Program-made: the position numbers and the translations under genes
The notes under the pieces: generated by a model
Told to the model about the DNA's origin: nothing
Database searches by the model: none
What the model saw: only the letters and a program-made list of their open reading frames with translations
Part shown: positions 1-64,000 of the stretch, one piece after another
How the letters are laid out: every line of letters starts with the position of its first letter
Position numbering within the stretch: the first letter of the stretch is position 1
Assembly (NCBI GenBank): GCA_948144175.1
Contig: CANXME010002492.1
Location: 144,982-208,981 of the forward strand
DNA: 64,000 nt
From: Closterium sp. NIES-65
Taxonomy: Eukaryota; Streptophyta; Zygnematophyceae; Desmidiales; Closteriaceae
Direction of reading: 5' to 3'

Positions 1-660
1 TATAGGCGACCTCAGTTGTATTATACCCCCTTTTTTGGCTGATATTCTATAACACCCCCCTTTCTTACAAAAACTCTTTTTCCTGCTGTTAACGAGTAGG
101 TGCAATTAAGGGAAAACATCGCGGAAATCACTTCCTCGATAAGATTACATGGTAATTTCAAAAGAATCTGCCGGAATCACCTCCCTCCCACTTTTTTCGC
201 TGTTGCCGGGCTGATAGATCGTTCACTAACAAGTGGCCAAAGAGGTGCCACATGGCAATTTTAAGGGGGTGAGTAATTGGCGCCGAAACTTGCATTTTCG
301 CCTCTGCCGAAACCAACTTTGACAACACCCACGTTGTCCATTTATCAAAATCCTTATACTAAAAAATGTCATATGAATAGACCCGGGTGGTGTGTAGCCT
401 TTTCCGATGAGAAGAAGCCCCCATTTTTTTCCTGTATTTATCATAATACCCTAGAGTGTTATGTCCAGGAGAAAACGGTAATCGCCATAATGGATTGGTC
501 CAATTAGAACCTTACCAAGGTGGCGGAGTGGGGAGGCACGAGTGGACTATATGTTTCACAGAGCACTCACAAACACGAGCTCAGAGATGGGTGCGGCGGA
601 GCGAGGGCGTGGGGCGAGGGGCAGCAGCGGGGCGGCGAGGACGAGCTACTCACCGTCATG
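1..660. other. No recognisable gene; AT-richer host DNA
   Basis: I see no convincing exon, RNA gene or mobile-element end here. Short open frames exist on both strands, but none shows a family motif or splice context. The stretch is less GC-rich than what follows and grades into the minisatellite that starts near 670. Confidence 0.4.
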
Positions 661-667
661 CAATCGT

Positions 668-980
668 CTGGCTCCGCGCATGTGGGATGGCTCCGTGCAG
701 ATGGGATGGCTCCGTGCAGGTGGGATGGCTCCGTGCAGGTGGGATGGCTCCGTGCAGGTGGGATGGCTCTGTGCAGGTGGGATGGCTCCGCGCAGGTGGG
801 ATGGCTCCGTGCAGGTGGGATGGCTCCGCGCAGGTGGGATGGCTCCACGCAGGTGGGATGGCTCCGCGCAGGTGGATGGCTCCGCGCAGGTGGGATGGCT
901 CCGCGCAGGTGGGATGGCTCCATGCAAATGAGATGGGTCCAAGCAGGTGAGATGGGTCCGTGCAGGTGAGATGCGGTGGG
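668..980. repeat. 19-bp minisatellite
   Basis: About 15 tandem copies of a 19-bp unit resembling CTCCGTGCAGGTGGGATGG, with sporadic substitutions and one shortened copy. Because 19 is not a multiple of three, all frames stay open and produce spurious proteins on both strands. I read it as non-coding satellite. Confidence 0.9.
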
Positions 981-1439
981 ATGGGATGGGATGGGACCTG
1001 TGCAAGTGGGCTAGCTGGGCTGGGTGCGTGTGAGTGAGTGGACTGGGGGGGTCGTGAGGCTCGTCGAGGCATTGCTACATGCGCCTACCAGGTTTGAAAG
1101 CCGAAGGTATAGCAATCCAATGAAATGGCGCTTTCTCGCCTTCTTGTTCTCTCCAACCCATTTCCCCCCTTGCTATTAACATCCTCTCCCACCCCTCTCT
1201 CCCACCGCTCCCTCTCTCACTTTGGTGGTGGATGTCGACCTTCTCACCGCTGCTGCTGCTGCTGCTGCTTGCATCAACACCAGATGCTGCCCCCGCTGCG
1301 GCCCCCCCACCCACTGCCCCGCTGCTCCACCGCCCATGTCAATCAAGCCTCTCTACCCGCCCTTACTGCCTCGCTAACGTGCTTTTCGTCCTGGCAAGTC
1401 TACTGTCAAACCAACGCTTCTGTGCTTCTTACCTGAACC

Positions 1440-1660
1440 GTGCCTGCATTCCATTCGCCTATCACCATTGCTTCGCCCTTAACAGTGCCCCACTCATCAG
1501 CTTCCCCGCACATGCCCCTCCCATCACATCATATGCCCCTCGAATGCCCACCCCTCACATGCCCCCTCCTCCCCTCACATGCTCCTCACATGCCCCTCCC
1601 TCCCCTCACATGCCCCTCCGCTCACATGCCCCTCACATGCCCCTCACCTCATGTGCCGCT
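1440..1660. repeat. Degenerate CCCCTCACATG repeat tract
   Basis: Imperfect tandem copies of an 11-bp C-rich motif (CCCCTCACATG and variants). The pyrimidine-rich sequence runs on to about 1815, directly before a good acceptor (CCCCCCACAG), so it may lie in an intron. Confidence 0.6.
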
Positions 1661-1815
1661 CGACTCGGCCCCATCATCTTCCATCATCCATGTCATCTCC
1701 CCAACCCCCTCGTCCCTCTCACCCCACCCCAGCATCTCCACTCCACCAACCCCTCTCAACCCCTCTCTCCCACTCCCCCTCCCTCCCCCTGTCACATCCC
1801 CCCTTTCCCCCCACA

Positions 1816-1988
1816 GGCCCGCTGCAGCCCCTACCGCCTGCCCATCAGCCACAGCCCCTGCAGCTTCACCCTCAACCGCAGCCACAGCAGCAGCAGCAGC
1901 AGCAACAACAACACCAGCAGTAGCGGCAGCAGCGTGGCCGGCGCGGGTGGGCTTGCTGTCGCGTGTGCAGTGTGTTTATGAGGCGGCA
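1816..1988 (+). CDS. Candidate host exon, alanine-rich, unknown product
   Basis: A pyrimidine-rich acceptor (CCCCCCACAG) precedes this segment and a possible donor (GGCAG/GTGCTC) follows. One frame is open throughout. It is low in complexity (Ala/Thr/Pro) and ends in VGLLSRVQCVYEAAG, which looks less repetitive than the surroundings. Two other frames are rich in Gln or Ser because of a CAG/CAA run. I do not recognise a family. It could belong to the same plus-strand gene as the exons near 2.4-2.9 kb, but nothing proves that. Confidence 0.25.
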
Positions 1989-2364
1989 GGTGCTCCCCCA
2001 TCCCGACGCCCACGCCCTGCGCAAGGAAGGTGAGCTTGAGATAGATGGGTCCAAGGAAGGTGCAAGGAAGGTGAGTCCAAGAAAAGTACGACGAGGAAGG
2101 CGAGTCAGAGAAAATTACGAGGAAGGTGCATGTGTGGAACGTGACATGGCATCCGAGCTGTTGACTCAATGTGCGAGCCACTTGTTCCTCTCCCTCTTCC
2201 TTCCGTTTCTTGCCCTCTGAGTTCTTCCCTCATGCTTCTGTTCATTGTGCTAGCCGTTCCCTTTGTTGCCTGTGTGGGAGAGTATGTCTCTCTCTCATGT
2301 GTGCCGCGCTCAATCATTCGGCCCCCAATGCTTGCTTCTGTCGTCCGTCCCCTGCTATCGTCAA

Positions 2365-2478
2365 CGCTGACCTGTGAGGAGTTGGCATATCCGACCAACT
2401 CTAAGTGCGATGATACTGACATCCCCCGCAAATGCCTCTACAATGAGGGGTTCAAGATGAGCGACAAGTACTACATTC
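2365..2478 (+). CDS. Cysteine-rich module exon, copy 1
   Basis: A 114-bp exon ending at a consensus donor (CATTC/GTAAGC). It encodes a 38-residue module beginning LTCEELAYP and containing NEGFKM. The GF-containing cysteine-spaced pattern recalls small extracellular disulfide modules of the EGF or sushi kind, but I cannot assign a family. Relative to copy 2 it has lost several cysteines, so it may be degenerate. Exon length is a multiple of three, so duplication keeps the frame. Confidence 0.45.
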
Positions 2479-2684
2479 GTAAGCCGATTGCTCCTCTCCC
2501 TCTCCCTTCTCTCCGTCGTCCTTCTCAACCTCATGGTTCTTTCCCCATGCACCAGTTCATTACACTAACTATTTTACTTGTTGCCTGTGTGGGAGAGTAT
2601 GCCTCTCATGTGTGCCGCTCTCAATCATTCGGCCACCAAACCCTGATTCTTGCACCAGGCTTGTTCCTCCCATGCTAAGTGCAG

Positions 2685-2798
2685 CGCTAACCTGTGAGGA
2701 CTTGGCGTGTCCGCCCCACTCTTCCTACAATGATAAGGACAACCCTCCCCAACGCAGCTGCAATGAAGGGTTCAAGATGGAGAAGAAGCAGTGCATTC
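2685..2798 (+). CDS. Cysteine-rich module exon, copy 2
   Basis: A 114-bp exon bounded by an acceptor (AAGTGCAG) and a donor (GCATTC/GTAAGC). The 38 residues include LTCEDLACPPHSS, SCNEGFKM and KKQCI, giving four cysteines with a Gly-Phe pair before the last one, as in EGF- or sushi-like modules. It is better preserved than copy 1 at 2365-2478. It is probably part of an extracellular or secretory protein, whose other exons I cannot locate. Confidence 0.5.
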
Positions 2799-2866
2799 GT
2801 AAGCAACTCCCCCCCTCTGCTCCTCCTCGTCCCTCTCCCCCCCTCAGTCAGCCGCGTGTTTGGCAG

Positions 2867-2957
2867 GGGAGACATCAAGATAGTGAAGCGGCGCGACCTG
2901 GCGGAGGTGAGGGGGCGGGTGGGCGAGGAGAAGCATTTGTGAGCTCAAGCACAGCGA
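2867..2957 (+). CDS. Candidate host exon(s) interrupted by element B
   Basis: After an acceptor (TTTGGCAG) a short frame reads GDIKIVKRRDLAE and meets a donor (GGAG/GTGAGG). Just before the element B LTR at 2958 lies CTCAAGCACAGCGA, which recurs on the minus strand at 31023-31090 beyond the other B LTR. The two flanks therefore appear to come from one disrupted host exon. The splice phase with the upstream 114-bp exon does not fit directly, so whether they share a gene is open. Confidence 0.35.
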
Positions 2958-3963
2958 TGTCAACGGGAGTTGTTGTTAGGCCCTGTCCTCGCTTGGGCGG
3001 AGCTGTTCTTGTGGTCGGGTGTATGGAGAACTGCAGCCGACCTGCAGCAGTGGGCGGACTGGTCGGTGAGGAGGCCGACTTGCGCGGGGGCCACTGCGAT
3101 GGGCGTCGACTTCTGGGCGCCTAATTTGGGGTGGTCGACTAGGAGGTCGACCGAACCTGGTGGTCGATGAAGGAGGGGCCGACGTCGACCTCGATAGGGA
3201 AGGCTGGGGACTTCGAGCTGGAGGGCGTCGAGTAGCAGGATGCCAAGCAGCTGTGCGTCGAGCAGCAGGGCACCGGGGTGGAGGGCGCCGACCTTGGGTG
3301 GCCGACGACTTGGCGAAGTCGGTGGCCTACTCCTGAAGTGGTCAACGATGGGACGTTGACCACGGAGGACGCCGACCTGGCGGCGTCGACCTGGTTGCCT
3401 AGTCGACCGGGATGCCCGGGCGACGTGTGCGACAGTCGCCGGGGGTGGCTTTTGCGAGGCCGACCTCGGGGGTGGTATCCCAAGATCGATGTGGCTGGTG
3501 GGCGCAATCGCTGGCGTGGAGTCTGCCAGGCGTCTGCGCTGTGCTCGTGACAAGGAATGGTGCACCAACCATATGCGCGCATCTGCGAAGCAGATGCTTT
3601 GTTGTCCTGCAGGTACAACGCTGTGCAGCCGACTTGCTTCATCGTTGGCACACTGTGGACTTGCAACGTTGGCAAGCTGTGACCTTGCTTTGCTGGAGCG
3701 CGGTCAACCAAGTCGTGCTGGCACGCGGTCGACCGTGCTGCGCTGGAGGTTGACCAGTAGCTTTGCTAGGCCTGATGTAGTCTTGCATGCCAATGTTGTT
3801 GCTATCATTGTTGTGAACTTTTGCTAAAGGAACTCTTGCCAACTTTCCCCGTGAACCAGCAAGAAGTGCAAGAACAAGTGAACAATAAGGAACGAAAGCA
3901 AAGATCACCCTTGCCCCGTGCCTAGCCCGTAGCCTAGCTTCCGTTGTACTAGTTATCTCCACA
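2958..3963 (+). repeat. LTR of element B (1006 bp)
   Basis: Starts TGTCAACGGGAG and ends TTATCTCCACA, and is rich in GTCGAC sites. The preceding 5 bp are AGCGA. Its partner at 31091-32930 is 1840 bp long, and exactly 1006 bp once its internal solo LTR and target duplication are discounted. Confidence 0.8.
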
Positions 3964-4045
3964 TGGTGCGGTGAGCGTGGATGACAGACGACTTACCTTT
4001 CAGTCAGGTCGACGTAGTGGTCACTTACCTATTGCGCGTTGTAGG

Positions 4046-5754
4046 TGTCAAAACACTAGGCAGTACAAAAGAAGAATGACGAAAGACGGGTTTCACTAGC
4101 AGCAGTTGGGATACATATAGCAAACCCTAACTGGGTTGTACTGACTATAGAGCACCCTGTCAAAACCTATATTTGTAACTGCCTGTAGCTGTAGTTAGTG
4201 TAGTTATTTAAATCTGTAGGTGGTGCACCTCTTCACTTGTATCCTTTGCTATATGTACTTCGAAACTATAGTGAAGCATCATTCCTTCCCAACTCTCTTC
4301 CAACGCACTCGACTCTCAAAACCTTGGCACAAACTACTCGATCTAGTTGGCCTAGGCTACTAAGCCTAGGCCGTCCTACTTTTTACCTACCTATCAAGCT
4401 ACTATTTTAACACACCCCACTACAGGCTAGATAATAACATTCTGACACACCCCCATAGCCAAAGTGGGGTGTAATCAGCACAATGAGCAGGCATAGTAAT
4501 AGTTCACAATTATAGGCAAAGCTAGAGGCGATCACAGAGGGCAAGTGAGGAGGAGGAGGAATTGTGAAGGGAGAGAAGATGGGAGACGACGGCTGAAGCT
4601 GCAGACACACGGGCAACAAAAGGACTGGCACAGTGGCTACCGGCGGCAAGTGCCCCGGACTACAGGGAGTAACAGGCCCCGCGGCTACGACGAGCGGCAG
4701 AAGCAACGGACCCACGGGCGACCGGCACAGCAAGGCTCTCTGGGCTACGAGAGCACGACGGCTCCGTACTACAGGCGTTGCGAACGACACGACGGCGGCC
4801 TCCTCTCAGCCTCCCCAAACAGTCTCACCTCCTTTCCACACAACCCCTGCTGCACCCCTAGCTCCACTCCCACGTCACCCCCCAAGCTCCACTCCCCGCG
4901 GCTCCCACACCTCCACCCCCCTCAGCAGCAGCTGCAGCAGTGGGAGACGAACAAGGAGGAGGGGAACACCCACACCGCGCACCCCCATGCTTGCCACCCC
5001 ACACCCCCCACCACCGCGGAACGCATGGCGGCACGGGAGGAATGGGCAGCACGGGGGGGGGGGGGGAGGGGACGGGACAGGAGGGGCCGCGCGCTCCAAC
5101 CCAGGGCGCCAAGACGGACGGGCGAAGGGGCGCGCGCGGCTCCCTAGGGCGCCGCGACGGACGGGCGGGGGGCGCGCGCGGCTCTCCAACGCCGCGCGGC
5201 GGGTAGACGGGCCGCGCGCGGCCTCTAGACCCGCGCGCGACCTGCAGGGCGACGCGATGGGAAGGGCGGGGGCCGCGCGCTGCTCCCCAAGGCTGCCCAA
5301 CGGGCAGACGGGCCGCACGCGCCCTGCAGACCCACGCGCGGCCTGCAGGGCGACGCGACGGGAAGGGCGGGGTGTTGCGCGCGGGTCCCCCACGGCAGAA
5401 AACCGCCGCGCGCCTCGGGGCGCACGGCGGGCAGAAACTCGCCGCGCTCCCTGAGCGCACGGTGGGATGAAAAACCCTAAAAATTTTTGCGCACGGCAGG
5501 AAGAAAACGGCGCGCGCCCGAGGCGCGCGAGAAGCAGAACAGCAGCGGAAGCAGTTAGGTGGCGGGCCCACCCACAGGATCGACCCAAGGGGGTCGACCT
5601 GCTCTGATAGCATGTCAAAACACTAGGCAGTACAAAAGAAGAATGACGAAAGAGGGGTTTCACTAGCAGCAGTTGGGATACATATAGCAAACCGTAACTG
5701 GGTTGTACTCGCTATAGAGCACCCCACTACAGGCTAGATAATAACATTCTGACA
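4046..5754 (-). mobile_element. Small non-coding LTR element D inserted in element B
   Basis: Flanked by perfect 5-bp duplications GTAGG (4041-4045 and 5755-5759). The terminal repeats are 142 bp (5613-5754) and 402 bp (4046-4447); the extra length of the latter is a nested solo LTR. Next to the LTR at 5613 the minus strand reads TGCTATCAGAGCAGG, a typical Copia primer-binding site for initiator tRNA-Met, so the element runs on the minus strand. The interior is extremely GC-rich (GCGCGC-type repeats) and shows no gag or pol. It looks like a non-autonomous (TRIM-like) relative of element F, which has a similar short LTR and GC-rich leader. Confidence 0.8.
4158..4412. repeat. Solo LTR E (255 bp) nested in the LTR of element D
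   Basis: The segment TGTCAAAACC...TATTTTAACA interrupts one LTR of element D and is absent from the other. It is flanked by perfect 5-bp duplications CACCC (4153-4157 and 4413-4417). The TG...CA ends and an internal TATTTAAA support an LTR. No internal region is left, so it is a solo LTR. Confidence 0.8.
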
Positions 5755-7354
5755 GTAGGCCTGCAGCTGTGCGGTTGTCACCATGGTAGTCGCCGTAGGT
5801 GACGCACCTTAGAGGCACGGCTGGAGAACGCGAGGAGACGCCATGAGGCGAAGGAGTACGGCCACCTCCCCTGGGCGGTCGTCGAGGCTGGCATCCACGC
5901 TGTGTGGGTGACGGAGCACCTTCCTTCCCAGCCTGCATCTCCTCGGACGGGGAACACGGAGGGCGGCGTCGACGTGGGGGTCAACACCGGTGATCAGTTC
6001 GGCAGCAGTGCGGGAGGCACGTCGAGGCAGCGAGGTGTGATTCACGCCGATGAAGTCGGCGGCGTTCAGGGCGAGGGATGCAGTTGTCCGCGGCTGCAGA
6101 CTACTCGCAAGGCTATGTCGGAGGTTGACGAAGCGGATTGTCGCCGATGTTGGCGACCCACGTAACAGCAGGTGAGATTGCACCGAGCTACGGCTACTTC
6201 AAGTTTACGCCGGATAGGATTTTGGTCACTCCCCTGCTAGTCGGTCGACCCGACATCCTCACCTGGAAGGAAGCCATCGAGCCCCAGCTAAAGATGGCCG
6301 GGCTGATCGGCTTTGCCCGTGGTACCGTGGCGACGCCGGAGGACCTTGACTTGCGTGCGGAGATTCGTGCTGTGCAGTTGCTGACCTTCACGGTCATCTC
6401 GCGGTCAAATCGCCTTAAAGTCGTGCAGGGAGTACCTCGACGCCGGCCACCGGGCGTGGCACTTCATCGAGTCGACGACTTGTTCATCGCCCAGCTTGAG
6501 GGGTAGCTGACACACCTGCGTATGGGCGACCAGGAGACGGCGACCAACTACTGCAACCGAGCTCGGCGAATTCTCACCACCATAAAGATGGCCGGCGTGC
6601 AGTACTCGACGGCGTTGTACGTCATGCAGGGACTTCCAAGCAGCTACAACCTACTGAAGCGGCTGTCAATGGCGCCAAGCACGCGCGCGACGCTAAACAA
6701 GGACACCTTGACCTCGTACATCTTGCAGGACGAGGCGATGCAGGAGTCTGAGCGGTCCAAGGAGCTGCTGGCGCAGGTTAACTACGTCGCCCCGGCGAGG
6801 CAAGGTGGTCGACCGGGACAGCGTGGGCAGTCTGGCGGCGGTGGTAGCAGCGGTTGGAAGCCGGCGAAGGACGCCGACCAGAAGAAGTCGGCCACGGGTG
6901 GCGGCCGAGGAGGAGGAAGTCGACGTCGGGAGTGCTGGATCTACCGCAACCCCGACCACCTCTCCTTCGAGTGCCTGTTGGTGCAACCCAACGGTTTGCA
7001 CTCGGCTTGTTGTCCATGTGCGTGCATGTGTGTGTGCATGGAATGGTATGAGGGCATGGGATAATATATACTTCATGTTTATAATAGTGTGTGAATGTTG
7101 AGTCATGATGTCGAATGTGTGTGTCAAGTCAATAGCGAGTTATCGCTAGTCGCGTGTCACGCGGTCGTTTGTGTTCCGTGCGCGGTTTCTATTTTGTCGT
7201 GTGTGGAACGTTCGGCGTGTCGCAGGTGTGTGCAGCAGACCCATCAAGAACTCAAGTATGAGTTTGTGATGAAGACCCAGAGCCTTGGTTTCAAGTTTCA
7301 AGTGATCGCGAAGTCCGCGAAAAGGGTACACTTCAAGATAGTGAGAATACTTAC

Positions 7355-10300
7355 TGTATCGCCCCGGATATAACCTCAGGCCTATGTTAAGCGCATGCGC
7401 TTCTATCTGGAGCAATGCGCTTATGGTCGATCCTCAATTAGAAGTGCACCTTCTAAAAAATCGTTACTTTTTATAAGCGCACCATCGCCCTATAGACAAG
7501 AATGTGTATTGAAGTTTTTGCACTACCAATTTGAAACCTACATTTTACTAGCTAAAAATTTCAACTAACTTTTTCCAGTCACATACGTCAGAGTAGAATC
7601 CTAGCCTTCATCATGAATAGTCTAGCCTAAGGCCTACTCCTCGTCCGATTCTGGCTCCGTAGAGTTGTTCCCAAAGAACCCGCTAGCTTGGATGTCATCA
7701 TCTACCTCTACGTCGTGGGACAGCTGACCTTTGCGGTGCGCCAGCACCAGTCCGTCTTCACTCCTGTCAAGGGCATTGCTGATGCCGCAGATGAGGAACA
7801 CTTTCTTAATCAGGTCGGCGGGCACAGCTTTCCACGCCCGTGAAATCCACTTGAGCACCACCTCCGGAGGTGGTTTCTTGATGTTCCCTGCACCACACAC
7901 ACAGGGATGAGAAACACGTGAGTCCACAAGCAGGCACACAAGCAGACGATGCAGTTACGGGAGAACACTTTGCGTACCTGCGGGTGTCAGAATGTTCATG
8001 CCATCCGCCTCGAACCAGGTCTGGTACTGCTGCCGAACACTCGCCTTGAAGCTTTTGTTGATCGACACATCGAGCAGCTGCAAGTGCCGTGCATCCTGCT
8101 GGGATGACCGCCGGCACGATGTTGAGTTCCGCAAATTTTGCCTTGACTTCGGGTGTCAGGTGACTGCGGTAGGAGTCGAGCACCAGCATGGCGCTCCGGC
8201 TCTGCACTCCGAACTTCGGTTTCAGGAACGGCACCACGCCTTTGGCGAGCCACTCGATGACGCCCGAGGCCTCCATCCACCCGTTAGCTTGGCAGCCGAC
8301 CACGAGATCTGCATACAAGCAAGCGATGGTTATATTTAAGTTTTGTTTATCCCCTCGGAAACACGCGCATACGCAAGTTCTTACTGTTCAGGAAGTCACC
8401 CTTTGGGAGGGTCTTGCGCTTGAAAAACACCCACGGCTTTATCTCGCCCGTCGTCGTGCACGCCAGCATCACAGTGACTCTCTCATTCTGGTAACCACCG
8501 CTGCGGATGGGCACCGACTTTACGCCCGTCTGCTGCACCGTGGTAGTTGCCGGCATCTCCAGCCACAAAGGCGTCTGGTCAGCATTGATGATGTAACAAT
8601 TGTCGATGTCGTACTCGTGGCGTGCGTCGCGGACAAACTGCCAAAATTCCTTGCACTGCTTCGCCACGTCTGTGCACGGGGAGGGAGGGACGGTTAAAAG
8701 GGCGGATGAGCACCGCTACAGATAAACATACATGGGCAAGAACATACATAAACACAACATAGAATTTCACAATAGGATGACAGTGCACGGACACGCACTT
8801 ACGCTGCTGTGTCTTTTGCACCACCTTTGTTTTCATGCGCACGGTGAGATTCCACCGCTTGCGGAACCACTCCGTCCAGCGCTGACTCGCCTTCCACTTG
8901 ACGTCCGGGAACAACACCTTCATCACCTCTTTTGACCAGTCTTGCAGCCGGCCGACTGATACTGCCACACCGCAGCGTCGCCAGTCCAGGAGTTGGGCGT
9001 ACACCTTAATCTCCATGGGTCTGTACCAGGAAGCCCGTCCGCGCCCATGAAGTCGACACCGAGCGCCGTGTGCAGCCTTGAGCTCCTCCGCTTGGTTTTT
9101 CCACTCAGTGAGGCATTTGCGGTGTATGCCGGACTCCCGCGCGACCTCGCTTATCGATGCCGCAAGCTCCAGCCGAACGAGCCACTTCAGTTTCTCCTGG
9201 GCGGTGTAGCGCTGCCGTTTGTGTTGAGTCGGCTTGTGCCTGGGAGAGGGGGGGCGGGCATCTCGGTTCTCAGAGGAGGGGTGGGGTCATTTTTTGTTAA
9301 TCGGCGGATACGTTGGTATCGGCATCTTCTCGCGGGGTGCGTCACGCCACCAAGATTCCACACCGTCGTCGTCTGCGTCTGTAGCTTCACGATCTGGGAA
9401 CACGTCCTCCTCGGCGCCCTCTTCACCGTCGACTCCACCGTCGCCTCCAGCGTCGCCGTCGGATGTGGGTTGTTTATCGGCGGCCACTTCATCGTCGGCG
9501 CCCACAGCCGACTCGTCCCAGGTGCAGGCTTCAGGATTTCCCCACCGCGGTGCATTCGGCGGAGCATCGATTCGGTTAGCCTTGGGTGTGTCTGGTTCAG
9601 ACAGCCACTCGTCAAAAGTGGCTGGCAAATACAGCTGGAGCACGTTCCCTTGGTGAGAATTCGCGTCAGGAATAGGAAGACTTGGAGGATTCGGAGGAGC
9701 GGGAGAAGCAGGAGGATCAGGAGGTGCAGGAGGAGCAGGCAGTGCAGGGGGTGTAGGTGGCACTGGAGGCGCTGGCGGCTCACGGGTATACCACCCGTCG
9801 TCGGTTAGTCGCCACTCGCGAGTTGGTTTCTTCTTGAAAAGGAAGTGCATACCACTAAATTCCGCCATGGCTTCGCTAGCCAGGCGGGCTAGACTAGAAA
9901 CTGAATGAAAAATTTGAGGAGGAGGTTGCAGAATTGGGCAACAACGGGGACCCCTGCGGGCTAGCGGCTCGGGGTCCTCGTCGATGTCAGGCAGGAAACC
10001 CCCGCCTACCGTCGTAGAGGAACCTCCGTGGCAGCATATTCGCTGCGCTGGCAGGGAATCTTCCCCACCCTTCGAGAGGGTTCAGAAGAAATGCAGCTCC
10101 CACGCAGCGCAGGCGGCTGTGATTGGGCCGCACGGCAACATCCCCATCACTGCTGTACTTTCGATGGTTCTAGAAAGCTTTGTGCGGTGAGAAACCGAAC
10201 CGCAGCTGTTTTTGCCCCAAAACCATGCACAATCCCACTTGTTGCATGGTCCGTTGGATTCGCCTTATTGTGGGCTTCAGTTTAGTATGTTTAAAAGTGA

Positions 10301-10422
10301 TTTCCATTTTTTCCTTATTAAAGGTGCATGCGCTTATACAGACACCTCAATTAGAAGCGCACCCCCCCAAAAAACACTGTTTTATTTTTAGCGCACCTGC
10401 GCTTTTATCCGGGGTAATACGG
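7355..10422 (-). mobile_element. Tigger/pogo-type DNA transposon inside the 5' LTR of element C
   Basis: A 3068-bp Tc1/mariner-superfamily element. Its ends read CTGTATCGCCCCGGATATAA and, inverted, CCGTATTACCCCGGATAAAA (16 of 20 match), with further subterminal similarity (CAATTAGAAG followed by GCACC). It is flanked by TA at 7353-7354 and 10423-10424. The 3' LTR of element C near 17190 is the uninterrupted counterpart, an internal empty site that fixes both ends. One transposase gene lies on the minus strand. Confidence 0.92.
7634..9868 (-). CDS. Pogo/Tigger DDE transposase, spliced, probably frameshifted
   Basis: Cut-and-paste transposase. The start at 9868 reads MAEFSGMHFLFKKK, followed by a proline-rich and acidic N-terminus. 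The DNA-binding region has an HTH (YTAQEKLKWLVRL, then ISEVARESGIHRKCL) and a CENP-B-like segment (WKASQRWTEWFRKRW, about 8.86 kb). The DDE catalytic domain shows the first Asp in INADQTPLW (about 8.59 kb) and the second in LVLDSYRSHL (about 8.18 kb). The third, in LQLLDVSINKSFK (about 8.06 kb), lies in a different frame from the second, so one frameshift separates them. Introns inferred from GT-AG borders: about 9240-9310, 8670-8802, 8309-8384 and 7888-7977. The C-terminus includes FLICGISNALDRSED, typical of Tigger proteins. Apart from the frameshift it is well preserved. Confidence 0.85.
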
Positions 10423-13400
10423 TACATTACTTTGTATAGTGTAACATTTCACTTGGTGTAGGCCCTTGTGAAGGGTAGTTTCGAGAACCTTCGTGGTTGG
10501 GGACAGTGTGGCACTGTTACACATCACTGTACCTCGGCTCTTGGGGTTTGTAGGAGCTGGGAGTCATTCCCAACTCATAACTCTTCCTATCTTATGTTCT
10601 AAGACTTTAGTGGCTGCCATAGTGCCGTTCGTTCAAACCAACGCTGTATCGTCAATATTTGGTGAAATCGTGTGACCTAAAATGCTTATTGTGTGTGACA
10701 TTAAGACGCTCTAGATCCAATTAGAATCAGGTTATTTGAAGCCGTGACCAGAACGCTATGAACGTTCAAAGCCGCTGTGCAGAAATCTAACTGTGCACTC
10801 TATCTTTCGTTCTAGGCACATTCAAGCCTATTGTGACTATAACAAGTGGTGTCAGAACGCCTTGGACCAGCTTGGATGATGGCTAGACCTGAATAAAGGG
10901 GTGATAGAGGTGCTGGAGGCAGTGGAGGACCCCAAGCACAAGGTCAACCCCGTGATTCAGCAATGGCACCCGTGCAACCTACTCTTGGACCTTCTAGGGA
11001 TGAACCAAAAGTGTTTGGGCTTGACAAGTTCAACTGGGCTTGACAAGTTCAACGGCGACAATTTTGCTGAATGGTCCTTTCGAATGGAAAACGTGTTTGA
11101 CCACTATGACCTGCTGGAGGTGATGGAAGGAACGGAGAAGCGTCCCGAGAACGACCCGGAGAAGAGCCCGTGGGTGCGGAAAGCGCACAAGGCTACCTCC
11201 TACTAGGGCAAGCATTGGGGAGCAGGCAAATCCGTCACATCAAGCCTTTCCAGCGTGAACCAGAGAAGGGACCAAAGGCATGGGCTGCTCTCAAGGGTGT
11301 ACATGCTCCTACAACAGCAGCGGTAGCGGTGGTGTTGGAACGGCAAATGGCGACATTACGTATTGAAGAAGATGAACCCGTGGAAGAAGGGGTGCAGAAA
11401 TTCTTCGACTTGTTGACGCGGCTTGAAGGAGCGGATCTCAACTATAGTGAGCTCCAGAAGAAGACCAAGTTTCTGGCCTTACTCCCAGAGTCATGGTCCT
11501 CGCTCATCATCAACCTAAATCGCGACTTACCTCAGCTCTCGCTCAAAGACGTAAAGCGAACAATCCTTCAAGAGGATTTCTGCCGCCGGGATTCGGCGAG
11601 TGCGGATGGCGCCGGAGCAGCAAGCGTCGGCCGTGGAAGGGGCAGAGGACGAAGGAAAGGCAGATTTGGCAGCAACAACTTCAATGGAGGCCTCGGGAGT
11701 GGCGGTTACGGCAGCGACGATAAGAGCTATGGACGCGGTCGCGGCCGATTCGACGGCGAGTGCCACTATTGCCACAAGAGCAGACACATGTGGCGCGATT
11801 GCTACAAGCTCCCTGATGGATGGAACCCTGCTCAAGGCCAAGAGGGTAGAGGAGCAGGAGGAGGGAGAGGAAGAGGCCGTGGAGGCAGTGGTGGTCGCGG
11901 AGGTGGCGCTGCAAACATGAAAGGCGGAGACAACGAGAGCGAGTCGAGGGACGATCGCTTTCCGGGTCAATTCTTGTGAGAGTACGACGGCTTATGCCAG
12001 CTATGCTTGCTTGCCTTTACTTTATTATGCTATATCTAGCATAGGATAATTATATGCATGCATGAATTGCTTGCTTTCCTAGGCTTGGTGCTTTCCTATA
12101 TTATATTATAGTTATAGCACCGAGCTAGGTTTCGTGCACCGAATTCTGGGCTTTTTGGTTGCCACCAAATTGCCTTCTACCGAATTCGGGAAGGATCTGT
12201 TCGGGATGCTTTGCGACCCGCGGAACCTTCGCGTAACACCTGGTTACGGGGCCTTGTGTCGAGCCTATATATAGCCTCGTGTTGTACCCTAGTGATCATT
12301 CAATTCAAACTCTCTTTTCTGAGCTCGATCCTAGATCCTCACAATTCTTCTTCGTGTCGACGCAAGCGCCGACTGCACCAGAGAAGGATGAAGGCTTTAA
12401 TGAACCAGCAGCTGTGGGGAAGGTGACCCTACACTCCTTGGACTATTGGGTGATCGATAGCGGCACTACCTAGAGCATGACACCTCGCGCGGACTTGCTC
12501 ACCGAACTCGAACCGTCACCGGTGAAGCATGTCACATCGGCTTTGGGGAAGCAAAGAGGTGAAAGGCATGGGCAAGGCCATGTTCAAGGGTGCTAATGGG
12601 AAGATGGTGGGCCTCAAGAACGTGCTTTGGGTGCCCAACCTTTCTGCGAACCTGATTTTCGTGTGGCGGTTGCAAAAGGCCGGCATGAACACCAGCTCGA
12701 AGGGAGCCAAGACCTACACCGCAAGGCTTGGCGAGCAGATCCTTTGGGACCTTCATGAGAATAGGGACGTCTACAACGAGATGTGGCAGATCCCAGTGGT
12801 CCCCATGCCAAAGGAGAGGCAAGTGGCAGCAAGCGTCAGCACCAAGGGTGAAGCGATTGGTAGCGGCGATGGAGCGAACGGTCGTGCTAAGGAGATTGAG
12901 TCCAAGAAGTGCTATCTTGGAGGGACCAACATGCTTTGTGAACACGAGGAGAGTGGTGTAGCAGCCAAGAAGCAGCACAAGGGTGAGGAGAACCCGAAGG
13001 CAGCAGCGGAGGAGGACTACGGAGAGAGCATGTGGGGCGCTATTGCGAGCGCGGCATTCTCCAATTCGACTTCGGCTACGGGGGAGTGTGATTGGCTCAC
13101 CTTGCATCGGCGCATGGGGCATGTGGCCCTGCCTATTTTGCAGCAGCTAGTAAAGCGAGAGATGGTTGCTGGCATACGTGTGAAGGGGGAGCCCGATGAG
13201 GTACTTGGCTGCACGACGTGCATGCAAGCCAAGTTCACCCGTTTCCCGTTCTCGAGTTCGGAGGCAAGGGCTAAGGCACCACTTGATGAGGTGGTGATGG
13301 ACGTGGTAGGCCCCTTGAAGCTTGGAGCTGCTCGAGCTGAGTATTTCCTCATCATATTAGATGTCTACACCCGCATGACTTGGGTGTATGTGCTGTCCAA

Positions 13401-15352
13401 GAAGAGCGACGTGGCTAAAACCGTGAAGACCGATTGGTTGCCGATGGTGGAATGGCAACAAGACCGGCTAGTCAAGTCAATCCGCACTGATCGAGGAGGC
13501 GCGTTCCTGAGCAAAGAGTTCGGATTGTGGCTGAAGAAGAATGGGATAAGGCACTCCCTTACCATGCCATACTCCCCTGCAATGAACGGCATCGCCGAGC
13601 GAGCGCACCGGACCATCACGGAGACGGCATGTGGCTATCCGACTATCTCTGGCCTGATGCGGTCCGGAGCGCATGTGTGGCCAAGAACAGAGCCATAACT
13701 CATGTGGGAGCAGACAAATGGGTGCCCTATGTGGAGTGGATTGGAAAGAAGCCAAAGGCGGATATGCTTCGGGTGTTCGGGTGCATGTGCATGGCGCTCG
13801 TGCCTAAGCATCTTCGGCACAACAAGCTTGGTGCCTAGGCGATATGGGCTGTGCACTTGGGCATGGCTCAAAACAGCAAGGAGTGGCATCTTTGGGACCC
13901 ATTCACAAAGAAGTTCTTGGTGAGCAGGGATTGCAAGTTCATGGAGAACCCGATGTACCAGCATAGGAAGGCGGAGAACAAGGTGAAGATAGGCGCACGG
14001 TTTGGGGAGGTGAAGAGTTCCGACCTGGAGCATGTGGAGCTGCCTTTGGAGCTGAGTAGTGGAAGCACAACCACAAGGCAATCTTCCTTTGTGAATGGGG
14101 GAGAGGAGGCCAAGGATGCAGAGGAAGAAGAGGAGGAGGTGCAGCAAGTGAGTGAGCGTGCACCGACACTTCCTTCACGCGCTACAAGTGCTCCACAGAT
14201 CCAATGCCAAGGCCTTCAAGTCCCTGCATCTGAGGAGGAAGGAAGGGGCAAGAGGAGAGTTCAAGCCCCTAATAGGCTGACCTATGATGCACCAGGAAAG
14301 CAGGGCAAGTCAGCCCTGGCCGGAGCGGCAAGGATGGTCAGAGATGACGAGGAAAGCGGGTACGAGGAGTGTGCCTTCGTGTTCTTCTCTCCGGTGGAGA
14401 TGCCGGGAGAACCAGCAACTCTCAAGGAGGCCTTGGAGAGTAATGATGCTGAGGAGTGGAAGAAGACCATAGAGAGTGAGCTGAAGAGCATTGAGGAGAA
14501 CGACACATGGGAATTGGTGGAGCTACCAGAGGGGCGTAAGGCAATAACGTCCAAGTGGCTCTTCAAGATCAATTCCGATGCCAACGGCAAGATCGAGCGC
14601 TACAAGTCTAGGCTTGTGGCCAAGGGGTACTAGAAGAAGGAGAAGGTGGAATTCAAAGAGCTGTTTGTTCATGTGGTGAAGCCGACAATGCTGCGGACCC
14701 TACTCGCGGGAGCTGCCATCAAAGGATGGGTGGTGAAGCAGACGGACGTGACAACCGCGTTCCTCAACGGGATTCTTGAAGAAGAGATTTTCTTAGCGTA
14801 GCCAGAGGGGTTTGATGATGGCAGTGGCGGAGTTTTGAAGCTGAAGAAGGCCTTCTATGGGCTGAAGCAGGCCCCTAGGCAATGGTACTTGAAGCTGCGT
14901 GAAGTGTTGGAGGAGATCGGCTTCACTCCCTCAACGGTCAATCACTCCTTGTTCATGCTCAGCGAGGGGGAGCAGAGGACCTTCATGGAGGTCTATGTGG
15001 ACGACATTCTCATTTTCTCACCCTCCTCTGACCTTGTGAAGGAGGTGATGCTGAAGCTTCAGGACAAGTTCAAGTGCAAGGCACTTGGCGACGTGAACTT
15101 CTACCTCAGGCTCCACATCGAACGTGATGTGGAGAAGCGGTGCATGCGGGTGCACCAACGCAAGTATCTGAAGGCGTTGGCTGCCAACTTTGGGCAAAGT
15201 GAAGGCCATGTGGCTACACCCTTTCCCTCTAGGTTCAAGTGTGTGAAGGAACCAGAGGAGGAGAGCGTTGGTGAAGACGAGAGGCGCCATTTTCACTCGT
15301 TGGTGGGTAGCCTCATGTATGCGGCAATAAACATTCGGCCGGACGTTGCCTT

Positions 15353-16050
15353 TGTTGGATGCACGTCATTCTAAGTGCATGTCATCCTAACGTCCTGCCG
15401 AATGCTCGTGCTATTTGTTCTTGCATGATTTGCATGCGCATATGTCATTGTGCATGGCTGTTGGATATTATCATCTCTGTGTTTTTCTCCAAGTATAATT
15501 GCTTGATCATGTAGGAGAAATCCAGAGCTTTCCAACGATACCAAGATCGCCTTATTCCGACCAATATCGCCCAACTTACAAGATTTCCAAGACTTGGATT
15601 TCTTATTACCTTTTGGGGTTATATCTAATTTGGGTGATTACTTGGGACATGACTATAAAGAGATATTTGGTTGGGTGGTTAGGGAAGGCAACTTTGACTT
15701 TTGGATTGGGGTGGCTAGAAGTTTCTAGCATGGGTTGCAAATGTTGCAACACCTAGGCAAAATCCAACTAGATTGGATTTTGCATGTGACACCTCAAGGA
15801 CCTCATGATGAGGGTTGCATCCTTGCTGCTAGGAAGGTTCATACCATCCTTCCCTAGCTCTTGGAGAACCTCTTCCCTCTCATGGTTCTCTTGGAGGTTC
15901 CCAACTCCAACTATCCTATGCCCTAATGCTTGTACTTCCTCCACGATTATAGTCATGTGGCTTTTGGGCGTTTTCACTTGGTTCTTACTCTCTAGACCAT
16001 GTTTTTAAGTGATTCAATTTGTAGATGGTAGCTAAGCCTAAGACGCAACA
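15353..16050. other. Non-coding block inside element C, possible solo LTR
   Basis: Between the RT and RNase H regions of element C, about 700 bp lack coding similarity. The block begins TGTTGGATGC and ends ACGCAACA, which resembles LTR termini, but the adjacent 5-bp flanks (GCCTT and TCCTA) do not match. It may be a diverged insertion whose true ends I have not found. Confidence 0.3.
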
Positions 16051-17697
16051 TCCTACCAAGCGGATTTACGTTTAATTTGCGTATGAGCTCGTGTAAGTTC
16101 TCAAAATGACGGATCTTGAACAAAAACCTTTGCTACCGGGCAGCTGGCTAGGGTTGTGCAATGCCCTAATGAGGAGCAAGTAGCAGCTGGAATGAGGGTG
16201 GCCAAGTACCTTGGCTAGACACTGATTGTTGGGCTGCAATACTCGGCGGCGGCACAAAGGCGCCAAAAGGGAAAGGATGGTGTAAAACCCGGTCGTTTGT
16301 TCCTCACCGCCTACTCTGATGCTCAATATGCATCGGAGCTAGAGGACATGACAAGCGTTGGAGGCTTCATATGCTGTGTTGGTGGAGGCCCAACTGCTTG
16401 GGAGAGCAAGAAGCAGGTTGATCAAGCATTGAGCTCGGCGGAGTCCGAGTACATGGCACTCTTCCGTGCCGTACGGGAGATTGTGTGGCAGTGGCGTTTG
16501 TTGGCTGAATTGGGGGAGGAGCAGCAAGGACCTACCCCACTCTACTATGACAGCAAGGGTGCCATCGCTCTCGCTAAGAAGCCATTGTTGCACGGACTCA
16601 CCAAGCATATGAGGGTGAAGCGGCATTGGACGAGGAGCATGGTGGCTGCGGGTGAAGTTGAGTTACGCTACGTGAAGACGATGGGGTAGCCAGCTGACAT
16701 GATGACCAAGAGGCTGGTGGAGCAGCAGCATTGGAAGTGCTACAAGCTGGTTGGGATGGCTCTGAACTGAGAAAGCAACAGATCGAAAGGCCAACAATCT
16801 GAGGAGGAGTTTGTTGGTGCAACCCTACGGTTTGCAGTCGGCTTATTGTCCATGTGCGTGCATGCGTGTGTGCATGGAATGGTATGAGAGCATGGGATAA
16901 TATATACTTCATGCTTATAATGGTATGTGAATGTTGAGTTATGATGTCGAATGTGTGTGTCGAGTCAATGGCGAGCTATCGCTAATCGGGTGTCACGCGG
17001 TCGTTTGTGTCCCGTGCGTGGTTTCTATTTTGTCGTGTGTGGAACGTTCGGCGTGTCGCAGGTGTGTGTAGCAGGCCCATCAAGAACTCAAGGATGAGTT
17101 TGTGATGAAGACCCAGAGCCTTGGTTCCAAGATTCAAGTGATTGCGAAGTCCGCGAAAAGGGTACACTTCTAGATAGTGAAAACAATTACATTATTTTGT
17201 GTAGTGTAACATTTCACTTGGTGTAGACCCATGTGAAGGGTAGTTTCGAGACTCTTCGTGGTTTGGGATAGTGTGGCACTGTTACACATCACTATACCTC
17301 GGCTCTTGGGGTTTGTAGGAGCTGGGAATCATTCCCAACTCGTAACTCTTGCTATCTTGTGTTCTAAGACTACAGTGGTTGCCATAGTGCCGTTCGTTCA
17401 AACCGACATTGTGTCGTCAATACTTGGTGAAATCCTGCGATCTAAATTGCCTATTTGTAGGCGACATTAAAACGCTCTAGATCCAAGTTGAATCAGGTCA
17501 TTTGAAGATGTGACCAGAATGCTATGAACGTTAAAGCCGCTGTGCAGAAATCCGACTGTGCACTTTATGTTTCGTTCTATGTATATTGAAGCCTATTGTG
17601 ACTATAATAGTGCCCCGACCGGAGTGACCCCGACAACGATGACACCAAGGGGGGCGACAGGAGGCATGGCAATTGCCGTCCTCATGGAGGAGGAAAC

Positions 17698-18768
17698 TGC
17701 GGAGAGTCACTCTACAATGGTAGTGAGCTAGACTACGGGGGTTGGCACGAACTACTAGAGGTGATCCTAGCTTTGCTTGGTTCCTTAGTGCTTGCACATT
17801 CACGGGAGAAATCGGCAAGAGTTTTCACTAGGCAAAGTCGAAATTACGGAACTGATTGAACAAGCAATGACAGAATGACTACATCAGGCACCTAGCAACC
17901 CTGCAGCTAGCCTGGTCGACCGCCACCACAGCTCGGTCGACCGCCTGCCAGCGTTGCGTAGAGGGGCCGCGCCAGCATTACGGAAAGGCGACCTGCCAAC
18001 AGAGCAGGTCGACGGCGTGCCAACGCTGCAGCGGAGCGGCTGTCCAGCGTTGCCCCGTAGAACACAGCAGTGCGCACGCTCGCAAGTGCGCGCAGACAAT
18101 TGGCCCGACTTGCCTCGTTGGGCATCTGTCGGCTGTTGTCTACGCCTCACGAGCCACATCGACTTCGGGATACCAGCTCGCAGTCGCCTTCGCCATCGCG
18201 ACCTTGACGACGTTCGCGTGCCTCCGCAAAACTCGTCGAGTAGGTTACCCGGTCGACCCAGACGACCACCAGGTGCTTCTGGTCGACCACCACTGCTTCT
18301 GATCGATCCCCAGGTCCCTCTTGTTGACCACAACTCCCGTCGAGCTACCCCCTGGTCGACGGACCCCTTCCGTCGACCAGAACTGTCAGCGGTTGTTGCC
18401 GAGCTCCCCTCGTCGACCGCTGCTCACTTGTCCGGTCGACGGACTCCTCCGTCGACCTCCCAGTCGAACTGTAGGTCGAGGCGATGCTCCAGAGACCTAC
18501 CGGTCGAACGGCAGGTCGACGGGATGCTCCAGAGACCTCCCGGTCGAGCTGTAGGTCCTGGTCGACGTCCCACCTGTCGCCCAGACCAGGCAGTTGCAGC
18601 TGTCGAGCTCCCTGGTCGACAGCAACACCACAGCAGTCCCTTGCAGCTCGACAAAGCCTGTCGAGCAGCTCTCCCACTGTGAAAAGTCGGCTGCTACTCC
18701 CGTACATCCGACCAAGTCGTCGGCGTTGCCCAAGCGAGGGCGGGGCCAACACTCCATTCCTGTTAACA
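17698..18768 (-). repeat. LTR A, copy 1 (1071 bp)
   Basis: On the minus strand it starts TGTTAACAGGAATGG and ends GTGACTCTCCGCA. It is an inverted copy of 36803-37873, which has exactly the same length. The outside flank at 17693-17697 is GAAAC. The flank of the other copy at 36798-36802, read on the opposite strand, is GAATC, four of five matching. LTR copies in inverted orientation with matching outer flanks suggest that an inversion has its breakpoints inside these LTRs. Confidence 0.85.
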
Positions 18769-21700
18769 CTCCCTTGCCGCGCTCACGCTTGGGCCTCCAG
18801 CCCACACGGCAGTACTCCACGGAGAAAACTTGTCCTCGGCGTGCACCCCACACACAGCACGCCGTTACCGCACCAGCCGTGCAGAAGGGCACGGCACCTC
18901 CTGCTGCACCTCGTCGTCGCCGTCGCCGACGTTGGCCAGATGAACTTGGCCGATGGCGACAGAGCACCGGTTGAAAGCCGGAAAATGCAGCGCCTTCGTC
19001 AGGAAGTCCGCCGGCTGCTCGATGGTTGGGATATACTTCAGCATAAATTTCCCGTGCCTCACCATGTGCTGCAGCCAGGCGTAGCGTCGCTCCATGTGCT
19101 TGAGGTTGCCCGTCAGCCCCAAGCCCTCAGCGACCGTGATTGCCGACTTGTTGTCGACGCGGAGGATGGTCGGCTTCCCAGCGTCGAGCAGCTTGAATTC
19201 CGCAAGGAGGAAGCAAAGTCGACGCCCCTCCATGCCGGCATCCGTGGCCGCCACGTACTCCGACTCGGTCGATGACAATGTTGAGCACTTGATGCGTGAG
19301 CTCGACCAGGAGACGGCGGCCCCTCCATAGACGAACACGTAGCCTCCCGTGCTCGTCCGGTTCTGCTTGTCGCCCGCATCGTCGGCATCCACGTAGCCGA
19401 TCAGCTCCAACGATTCTGGTCCACCGTCGAACTCCAGGGCGGTGTCGTGGGTATCGGCAAGGTAGGCGAGGCAGCGGTCGACCTCGCGCCAATGCTGGTC
19501 GCTCCTCATCGTGAGGCCGCTCCCCAGCTTGCTGCAGGCGAACGGGATGTCCGGCCTCGTCGTCGTCGCCGCGAACTGCAGCGAGCCGACCTTCTGCCAG
19601 TACTCCTCCTCTTCGCGCTCCTGAGCCTCCTCGTCGTCGAACGTCAGCTGAGCGTAGGCGTCGACCGAGACCGGCGTCTTCGGGACTCAACCGTCCTGCT
19701 CCTCATCGATGAAGCGCATGCGCAGCTTGTCGGTGTAGCCCTGCTGGTGCATCCACCGCTTCCTAGCCGCCCTGTCGCACACGATCTCCAGCCCATAGTA
19801 CTTCACCACCGGCGAGATCTCACGCAGCTCGAAGGCGGCCTCCAGCAGCTCTTTCAGCTCCTTCAGCACCTCGGTGCTGTTGCTGGCGGCGAGCAGGTTG
19901 TCGACGTGGACCAGCACCCAGCAGGTCACTCCGTCATCGCCGGCCTTGAAGTAGAGCGCCTCGTCGACCTAGCTCTTCTTCCAGCCAGCGCCCAGCAACA
20001 CACTGTCGAGAGCCCTGTACCACAGCGGCGACGACTGCTTCAGCTCGTAGAGGCTCTTCAGCAGCTTACACACCCGGCCGGTCCCGTCGTCGAAGTAGTC
20101 CGGCTGGTACATGTAGAGCACCCTGTCGAGCTTGCTCTGCAGGAAAGCGTTCTTCATGTCGAGGTGCATCAGGTTGAGGTCGAGGACGGCGACGATGCTG
20201 AGGAAGATCCTCAGCGTGACGTAGCTGCTCACCGACGAGTACGTCTCGTCGTAGTCGGCACCGTACACCTGCGTGAAGCCCTTGACGACCAGCCTCGCCT
20301 TCTCGCTCTCGACGGTGTCGTCAATGCGGTACTTGGTCGTCAGCACCCACCGGTTCTTCATGATGTTCACCCCACGTGGGCGTTCGACAAGCTCCCCAGT
20401 TCCCATGCCGATGAGGCTGCGAATCTCTTCTTCCATTGCGGCCTTCACCGCCTCGCTCTTCCAGCTCGACAGTTCCTCCTTCACCGTCATCGTGGCGATG
20501 TCCTAGCGGTGTTCGGAGTCGGCATGCATGTCGAGGTCGAGCTCTGGCAGGTCGTCATCCTCCTCGGCGTCGTCGTACAACAGGGCGTCGTCGACCTCGT
20601 CGATCACCATGGTGAAGGCAACTTGCGGTAGGCAGGCGTGGAAGCTCAGCCGCTCCGGTGGCCGTCGAGCTCGACCTGTGCGTCGCAGCTCAGGCTTCGT
20701 GATCGGCACTTCTTCCACGTCGCTTTCGGTTGACTCCTCACCCGCCGTCTGCTCCCTTTCCTCATCGACGTCCTCGTCGTCGACCACCTGCTTCGACCCT
20801 TCGACAGGCTGCTCGTCTGCTTCCGACTTCGACAGCTCCCCTGTCGACCGCCCCGCCTGCTGCTCCCCTGTCAACTGCACCACTGCTGTTGCCTCCTGTT
20901 CGACCAGCTCCCCTGTCTGCTGCTCCTCTATTGCCGACGGCTTCCCATCCTGGTCGACGAGCTTGACGCCTTGTCGACCGCCGGCGATGCCATGGGCCGG
21001 CGCCACAGGCGACGCCTCAAGGCTCCCCTCATCGTCGGTGGTCGACACAGGTGCCGACCCAGGCCGATCTGCGACGGGGAATGGAGGAGCAAGGACAAGG
21101 GGAGGGGAAAGAACCTCCACAACATCCTCAACAGTAGGCTCGTCGACTTCGACGAGCAACGGAATCATCGCCGTCGAGGTGTCCGTCGGCGGGTGCGCGT
21201 GCGTCTCGTAGAAGATCACCTCGACCGACCTGACCACCTTGTTGTCGGTCAGGTCGAGCACCTCCCAGCCCTTGCTCTCCGGGGACACACCCAGGTGAAG
21301 TCCCCAGCGAGCCTTCGGCGCCAGTTTCCCACCGCGCTGCTACTCAGGAACCATGAACTCCACCATGCAGCCCCACACCTGCGCCAGCGTGAGATCGGGC
21401 TTCGTCCCGGTCAGCAGCTGGTATGGAGTTGTCCCCGACAGTGTCGTCGACCGCTCCAAGCAGTTGCGCACCCAGACAGCCTGTCGAAGAGCAAGGTGCC
21501 ACCAGTGATGCTGCACGCCCATGTCTAGCAGCATCTTCCACACGGACTCGATGACCGTGCGCATCTCCCGCTCCGCCATGCCGTTCTTCTGCGGAGTATA
21601 CGGGCACGTCAGGTCGTTGACGATGCCCTTCCCGTCGACAAATTCAGTGAACAATTTTCCGACTAACTCCCCTCCTCGATTGGAGCGAAGCGACAGCACC

Positions 21701-22190
21701 GACTTCTTTGTCTGTCGTTCCACCAGCACCAGCCACTTCTAGAACTTCCGCAGCACGTCGCTCTTCTTAGCGACCAGTATCACCCACACAAACTGAGTGT
21801 AGCGATCCTTCAGCAGCAGGAAATACAAGCTGCCATCCTTGGCAGCCACCCAAAATGGCCCGCACAAGTCAATGTGCACGACAGCAAGTGCCTCCTCGGC
21901 GTCCGAGCCCTTGTCGGGGAAGGTGTGCCACGCCATCTTCCCTCCGACGCACGAGACACACGGCGGATCTGCTCCGGTCGACGGCGTGATGTCGAGCCCA
22001 ACGGCAACTTCATGCTTTGCCGAGCTCTTGATCGTGTCGACGCCGACGTGCGCGAGCCTCGCATGCACCAGGGCAGGGGTTGTCTTCGTCGCTGAGACAA
22101 TTGTCCGCAGAGCCACCACCTCAGTCGACGGGGACCACGTCGAGCAGGGGCGAAGGTCGGTGCAGAGGACTCGTCCGGTGTAGCGTGCTA
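17698..22190 (-). mobile_element. Copia element A, 5'-truncated, minus strand
   Basis: Fossil Ty1/Copia element closely related to element B. In coding order it has the end of GAG-pre and integrase (about 22.19-21.3 kb), reverse transcriptase (about 20.5-19.7 kb; MKNRWVLTTKYRIDD and LDLNLMHLDMKNAFLQSKL) and RNase H (about 19.5-18.9 kb), then a purine tract and a 1071-bp LTR (18768 down to 17698). Gag and protease are absent and the left side abuts host DNA near 22190. Broken, with a handful of breaks. Confidence 0.75.
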
Positions 22191-22199
22191 GACCGCAGG

Positions 22200-22400
22200 G
22201 TAGGGGCGAGAGACGAGGAGGGAAGAAATAAGGCAGGAACGGAGTAAGGACCAGAATGCAAGAGAACGACAGGGTGGGCATGGCATGGCACAAAACAGGG
22301 CACCGAAAAACAGAAGGGTGCAGCAGAGAAGAGGGGAACATTAGAGAGCACATAGCAGGGAAGGGCAGGTCAGGGCGGGGCAGGCCAGAGCAGGGCATGG
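22200..22400. other. Purine-rich low-complexity host sequence
   Basis: Repetitive GGGCAGG/AGCACATAGCAGGG-type sequence between truncated element A and the TBC exons. No gene is visible. Confidence 0.4.
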
Positions 22401-22446
22401 GTGCAGTATGGAGTAGGCCTTGATGACGTTGAAGAGCGAGTGCTGG
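22400..22446 (-). CDS. TBC-domain exon fragment (second copy of the NV-I-AYS motif)
   Basis: After a good acceptor (CATCTCTCACCAG, minus strand) the frame reads QHSLFNVIKAYSILHP. TBC domains have the motif L-NVL-AYS-DPEVGYCQG at this place, where a Rab-GAP packs its catalytic helices. It parallels the exon at 22552-22650 (SNVINAYS), so it is either a duplicated exon or a decayed copy. I do not see a clear donor. Confidence 0.5.
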
Positions 22447-22551
22447 CTGGTGAGAGATGGAAGCAACAAGGCAGGGAGCAGCAGGGAGCAGCAGCAAAGA
22501 GCACATAGCAGGGAAGGGCAGGGGAAGGGGGGTGGGGGCGGGGGGGCGCAC

Positions 22552-22650
22552 GGAGTAGGCGTTGATGACGTTCGACTGCTGGTAGGCGCCCCTCTCCTCC
22601 TCAAAAGACGGTGGTTGAGGAAGGTGCTGTTGATGTCCCGCTCTATATTC
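22552..22650 (-). CDS. TBC-domain exon (Arg-finger side), frame disturbed
   Basis: Acceptor CTGGCAG at 22651 and donor TACTCC/GTGCGC. The first frame reads NIERDINSTFLNH and the second, one base out, reads SFEEERGAYQQSNVINAYS. TBC domains have I-D--RTF--H--F---G---L-NVL-AYS here, so both parts align and a single missing base near the CACCGTC junction explains the change of frame. This means a decayed copy or a sequence error. The exon is minus strand, whereas the end of the same domain (48.4-51.7 kb) is plus strand. Confidence 0.6.
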
Positions 22651-23082
22651 CTGCCAGCAGGGCGGGGGAAGGGGTTGGGGGGACCAGGATGAATGGGAGG
22701 GATGGGGTATGCAGTGATAAGAGAGGGCAAAAAGGTGGAGGGGGGGCAAGAGAACTGTTTGTCTGGCCTACCACGAGCGTGTGTGTGGCCTGCCACAAGT
22801 GTGTGTAGGGGCGGGAAGCTCACTTGGCGTGTGTGTGTGTGGGGGCGGGGAGCTCACCTGCAGCGGCGTAGCTGCTGCGATCCGCCAAGGTGTCTTGGCG
22901 GTATGAGGAGAAGGGGAAGGAGAGGGTGCGAGGGTGAGGGAGAGCGTGAGGGGGGGACGGTGAGTGGGAGAGGGTGAGGGGGAGAGGTTGAGGTGTGGTA
23001 GGTGTCATGTGCATTGAGGCATAACCAAGCAGAGGTGCATGTTGTGGCAGAGCAGGCAAGGCAACAGCATCAGCACGTGCAC

Positions 23083-23290
23083 CCGGGTTGGGCGGTGGCG
23101 ATGGCGACCCAGGCAGCGCCCCTCTGGTTGCGCGGCACGCTTCCCACCAGCAACACCTCCACCACACGGCCCGCCAGCACCGCCTCCACCACACGGCCCG
23201 CCAGCAACACCTCCACCACACGGCCTGCCAGCACCGCCTCCACCACATGGCCCGCCAGCACCGCCTCTACCACACGGCCCGCCTACACCA
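23083..23290 (-). CDS. TBC-domain first exon with 27-bp coding repeats
   Basis: On the minus strand about five 9-residue units (AVLAGRVVE or VLLAGRVVE, 27 bp each) lead into VGSVPRNQRGAAWVAI. The G-(V/I)-P---RG--W signature is the hallmark start of TBC (Tre-2/Bub2/Cdc16) domains, which stimulate GTP hydrolysis by Rab GTPases at membranes. A donor follows (CCCGG/GTGCAC). The repeat period is a multiple of three, so expansion lengthens the loop without breaking the frame. The upstream acceptor is uncertain. Confidence 0.55.
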
Positions 23291-23334
23291 GCGTCATCCC
23301 CGCTGGCAGCTGAATCACACTCCCCCCTCCACTC

Positions 23335-23455
23335 ATGCCCTTACCAATGCCCATGCACATGTCTATGCTCATGCCCATGCCCATGCCTATGCTCATGCCC
23401 ATGCCCATGCCCGTGCACATACTCGTGCCCATGCTCGTGCCCATGCTTGCCCCCA
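23335..23455. repeat. CCCATG hexamer tract
   Basis: Short tandem repeat of ATGCCC with CTATGCTC interruptions. No coding evidence. Confidence 0.7.
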
Positions 23456-23638
23456 AGCTGGCGCTGTCGTTGAGATGCTGTGCGTGGGGCAGCGAGGCGA
23501 GAGAAGAGAGAGGCGTGGAAAAGCGTCCTACTGAGAGAAGAGGATGCGGGAAAACGTGGTGGGTGGAAATTCAACGGCGATGAGGGGCGGAGCAAGTTGG
23601 AATGCTCAGAGGCTGATGCCAGCCGTGCATGAAGCAGC

Positions 23639-26600
23639 TGTCAAATTATAATGTTGTCTAGGCTTTAGTGGGGTAGCCCATATGGGGTACACATTTCTAG
23701 GGTTGCATATTTGTATCACTCTCATTCCATAGTCATTCCATCCTCGTTTCAGTTTTCTCATGGTATCGAGCAGGTTCCCTCGTGGGAAATGTTCCTAGGG
23801 CCCTACTACTGCTTCCGCTGCTACTCGATCTGTCGCACGCCCCGTGGCGTGCGACCTATTTTCATCTCGATTTTCTTTCTGGAGCGCGCCCCGAGGCGCG
23901 CGGCCCCGCTACCCCGTCGCGCCGCCCTAGCGGCCGCGTCGCGCCGCCCTCGCGGCCCCGATCTGCCGCCCTAGTGGCCTCGTCACCTACCTCTGCGGCC
24001 TCAGCGCCGCCCTTCCCGGCCCCGGCTCCGCCCTTCCAGGCCCCGGCGCCACCTCGGCTGGCCCCGTCGCCTACCCCGGCGACCCCAACGCCGCTCTTCC
24101 CGACCCGGCCCCGCCTCTACTGGCCCCGTCGCCTACCCCTGCGGCCCCGGCGCTGCCCTTCCCGGCCCCGGCGCCACCTCTGCTGGCCCCGGCGCAGCCT
24201 CTGCTGGCCCAGACGCCTACCCTGCGGCCCCGGCGCCACCTCAACTGGCCCCGTCACCGCTCCACCCGGCCCCGCCGCCATCCCCAAGCGGCCCCGCCGT
24301 CACCACCGAGCCGCCGGCGCCGCCGAGCTAGTGCCCAGCCACCCGAGTCACCCGAGCCGCCCGAGCCGCAGCGCCACCTCAGCCGCCCGAGCCGCCGAGT
24401 CGCCGAGCCGCCGCGCTGCAGTTGCTGCCGAGCCACCGTACCGCTGAGTCGCCCGAGTCGCCCGAGCCGCCGAGCCGCAGTTGCTGCAGTGCCGCCGTGC
24501 CGCCAAGCCGCCCGAGCCGCCCGAGCCGCCCGCACCGCCGAGTCGCCGAGTCGCCGAGTCGTCGAGCCTGCTCTTCCCACCACTGGTGAGCCTCTGCCTT
24601 ACTAGCGCGCTGCTTGCCGCTTGCTTGGCTGCCTGCCTTACTGCGGCTACTCCTGCTCCTGCTTCTACTGGCGGAGCCAGATGCAGCCCCAGCGACGTCC
24701 GCGTGAGTCCCTCACGCCCCAGCAGCTGCGTGAGTGGTACGCTGGTTGGGGTTGTAGGGGTGGCGGCGCTACTAGTGCTACTACTACTGGCGGCGTCCAG
24801 ATGCAGCTCCAGCGACCCCCACGCACGTCTCTCACGCCCCAGCAGCTTCGTGAGTGGTACGCTCAGAGTGGAGGGTCTCTCAGTTCTGTTCGCTGCTCTT
24901 ACGTGATTCGCACTAGTGCTCGGACTGGTCAGCCTTGTGGGACGCCTAGTCACACACAGTCCCGCTGCTTCGCCCGTTTGAGCGACGCTTGGCGTACCGA
25001 GTTTGGCGACGAGGCTGAGCTCCCCGACTGGGTGGAGTTGCTTAGGCAGAGGGTAGATATATTTTCTCTTGACTATGATGCTATTCTCACTGCCATGTAT
25101 GCATTGCCTACTAGTGCTGACCGTGCCGGTCACCTCTGCGTACCGCCTGACCCGGGTATCGAGCCTGCTGCTCTAGCTGCTGGTGAGGCTGCTGCTCTGG
25201 GTGCTAGTATGTCTCCTGCTCCAGGTACAGGTGCGGCTGCTGCTCTAGGTGCTAGTGAGTCTCCTTCCTCAGGTGCGGGTGAGTCTGCTCTCTCAGGTAC
25301 CGCGTCGGCTCCGGCCTCTCACACCTTCACCCTTGACTCGGGGGCTTCCCACTCCTTCTTTCGAGACCGCACCACACTCACGCCGCTTGGTCGGCCAGTT
25401 GCAGTCTCTCTAACAGACCCCTCTAGGGGCCCTGTCCTTGCTCACTTCTCCACTGTCCTCCCGTGTCCGGCGGCCCCCTCTGGCACCCTGTCTGGTCTTT
25501 ACCTCCCCTCGTTCTCTACGAACTTGGTGAGTGGTGCTGACCTGCCGGATGCGGGGGTTCACCAGTTCACTCCTGCGAGTCAGCGGGTGACCCACCGCAC
25601 GGACGCTCGGACAGGCCGACACCTGGCCACGTTTACACGTCGGCCGGGGTCAAGCCTGAACACACTGACCACTGCGTCTCCTCCAGTCCCTGCGTCTGGT
25701 CAGGTAGCTGCGTCGGGTCAGGTGTTAGCTACAACGTCTAGGTCTGGTCCTGAGTCTGCCCCCTGCTCGTGTCGCCTCCTGTCTCACGAGACTCTCCTCT
25801 GGCACCACCGCCTTGGTTACCCCTCCCTGCTTCGTCTCCGAAGCATGGCCTCCGGTGTCCTTGTCTCTGGTCTTCCGCGGTCCCTCCCTCCCCTTCCTCC
25901 GGGGCCTGGCCCTACCTGCGTCCCCTGTGTCGAGGGGCGGCAGCGGGCTGCCCCTCACACCTCCCAGTTTCCTCTGACAGAGGCCCCGCTGCAGACGCTT
26001 CACATGGACGTGTGGGGCCCGGCCCGCGTCCGTGGACACGGTCACGAGCGCTACTTCCTGTTGGTGGTTGACGACTACTCGCGTTACACCACAGTCTTCC
26101 CCTTGCGCAGCAAGGGTGATGTCACTGAGGTGTTGATCGATTGGATCCGCGCAGCTCGTCTCCAGCTCAGGCGGAGCTTCGGCTCGGACTTTCCTGTTCT
26201 GCGTCTGCACTTTGACAGAGGCGGAGAGTTCTCCTCTGGCCTTCTGCGAGCCTACTGTCGTGCACGAGGCATCCGCCAGACCTTCACGCTTTCGAACTCT
26301 CCACAGCAAAATGGGATTGCTGAGTGCCGCATTGGCATGGTCATGGACGTCGCCCGTACGTCCATGATGCATGCGGCTGCCCCCCATTTTCTGTGGCCGT
26401 TTGCGGTCCGGTACGCGGCGCATCAGATCAACCTTCAGCCCAGGGTCTCCATGCCGGAGACCTCCCCAGCCTTGCTGTGGACGGGGAAGATCGGCGATGC
26501 GTCTGTGTTCCGTGTCTGGGGATCTCGGGCGTTTGTTCGCGGCTTGTCTGCGGACAAGCTGTCCCCTCGTGCTGCTCCTTGCGTCTTCCTGGGTTTCCCC

Positions 26601-29600
26601 CCTGACGCGCCAGGGTGGCAGTTCTACCACCCCACCTCTCGCCGTGTTCTGTCCTCCCAGGACGTCACGTTCGACGAGTCGGTCCCCTACTACCGTCTCT
26701 TCCCCTACCGCACTCCGTCCCTCCCCCCGCCACCGCTCTTCCTTGTGCCAGGTCCCCCCCCGGTAGACCCCCTCCCCCCTCAGGGTCCTGCCCCTTCAGG
26801 TGTGTCCCAGGTAGACGCTGTCGAGCCTGTCGAGGTCGCTGGTGACTCTGGTGCTGCTGAGGGTGCTGAGCCTGGGGGTGCTGACTCTGGGGGTGCTGAC
26901 TCTGGGGGTGCTGAGCGTGTGGGTACTACGACTAGGGGTGCTGAGCCTGGGGGTGCTGAGTCTGGGGGTGCTGAGCCTAGGGGTGCTACGCCTGGGGGTG
27001 CTGAGCCTGGGGGTACTGAGCCTGGGGGTGCTACGCCTAGAGGTGCTGAGCCTGAGGGAGCTGAGCCTGCTTGTGGGGCGTCTGGTGGTGCTGAGCCTGG
27101 CGGTTCTCCGGGTGCTTCGTCTCGCCGGGAGCCACTCTCTCCACAGGAGCTGCGTGAGTGGTTTGCCCAGCGCTGGAGGCGAGCTGCTGGAGCTGGAGGT
27201 GCTGCGGGTACTGGAGGTTCTGCTGCTGCTGAGGGTGCTACTTGTGCTGCTGGAGGTACTGGAGCTGGAGGTGCTGCTGGTGCTGGTGCTACCACTGGGG
27301 GTCCTGGTGCTGTCCCTGCTGTGTCTGGAGTCGCAGTGCGGCCTCGACCGTACTTCGTTACGCTCCTTCAGCAGGTTCTTGGTCTCCCGCCTTCTACTGG
27401 TCCACCTCCCTTAGAGTGTCCACAGCCTGTCCCGTCACAGTTACAGTTACAGCCGGCCTCCCCACTGCCTGCTCCTTCTCCCTACACTGGTCCTACTGGA
27501 GGTCTTGCTGAGTGTCGTGAGCCTGCGTCTCGTCCTGCGTCGCCTGTTCGTGCTGCTCGCGCTAGTGGTCGCGGTTCGCGTCAGCGTCCTCCTCCTGTCC
27601 CTGGCACGCACCGGATGTCTCTGCGTCCGTCCACTGCTCCTCTGCGTGCCCCTTTGCCTTCTCCTCCTGAGTCCTCTCTTCCTGCCCTTGCCGACCCGGA
27701 GTCGGACTCTCTTCGTGCTGCCAGTCCTACTGTCACGCGTCTTCTTGCTACTGTCGTCACTGACCTCTCCTTTGAGTCCACTGCTGCGTCTGCTCTTGTT
27801 GCTGAGCTCGTCGACTTTGCTGCTCGCTGTCGCCTAGACTACGCTGCTAGTCTCGTTGCTGAGTCTGCGTCTGTCTGTCCTCCGTCCGTCGGGGGTGAGT
27901 GTGCTCTTGGCACGGAGATCCTTGAGGAAAGGCAGGAGGAGTTCCAGTGTCTGGCAGCTGCTTCACCTCATCTCGTGTCCGTACTGCTTACCCCTGAGGG
28001 AGACCCGGATGCACTTGACATCCCGACTCCGCGCTCTTACGCGGAGGCCGTAGAGGGTCCCTACTCCTCTCAGTGGCAGGCAGCTATGGATGCAGAGATG
28101 GCTTCCTGGAAGTCCACAGGCACCTACGTTGACGCGGTTCCCCCACCTGGGGCGAACATCGTCAGTGGCATGTGGATCTTCAGGGTGAAGCGGCCGCGTG
28201 GCTCTCCGCCTGTCTTCAAGGCGTGGTACGTGGCTCGTGGCTACGGTCAGCGGCAGGGAGTTGACTACTTTCAGACCTTCTCTCCCACCCCGAAGATGAC
28301 CACTCTTCGGGTGCTGCTACACATAGCCGCTCAGCGTGACTACGAGCTTCACTCCCTTGACTTCAGCACTGCTTTCCTGCAGGGTAGCCTGCACGAGGAG
28401 ATCTGGCTGCGCCGTCCACCTGGCTTCACTGGGACTTTCCCTCCTGGCACCTAGTGGAGCCTCCGACGGCTAGTCTACGGTCTTCGCCAGGCACCGCGCG
28501 AGTGGCACGACACACTGAGGACTACGCTTGCGGCTCTTGCGTTTGCTCCCTCTACTGCTGATCCGTCGCTGTTTCTACGCACCGACACCTCTTTGCCGTT
28601 GTTCTACATCCTCGTGTACGTCGACGACTTGGTCTTTGCCACTGCTGACACTCCTGGACTCGCCCACGTGAAGTCCGAGCTGCAGAAGAGACACACGTGC
28701 ACAGACCTGGGTGAACTGCGCAGCTACCTTGGCTTGCAGATCACCCGGGACAGAGCACGCTGCACCATTACCCTGACTCAGTCACACATGGTGCAGCAGG
28801 TCCTTCAGCGCTTCGGCTTCACGTACTCCTCGCCTCAGGCCACTCCTCTGCCTACTCGCCACTCGCTCTCAGCTCTGCCTTCGGATGAGTCCATAGAGTC
28901 GAGTTGTCCGTATGCAGAGCTTGTTGGCTGCCTCATGTACCTGATGACCTGCACACGACCTGACCTTGCATACCCTCTTAGCATTCTTGCACGCTATGTT
29001 GCTCCTGGGAGACACAGACCAGAGAACATGGCTGCAGCGAAGAGGGTGTTGCGCTACTTATGCAGTACGTCGGGCATGGGGCTAGTGCTTGGAGGGCAGA
29101 GTCTAGTGGTCCTCACTGGGCACGCGGACGCTTCTTGGGCTGACGACCAGGCTACGCAGCGGTCGTCACAGGGTTACACCTTCAGCCTTGGTTCCGGCTC
29201 TGTTTCGTGGCGGGCTACTCGCTCGTCTTCTGTTCTCGGCTCCAGTTGTGAGGCCGAGATCTACGCCGGGGCCATGGCTGCACAGGAGCTTCGCTGGCTC
29301 ACCTACCTGCTGACCGACCTTGGAGAGCCGCCTCGTTCTCTTCCAGTCGTGTACGTAGACAACAAGGCCATGCTGGCCTTGTGTCGAGAGCAGCGACTGG
29401 AGCACAGAACAAAGCACATTGCTCTTCGCTACTTCCTTGCTCGTGAGCTACTGCAGCGTGGTCAGTTGCGGCTTGCGTACGTGGCCTCTGAGGCCAACAC
29501 TGCTGATGTTTTCACCAAGGCACTTGCGCCTTGTGATCATCAGCGCTCTGTACTCAGCTTGGTCTTGTGCGTGTCTTGCCTCACTTGCTCACTTCTTGAC

Positions 29601-29929
29601 CTTGCTTGTACTGTCACATATATATACTCCTGCTCTTGCTTGCTTAGCCTCTAATATATATATGTGCTCCTGCATGTGAACTGGCCTTTTGGCCTTGAAC
29701 TTGTGCTCGGAATGTGTGGTGACTTTGTGATCCACCCTGAGCTTTGCTTTGCTTTGCTTGACTGGTCTTGTGACCCCTTGTTCTCCCCCACTTTGCCTAT
29801 GGGGGTGTGTCAAATTATAATGTTGTCTAGGCTTTAGTGGGGTAGCCCATATGGGGTACACATTTCTAGGGTTGCATATTTGTATCACTCTCATTCCATA
29901 GTCATTCCATCCTCGTTTCAGTTTTCTCA
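23639..29929 (+). mobile_element. Copia element F, young, nearly whole
   Basis: Fossil Ty1/Copia element with perfect 5-bp duplications GCAGC (23634-23638 and 29930-29934) and 122-bp LTRs (23639-23760 and 29808-29929) that look identical base for base, implying recent insertion. A primer-binding site (TGGTATCGAGCAGG) follows the 5' LTR and a polypurine tract (TATGGGGGTG) precedes the 3' LTR. The coding region runs from about 24.6 to 29.65 kb: protease (TLDSGASHSFFRD), GAG-pre (WHHRLGYPSLLRL), integrase (HMDVWGPARVRG), a variable linker of GGAEP-type repeats (26.86-27.1 kb), reverse transcriptase (YVDDLVFA) and RNase H. I find no classical gag core in the GC-rich 5' leader. About one break. 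Confidence 0.9.
26860..27095 (+). repeat. 15-bp coding repeats in the pol linker of element F
   Basis: Tandem units like GGGGGTGCTGAGCCT encode Gly-Gly-Ala-Glu-Pro-type repeats between integrase and reverse transcriptase. The period is a multiple of three, so length can drift without loss of frame. Confidence 0.8.
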
Positions 29930-29934
29930 GCAGC

Positions 29935-31022
29935 TAGCACCTCTCTCGAATGGTCCCAGCAAACACTTCAAAGACAAATAACGCTTACCAAATGCACACC
30001 AAGTGTTCGTTGTTTGCATATCGGAAAGGCCTCAAGGTTGGAGCCTGTGGGCGGCGGAATGATGCGTTTCAAGCGCTCCCACATGCGCACCATGCGCTGC
30101 CCGCCCGTTGCTACCACCTCTATCGCCACCATTGCTGCATGCCACCCGCTGCCACCCGCTTTGCGGTCCAAGTCAGTGAGCGACCCTGGGGGGGCGGGAA
30201 CGGGGGAGAAAGATGGCAAGAAGGACGACGGCAATGGGAGTTGGTATGGAAAGCGGCGAGAGAGAGGGTAAAGAGAATACAAGGTTTTTTTTTTTAACTA
30301 CCTCCTCTCCTCCTTTACTTCTCCTAATTTTCCTCTCCTCCCTTGTTGCTCCTCCTCGAACTCTCCCTCTCTATCTCCCTCCCCCCCTCCCGCAACCTCG
30401 CCCTTGCCCTCCCCTCCCATTCCCCAACTTTCACCCCGCACCAATGGTGGTGTTGCGGCGGTGGTGGTGGCGGCGGCGCGGCCAGTGGGCGAGCAGGGCT
30501 GGCAAGAAGTCAACTGCTTCTGTTGTTGTTGTTGTTGCTGCTGCTGCTGCTGCTGCTGATGCTACTGCTGCTGCACCAATGGGTGCGCCTGCCCGCGAGC
30601 AGGGGGCTCTCGGAGGCACGTGGTATAACTCCCGCTTCTGCTGCTTGTGCTGACGCTGTTGTTGCAGGTGCTGTTGCTACTACTGCTGCTGCCGTCCTTG
30701 GGTGGAATGGGAGTTCAAGCAAGAGGGGCGGGGGGAGGGCGTGTGGTCCAGCATGCAGTTCTGCCGCTCCATCTGTGGGGTTGGGAGAGGAGGGGGGAGA
30801 CGGTGGGGGTAGATATGGGAGTTGGAGGAAGGGGGGCAGAAGAGTGGGGACAAAGGAGACAAGGGAAGGGGGATGGGAGGACGGGGGAGGTGCCAGGAGG
30901 GGAGGATGCGAATGGCGAGAAGAATGCGAGCAGCGCTGCTGCCGTGGCATGAGGTGCTGCCATGCCATCTCACCCGCAGCAGAATGAGCATGAGGTGCTG
31001 CAATGCCATCTCCCCATCTCAC
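29935..31022. other. Host intron-like sequence between element F and element B
   Basis: Contains a poly-pyrimidine tract (about 30300-30420), a GCT/GTT trinucleotide run (about 30515-30560) and G-rich sequence. Long open frames here are low-complexity and I cannot support an exon. It continues, across element F, the host sequence that ends at 23638. Confidence 0.45.
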
Positions 31023-31090
31023 CCTGAGCAGCATGAGCTCCTCTCGCAGGCCGCGCAGCCACTCGCTGTGCTTGAGCGCAGCAACTCACT
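31023..31090 (-). CDS. Host exon fragment adjoining element B
   Basis: On the minus strand, directly outside the element B LTR, an exon reads ALKHSEWLRGLREELMLLR and ends at a donor (CTCAGG/GTGAGATG). It is charged and helical. CTCAAGCACAGCGAG is repeated twice in tandem across the insertion point (once here, once at 2943-2957). If the inversion model holds, this exon lies just upstream of the TBC exons at 23.3-22.4 kb and so may be the pre-TBC region of the same Rab-GAP. No family assignment on its own. Confidence 0.4.
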
Positions 31091-32930
31091 TGCGGAGATA
31101 ACTAGTACAATGGGAGCTAGGCTACGGGCTAGGCACGAGGCAAGGGTGATCTCTGCGTTCGTTCCTTAGTCGTTCACTTGTGCTTGCACTACTTGCTGGT
31201 TCATGGGGAATGTTGGCAAGAGTTCCACTAGCAAAAGTTCACAACAATAATAGCAACAACATTGGCATGCAAGACTACATCAGGCCTAGCAAAGCTGATG
31301 GTCGACCTCCAGCGCAGCACGGTCGACCGCATGCCAGCACGACTTGGTCGACCGCGCTCCAGCAGAGCATGGTCGCGGCTTGCCAACGTTGCAAGTCCAC
31401 AGTGTGCCAACGCTGTAGCAAGTCGGCCGCACAACGTTGTACCTGCAGGACAACAAAGCATCTGCTTCGCAAATGCGCGCAGCTGGTTGGTGCACCATTC
31501 CTTGTCACGAGCATAGCGCAGACGCCTGGCAGACTCCACGCCAGCGATTGCGCCCACCAGCCACATTGATCTTGGGATCCCACCCCCGAGGTCGGCCTCG
31601 TAGAAGCCACCTCGGCGACTGTCGCACACGTCGCCTGGGTATCCCGGTCGACCGGGCAGCCAGGTCGACGTCGTCGGGTCGGCGTCCTCCTTGGTCGGTG
31701 TCCCATCATCGACCACTTCGGGACTAGGCCACCGACTTCGCCAAGTCGTCGGCCACCCCAGGTCGGCGCCCTCCACCCCGACGCCCTGCTAGTCGACGCC
31801 CAGCTGCTCGGCGTCCTGCTACTCGACGCCCTCCAGCTCGACGTCCCCAGCCTTCCCTGTCGAGGTCGACGTTGGCCCCTCCTTCGTCGACCACCAGGTT
31901 CGGTCGACCTCCTGGTCGATGTTATAGTCACAATAGGCTCCAATGTGCCTAAAACGAAAGATAGAGTGCACAGCCGGATTTCTGCACAGCGGCTTCAAGC
32001 GTTCATAGCGTTCTGGTCACAACTTCAAATGACCTGATTCAACTTGGATCTGGAGCGTCTTAACGTCGCCTACAATAGGAAATTTAGATCGCACAATTTC
32101 ACCAAGTATTGACGGCACAGTGTTGGTTTGAACGAACGGCACTATGGCAGCCACTATAGTCTTAGAACACAAAATAGGAAGAGATATGAAGAGTTACGAG
32201 TTGGGAATGACTCCCAGCTCCTACAAACCCCAAGAGCCGAGGTACAGTAATGTGGAACAGTGCCACACTGTCCCCAACCACGAAGGGTCTCGAAACTACC
32301 CTTCATTAGGGCCTACACCAAGTGAAATGTTACACTACACAAAGTAATGTAACTATCTTCAATATCTTGAGGTGTACCCTTTTGGCGAGCTTCGAAATCA
32401 CTTGAGGCTTGACACCAAGGCTCGGGCTCTTCATCACAAACTCATCCTTGAGTTCTTGATGGGTCTTCTGCACACACCTGCGACACGCCGAACGTTCAAC
32501 ACAGGACATAATAGAAACCGCGCACGACAAAATAGAAACCGCGCGCTAGACACAAACGACCGCGTAACACGCGTCTAGCGATAACTCGCTATTGACTCGA
32601 CACACACACTCGACATCATGACTCAACATTCACACACAATTATAAGCATGAAATATATATTATCCCATGCCCTCATACCATTCCATACACACACACATGC
32701 ACGCACACGGACAACAAGCCGAGTGCAAACCGTAGAGTTGCACCAACAGTCGACCACCCCACACTAGGCGCCCAGAAGTTGACGCCCATCGCAGTGGCCC
32801 CCGCGCAAGTCAGCCTCCTCGCCGACGAGTCCGCCCACTACTACAGGTCGATTGCACTTCCCCGTACACCCGACCACGAGAACGGCTCTGCCCAAGCGAG
32901 GATGGGGCCTAACAACAACTCCCGTTGACA
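31091..32930 (-). repeat. LTR of element B, second copy, holding a solo LTR C
   Basis: Minus-strand LTR starting TGTCAACGGGAG at 32930 and ending TTATCTCCGCA at 31091. Discounting the nested solo LTR (829 bp plus 5-bp duplication) leaves 1006 bp, the same as the copy at 2958-3963. Confidence 0.8.
31920..32748 (-). repeat. Solo LTR of family C
   Basis: An 829-bp relative of the LTRs of element C in minus orientation (plus strand begins TGTTATAGTCACAATAGG and ends TGCACCAACA). It is flanked by perfect 5-bp duplications GTCGA (31915-31919 and 32749-32753). No internal sequence remains, so it is the product of LTR-LTR recombination. Confidence 0.88.
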
Positions 32931-35900
32931 CTCCCCTGCGGTGTTCACGCTTGGCCCCCCCAGCCAACACGGGAGTACCACTCGGAGAATAGCTCGTCGG
33001 CGTGCACCCAACACACAGCACACCGGTCACCGCACCAGCCATGCAAGAGGGCATGGCACATACCGCTGCACGTCGTTGTCACCGACTCCCACATCGGCCA
33101 GGCGGACCTGGCCGATTGCGACGGAGCACCAGTTGAAAGCCGGATAGTGCAGCGCCTTCGTCAGGAAGTCGGCCGGCTACTCAGCGGTAGGGATGTACTT
33201 CAGCAAAAACTTCCCGCGCTTCACCATGTGCTGCAGCCAAGCTTGTCGCCACTCCATGTGCTTGAGGTTTCCCGTCAACCCCATGCCCTCTGCGACTGTG
33301 ATTGCCGACTTGTTGTCCACCCGAAGGACGGTCGGCTCCCCGGCATCCAGCTACCGGAACTCTGCGAGGAGGAAGCGAAGGCGGCGTCCCTCCTTGCCAG
33401 CTTCAGTGGCTGCCAAGTACTCCAACTCGGCCGACGACAGCATCGCGCACTTGATGCGCCGGCTCGACCAGGAGACCGCGGCTCCTCTAAAGACGAACAC
33501 GTAGCCTCCCGTGCTCGTCCGCTCCTGCTTGTCGCCGGCATCGTCGGCGTCCACGTAGCCGACCAGCTCTAGCGATTCAGGCTCATCGGCAAACTCCAGG
33601 GCAGTGTCACGTGTGTTGGAGAGGTAGGCGAGGCAGCGGTCGACTCACGCTAGTGCTGGTCGCTCCTTACCGTGAGGCCGCTTCCCAGCTTGCTGCAGGC
33701 AAAGGCGATGTCCGTCTCGTCGTCGCCTCGAACTGTAGCAAGCCGACCTTCTGCCGGTACTCTTCCTCCTCGCGCTCCTGCGCCTCCTCTTTGTCGAAGG
33801 TGAGCTTGGCGTAGGCGTCGACCAAGACCGGCGTCTTCAAAGTGCGCCCAGTTTGCTCCTCGTTGATGAAGCGCCTACGCAGCTTGTCCGCGTAGCCCTG
33901 CTGAAGCAGCCACAGCTTCCTCGCCACGCCAGCATGTCACGCACGATTTCCAGCCCGAGGTACTTCTAAACCGGCGAGATCTTACGCAGCTCAAAGGCGG
34001 ACTCCAGCAGCTCCTTCAGCTCCTTCAGCATCTCGGCACTACTGCTGGTGGCGAGTTGGTCATCGACGTAGACCAGCACCTAGCAGGCCACCTTGTTGTT
34101 GCCGACCTTGAAGTAGAGGGCCGTGTCGACCTGGCTCTTCTTCCAGCTGGCGCTGACCAGCACGTCGCTGAGAGCCTTGTACCATAGCAGCGGCGACTGC
34201 TTCAGCCCGTAAAGGTTGTTCAGCAGCTTGCACACCCGGCCGGTTCTGTCGTTGAAGTAGTCTAGTTGGTACATGTACAGCAACCCGGTCGAGCTTGCTC
34301 TGCAGGAAGGCGTGCTTCATGTCGAGCTGCATCAGGTTGAGGTTGAGGACGGTGACGATGCCGAGGAAGATCCTCAGCATGACGTAGCTGCTCACTGGCG
34401 CATACTTCTCGTCGTAGTCGGCGCCATACACCTGGGTGAAGCCCTTCACGACCAGCCTCGCCTTCTCATGCTCGACGGTGTCGTCGATGCAGTACTTCGT
34501 CGTCATCACCCACCGGTTCTTCATGATAATCACCCTCGGCGCCCGTTCGACTAGCTCCCACGTGCCCATGTTGATGAGGCTGCGGATCTCTTCCTCCATG
34601 GCGGCCTTCACGGCCTGGCCCTTCCAGCTCGACAGCGCCTCCTTCACCGTCATCGTAGAAATATCCCAGCGGTGCTCGGGATCTGCGTGCATATCAAGGT
34701 CCAGCTCTGGCAGGTCCTCATTGTCCTCAGCGTCGTCATACGCCAGATCGTCATCGTCCACGTCGTACACCGGCGTCCTCTCCATCATCACTGGCGTCGC
34801 TGCCCTCAGCATCTTGCTGCACCACGGCCGACACCTCTGCGGACTTCTCCCCTGTAGTCAGCTCCCCGGCCGACTTCTCGGTCGCCGACTGCTCCTTGGT
34901 CGGCTTCGATGCTGCCTGCACCCCTGTGGGCTGCTGCCCTGCCAATGACGCCGACTTCACCACTGTTGTCTTTACCTCGGACTGCTCTTCTCCTGCTGGC
35001 GTCGACTTCAGCCTCACGTTGACTTCCTAGACGTCACGTCGGCCACCGGCGATGCGCTTGGCCAGCGCCACAGGCGATGCCTCAATTCTCCCCTCATCGC
35101 CGGAGGCCGACACCGGAGTCAGCCCACGCAGGTCGGCCATCAGGGGAGGAGCAGGAGGGGAAGGGGAGGGGTCATCCTTGACGTCCTCAAGAGCAGGATC
35201 ACAGACCTTGGCGAGTAGAGGGAGTGTCGCCGTCGAGGTGTCCGTCCCGACGCCGGCTCGTGCTCTGACTTCTACACCTCTAGTGACATGTCCTTGTAAA
35301 ACCCCACGTCCGACGTGGTGACCACCCTGTTGTCAACAATGTTGAGGAGCTCCCAGCCCTTGCTCTCCTCTGACACGCCGAGGTGAAGGCCCCACCTGGC
35401 CTTCGGCTTTAGCTCTCCACGTCGCTGCTACTCGGGGACGAGGAACTGCGCCATGCAGCTCCACACTCGTGCCAGCGACAAGTCGGGCTTCTTCCCAGTC
35501 AGCAGCAGGTATGGCGTCGTCCCTGGCAACACCGTCGACCTCTCCAGGCAGTTGCGGACCCAGACGGCCTGCCGCAGAGCGAGGTGCCACTAGCATCATC
35601 CATGTGCAGCACGCCCATGTGCAGCAGCATCATCAACACCAACTCCACCACCGTTCTCATCTTTCGCTCCGCCATGCCGTTCTGCTGCGAGGTGTACAGG
35701 CAGGTCAGGTCGTGAACGATCCCCTTTCCGTTCACGAAGTCGGTGAACTGCTTCCAAAGGAACTCCCCTCCTCAATCAGAGCGCGGCATCAACACCGATT
35801 TCTTTGTGTGTCGCTCAGCCACCGCCAGCCATTGCACAAACTCCTGCAGCGCATCCGACTTCTTGGCGACCGGCCTCACCCACATATAGCGGATCTTGCA

Positions 35901-36802
35901 ATCGTTCAGCAATAAGAAGTACAGGCTGCTATCCTTGGCAGCCACTCGGAATGGCCCGCATAGGTCGATGTGCACAGCGGCCAGCACGTCGTCAGCGTCG
36001 GAGCCTTGGTCGGGGAAGGTGTGTTGTGTCAGCTTCCCGCCGATGCACGAGATACACGGCGAGTCGGCGCCCAACGCCGACTTGAGGTCTAGCCCAGTGG
36101 CGATCTCGTGCTTCACCGAGCTTCGTATGGTGTCCATGCATACATGCGCAAGCCTCGCGTGCAGCCTGTCCGCGGTCGACTTTGTCGCCGAGACTATCGC
36201 CCACAGGGCCACGACCTCCGTGGTTGGCGATGTCGATTTCGTCGAGCAGGGGCGCAGGTCAGTGCAAAGGACTCGGCTGGTGTAGGACACCCGACCAAGG
36301 ACGTCGCCCACCGCCGAGACGAGCAACATCTCGTTGCCGTCCTCCTGCAGTTTCACGCCGTTCTCCTTCAGCTAGTCGGCCGAAAACAGGTTCGCTCGCA
36401 CGCCCGGGACGTAGAGCACGTCAGGGATAAGGACCTGCTTCCCGGCCTCCCCTTGCAGAACGACAGTGCCGCAGCCCTGGACGTCCTGTAGCGCCCCATT
36501 GAAGTCGCACACGTGCTTGATGTCGCCGCTCGGCTACAAGTTGACGAAGACCTCCTTCGTCCCCATCAGGTGATGCCAACAGCCGCTGTCGAGCAGGACT
36601 ACTGCCGGGTTCCCCTGCACAGCTGCCGCCATCGCCTGGAAGTCCTCGCTGGCTTCCGGCGCCAACAAGACTGTCGGCTCCACGACCCCGACCAGCGAGC
36701 ACGACGCCTCCTTGCTGTCTCGCCCCTTGCCGCCAGCAAAAGAGTCGGCGTCCTTTGTCGAGGTCGACTTGGTCGACTGCTTCTCCTTACGAGGCTTGAT
36801 TC

Positions 36803-37873
36803 TGTTCACAGGAATGGAGTGTTGGGCCCGCCCTCGCTTGGGCAACGACGACGACTTGTTCGGATGTACAGGAGTAGCAGCCGACCGTTCACAGTGGGAG
36901 AGCTGCTCGACAGACTTTGTCGAGCTGCAGGGGACCGCTGTGGTGTTGCTGTCGACCAGGAAGCTTGACAGCTGAAACTAACTGGTCTGGGCGACAGGTG
37001 GGACGTCGACCAGGACCTACAGCTCGACCAGGACGTCTCCGAAGCATCCCGTCGACCTGCCGTTCGAGCTGGAGGTCTCCGGAGCATCCCGTCGACCTAC
37101 AGTTCGACCGGGAGGTCGACTGAGGAGTCCGTCGACCTGACAAGTGAGCAGAAGTCGACGAGGGGAGCTCGGCGACAACCGCTGACGGTTCTGGTCGACG
37201 GAAGGGGTCCGTCGACCAGGGGGTAGCTCGACGGGAGTTGTGGTCGACCATAGGGACCTGGGGGTCGACCAGAAGCAGTGGTGGTCGACCGGAAGCACCT
37301 GGTGGTCGTCCGGGTCGACCGGGCAACCTACTCGACGAGTTCTGCGGAGGCACGCGAACGTCGTCGAGGTCGCGATGGCGAAGGCGACTGCCGGCTGGTA
37401 TCCAGAAGTCGATGTGGCTCGTCAGGCGCAGACAACAGCCGACAGATGCCCAACGAGGCAAGTCGGGCCAATTGTCTGCGCGCACCTGCGAGCGTGCGCA
37501 CTGCTGTGTTCTACGGGGCAACGCTGGACAGCCGCTCCGCTGCAGCGTTGGCACGCCGTCGACCTGCTCTGTTGGCAGGTTGCCTTTCCGCAGTGCTGGC
37601 GCGGCCCCTCTACGCAACGCTGGCAGGCGGTCGACCGAGCTGTGCTAGCGGTCGACCAGGCTAGCTGCAGGGTTGCTACGTGCCGGATGTAGTCATTCTG
37701 ACATTGCTTGTTCAATCAGTTCTGTAATTTCGACTTTGGCTAGTGAAAACTCTTGCCGATTTCTCCCGTGAATGTGCAAGCACTAAGGAACCAAGCAAAG
37801 CTAGGATCACCTCTAGTAGTTCGTGCCAACCCCCATAGTCTAGCTCACTACCGTTGTAGAGTGACTCCCCGCA
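36803..37873 (+). repeat. LTR A, copy 2 (1071 bp), inverted relative to copy 1
   Basis: Starts TGTTCACAGGAATGG and ends GTGACTCCCCGCA. It has the same length as 17698-18768 but the opposite orientation. It separates the protease region of element B from a gag scrap of family C. It is rich in GTCGAC sites. Confidence 0.85.
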
Positions 37874-38072
37874 ATAACTTTGCTGAGTGGTCCTTCAGAA
37901 TGGAGAACGTATTTGACCACTATGACCTGCTGGAGGTGATGGAAGGAACAGAGAAGTGCCCCGAAAACGACCCGGAGAAGAGCCCGTTGGTGCGGAAGAG
38001 CGCACAAGGCTACCTCCTACTTGGGCAAGCGTTGGGGAGCAGCCAGATACGTCACACCAAGCCATTCCAGGT
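37874..38072 (+). mobile_element. Gag scrap of a family C Copia element
   Basis: About 200 bp matching element C near 11055-11245 (FAEWSFRMENVFDHYDLLEV). It abuts LTR A on the left and a protease fragment of another Copia family on the right. Fossil fragment. Confidence 0.75.
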
Positions 38073-38440
38073 GTGCAGGCCAACCCGATGGCGGTGCTGC
38101 TCGACAGCAGGTGCTCCCACCACCTGATGGGGACGAAGTCGGTCTTCGTCGACATGGGGCCGAGCTATGGGGTGAAGTACGTGCGTGGGTTCAACGGGGC
38201 ATTGCAGCCTTTCGAGGGTCGCGGAACCGTCGCTTTGCAAGGGGAGGCCGGGAAGCAGGTCCTCATCTCCGACGTGCTCTATGTTCCGGGCGTACAGGCG
38301 AACCTGTTGTTAGCTGGCCAACTGAAGGAGAGCGGAGTGCAGCTACAGGGCGACGGCGACGAGATGCTGCTCATCGCTACAACCGGGGCGCCCCTCCCCT
38401 GCCCATGGCGCCCACCAGGTGTTGGACAAGGAGGTCGGCT
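38073..38440 (+). mobile_element. Protease-region scrap of an A/B-type Copia element
   Basis: Plus-strand fragment reading MAVLLDSRCSHHLMGTKSVF, then a stretch up to the start of GAG-pre, related to the protease region of element B at about 36.6 kb. It runs into an 18-bp satellite. Fossil fragment. Confidence 0.7.
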
Positions 38441-38449
38441 ACTGCCAGG

Positions 38450-38870
38450 CTTGTTCCCCTTGCCCTCTCCGCCTCCCCTTGCCCTATCCGCCTCCCCTTG
38501 CCCTCTCCGCCTCCCCTTGCCCTCTCCGCCTCCCCTTGCCCTCTCCGCCTCCCCTTGCCGTCTCCGCCTCCCCTTGCCCTCTCCGCCTCCCTTTGCTCTC
38601 TCCGCCTCCCCTTGCCCTCTCCGCCTCCCTTTGCCCTCTCTGCCTCCCCTCTCCCTCTCCGCCTCCCTTTGCCCTCTCCGCCTCCCCTTGCCCTCTCCGC
38701 CTCCCTTTGCCCTCTCCGCCTCCCCTTGCCCTCTCCGCCTCCCTTTGCCCTCTCCGCCTCCCCTTGCCCTCTCTGCCTCCCCTTGCCCTCTCCGCCTCTC
38801 CTTGACCTCTCCGCCTCCCCTTGCCCTCTCCCCCTCCCCTTGCCCTCTCCCCCCCTTTGCCCTCGCTCCC
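38450..38870. repeat. 18-bp minisatellite
   Basis: About 23 copies of CTTGCCCTCTCCGCCTCC with few variants. Because 18 is a multiple of three, long frames are open on both strands, but they are repeat artefacts. No splice or family evidence for a protein. Confidence 0.9.
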
Positions 38871-38922
38871 TCCCCTTGTGTGCATCCCATGCCCTCTTGT
38901 GCACACACGGTGTGAGTGTGGA

Positions 38923-39062
38923 AGCTAACACCCCAGGCAAGTGCATGGCATGGCATGGCACGCAGTGTGGAAGCTAACACCCCAAGCTAACACCCCAGGC
39001 AGGTGGGTTTCCACGCTCTAGCTGTAGAGACCTACGGCTACCCGTTGCCTGGGGTGTTAGCT
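38923..39062. repeat. Short inverted repeat
   Basis: AGCTAACACCCCAGGCAA at 38923-38940, with a partial direct copy near 38970-39000, recurs inverted at 39045-39062. Between the arms is GGCATGGCATGGCA. A hairpin or foldback remnant; function unknown. Confidence 0.6.
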
Positions 39063-39072
39063 TACCTTCAGC

Positions 39073-39135
39073 AGTGTGTATCACCGTGTGTGCATCACCG
39101 TGTGTGCATCACCGTGCGTGCATCATCGTGCGTGC
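39073..39135. repeat. 14-bp minisatellite, left remnant
   Basis: A few copies of GTGTGTGCATCACC, the same unit as the large array at 47105-48225. The Gypsy element G lies between the two parts, so it appears to have inserted into this satellite. Confidence 0.75.
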
Positions 39136-39137
39136 TC

Positions 39138-40138
39138 TCGGAAATCTCTTGGCTCCCCTGCCTCTCTGTTACCCACTCTGCCATGCTCGTCTTGCTCTGT
39201 TGCTCTGCAGTGCTCCTGTCTGTTCTGGACACGGTGCTGATGCTTTCTCTGCCCCTCTTCTGGCTCATGCTTGCCTTGCCTCCTTGTTCGGGGCTCTGCT
39301 TGATCCAGCATGGCATCCAGAAAACCTCACTAACCCATCTAGGCCGACTAGCTGGCTCCTGCTATTCTTGATTCTACCCGTGTTGGTTTAAAAGGATTAC
39401 ATTGAGAAAAAGCAGGAAACATACAACGAAGCACCTAGCACTAGGGCTCAGTAGCTCTATGTACAAGATGAGATTGACTGCCCTAGCCTAGTGCTTCAGC
39501 GGAAAGGACAGACAGAGATCATGCGTGAGCGAGGCTCGGGCTTCCCGAGTCGTATGTACAAGCCGCTGGCGGTTTGGGGCTGCATGTGGTTTGGCACCAG
39601 AAACTGTGCCAGCTGCCCGGTTTTCTCGCATGTGCACTTGCAGCCCTCGCCACCTGTCGGCCGTGCTGCTCGTATCCTCGTTAGCAGCGCTCGCCCTGCC
39701 ACAGCACAGAATAGCATTCATACAAAGAAAACACGCAAACCCCCCCCCAAAACCCTCTCCCGACATTCACTTGCTCAAGGCTCGTCCTCGCTATGGTACA
39801 AAATATGTACACCGCAGCCCGTTCGTGTGCTGCTCCTTGTTCCGCTTACACTTGCCCCAATGAAACCCATCTCACTGATTTGTCATGCACACGCCTTATG
39901 CCACAGCTGCTGTCTCGGCATAATGTTGCCCTCCATGGTCTACATAATACCGCGACAGCTGTCGGAAATCTCTTGGCTCCCCTGCCTCTCTGTTACCCAC
40001 TCTGCCATGCTCATCTTGCTCTGTTGCTCTGCAGTGCTCCTGTCTGTTCTGGACACGGTGCTGATGCTTTCTCTGCCCCTCTTCTGGCTCATGCTTGCCT
40101 TGCCTCCTTGTTCGGGGCTCTGCTTGATCCAGCATGGC
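39138..40138. repeat. 177-bp direct repeat flanking the 3' LTR of element G
   Basis: 39138-39314 and 39962-40138 are near-identical copies (TCGGAAATCTCTTGG to CAGCATGGC) on either side of the LTR at 39315-39957. One copy is the 3' end of the element interior and the other lies outside the LTR. No such copy adjoins the 5' LTR at 47.1 kb. It may record a recombination or template-switch event at this end. Confidence 0.8.
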
Positions 40139-43100
40139 CACTCACTTGCCCCCTTTGGAGCTGGCTACGGCTCCTGCATGCCCAGCTCCAGACTTCCAGA
40201 GCTCCTGGTGCGAGCTCGGGCGGTGTTCGTGGCATGATCCCTGACCCGTCGCCCTTGCTGATTCTCCAGCACTACGACTCCAGACTCCTTGGCTTCCACC
40301 ACCTTCCACCGTTCTTCGCTCAGACCGCGGTCCAGGACAGTCTGCCGCGCCGTGCGATGATACACCTCTTGCCCCTGCTGCAACTGCTCTACCCCGGGCG
40401 TGCGTTGTCCCCCCAACCGCTCCTGGTACCTGTGTGCATCGCGCAGCTGTGCCACGTGGAGATTTTCCATGGCCGATGGCAGGAGTGCCCGCAGATAGTC
40501 CCCTCGCACCTTCGCCAGAGCGGCCCACAGCTCGGGTGCACCTGCTGTCACGACGTCAGTGAGCACCCTTGGAGCTCCCACTGGCAGTATGGGCTCCCGC
40601 CCATACAACAGGTAATAGGGGGAGGCGTCTCGTAGTGCCGCTTGCTTGCTGAAACGGTACCCAGCCGCCACCCAGTGCAGATCCTCGTCCCATGTGCGCC
40701 GGTGGGCCTCCCCATATGCCCTCAGGCCGCGCTTGAGGGTCTGCACCATCCGTTTGGTGAGCCCGTCAGCCTGAGGATGGTAGCGGGAGGTCCTGCGATT
40801 CGTGATCCCAATTGCGGTCAAGGCTCTGTCGAATTCTCCGCGGAACTCTGTGCCTTGATCGGTGAGCACCTCCCCACATGCTCCCATCCGAGTGAGGACC
40901 TGCTCTGTGAACGCCTCTGTCACCAGGGCCGCGCTCTTACTGCTGAGGGCCCGTACCTCCACCCACTTGCTGACGTGCTCGATCATTACCAGTATGTACT
41001 TCTTGCCACGGCGGCTCAAGGGTAGCTCCCCCGCCATGTCGAGGGACCATCTGTATCCTAGTCCGCGGATGGGTAGGGATTGCAGCTGCTGCTGGCTGCG
41101 CTCCAGCTGGGCTCGGTTGCGGTCACAAGCCTCACACTGCCCCACATGCTCCCGAATCTGCCGCGCCATGCCTGCCCACCACCACCCTGTGTTGACCAGC
41201 TGGGTAGTCCTGATATGCCCGAAGTGGCCCAACTGCTGATGCACTCGGCGAATGATGCCCTCGCGCTCTGCTGGCGGCGGAACTAGCTTCCATCCCTCCC
41301 TCGTTCTCAGCTGGACCTGCCCCGCGTACCACCTGTAGTGCTGCCCTCGTGCTCGTGCTCTTTCTGAGGCTGGTTCTTCCGCTTTGGTCTCCCCTCTGAG
41401 CCACCTGAGCGTCTCCTCGTCCAGCCAGATGTCTGGCGCCCCCCGCTGCTCCTCCTGGCGCTCCCCTTGCCTCTCTGCCTCTCTCGTCAACGCCACCAGG
41501 CTCGCCACCGGCTCTGCGGGTGGAGGGTTGCGAGACAGCCCGTCGACGTGCTGCAGCGTACGGCCTGGCCTCTGTTTGACCACGAAGTCGGACTCCTGGA
41601 GCCTCATTGCCCATCGTGCATTCCGCCCGGTCAGGGTGTGGTTGGTCATGAGCCATAGAAGGGGCTGGTGGTCAGTAACCAGTGTGAACTCGCGTCCTTG
41701 CAGGTAGACTCGGAAATGCGTCACTACCCACACCGCCGCTAGCCCCTCGCCTTTGTAAGAGCTGTAGTTTGCTTCTGCCGCGTTGCAGCTGCGGCTGGCG
41801 AACGCCACCACCCTTTCTCCTTCCTCCCCTTGCTGGCAGAGCACTGCCCCCATGCCTGCGCTGCTCCAGTCCAAGTAGAGAGTGAACCTACCCTCTGGTT
41901 TCGGCAGCAGCAGCACAGGCCCTGACTTTACCGCGTCCAGCAGATCCTGTAATGCCCCCTGCTCCGTTGCCCCCCATTTCCACGCCACATCTTCCCTTAA
42001 GAGCTGATTAAAGCTGGCGGCCCGCTTGCTGAAGTTGGGCACGAATTTGCGGTAGTAGTTCAGAAAGCCCAGGATGGCCCTGAGCGCCGTCCGGCTCTCG
42101 GGCACCGCCAGCTTGTCTAGCACTGCCACCTTCGCCTGCTGGATCGTCATCTGCCCTCTGCACACCTCAAACCCGAGGTATTGCACCGTCAGTGTCCCGA
42201 ACCTGCACTTTTTGGGGTGGCAGGTTAGTCCTGCTGCTTTGATCACCTCAAGCACCTGCCCGACGTCCTTTACGTGCTCCTCCGCGGATGAGCTGTACAC
42301 CACCACGTCATCGATATAACAGGCTGCGCAGTGCTGCAAATTCCTCAGCACCCGGTCCATGGCTTTCTCGAAGACTGCAGAGGCGTTCTTCAGGCCGAAT
42401 GGCATGAAGAGCCATTCGTACAACCCATCTGGCCCGTGGAATGCGGTTTCCTTCACGTCAGCCTCCGCAATGCGTATCTGGTTAAAGCCCTGTCGAAGAT
42501 CTAGCGTGCTGAACACCAGTGCCCCCTGCAGCTTGTCAAAGATTTCTTCTGGCGTCGGCATGGGGTAGCGGTTGGCCACGGTCGGTTTGTTGAGGTCTCG
42601 ATAGTCTCCACACATCCGGCGCGACAGGATTCCTCCGGTGAGCTCCTTCCTTGCCGCCACCACGGTTGCGGTTGCGTACTCTCACTCTGAGGGCCTGATG
42701 AGGCCCGCCTCCAGTAGCTCACGGCACTTCTCCATGCACACCTCCAAATCCCTCGGGCTCATCCTCGGCTTGCGCTGGTACACCGGTATCTCTTCCGTCA
42801 GCCTTATCTCCATCTCTCCTCCCCTGTACTTGCCTAGCTCGAGTAGGGTGAAAGCAAATGCCTGTCTGTTTTCTTTCAGTATCACCCTCATCTGCTCCTT
42901 CAGCTCCCCCGTGAGGCCTTCGTCCACCTCCCAGTGTACCTCTTGCTCCATCTGCCGCTCTCTCGGTGCTTCGGCTGGGATAGGGTTGTGCTCTGGTCCC
43001 CGCGCTATTTCCTTCCTGGCCGCTTCGGATGTCTCAGCCTGCGCCCTCCTGGTTGCTCCCTCCGCCGCTGGTTCTTCTCCTGCCGTTCCTTGCTGCATCT

Positions 43101-46100
43101 CTTCTTCTGGTGGTTCGATCCAGCTTTCTCCTGCGAGGGCTCCTCCGCTGCTAGCCGCGTCTGCTGCGAGGGCTCCTCTGCTGTGGCCGCTCCATCTGAA
43201 GTTCCGACAGGATCTGCTCTGCCCTGCGCTGGCTGGCACCCACCTTCTCCTCTGTGTCACCCCCTGTGCCACCCACTTCTGCCTCCATTTCCAACTGCTT
43301 GGATGCCAAATGCATCTGAATCACATGCACCAGCCAGTGCATTGCCTCCGCATCCATTGCCCTCCCCAGGGCTTCACGCCTCGGCGTCTCTCCCACCTCT
43401 GCGGTTGCTGTTGCGTCCGGGAGAAAGCCCATCGCCAGCTCACGTTCCCTTACCGTCGGCTCCTCCCATAGATCCTTCATGCGGTCATACACCATCCCGG
43501 GCCCTGGCAGACCCTCGCTCCAGATGAATCCATGTGCCTCTGGGCGTGCCACCAACGTAGGCCACGCTTCTCGAGGTAGCCCTGGCTCGTTACACTGGAA
43601 CTGACTGGGGTGGTCCGGCTTGAGCACGGGGGCTGCCAGGCGGTGAGGTTCCAGGATGTCTTCCAGCGGGCGCGGCGCTGGCCTCTCAATTTGTATGAGC
43701 TCCCACCTCAGCTTTCCTTCCGACACCCCGTTTTGCCAATAGCGTCTCACTCGGTGTGAGTAAGATTTTTGCTGGACCGCGTCCCATGCCACCCCTGGCC
43801 CCAGTGCAGCTGCCACCACATCCTGCATGCGTCGCACTGGCTCCCTGCAGTCCGTGGAGAAGTCGGGATTCTCTAGGATGTACAGGTACTCTCCGTGCTG
43901 CTGATAGACCAGCTTCATCACCCACAGCAGCTCCAAAAACAAGGTTGACCTGGGGTCATCCAGCCCCTTGCCCTTTCCGGCTCTCGAGACCCCTTGGCAT
44001 TCCCACTCGGCCACCAGAAGGTCTACTGTCCCCCATCGCTTCACATCCTCCGGAGCCACCTCCCTGATGTCGTGTGTCATATCTTCCTCAGCTTCCGCCT
44101 CCACTCCTGCCATCATTTGCGTGGGGTAGATTCCTCTCAGCCTCTTCGCGTGGTGCATGGCCATGCGCCTCACCACTGGGTCGAGTTCCACGAGCACCCA
44201 TTTCTTCACTCTGCACCCTGCCTTGAGCGCCGCCGCCAGTCCGGTACCGACGCCTCGGAACAATTCCACAATGGTTAGGGGCTTCTGTAGCCTCTCCAGA
44301 TCCGTCATCCGTGGAGGCAGAGCGAGGGGCCTCTCTGCATTCTCTGCCTCTGCCCTTCGAGTCTCCTGCTCCAGCACGTATTGCCTCCAGGACCAGTCCT
44401 CTAGTTGCTCGTCCATCTCTGCCATGCGGGCTTGGAAGGCTCCTCGGGGCTCTCTTTTCACGAAGTGCACCGGCAGAGTACCCACCGGACCGTCATCTCG
44501 CCAGTACTGCGCACGGTATAACACTTTCTCCTGCCAGGTGCAGATGGTGGCGCCGATACGGTACAGCAGCTCCATGCCGATGAGCAGATCGTAATCTTCT
44601 GAGGGCGAGATCCCGCAGCGCATCCGGATTCGGCATTCGTCTTTCGATCCTGGCCGAAGGATCACTTCCACCGGCATGCGCGTGCACGGCATCCATTTCG
44701 GCTCTCCGCCTTCTGCCGTCATTACCAGTATGCCTCTCGTTATGAGCCTGTTCGGATGATCCAGCTCGAGCCTTTTGGCCAGGTCTTTCCCAAGCAGGAT
44801 ATGGTTTGCTCCGGTGTCGATGATGGCTTGCGCCACAGCTAGCTCGCCCACCGTGATGCCTCCCTTCTCTATGGTCAGTACCGACGGCTGACAAACCATC
44901 CTTTCCTTTGGGTGTCGTTCAGACGTCATCTCCTGCTCTGGTTCTGCCGCGTAACCCCGGAACCTTCTTATGACTCGGTCTGGCCGATCTGCGCGTCCCT
45001 GCCCATCGCTGCGGAGCCGGATCTCCTCCCTCTGTCGCGGTGCTTGCACCATCAGCACGAACTCGGCTTCGCTCCCTTCTCCCTCTTCTTCCTTCGCGAG
45101 CATAGCCGGCTCTCTCCGTGCACCGCCCTCCAGCTCTCGAATCCTTACCTGTAGCTGCTGAAGCGGATTCTCCAGAACTTCCTTGCTCCTCGGTCCTGCC
45201 GAGCCGGGCCGGCGACTGTAGCAATCCTGTGTGCGATGCCCGCGTCTCCCGCGGTTCCCGCAGCTAGGGATTTCGGGGCAGTCTCGGCGGAGGTGTCCCT
45301 CCTCTTGGCAGTGATCGCACTTCGGTGGCCTGCTGGAGTCCCTCTGCAGATGCCCCTCCTGGCCACACCGGTGACACTTGCGCGTCTCGGTCTCGCGCCC
45401 CGTCCTCCTGCCGGGAATTTCCCCCGTTGAAACGGCCGACCACGCGGGCCTGCGCCGCTCCTCCGGTTGCATCCCTCCCCTCTCCATTTCGTACAGCCGC
45501 AGACCCATCTCTTGCTTCTTGGCCAGCTCGTACGCGTGTTCCAGTGTGGCCGCCGGTCCCATCTCGAAGACTCTCCCTCGTACTTCACTTGCCACCCTTT
45601 CGTCCAAGCTGTTTAGGAATTTCGTCACGAGCCTCCATTCGTCGCGACACTCCATGTCTGAGGCTAGCTCCCGCAGTCGGCCATAGGTTGCCAGCAAGGA
45701 CTCTCCAGGCTTCTTCCGAAATTATGCGAACTCTTTCATCCGCTCAGGTGTCTGCACTGGGAAGTGTCGGCAAAGCGTCGCGAAGAACTGCGTCACCACT
45801 TCCCACGTGACCCCAGCTGCCGATTCGCTGAGCATGCGCTCCAATTCCATGCCGTACGCCGTCTCCGCTTCTCCCGTGACCGTGTTTGAAAGTCCTCAGA
45901 AAAAGTCTTCGGGCTCCAGCCCATCCTTCATCCAGCGGTATTGCGCGTTGCGGATCTGCATCATGCAGTTCTTAAGGCTGCTTCCCACGCCCGGAGTGCC
46001 TGCAAACCGTTCCGGCACCTCGATCTTTGGCAGCGCCGCATACCGCACAGGCGGGCGCATGACCTCGGTGTTGTGATGTTCTGACAGGGAGAATCTCCTG

Positions 46101-47104
46101 GTCTGTCGGAGCAGCTCGCCTTCCGCACTCGTGCCTTGTGCGGCATCTCCGCTCCGCGGCGGCTCAACGGTCTCACCCACTTCTGCGAGGGGTCTACCGG
46201 ACGAGCTGTGAAAGGCGTCAAGCCCCCCGGTCGGCAGGTCACTCATGCTGTGCCTCCGATGCGGCGCCGTGTACGCTTCTCTCGTCGGCGCGCCTCCAGA
46301 TCCTCCTGCTTGCGTGCCGACGGTCTCTCCCACCGCGTCTCCTGCTCGCCATCCTGGAGTCGCCATCACCGGCGGATCCGGAGGCAATTCGTATCATCTT
46401 CCAGAGCGTAGCTGCATTCACCGATGCGTCCTATCTTGTGGTGAGATTTCCTTCGTCGTATGTCAGAAAACCTCACTAACCCATCTAGGCCGACTAGCTG
46501 GCTCCTGGTATTCTTGATTCTACCCGTGTTGGTTTAAAAGGTTTACATTGAGAAAAAGCAGGAAACATACGACGAAGCACCTAGCACTAGGGCTCAGTAG
46601 CTCTATGTACAAGATGAGATTGACTGCCCTAGCCTAGTGCTTCAGCGGAAAGGACAGACAGAGATCATGCGTGAGCGAGGCTCGGGCTTCCCGAGTCGTA
46701 TGTACAAGCCGCTGGCGGTTTGGGGCTGCATGTGGTTTGGCACCAGAAACTGTGCCAGCTGCCCGGTTGTCTCGCATGTGCACTTGCAGCCCTCGCCACC
46801 TGTCGGCCGTGCTGCTCGTATCCTCGTTAGCAGCGCTCGCCCTGCCACAGCACAGAACAGCATTCATACAAAGAAAACACGCAAAACCCCCCCCCAAAAC
46901 CCTCTCCCGACATTCACTTGCTCAAGGCTCGTCCTCGCTATGGTACAAAATATGTACACCGCAGCCCGTTCGTCTGCTGCTCCTTGTTCCGCTTACACTT
47001 GCCCCAATGAAACTCATCTCACTGATTTGTCATGCACACGCCTTATGCCACAGCTGCTGTCTCGGCATAATGTTGCCCTCCATAGTCTACATAATACCAC
47101 GACA
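39315..47104 (-). mobile_element. Ty3/Gypsy element G carrying a cytosine-5 DNA methyltransferase domain
   Basis: Fossil LTR element on the minus strand with LTRs at 46461-47104 (5') and 39315-39957 (3'), about 640 bp each and differing at about ten sites by eye, so fairly young. In coding order: gag (about 46.39-45.4 kb), zinc knuckles (45.4-45.2 kb), aspartic protease (AQAIIDTGANHILLGKDL, about 44.8 kb), a methyltransferase domain (about 44.29-43.3 kb), reverse transcriptase (about 42.9-42.0 kb; YIDDVVVYSSS), RNase H (about 41.95-41.5 kb) and integrase (HHCC finger and core, about 41.25-40.7 kb). It sits inside a 14-bp satellite present on both sides. A few breaks; otherwise nearly whole. 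Confidence 0.88.
43300..44290 (-). other. DNA (cytosine-5) methyltransferase domain within element G
   Basis: In the same open frame as the protease, the order of motifs of C5 methyltransferases is visible: motif I with AdoMet-binding TIVELFRGVGTG (about 44.26 kb), an acidic ELDPVVRR at the motif II position, the catalytic-loop cysteine in ECQGVSRAGKGKG (about 44.0 kb), motif VI ILENPDF (about 43.87 kb), motif VIII SHRVRRYWQNG (about 43.75 kb), a target-recognition stretch, and the C-terminal VRERELAMGFLPD (about 43.45 kb). The FRGVGTG and DDPRSTLFLELL context is closer to DNMT3/DRM-like than DNMT1-like enzymes, by eye. Known role of the family: transfer of methyl from S-adenosylmethionine to cytosine C5 in DNA. 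Its role in the element is not shown. Confidence 0.82.
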
Positions 47105-48225
47105 GTGCATCTCCGTGCGTGCATCCCCGTGCGTGCATCCCCGTGGGTGCATCCCCGTGCGTGCATCACCGTGTGTGCATCACCGTTTGTCCATCACCGT
47201 GTGTGCATCCCCGTGTGTGCATCACCGTGTGTGCATCCCCGTGTGTGCATCCCCGTGTGTGCATCACCGTGTGTGCATCACCGTGTGTGCATCACCGTGT
47301 ATGCATCACCGTGTGTGCATCACTGTTTGTGCATAACCGTGTGTGCATCACCGTGTGTGCATCACCATGTGTGCATCACCGTGTGTGCATCCCCGTGTGT
47401 GCATCCCCGTGTGTGCATCACCGTGTGTGCATCCCCGTGTGTGCATCACCGTGTGTGCATCCCAGTGTGTGCATCACCGTGTGTGCACCCCCGTGTGTGC
47501 ACCCCCGTGTGTGCACCCCCGTGTGTGCACCCCCGTGTGTGCACGCCCCCGTGTGCGCATCCCCGTGTGCGCATCCCCGTGTGCGCATCCCCGTGTGCGC
47601 ATCCCCGTGTGCGCATCCCCGTGTGCGCATCCCCGTGTGCGCATCCCCGTGTGTGCATCCCCGTGTGTGCATCCCCGTGTGTGCATCCCCGTGTGTGCAT
47701 CCCCGTGTGTGCATCACCGTGTGTTCATCACCGTGTGTGCATCCGTGTGTGCATCAGTGTGTGCATCCGTGTGTGCATCCCCGTGTGTGCATCCCCGTGT
47801 GTGCATCACCGTGTGTGCATCACCGTGTGTGCATCAACGTGTGTGCATCACCGTGTGTGCATCACCGTGTGTGCATCACTGTGTGTGCATCACCGTGTGT
47901 GCATCACCGTGTGTGCATCACCGTGTGTGCATCACCGTGTGTGCATCATCGTGTGTGCATCACCGTGTGTGCATCACCGTGTGTGCATCCCCGTGTGTGC
48001 ATCACCGTGTGTGCATCCCCGTGTGTGCATCCCCGTGTGTGCATCCCGGGTGTGCATCACCGTGTGTGCATCCCCGTGTGTGCATCACCGTGTGTGCATC
48101 CCCGTATGTGCATCCCCGTGTGTGCATCACCGTGTGTGCATCACAGTGTGTGCATCACCGTGTGTGCATCACCATGTGTGCATCCCCGTGTGTGCATCAC
48201 CGTGTGTGCATCACCATGTGTGCAT
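47105..48225. repeat. 14-bp minisatellite array
   Basis: About 80 copies of GTGTGTGCATCACC with CATCCCC and CACCCCC variants. A block near 47550-47650 has GTGTGCGCATCCCC. The 14-bp period is not a multiple of three, so the long Cys/His/Val-rich frames are artefacts. It probably lies in an intron of the TBC gene, upstream of the exon ending at 48855. Confidence 0.92.
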
Positions 48226-48407
48226 GCGTTTATATCAATGTGCATGTGCTTGCATATGTCATGTGCATTCATGTGTGAGAATGCCTGTGAATGCCCGTGT
48301 GTGTGACTTCCCCTATGTGTGAATGCCCGTTTGTGTGAATGCCCGTTCGTGTGAATGCCCGTTCGTATGATTGACGATGTGTGCCCCTGTAGCCCCCACA
48401 CACACAG

Positions 48408-48855
48408 CTGCAAGTGCGCATGTACCAGCTCACCCACCTGCAGTGCGCATGTACCAGCTCACCCACCTGCAAGTGCGCATGTACCAGCTCACCCACCTGC
48501 AAGTGCGCATGTATCAGCTCACCCACCTGCAAGTGCGCATGTACCAGCTCACCCACCTGCAAGTGCGCATGTACCAGCTCACCCAGCTGCAAGTGCGCAT
48601 GTACCAGCTCACCCAGCTGCAAGTGCGCATGTACCAGCTCACCCAGCTGCAATTGCGCATGTACCAGCTCACCCAGCTGCAAGTGCGCATGTACCAGCTC
48701 ACCCAGCTGCAAGTGCGCATGTACCAGCTCACCCAGCTGCAAGTGCGCATGTACCAGCTCACCCAGCTGCAAGTGCGCATGTACCAGCTCACCCACCACT
48801 CATCCACACTCTGCCACGCGTGCGTGCCTTCTTCGAACACCTCGACATCAAACCC
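48408..48855 (+). CDS. TBC-domain exon with 30-bp repeat expansion
   Basis: After an acceptor (CACACACACAG) come about 13 copies of a 30-bp unit (GTGCGCATGTACCAGCTCAC plus CCACCTGCAA), then LIHTLPRVRAFFEHLDIKP and a donor (AACCC/GTATGA). MYQLTHL followed by L-P----FE---I-P is the TBC-domain helix preceding the catalytic-domain end, so the unit itself was born from TBC coding sequence (VRMYQLTHLQ). The first unit is 29 bp and the last junction changes frame, so how far the array is translated is unclear. The acceptor might lie inside the last unit (TACCAG). Confidence 0.6.
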
Positions 48856-48865
48856 GTATGACACA

Positions 48866-49420
48866 CCCAATGCCACGCTATGCCATGCCACGCTATGCCA
48901 TGCCACGCTATGCCATGCCACGCTATGCCATACCACGCTATGCCATGCCACGCTATGCCATGCCACGCTATGCCATGCCATGTTATGCCATGCCACTCTA
49001 TGTCATGCCACGTTATGCCATGTGCCACACTATGCCATGCCACGCTATGCCATGCCATGTTATGCCATGCCACTCTATGTCATGCCACGTTATGCCATGT
49101 GCCACACTATGCCATGCCACGCTATGCCATGCCACGCTATGCCATGCCACTCTATGCCATGCCCTGCTATGCCATGCCACGCTATGCCATGCCATGCTAT
49201 GCCATGCCACTCTATGCCATGCCACGCTATGCCATGCCATGCTATGCCATGCCACTCTATGCCATGCCACGCTATGCCATGCCACGCTATGCCATGCCAC
49301 ACTATGCCATGCCACGCCATTCTATGCCACGCTATGCCATGCCAGGCTATGCCATGCCGCGGCCCACACTATGCCATGCCACGCCATGCCATGTCATGCC
49401 ATGCTATGCTAGCCGACGCC
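48866..49420. repeat. 15-bp ATGCCATGCCACGCT satellite
   Basis: Tandem ATGCCATGCCACGCT and ATGCCATGCCACTCT copies with longer-range duplication of a block of about 75 bp (near 48960-49110). Starts a few bases after a splice donor, so it is intronic. Confidence 0.9.
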
Positions 49421-49767
49421 GGGCCATGCCATACCTGTTCTTCTGATGTGTCTCAGCTATTGTGTTCAATCACCATGCCTCACAACACCATGCTCTCTTC
49501 AGCTTTGACACGGCATCCCAACACTACAGCAACCACTATTCTTTTCATCGTTGTTCCCCTCTCCCCTCACCCCATGCACTCCACCCCCCGCCACGGCCCA
49601 CCCCAACATCACCTTACCACCTCCAATCCACCCCTTCCCCTCCGCTCACTTGCTTGCCATTCTCTGCCACCTCTGTGGGCTCCAGAAACTTGCATCCCTT
49701 TTCCCCATCCAACCCGCTTCCTCCACTCTCTTGGTGTCTCTCACTCCGTCAGTGCCAATCTCGTGTC

Positions 49768-50030
49768 CCTGTGCTTGCCTCTATCCTCGTGTCCCTGTGC
49801 TTGCCTCTATCCTCGTGTCCCTGTGCTTGCCTCTATCCTCGTGTCCCTGTGCTTGCCTCTATCCTCGTGTCCCTGTGCTTGCCTCTATCCTCGTGTCCCT
49901 GTGCTTGCCTCTATCCTCGTGTCCCTGTGCTTGCCTCTATCCTCGTGTCCCTGTGCTTGCCTCTATCCTCGTGTCCCTGTGCTTGCCTCTATCCTCGTGT
50001 CCCTGTGCTTGCCTCTATCCTCTTGCCTCC
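49768..50030. repeat. 26-bp minisatellite
   Basis: About 10 near-identical copies of a 26-bp unit (CTCGTGTCCCTGTGCTTGCC plus TCTATC). Intronic by position, and the period is not a multiple of three. Confidence 0.92.
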
Positions 50031-50084
50031 GTGTGCTTCCCTCACTTTCATCCACCCCCTTTCTTCCGCCCCCTTGGTGCCTCT

Positions 50085-50175
50085 CATCTCTCATTTCTCA
50101 TCTCTCATTTCTCATCTCTCATCTCTCATTTCTCATCTCTCATCTCTCAAGTCTCATCTCTCGTCTCTCATCTCG
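50085..50175. repeat. TCTCATCTCTCATTT pyrimidine tract
   Basis: Tandem CTCAT-type repeats immediately upstream of the acceptor for the exon at 50187, so it doubles as a polypyrimidine tract. Confidence 0.75.
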
Positions 50176-50186
50176 CATCACGGCAG

Positions 50187-50236
50187 TGGAGCAGGCCACG
50201 CCAATTGTCTTCAAGCTCGCCATCGTTCTCCTGCAG
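50187..50236 (+). CDS. TBC-domain exon (VFKLAIVLLQ helix)
   Basis: Acceptor CACGGCAG and donor CTGCAG/GTATCT. The frame reads EQATPIVFKLAIVLLQ, matching the late TBC helix whose family pattern is EG---IF+-ALALL. This is the conserved hydrophobic helix near the end of Rab-GAP domains. The 50-bp exon joins in phase to the one at 50488. Confidence 0.65.
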
Positions 50237-50487
50237 GTATCTTCCCTCTTACCTCCTCGCACCTCGCACCTCATCCCACCTCCTACCATCTCTTGCCATG
50301 CATCTCTCACCCACTTCCCATCACCCACCTCTCCTCTCCTCCCACAAATCCCCTCATACTTCCCATTCTCCTCCCCCCCGTCCCTTTCCCCTGCTCTTCC
50401 TCCCAGTTCCCCCCCCCTGTCCCCTCCCCCCGACCCCTCCCCCGGTCCCCTCCCCCTTTCAACTTCCCACATCCCCTCCCACACCAG

Positions 50488-50557
50488 GTGGGCCGGCGGC
50501 AGCTGCAGCAGTGCCCGGAGATGGAGCACGCCATGTGCCTACTGCGCACAACTAAAA
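50488..50557 (+). CDS. TBC-domain exon (post-ALALL segment)
   Basis: Acceptor CACACCAG and donor ACTAAAA/GTGCC. It reads VGRRQLQQCPEMEHAMCLLR, matching the TBC stretch after the ALALL helix (L-----FE-L+--L+). Phase with the next exon (51023) is off by one as drawn, so the exact donor is uncertain or there is a frame error. Confidence 0.6.
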
Positions 50558-51022
50558 GTGCCTCACTTCACCACCTCATACCACACAGCCCCTCTCTGTA
50601 CATCATGGTACCCCACATTCCCTCAAAGTGCCTCACGAGTTTTCAAGCGTGCGAGCTGGTTGGAGATTGTAGGTCTCTTTGGCTCGTCAGATATGGAATG
50701 CTTCAAATATGCAATATGATTTTACTTTTGTATTTGAAATCGCATCCACCCATTCCACGGTCACACATGTTCTCTCCTCGCACCTCACCTCACCTCACCT
50801 CTCTCTCACGCTCTTCAGTGCCTAAGAGCCTTCCTTCAGCTCTGCCTGCACTCCTGTCTCCTGTTTGTATGTGTCCATGCATTTCTGTGTGTGTCCATGT
50901 GCATGTTTGTGTATGTATCTGTGGTTGTGTTTTTGTTTGTGTGTGCGCGCGTGTGTGCGTGCGTATGTGTGAGTGCGTGCATGTGTCTCCTCTGACGTGC
51001 ATGTGTGCATGCATGGTACCAG

Positions 51023-51740
51023 GCGGTGAGCGAGGAGGAGATGGAGGAGCTGGTGTGCAAGGCCGTGCGGGTGGAGCTGGTGTGCAAGGCCGTGCGGGTG
51101 GAGCTGGTGTGCAAGGCCGTGCGGGTGGAGCTGGTGTGCAAGGCCGTGCGGGTGGAGCTGGTGTGCAAGGCCGTGCGGGTGGAGCTGGTGTGCAAGGCCG
51201 TGCGGGTGGAGCTGGTGTGCAAGGCCGTGCGGGTGGAGCTGGTGTGCAAGGCCGTGCGGGTGGAGCTGGTGTGCAAGGCCGTGCGGGTGGAGCTGGTGTG
51301 CAAGGCCGTGCGGGTGGAGCTGGTGTGCAAGGCCGTGCGGGTGGAGCTGGTGTGCAAGGCCGTGCGGGTGGAGCTGGTGTGCAAGGCCGTGCGGGTGGAG
51401 CTGGTGTGCAAGGCCGTGCGGGTGGAGCTGGTGTGCAAGGCCGTGCGGGTGGAGCTGGTGTGCAAGGCCGTGCGGGTGGAGCTGGTGTGCAAGGCCGTGC
51501 GGGTGGAGCTGGTGTGCAAGGCCGTGCGGGTGGAGCTGGTGTGCAAGGCCGTGCGGGTGGAGCTGGTGTGCAAGGCCGTGCGGGTGGAGCTGGTGTGCAA
51601 GGCCGTGCGGGTGGAGCTGGTGTGCAAGGCCGTGCGGGTGGATCTTGTGTGCAAGGCCATGCGGGTGAATCTGCCCTTTGAGAGCCTGCTGCGACCCACT
51701 CCCCACACCGTGCTGCGACCCACTCCCCACACCGTGCTGC
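51023..51740 (+). CDS. TBC C-terminal exon with 23 tandem 27-bp units
   Basis: After the acceptor ATGGTACCAG the frame reads AVSEEEMEELVCKAVRV, fitting the TBC ending EEEMDELV-KA-. The unit ELVCKAVRV (27 bp) is then repeated: 22 copies that look identical, and a 23rd variant (DLVCKAMRV), 51047-51667. It continues as NLPFESLLRPTPHTVL with a second 27-bp duplication (RPTPHTVL). The frame is preserved throughout. If translated, the last helix of the GAP domain is lengthened by about 200 residues. The 3' end is approximate. Confidence 0.6.
51047..51667 (+). repeat. 27-bp coding minisatellite, 23 units
   Basis: Unit GAGCTGGTGTGCAAGGCCGT plus GCGGGTG. The copies look identical across 594 bp, so homogenisation or expansion is recent. 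Confidence 0.95.
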
Positions 51741-52021
51741 CTCTGCACGTGCATCGAAACACATTCACTCCCTTCCTCTCCACCTGCACTCCCTATCTCG
51801 TTTCACACCTCAGCGTGCATTACCATCGCCTCCACTCTTCCCTCCCTCTTGAACTCTCCCTAAACTTCTACATGTTTGCACCATTTCTCATATGACTCAT
51901 TCCCTCCCCCTCAGATCCTCTTCCTTTTTCTTTATCTCCCTTCCCCAAACGCTCTCTCACTTTCTCATGCTGTCTCCTACCTGCCTCTCCCCGCCCCTTC
52001 CCTCCTCACCTGGTCGCCCAG

Positions 52022-52215
52022 AGTACGATCTGCTGGCAAGGGGAGGCGGCAGCGGCAGCAAGGGACGTGCAGGCAGCAAGGGACGTGCAGGCAGCAAGGG
52101 ACGTGCAGGCAGCAAGGGACGTGCAGGCAGCAAGGGACGTGCAGGCAGCAAGGGACGTGCAGGCAGCAAGGGACGTGCAGGCAGCAGCAGAGGCGAGTGA
52201 GGCGGCAGCGCTGTC
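52022..52215 (+). CDS. Candidate exon of the TBC gene with 18-bp repeats
   Basis: Acceptor (GGTCGCCCAG) and donor (GCTGTC/GTGAGG). The array GCAAGGGACGTGCAGGCA, about seven copies of 18 bp, is open in several frames. The frame ARDVQA ... AAAEASEAAALS is helical and alanine-rich, and downstream RQQVEARLCHATLVRAAR resembles a coiled coil. Many Rab-GAPs have a coiled coil after the TBC domain, so I favour this frame, but that is inference. Confidence 0.4.
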
Positions 52216-52641
52216 GTGAGGAGCCAACCGGCAGCAGGTGGAGGCGCGGCTCTGCCATGCCACGCTCGTGCGTGCTGCCAGGAGAGACAAAGGGATGGGG
52301 GGACGAGGGTGGGGGAGGGGGAGTCGTGTTTAGAGTCGACTCAAAACACGGCTCTGCCATGCCACGCTCGTGCCTGCTACCATGATAGGGGGGGGGAGGG
52401 GGGGGGAAGAGGGGGATGGGGGGAGGGAGGAAGGGGGAGAGGGAGGGGCTGGATGAGGGAGTTTTATTGCAGTGTTGATGCCTGTCCAGCCATTTCTTTC
52501 CATGGACAATGCAAGGACTCGCATCCTCTCCTGCTGTACGCGCATGCTCTCATACACTACATTCACCCATGCATGCATACCCTTTCTTTCCCCTCGCTGC
52601 TCTCCTCCCCTCCCACCAAACCAAATCAATCACCACGGCAG

Positions 52642-52696
52642 GGCCATCAAGCAAGGCGAGCGCCAGGCAGCCCACATCACATCACAGCTGCCCTGA
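52642..52696 (+). CDS. Candidate short exon, end of the TBC gene or spliced onward
   Basis: Acceptor CACCACGGCAG is followed by AIKQGERQAAHITSQLP and a stop codon. Charged and helical; no family recognised. It could be a terminal exon or could splice before the stop to the frame at 53.2 kb. Confidence 0.3.
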
Positions 52697-52849
52697 CCGA
52701 CTCCACCTCGTGCCACCGCTCGTCCTCCTCCCCTCCCGCGTGCCCACCACCACACGCTGTTACGAAGCCCCTCACTTGCTCACCCCGCTACCACCATCCA
52801 TGCCTCTGTCTCGCATGCTGCGTTGCACATGGGTAATGGGGTAGGAGGA

Positions 52850-53457
52850 GCTGCAGAGAGGAGTGATGAAGGCAGGGTCACAGGGGACCGAAGTGAAGGA
52901 TGGGTGGTGAGTGGCCGGGCTGGCGGGGACGGCTGTTTGCTGTTGAATGGTAGTGGGGCGTGGGGGCTTGAAAGCTCAAGAGTTGAGCACTTGGAGGGAC
53001 GGCGGCCCTTGGAGGGCGGTGAGGGAGAGGAGAGAGCGTGTGAGGAGGAGGGAGTGTGTGAGGAGGAGGGAGTGTGTGAGGAGGAGGGAGTGTGTGAGGA
53101 GGAGGGAGTGTGTGAGGAGGACCTACCACTGGTGGACACAGTGCAGCGGTGGGAGGAGCGGGGTGGCAGTGGTGGGAAGGGGAGCGGGAGGAAGGGGGGG
53201 GCAGCACTGTGGAGGCGCTGAGAGCAGTGAGAGCAGCGCAGCAGGAGTGGGTGCAGGTGGGGCTGGCACTGGCACTGGCGGAGAGGCAGGTGGCCTGCCG
53301 CCTCGACATGGGATGGGAGCGTCTGCCAGCGACCCTTGAGGCGCGCTGGGAGCTGTCATGGGTGGCGGGGCGCATGAGGTGGTGGTTGTGGAGGAGGTGG
53401 GGGGCTGTGTGGGGGAGAAAGCAGCATATGGACGTGTGGCAGCATGCACCAGTATGA
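52850..53457 (+). CDS. Candidate C-terminal exon, helical, unknown family
   Basis: The first part is open from about 52.85 kb and includes five 18-bp units encoding CEEEGV (about 53038-53118). In another frame, after a G-run near 53195, it reads VEALRAVRAAQQEWVQVGLA, then RLDMGWERL, and stops at 53455-53457. A one-base change in the G-run, or a splice site there (GGGGGGCAG), would explain the frame switch. The sequence after the stop is AT-richer and UTR-like, so this probably ends the gene that contains the TBC exons. Confidence 0.4.
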
Positions 53458-54060
53458 TGCATGGAAGAGATCATGAGTCATGAGTTGAAATTGTCTCTCA
53501 ACCATGCCTCGTGGTTGTGTCCTTGTTGAAATTGCATGACTTCACCAGGCTTGAGGCTTTGTTGTATTATTGCTGCACTGTTGTAATTCCATGTTTACAG
53601 CCACGGGTTAGGGAGGGGGGTTTGCCAATGTGCACTAATTTGGGGTATTATGGCCTGTAATTTCCACGCACATCTCGTTTTGACGAAATTGATCGGAAGT
53701 TGGTCTGGAAGTTAAAGCCCGAGTACCGCATGGTTTTTTCAAGTTCAAGATTCTTGCCCAAAAACAGGGTTACCTTACTTTGTTTGAGAGAACTCTCGCG
53801 AGTCTGGGCCAACGCCTTGCGACACTCCCTCCTGATTGGCTTTTGTGCTCAATCGCAGAACTGAACCCCTCGTTGCTCACTCTGCTACGATGTTCTCCTC
53901 TCACATACCTTGAACACCTAGTTGTACTCATAGTCTGCCTAGCTCATTGCCGTAAGTAGGAAGCGCAAGCCAGTGCGGCAAAAGCTAGAACCCATAACGG
54001 TTTTTTTTACGGCAACTCACGTCACCACACTGTCGCGCCAATAGCTAGGCAGCTCAATCC
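53458..54060. other. Likely 3' UTR and intergenic sequence
   Basis: TG-rich, AT-richer sequence including TGTTGTAATTCC near 53580, plausible as the 3' end of the plus-strand gene. No other gene is visible to about 54.06 kb. Confidence 0.4.
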
Positions 54061-54077
54061 TAGTGTCACACACGATT

Positions 54078-54107
54078 TATATTTTTATATATATATATAT
54101 ATATATT
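54078..54107. repeat. TA microsatellite
   Basis: Run of alternating TA (about 20 bp) after ATTTATATTTTT, in otherwise GC-rich DNA. Confidence 0.85.
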
Positions 54108-54109
54108 TG

Positions 54110-54540
54110 GCGTTGCACGTTACTCACACGGAACTTTCGTTCTACCGTACCAACACACAAACGAGTGCCCCACGTTTCCCGCGCTTCGTCAAAGGTGCTC
54201 CCCCTCGCCACTCGCGCCTGCTTTCGTCAATCGCGCCTGCCCGGGTTAGCGTGCTTCCCCTCGTCACCCGCTCTCCTCCCCGGCATCTGTCCTCTCGACC
54301 CCTCGTCGCGCGCTTTCCCCCTGTCACGCGCGTTTCCCCTCGTCACGCGCTCTCCTCCCCTCGTCCCGTGCTCAACCATTCACTCACGCTCCAGGGTAGA
54401 TCACCCGTTGAAACAGACGTCACGCGCAGCAACTCGTTGCCCCAGTTGCTCCTCTAAGCCCTCGCCTCCCGTTGTCGCCTCCGCCACCCCAATCGGACAG
54501 CGTTTTGAACCCCTCTCTGCTCCCCAACCATCCTCCCCCC
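54110..54540. other. No supported gene
   Basis: CGCGCTCTCC-type repeats; a frame is open on the plus strand but shows no motif or clear splice context. Confidence 0.4.
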
Positions 54541-54549
54541 AGCTCTCTC

Positions 54550-56500
54550 CATTCTAACCCCCATCCCCTTCCCTGCTTCCCCCCATCCCCTTCCCTGCTT
54601 CCACCCATCCCCTTCCCTGCTTCCCCCTATCCCCTTCCCTGCTTCCCCCCATCCCCTTCCCTGCTTCCACCCATCGCCTTCCCTGCTTCCCCCCATCCCC
54701 TTCCCTGCTTCTCCCCATCCCCTTCCCTGCTTCCCCCCATCCCCTTCCCTGCTTCCCCCCCATCCCCTTCCCTGCTTCCACCCATCCCCTTCCCTACTTC
54801 CCCCCATCCCCTTCCCTGCTTCCCCCCATCCCCTTCCCTGCTTCCCCCCATCCCCTTCCCTGCTTCCACCCATCGCCTTCCCTGCTTCCCCCCATCCCCT
54901 TCCCTGCTTCCCCCCATCCCCTTCCCTGCTTCCCCCCATCCCCTTCCCTGCTTCCCCCCATCCCTTCCCTGCATCCCCCCCCATCCCCTTCCCTGCTTCC
55001 CCCCATCCCCTTCCCTGCTTCCACCCATCTCCCCTTCCCTGCTTCCACCCATCGCCCTTCCCTGCTTCCCCCCTATTCCCCTTCCCTGCTTCCCCCCATC
55101 CCCTTCCCTGCTTCCCCCCATCCCCTTCCTGATCTTCCACCCATCGCCTTTCCTGCTTCCCCCCGTCCCCCTTCCCTGCTTCTCCACCCCCTTCCCTGCT
55201 TCCCCCCATCCCCTTCCCTGCTCCCCCATCCCTTTCCCTGCTTCCCCCCATCCCTTCCCTGCTTCCCCCCATCCCCTTCCCTGCTTCCCCCCATCCCCTT
55301 CCCTGCATTCCCCCCATCCCCCCCACCCCCCCCCATCCCCTTCCCTGCTCCCCCCCATCGCCTTCCATGCTCCCCCCATCCCTTTCCTGCATCCCCCCAT
55401 CCCCTTCCCTGCTTCCCCCCATCCCCTTCCCTGCTTCCCCCCATCCCCTTCCCTGCTTCCCCATCCCCTTCCCTGCATCCCCCCCATCCCCTTCCCTGCT
55501 CCCCCCCATCGCTTCCTGCTTCCCCCATCCCCTTCCCTGCTTCCCCCCATCCCCTTCCCTGCTTCCCCCCATCCCCTTCCCTGCTTCCCCCCATCCCCTT
55601 CCCTACTTCCCCCATCCCCTTCCCTGCTTCCCCCCATCCCCTTCCCTGCTTCCCCCCATCCCTTCCCTGCTTCCAACCCATCGCCTTCCCTGCTTCCCCC
55701 CATCCCCTTCCCTGCTTCCCCCCATCCCCTTCCCTGCTTCCCCCATCCCCTTCCCTGCTTCCCCCATCCCCTTCCCTGCATCCCCCCATCCCCTTCCCTG
55801 CTTCCCCCCATCCCCTTCCTGCTTCCACCCATCCCCTTCCCTGCTTCCCCTCCCCCCATCCCCTTCCCTGCTTCCCCCCAATCCCCTTCCCTGCTTCCAC
55901 CCATCGCCTTTCCTGCTTCCCCCCGTCCCCTTCCCTGCTTCTCCAATCCCTTCCCTGCTTCCCCCCATCCCCTTCCCTGCTTCCCCCATCCCCTTCCCTG
56001 CACCCCCCCATCCCCTTCCCTGCTTCCCCCCATCCCCTTCCCTGCTTCCCCCCATCCCCTTCCCTGCTTCCCCCCATCCCCTTCCCTGCATCCCCCCCAT
56101 CCCCTTCCCTGCTCCCCCCCCATCGCCTTCCCTGCTTCCCCCCACCCCTTCCCTGCATCCCCCCCATCCCCTTCCCTGCTTCCCCCCATCCCCTTCCCTG
56201 CTTCCCCCCATCCCCTTCCCTGCTTCCCCCCATCCCCTTCCTGCATCCCCCCCATCCCTTCCTGCTCCCCCCCATCGCCTTCCTGCTCCCCCCCATCCCC
56301 TTCCCTGCTTCCCCCCATCCCTTCCCTGCTTCCACCCATCCCCTTCCCTGTTCCCCTCCCCCCATCCCCTCCCCTGCTTCCCCCCATCCCCTTCCCTGCT
56401 TCCCCCATCCCCTTCCCTGCTTCCCCCCATCGCCTTCCCTGCTTCCCCCCATCCCCTTCCCTGCATCCCCCCATCCCCTGCCCTGCTACCCCACCCTCTG
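54550..56500. repeat. 23-bp minisatellite, about 1.95 kb
   Basis: About 85 copies of CCCATCCCCTTCCCTGCTTC plus CCC, with unit lengths of 20 to 24 bp and common variants (ATCGCC, CACCC, GCATCC). Long open frames on both strands are by-products. It is strongly strand-asymmetric (pyrimidines on the plus strand), a candidate for triplex or R-loop formation. Confidence 0.95.
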
Positions 56501-56561
56501 CCCTGTTCCCACCTGCCCTCCCCATCCATGCCTTTCCTGTATTGCCTTTCCCTTCCCCATG

Positions 56562-57030
56562 TGGAAATAAGAAGTCGCTAGAGCGCAGCGGAAGCTTATG
56601 AATTAACGACGTCCCTACGGCGGGGCTATTGGTCACTCAGAGGTAGCTCTCCTGGCTTGCAACGTGGTGCCAAAGCAGCGGCCGAGGGTAGGCCGGACAC
56701 AAGCTTGAGAATTGTGTAATATGAGCAAGGCATTACATTCTGTTATATAGCAAACGCATAGGGCAAACAGTTACCAAGGCGCAACTGTATAACAGTTGCG
56801 CTGCGTCGCTTGGGTTGCCTTGTTACAGTCGCGCTGGCGAGACTTTTCAGCTTCGGCAAGGGCGGCGGTATCCTGCCGCGCCCCGCAGGTCAGTTTCGCG
56901 TACTGTAGACGATGACTCCTGCTGTCGATTCGACTCTTGAGCTGCCACGCGGGTCGCAACCGCTGTGGTTCGGTTGAGGCCCGTTGACTCGCCACCAGGT
57001 TCAAATCCCTCGCTATGGCGAGCCCCTGTA
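56562..57030. other. LTR-like block with hairpin, unassigned
   Basis: A non-repetitive block between satellites. Read on the minus strand it begins TGTTTACAGGGGCTCG, carries TTGCTATATAACAG as a TATA-like site, and ends TATTTCCACA, so it resembles a solo LTR; but the outer 5-bp flanks (CCCCA and CACTT) do not match. A 10-bp-arm hairpin (GCGCAACTGT, ATA loop) lies at 56779-56801. Confidence 0.35.
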
Positions 57031-57275
57031 AACACACTTCGAACAGTGCACTTATAATAAAAGCATACAAACATATTCTCAACACCCCATCCCTTCTCAA
57101 CCCTTCCCTTCTCAACCCTTCCCTTCCTTTTCATGCCCTCCCTTCCCCCTCACTCCTCACCACACATGCTTTCATCATGTGCGCTTCCTTGTATCCCCTT
57201 GCCGTTGTTCCCTTGCACCTCACACCACCTAACCCATGTTCCTTCACACAATTCTTCTGCCTGCTCCTCTCCTAA

Positions 57276-57475
57276 TTTTCAGTGAAGCAGAGGAGCAAGC
57301 TGAGGTGCAGCTAGTCGATGCTTTACACCGAACCACCACCGTTTTTTGCCTGTTTTATGCAAGAATGATATTGTATTACTTCTGGAGATATGCATCTCAA
57401 AGGAACACTAAGCAATTTTGTTTCTGCAGTGCAAGATATTCTTCCAAGATGCACGATCAGAAGGGTACATAGAGG
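57276..57475 (+). CDS. Candidate terminal exon, unknown
   Basis: After a good acceptor (CTAATTTTCAG) two frames are possible: EAEEQAEVQLVDALHRTTT, open to 57472, or KQRSKLRCS with an early stop. The following sequence is AT-rich like a 3' UTR. No family is recognised and I cannot find the upstream exons. Confidence 0.25.
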
Positions 57476-57573
57476 CATAGATGCACGATCAGAAGGGTAC
57501 ATAGAGGCATAGATGCACGATCAGAAGGGTACATAGAGGCATAGATGCACGATCAGAAGGGTACATAGAGGCA
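57447..57573. repeat. 32-bp repeat, four copies
   Basis: AGATGCACGATCAGAAGGGT plus ACATAGAGGCAT, four near-perfect copies in tandem. Confidence 0.95.
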
Positions 57574-57724
57574 TGTTCCCCATACTTTCGATTGTACCTT
57601 TCTCAAGGCCTTGAAAGCAACATGAGGGGAACTGGTTTCTCTGCGAGCATGGCATGGGATGATGGACTGAGGCGAGTTGCAGTACCAGAAGAATCGTCAG
57701 TGTAGTAACTGCAATAGCCAGGGA

Positions 57725-58750
57725 GAGGGAGGGAATACGAGAGGGGAGGGGAACAAGAAAAAAGGCAAAACTGGGGAGATAGGGGAGATGGGAAGAGGGG
57801 TAGAGGGAAGCAGGGGTGAGATAAGAAAGAAGTACTGTAAGAAGAGGGAGGATAGGGAAGAGGGAGATAGGAAGAGGGGAGATAGGAGAGGGGGAGAGGG
57901 AAAGCTAGATATAGGAAGATAAACGAGGGGAAGAAGAGGGGGAAACGAGGGGAAACAGAGGGGGAAATCCTGGAAGCAGAGGGGGATTCGAGGAGAAGCA
58001 GGGAGGAAAATTAGGGAAGGCAGGGGTGGATATGAGTGGAAGAAGGGGGGAAATGAGGGGAAGCAGTACGAACAGGGAAAGCAGGGATAGAAATGAGGTG
58101 AAGCAGGGGAAATGGGTGGAAGCAAGGGGACAAATGAGGAGAAGCAGGTAGGGAAATGAGGGGCAGCAGCGGGGTAAATGAGGGAAGGAGAGGGGGGAAT
58201 GAGAGAAGCAGGAGGGGAAAACGATGAGAGCAGATGGGGAAACGAAGCAGAGGGGTAAATGAGTGGAAGAAGGAAGCAAAGGGGGAAATGAGGAAATGAG
58301 GGAGAGAAATGAGGGGAAGCAGGGATGAGGGGAAGCAGGGATGAGGGGAAGCAGGGATGAAATGAGGAGAAGCAGGGATGAGGGGAAGCAGAGATGAAAT
58401 GAGGGGAAGCAGGATGAGGGGAAGCAGGGATGAGGGGAAGCAGGGATGAGGGGAAGCAGGGATGAGGGGAAGCAGGGATGAAGGGAAGCAGAGATGAAAT
58501 GAGGAGAAGCAGGATGAAATGAGGAGAAGCAGGATTAGGGGAAGCAAGGATGAAAATCAGGAGAAGCAGGGAGGGGAAGTGAGGGGAAGCAGCGGGGGAT
58601 GAGGGGAAGCAGCGGGGGGAAATGAGTTGAAGGAGGGGAGAGAATGAGGGGAAGCACGGGGGGAAACGATGAGAGCAGAGGGGAAACGAGGGGAAGCAAC
58701 GGGGTAAATGAGGGGAAGGAGGGGAAGCAGGGTGTTAAAATTAGGGAAAT
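57725..58750. repeat. Purine-rich minisatellite (GAGGGGAAGCAGGGAT)
   Basis: About 1 kb of irregular GAGGGGAAGCAG-type repeats, purines on the plus strand. It is the opposite strand bias to the 54.5-56.5 kb array. Confidence 0.85.
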
Positions 58751-58769
58751 CAGGGTGGGGTGAATAGAA

Positions 58770-59310
58770 GGGCAGGGAGGCGCGGGCAAGGGATGGGCAG
58801 TGGAGAAGGGCAGCGGGAGTGGAGGCGCGAGGAGGGGCAGCGCGACGAGGGTGCTGGCGCGCTGATGGCAGGGGAGGCGCCGCGGAGCAGGTGAGAGAGC
58901 GGAGGCGCGGTGCAGCGAGCGGAGGCGCGGCGCGGCCTGCGGAGGCGCGGCGAGACGAGCAGAGGCGCGGCGAGGTGAGCGGAGGCGCGGCGCGGCCTGC
59001 GGAGGCGCGGCGCGGCCTGCGGAGGCGCGGCGAGACGAGCGGAGGCGCGACGTGGGGAGGCTCCCGGATACGAGGGGAGGCGTGAGGATGGGACAGGAGG
59101 CGGCGGCGAGGGGAGACGCGACGACGGGAGACGAGGCACGAGAGGCTGCGCGACGAAGGATGGGTTGGCGCGAAGGGGGGTGGGCGCGATGGGCGGGGGA
59201 ACGCGACAATGGGAAGCGCGATGAGGGGAGAAGCTCGATGAGGAAGGGGATGCGCGACTTCTTTGAGCCACTAAGGGAGGTGCGTGAACAGGCGTGGTGA
59301 GGTGGCTTCA
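58770..59310. repeat. GC-rich GCGGAGGCGCGGCG repeat tract
   Basis: Imperfect tandem repeats of about 21 bp (GCGGCCTGCGGAGGCGCGGC) from 58850 to 59060, then related GC-rich sequence. Frames are open on both strands, but nothing family-like is seen. Confidence 0.75.
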
Positions 59311-59926
59311 CTCACCCTCGCGAGCACAACGACTTTGTGTATGCGCTTGTATCGATCCTAAATTCTGCGTATTTTACGCTGCGCGGCGCTCTCTTAGTAG
59401 GTGGCGTTGTAAGTAGCAGATGCGTCGCTCTGTTTATCTATTTTCCAATAGCAGTGGTGAGGAGACTACTCATGCAGCCACACTTTCGATGCTCGTCGTA
59501 AGAGACGCCAAGTGTGCGAAACTTTCGGTTTGGCTAGAGTGTCTCTTCGTGCGACACATTTTTCGCTTTGATTGGTGGGATTCGCATTTTTTGGTGTCCG
59601 CGAGATGTTCACTCGTTCGCGGAGGAAAGTAGTTCTCGCCAAAGGCACATAACCGAAATAGGTTTCGCAGAGCCTCATGTATAGCCTATTTCATATCCAC
59701 ATAACTTGAAAATTTACCATGCTGACCTCGGGCTTTAAAGCGTGCGCCATGTCAACTTCTGTACCTTGCCAACCTAACCCAGCCTAACTCTACTCATAAA
59801 CTGCAAAATCATTGAACTACATGAGATCCTGGCTTCAAGCATACACCTTACGCCATACTGCTTATGAGAGAATCTTAACCTTGGCAAGCATTTGTCAGTC
59901 TAACCACATGGTAGTGAAAAAGGAAT
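59311..59926. other. Intergenic sequence, including the likely PAS2 3' UTR
   Basis: AT-richer, non-repetitive sequence downstream of the PAS2 stop (the gene is on the minus strand). No coding signal. Confidence 0.45.
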
Positions 59927-59927
59927 G

Positions 59928-62900
59928 TTATGCAGTCTTGTCCTTCTTTCCCAGGGCCTTCTTCCTCTGCCCCATCATGTATGTGTACATGTATGGGCTC
60001 CCTGCCATGCCAGACACACTGTATGTTAGCGACAAGTAATGGACGCAGCCTTTGGGTCCCCAAGCAGAAACTCAAGGGAATAACGATGGATTCCGACACA
60101 ATTACGAGTGGGTTCGTTTCAACCGTCAGGAACAACTTGTGTGCCAAGTACAACGTACCGGGGATGTAGGTGAGGAGAATGAGGATGCAGACGAGGTAAT
60201 AGTCAACGGCAAAGTTGGCCTTATTGGGCATGTCAAACGAGAACACGTGGATGCCTGGCAGGGTGGAAGGGGGGGGGGAACAGCTCAACACTGTGATGAG
60301 TGAAACAATATGTGGTACGGTAAGGTTTGAAGTGAAGAAAAAACTGTCTAAAAAAAGGGGCTAAAAACAGGCTAGTGGACCACATAGAACGAGCTGGTAC
60401 TTTGTTTATTCCGACTGGAAGTTAGGGCTAAATACAGTTAAAACAGCCCAAGGAAAGAGTTGGCAATGAGGGAAAGAGTTGGCAATGAGGGAAAGAGTTG
60501 GCAATGAGGGAAAGAGTTGATAAGGCAAAGTGTCCCAACATGCCACGCCCCGGACACCATGCCAACATCTGAGGTGCGGATGCAAAAACAGATGCCGAAT
60601 GGAGTGAGAGCAGGAGGGCTTGGGATTGCGTATGGTGAGGGGGGGAATATACCTTGGCGGACTGAGGGGAGATACCTTGTGATGCGAGTATAGACACAGC
60701 GAAAGTGAGTGAAGATACTTTGAGGGCATAAACACAGGGAGAGTGTGTGGAGATACCGCGAGGGACAGTGCAGGGACAGTGAGTAGGAGACACATGGAGC
60801 AGGGCGAGAAAGAGAGAGAGAGCGAGGCGAACCTTGAGGTAGGGCAGCGCGAGGAGGGCGAGCCCCACTTCACTGGTGATGCCCGACGGGTAGAGCACGT
60901 AGAACATGCTGTACCTGGTGTGCGCACGGCCATGGGCCATGAGAGACACGGTGGAGGAGGGAGAGGGGGGGAGGGGGGAAGGGGTGCACATCAGCATGGA
61001 GGAGAGTGAGGGCTGGTGCCTGAAGGGTACAGCACGTGGAACATGCTGTAGAGCACGTGGAACATGCTGTAGCTAAGGGTGAAAACGAGTTGGGAGGTAC
61101 TCGATGACTACTCGAGATTTGAACCGGGCATTCGATATTTACCCTTGGCTGTACGGGGAAGGGAGATGGGGGGAGAGAAATGGGGTAGGGGGAAGGGAGA
61201 TGGGGGGAGAGAAATGGGGTAGGGGGAAGGGAGATGGGGGGAGAGAAATGGGATAGGGGGAAGGGAGATGGGGGGAGAGAAATGGGGTAGGGGGAAGGGA
61301 GATGAGGGGAGAGAAATGGGGTCGGGGGAAGGGAGATGGGGGGAGAGAAATGGGGTAGGGGGAAGGGAGATGGGGGGAGAGAAATGGGGTAGGGGAAGGG
61401 AGATGGGGGGAGAGAAATAGGGTAGGGGGAAGGGAGATGGGGGGAGAGAAATGGGGTAGGGGGAAGGGAGATGGGGGGAGAGAAATGGGGTAGGGGGAGG
61501 GAGATGGGGGGAGAGAAATAGGGTAGGGGGAAGGGAGATGGGGGGAGAGACATAGGGTAGGGGGAAGGGAGATGGGGGGAGAGAAATAGGGTAGGGGGAA
61601 GGGAGATGGGGGGAGAGAAATAGGGTAGGGGGAAGGAGATGGGGGGGAAAGAGGAACGGCGTAGCGGGAGATGGGGGAAGAGGAACGGCGTAGCGGGGAG
61701 ATGGGGGAAGATTCGAACCGGGCATTCGATTTTCACCCTTAGCTGTACCTGGTGTGCTCAGGGAGATGGGGGAAGAGGAATGGCGTAGCGGGAGAGGGGA
61801 AGAGGAATGGCGTAGGGGGAAGGGAGATAGCGGAGGGAGAAACGGGTGCACAGCAGCATGGGTTGAGTGAAGGTTGGTGGGTGCAGGGTGGCGCACAGGG
61901 GATGGGAGGGAGAGAAGCAACCATGGTGCAAGCAGGTCAGAAGGAGAAGGAAGGAATGGGTGGAGTGGTGAGGGGTTGGAAGAACGAGGAAGAGAGGACT
62001 GCAGACATGATCAAGTCAAGGTGGAGGGGTGGCTGGGGAATGCGAAAACGACATGGGGTGCAAGGGGCATGGAGTGCGAGGGTAGGGAGTGCGAGGGGTA
62101 GGGAGTGCGAGGGGTAGGGAAGGGAGTGAGAAGAGCATGGAGTGCGAGATAATGGGGGCGCATGGGGTGCTTCGTACCTGAGCCAGAGCAGAGGCGCGGG
62201 CGTGAAGCCAAAGGCCTCCTTGACGGCGAAAAAGGAGTAGCGCACGATCTGAGAGACTCAGACACAGGCACACACAGCAAGCACAGCACACACAGCAAGC
62301 ACAGCACACACAGCAAGCACAGCACATACAGCAAGCACAGCACGCACGGCAAGCACAGCACACACGGCAAGCACAGCACACACGGCAAGCACAGCACACA
62401 CGGCAAGCACAGGCGCGGGGAAGGGGAAGAAGGGCGGAAGAGTGGGAGACGTGAGGGGCGTGGGGAGGGAGAAGGAGGAGGGTAGAGCGGAGAAGGGGGA
62501 GCCCATAGCTGTGAGGCGATGCGATGCCAGTCAGGTGCTGGAGCGTATGAGGGTGGGGTGACATGCCCAGAGCACGTGGACAAGTTTGGGCGCAGCTGTT
62601 GGAGGTCTCGCGCCGTGCAGCAGGTATGGGAGGGGGATTGGGGGTTGTGGAGTGTGAAAGGGTGAGCCTACACTCTGGCACTCCTGCTGGCCCGTCTCGC
62701 AAATGGTAATAGCGTGCTGCCGTGTCGTGTATACCCTCCACCTACGGGCCTCCACCAAACTCGCCTCTCACCTCAGCTCACTCGCTCCTTGTCTCCTTCC
62801 TTGACTCTTTCCTGTCCTTCCCTCCCGCCCTCTCTCGCTTCATTCCTCACACGTTCACCGCACGCAACCCAAACGCACCCCCCACGCACCTCCCCCCACT

Positions 62901-63904
62901 CCCCCCACACAACCCCATGCAGCCCCAATGAACCCTGCGCGCACCCTGCGCGCACCCTGCGTGCACCCTGCGTGCACCCCCCGCGTACCCCCCGCGTACC
63001 CCCAGCGTGCCCCCAGCGTGCCCCCAGCGTGCCCCCAGCGCACCTCAGTGATGGACCAGCTGAGCAGCAGCGACGCCACCAGCACGTGCTCCCGCACCTG
63101 CACACGTGGCACGCAGTGGCGGTGATGGGGTGCACACGTGGCACGCAGTGGCGGTGATGGGGTGATGGTAGGGGCGGGGCACACGGAGATGGGGACACAC
63201 ACGAATGGGGAAAAGCGGTGATGGTGGGAAAAGGAAAAGCAGACGAGCGGCGGCACGGCAGCATAAGTGGAGGCCATGTCGTCGCAGCATAAGTGGAGGC
63301 CATGTCGTCACAGCATAAGTGGAGGCCATGTCGTCACAGGGAAAGTGGAGGCCATGTCGTCACAGCATAAGTGGAGGCCATGTCGTCACAGCATAAGTGG
63401 AGGCCATGTCGTCACAGGGAAAGTGGCACCTCCATGGAACGCAAGCGGGTGCTTTCTAATTGTGAGAACGAAATCATTGGGAGAACGAAATCATTGGGAG
63501 AACGAAATCATTGGGAGAACGGGCGGCGGTGCAGAGTCGCGCGCCTATACGACCCTACGGTTCTCTCATCCCATCCTCGCCTCTTTCTTTCTTTCCCTTC
63601 CGTATCTTGCACGGAATGCAGGCGAGCGGCAGCCTTGTTGTGAGAGCGACCCCCTGTGGCACATCGTTTCGCGCCAGCCAGCACCTTGGGCACTTGATTG
63701 AACAGCTGATGCGCGGTAAATAACACATGACATGAGACACATGACATGAGACACATGACATGAGACACATGACATGAGACACATGAAAGAGCACCTTCGG
63801 CGCGGGGTAGAGCACCTGCGACGCGGGGTAGAGCACGCCCCAGACGAGGAAGAGGCGCGACGCGATCTGCGGAAGCGTGGCGGACACGGGCGAGCGCACG
63901 ATTC
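59928..63904 (-). CDS. PAS2: 3-hydroxyacyl-CoA dehydratase (PASTICCINO2/HACD type), 5' part outside the window
   Basis: Third step of very-long-chain fatty acid elongation in the ER: dehydration of 3-hydroxyacyl-CoA to trans-2-enoyl-CoA. Exons, with GT-AG borders: 63816-63904 (IVRSPVSATLPQIASRLFLV), 63044-63097 (VREHVLVASLLLSWSITE), 62178-62248 (IVRYSFFAVKEAFGF), 60833-60914 (YSMFYVLYPSGITSEVGLAL), 60159-60254 (FDMPNKANFAVDYYL) and 59928-60001 (YMYTYMMGQRKKALGKKDK, stop). Family landmarks are the SWSITE(I)VRYSF segment and YPSGITSEVG, which hold the catalytic Tyr and Glu. Several segments are membrane-spanning. The end is basic, like plant PAS2, with a lysine-rich tail suited to ER retention. 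Phase does not close between 60833-60914 and 60159-60254, so a microexon or unusual splice site is missing. The first exons lie beyond 64000. Confidence 0.9.
60450..60515. repeat. 19-bp repeat in a PAS2 intron
   Basis: Four copies of GAAAGAGTTGGCAATGAGG. Confidence 0.9.
61010..61080 (-). pseudogene. Vestigial duplicated piece of a PAS2 exon
   Basis: The minus strand reads YSMFHVLYSMFHVLYPSGT, two partial copies of the start of the neighbouring exon (YSMFYVLYPSGI at 60833-60914), upstream of it within the intron. Truncated, with no donor, so it is probably not spliced. Confidence 0.7.
61118..61750. repeat. 34-bp minisatellite in a PAS2 intron
   Basis: About 14 copies of GGGAGATGGGGGGAGAGAAA plus TGGGGTAGGGGGAA. 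The array is bracketed by GAACCGGGCATTCGAT (near 61121 and 61715), which marks it as a duplicated block. Confidence 0.9.
62273..62415. repeat. 18-bp repeat in a PAS2 intron
   Basis: About eight copies of ACACAGCAAGCACAGCAC and ACACGGCAAGCACAGCAC just upstream (minus sense) of the exon at 62178-62248. Confidence 0.9.
62930..63040. repeat. CACCCTGCGCG / CCCCCAGCGTG short repeats in a PAS2 intron
   Basis: Tandem 10-11-bp repeats that start right at the donor of the exon 63044-63097 and seem to have grown from that splice-site sequence (CCCAGCGCACCTC). Confidence 0.75.
63257..63427. repeat. 26-bp repeat in a PAS2 intron
   Basis: About six copies of CATAAGTGGAGGCCATGTCG plus TCACAG, with GGAAAGTGG variants. 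Confidence 0.92.
63460..63525. repeat. 17-bp repeat in a PAS2 intron
   Basis: Four copies of GAGAACGAAATCATTGG in tandem. Confidence 0.9.
63722..63788. repeat. 16-bp repeat next to a PAS2 exon
   Basis: Four copies of ACACATGACATGAGAC shortly after the donor (minus sense) of the exon 63816-63904. A short duplication of exon-end sequence (GGGGTAGAGCACCT) also lies here. Confidence 0.9.
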
Positions 63905-64000
63905 CTGCCGCCCGCAGCGCGCACGTGGGGGAAGGGATGGCCCGATGGGGGTGGAGAAGGGATGGGGGGGGGAGAAGGGGGTGAGAGAGGAAGGGAAGGG

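Follow-up and report, generated by a model that had tools for sequence, protein, structure and literature searches.

A DNMT3-like C5-methyltransferase between protease and reverse transcriptase in a large Ty3/Gypsy family with split repeats in Closterium sp. NIES-65

The closest known system to the element described here is KnitGypsy-Dnmt3 of Klebsormidium nitens, in which Pol includes a C5-methyltransferase (MTase), the domains are those of Gypsy and the repeats are DIRS-like (de Mendoza 2018, PMC5890265), a repeat structure given in the legend of Fig. 4 as "the same as that of a DIRS retrotransposon". The paper reports that the KnitGypsy-Dnmt3 MTase produced no methylation in yeast, a result deemed inconclusive by its authors, and puts forward the hypothesis that methylated new copies pass as host DNA. 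Two further retroelements described there carry a C5-MTase. SymbioDIRS-Dnmt3 from Symbiodinium shares with our element a DNMT3-like MTase in Pol and repeats in the order A-coding-B-A-B, but it encodes a tyrosine recombinase, whereas our element encodes an rve integrase, ends in TG..CA and is flanked by 4-bp duplications. SymbioLINE-Dnmt is a LINE whose MTase, of an orphan lineage, occupies an ORF upstream of the reverse transcriptase (RT).

The window analysed, a 64,000-nucleotide stretch of the 874 Mb assembly of Closterium sp. NIES-65, harbors on its minus strand a Ty3/Gypsy element in which an MTase, identified here as DNMT3-like, sits between protease and RT; a sequence-only reading had proposed a Gypsy element with a C5-MTase in this position. 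The window also holds Copia elements. Likened to KnitGypsy-Dnmt3 by published description rather than by sequence, the element has in common with it a Gypsy Pol with a DNMT3-related MTase, no introns, a streptophyte host, purifying selection (Ka/Ks < 0.2 for KnitGypsy, PMC5890265) and, judged against the text of the paper, the DIRS-like repeat order. It differs in its host, in its numbers (according to PMC5890265, copies are less numerous in K. nitens than in Symbiodinium, whereas at least 150 MTase sites, haplotypes not separated, were scored in Closterium) and perhaps in its motif IV, GWECQG, where the paper states that key functional residues are conserved in KnitGypsy without spelling out motif IV in the passages concerned. 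Since KnitGypsy-Dnmt3 already unites Gypsy domains and a Pol-borne MTase with a DIRS-like repeat order, the element belongs to a known kind, as the earlier reading had said of such captures, and what is new is the host, the scale and the motif.

The open frame at 43151–45721 (minus) encodes the C-terminal part of gag with CCHC zinc knuckles (best match at 45272–45322), an aspartic protease with IIDTGA at 44693–44833 and the MTase domain at 43277–44281, identified by Pfam, profile and fold. This frame matched PF00145 (E 1.1e-5, 25.5 bits, cut-off 22) and zinc knuckle models; retroviral protease models scored under their cut-offs. All the MTase motifs listed in the earlier reading are present and in order. 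Downstream, the frame at 40165–42681 (minus) matched RVT_1, RNase H, the integrase zinc-binding domain (H2C2) and rve, and the resulting order PR-RT-RNase H-IN, with RVT_1 and a DDE integrase, is that of Ty3/Gypsy elements. The two frames are connected by a linker without Pfam match at 42682–43320 (minus), which is in frame with RT, out of frame with the protease and MTase, and closed by a stop at 42682. The proposal that the MTase shares a single frame with both protease and RT thus holds for the protease; as to RT, the window copy has a frame change inside the overlap 43151–43320 and then the stop, while other family copies read from gag through RT as a single frame. The N-terminal part of gag at 45896–46393 (minus), named from its position and from family frames as it has no Pfam match, is also interrupted, with stops at 45896–45898 and just before 45721. 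The window copy is therefore broken and degenerate.

Comparison of the repeats placed the whole element at 39136–47104 (minus), in the order A1-coding-B1-A2-B2 and with the termini TGTC...CCGACA, the 3′ terminus of the window copy reading CCGAGA instead of the family end CCGACA. A1 (46461–47104, minus) and A2 (39315–39957, minus) had been read as the right and left LTRs. B1 (39960–40138, minus) is immediately preceded by a G-rich purine stretch and followed by a GACA-GC-TGTC junction with A2; a 181-nt segment upstream of A2 (39958–40138) recurs beyond it at 39134–39314 and is part of the element. The left end had been set at 39315, overlooking B2 (39136–39314, minus), because the repeats are split as A-coding-B-A-B. 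The element is flanked by the target-site duplication GCAC at 47105–47108 (5′ side) and 39132–39135 (3′ side), the latter being clearer at L046/L047, a second contig with the same insertion site that probably represents the other haplotype.

Of 11 loci inspected at the 3′ end, counting the contig pair of the window site once, seven showed split repeats; at the other four, none were found within the stretches read. Both ends could be read at three loci, showing the 4-bp duplications GCAC, CTTC and GTAG. The ends at the seven loci with split repeats are A-coding-B-A-B and not the plain LTR-coding-LTR form of Ty3/Gypsy elements. DIRS elements, for their part, use a tyrosine recombinase and are not known to make target duplications, unlike this family with its rve integrase and 4-bp duplications. 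Visual inspection downstream of A1 revealed no tRNA-type primer site. Separate inheritance of B1 and B2 was rejected, since within each of three additional copies B1 and B2 are closer to each other than to the repeats of other copies.

Other copies of the family do carry the domain. Of the 57 RT matches, one of which is that of the window itself, 50 have an associated MTase that extends into the catalytic region; it lies directly upstream in 49 cases and about 8 kb upstream in one. Five have a truncated MTase, one has none in the stretch read and one was left unchecked. For C1769, the listed match ends short of the MTase domain. PF00145 was matched by all 12 family members scanned (best E 6.7e-11), and frames of 2000 aa or more occur in 33 of the 150 MTase site rows listed. 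The MTase co-diverges with RT across the family: their identities correlate with r = 0.90 over 39 loci (two places present twice), a value reached in 0 of 2000 permutations. A mobile subfamily that lost its MTase was considered and rejected. The truncated copies C1809, C2237, C27 and C1199 share an identical 5′ flank and so trace to one insertion found on several contigs, the matches of the partial copies C1912 and C191 break off at differing points, and in C2230 some 0.9 kb of other sequence separates two parts of the match.

Among solved structures, DNMT3 is the closest relative both by profile and by fold. DNMT3A was the top PDB match of the family profile (E 2.6e-15, 59 bits) and the best Foldseek match (E 1.6e-10) of a structure model with a pLDDT of 72 and a pTM of 0.74; a single-sequence AlphaFold model (pLDDT 34.7) was rejected as unusable. 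Animal DNMT3A/3B and DNMT3-like phage C5-MTases share motif order and fold with the element and stand out as top PDB matches and profile relatives, but have a proline before the catalytic cysteine. Identities are low, at 15–19% to DNMT3 (Foldseek) and 24–31% to viral-contig enzymes.

These relationships leave some room for a capture from a phage or bacterial-type C5-MTase, independent of the host enzymes, instead of a eukaryotic DNMT3, an origin that we regard as possible but on the doubtful side. The element profile scored three phage enzymes at 66, 70 and 81 bits against 59 for DNMT3A, values from different databases that are comparable as bit scores only, and the phage motif IV–V (GSPCQGFSxAG...DPRSxLF) looks nearer to the element than that of DNMT3. 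Moreover, a DNMT3B query of the host returned no match above 39% identity among the 150 listed, and all 20 loci read were element domains. However, in a tree comprising the elements, DNMT3 and two phage rows, without plant DNMT3 and KnitGypsy, the three meet in an open fork with long branches, of which the program itself warns. Pattern searches yielded 23 hits in viral and 47 in prokaryote contigs to one of two peptide patterns (one being WECQG), none of them a relative.

The domain has C5-cytosine MTase motifs I, IV (Cys), VI (Glu), VIII (Arg) and X in canonical order, and not the rearranged order of DRM (PMC5890265). The catalytic Cys (43997–43999 in the window copy, within WECQG at 43991–44005, minus) is kept in all 59 domain reads from 57 places. 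Motif VI Glu and the three motif VIII Arg are found in 29/29 reads without stops, in which SAM-binding motif I is also kept except for one Gly. Motif IV of C5-cytosine MTases usually has the form Pro-Cys, as seen in all 27 viral-contig representatives and in the DNMT3/HhaI alignments, but the element family has Trp-Glu-Cys in 58 of the 59 reads and Gly-Cys in the remaining one, Trp being present in every read. The median dN/dS of the MTase was 0.13, based on 32 of 378 pairs that come almost entirely from young copies of a single subfamily; in a pooled estimate over 10 copies, the MTase gave 0.17 and the 690 nt upstream, in these same copies, 0.41. These estimates of about 0.13–0.17 indicate purifying selection on the MTase.

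What the sequence displays is constraint and catalytic residues; methylation of DNA is a predicted activity, and methylation of the element's own copies or of host DNA, with concealment as heterochromatin, is a possibility raised in the earlier reading. The near-invariant Trp and Glu, the latter at the usual Pro position, could instead mark a domain retained for binding nucleic acid or protein, or one that modifies RNA or another substrate; we find this unlikely, since a role other than methyl transfer hardly explains the retention of motif I, Cys, Glu and Arg. It seems improbable, too, that the clade has fixed an altered class of C5-MTase, with Trp-Glu-Cys replacing Pro-Cys and with changed chemistry or target, and couples it to integration of a circularly permuted LTR element through an internal site resembling a circle junction; the cDNA would then be modified while still a closed circle, ahead of its opening by integrase. 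The near-invariant change beside the catalytic Cys represents a natural variant of a very well studied active site. Finally, a fortuitous similarity, or a fragment of a host gene adjoining a Gypsy element, favored solely by the weak single-sequence match, is practically excluded by the frame shared with the protease, the family-wide presence, the co-divergence and the selection.

The explanation that we prefer, and hold as a whole to be probable, is that the window copy is a degenerate member of a large MTase-bearing Ty3/Gypsy clade, whose MTase would methylate the cDNA of the element and which would integrate with permuted LTRs. First, the particle or pre-integration complex would carry the MTase alongside RT and integrase, and the enzyme would methylate the fresh cDNA of the element at CG, and perhaps CHG. 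The incoming copy would then bear the methylation pattern of the host and might avoid being recognised or damaged as unmethylated foreign DNA. Secondly, reverse transcription would yield a conventional LTR of order B-A, as suggested by the purine stretch preceding B1, and integrase would cut open a circle at the B|A junction, which is palindromic, to give A-coding-B-A-B, a model based on the repeat order. A C-to-T footprint in the MTase-bearing copies, weak in the more diverged ones, is consistent with CG/CHG methylation, but does not reveal the responsible enzyme because the host, a streptophyte to which lineage its plastid PsaB also points, has its own chromomethylase. Under selection and with recent insertions, this large family in a second streptophyte suggests that Gypsy elements carrying a DNMT are more than a peculiarity of one alga, and such a family makes it testable whether a DNA-methylating parasite benefits from methylation.

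The two LTRs of the window copy had been said to differ at about ten sites; alignment of A1 and A2 gave 10 substitutions and two gap columns over 644. Recent activity of the lineage, proposed on that basis, fits the broken window copy less well than other members: in two of them, A1 and A2 differ at 1/388 and 1/511 sites, and the family is a large clade with recently inserted members. The B repeats of these two copies differ more, at 3/134 and 3/145 sites.

The methyltransferase (MTase) of the Ty3/Gypsy retroelement on the minus strand of the window (39136-47104) is a real feature under selection in a large element family. In the window copy, the stop-to-stop frame at 43151-45721 (minus) holds gag, zinc knuckle, protease and MTase, and its match to PF00145 upholds the proposal, made in the sequence-only reading, that a C5-methyltransferase domain resides in this Gypsy element. 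The gag fragment upstream (45896-46393, minus, stop-to-stop) matched no Pfam family, nor did the linker in the RT frame (42682-43320, minus), which a stop closes; the RT-RNase H-integrase part lies in a stop-to-stop frame at 40165-42681 (minus). Pfam matches across the element comprised zinc knuckles, PF00145, RVT_1, RNase H, H2C2 and rve, protease models falling below the cut-off. The stops and the frame change indicate that the window copy is broken. Two other copies (L039 and L041) carry a single frame from gag through RT.

Searches of the host assembly returned at least 54 matches with the PR-MTase frame, at least 123 with PF00145 and at least 150 with a DNMT3B query, counts that are lower bounds since only the best candidates were scored, and that are inflated by haplotype copies, such as the probable one on contig C1833. 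An open frame of at least 2000 amino acids was found in 33 of the listed DNMT3B matches. Fifty of the 123 listed PF00145 matches were read: the first 30 comprised 28 element domains and two occurrences of a host chromomethylase exon (L031 and L032), and 19 of the 20 others displayed GWEC in the sense frame.

Whether other copies carry the domain, a point raised by the earlier reading, was settled at the RT matches: the catalytic region is present at 50 of 57, the window's own included and haplotype copies pooled. By coordinates, 48 have a listed match no more than 2.6 kb upstream; the catalytic region is covered in 45 cases, C1809 and C2237 are truncated before it, and the listed match on C1769 ends before the MTase domain. 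Seven further RT matches were read, yielding four full and three truncated domains, while on C222 the domain lies about 8 kb upstream and at C2111:60426 (L040) no MTase was found in the stretch read. The tally is thus 50 with the catalytic region, five truncated and one without, plus C1769. Identities of the RT (first 110 residues) and the MTase were correlated across 39 loci, two places being entered twice (r = 0.90; 0 of 2000 permutations as high).

Compared with the PDB, the window domain as a single sequence matched DNMT3B (E 1.1e-5), and a 12-member family profile matched DNMT3A (E 2.6e-15, 59 bits), HhaI (1e-7) and, over motifs I-IV only, DRM-type enzymes (6e-9). The motif order is canonical, and the enzyme is therefore not DRM-like. 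When a structure model that drew on 23 relatives from viral contigs (pLDDT 72.3, pTM 0.74) was searched with Foldseek, all 50 listed matches were DNMT3-family proteins (best E 1.6e-10, TM by query 0.51). The MTase tree did not separate a DNMT3 from a phage-type ancestry; against the family profile, three phage relatives reached 66-81 bits. No relative turned up when IMG/VR and the prokaryote contigs were scanned for two peptide patterns (WECQG and one other); a looser alignment search recovered 465 viral and 8 bacterial ones.

Among 59 MTase domain reads (57 distinct places, haplotype copies among them), the catalytic Cys and the Trp of motif IV were present in all 59, and the residue preceding the Cys was Glu in 58 and Gly in one. 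This position is Pro in 27 of 27 viral-contig representatives, and also in the DNMT3 and HhaI sequences shown. The window copy reads AEWECQG, most relatives AGWECQG. The motif VI Glu was found in 58 of 59 reads, with one gap; in the 29 stop-free reads, this Glu and the three motif VIII Arg were all complete, and one motif I Gly was replaced.

The sequence-only reading rightly held the class not to be new: the kind was described as KnitGypsy-Dnmt3 of Klebsormidium nitens (de Mendoza 2018, PMC5890265), which is reported to have an architecture of the same kind and a similar repeat order, Ka/Ks below 0.2 and inconclusive yeast tests. A 2025 paper (PMC12344493) places some DNMT3s within streptophyte and dinoflagellate retrotransposons, naming Copia and DIRS. 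Among the open-licence papers listed by literature searches, with the WEC motif outside their scope, none was seen to describe elements of this type from a further streptophyte. The Closterium family adds to this already described kind of DNMT3-carrying Gypsy element.

Between 28 distinct stop-free MTase domains, 32 of 378 pairs had dS of 0.02-1.0, with a median dN/dS of 0.13; nearly all were young copies of one subfamily, and the pairs are not independent. One pair reached 0.60, with a tail that looks frame-shifted. Pooled over 10 young copies, dN/dS was 0.17 for the MTase versus 0.41 for the 690 nt upstream, so the MTase is more tightly constrained than the adjoining upstream sequence. For each sequence context, the rate of private C-to-T/G-to-A changes (per site, per copy) was set beside that of A/T transitions. 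The 10 young copies gave CG 0.0044, CHG 0.0036 and CHH 0.0022 versus 0.0007, and seven other copies 0.022, 0.012 and 0.007 versus 0.008; the six copies closest to the window copy (L001, L003-L007) showed little contrast (0.034, 0.028 and 0.021 versus 0.025). This footprint is consistent with CG/CHG methylation of the element family, by whichever enzyme.

The two LTRs proposed from the sequence alone, A1 (46461-47104) and A2 (39315-39957), are real repeats (10 substitutions and two gap columns in 644), but the segment at 39958-40138, upstream of the left one, recurs outside it at 39134-39314 with two substitutions in 181. With these B repeats (B1, 39960-40138; B2, 39136-39314), the order is A-coding-B-A-B. 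In two other copies, A1 and A2 differ at 1/388 and 1/511 sites, and the B repeats at 3/134 and 3/145. Where both ends were displayed (three loci), the element starts with TGTC at A1 and finishes with CGACA at B2, the window's B2 terminus being CCGAGA; 4-bp duplications flank it (GCAC in the window and C1833, CTTC in C1713, GTAG in C343), and six displayed B1/A2 junctions read GACA-GC-TGTC. Paired B repeats occur at seven of 11 loci with examined 3' ends (window/C1833, C1713, C343, C1871, C1726, C2346 and C1642) and are absent from the fetched stretch at C1806, C729, C1072 and C676. Since a G-rich purine stretch precedes B1 in the copies read, a conventional cDNA would have B-A as its LTR, and the integrated form would be permuted. 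By eye, no TGG-type tRNA primer site adjoins A1 at 46421-46460; a ACATACAAGC-like sequence there is also present in two other copies. On C382 and C995, co-oriented copies are spaced by 7088 and 7064 bases, near one A-coding-B unit, and are perhaps tandem arrays or concatemer insertions.

C1833 is probably the other haplotype of this site, because its flanks appear identical by eye on both sides and the top match of the Copia neighbour (98%) also lies on this contig. Units of 14 nt (GTGTGCATCACC-type) and 19 nt form long tandem arrays at 47106-48320 and about 38500-38940, the element being inserted within the 14-nt array. Copia-type pol pieces (RVT_2, rve, gag_pre-integrs) lie at 24606-29654 (+), 12526-13698 (+) and 21739-22767 (-), the first having many genomic relatives at ~90% identity. 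The host chromomethylase exon (GGPPCQGVSGFNRFRNTE), whose start is duplicated nearby in the same locus, best matched 9mvy, 7ubu and 4fsx (the last being maize ZMET2) at 117 bits, the next at 55. In the host, uninterrupted PsaA and PsaB frames lie side by side, and the PsaB matches, taken with the chromomethylase exon, suggest that the host belongs to the streptophytes. PsaB is closest to 8htu, 9lut, 6l35 and 7ksq (1587-1591 bits) versus 1495 for 6ijj; 8htu, 6l35 and 7ksq are moss photosystems and 6ijj is from Chlamydomonas.
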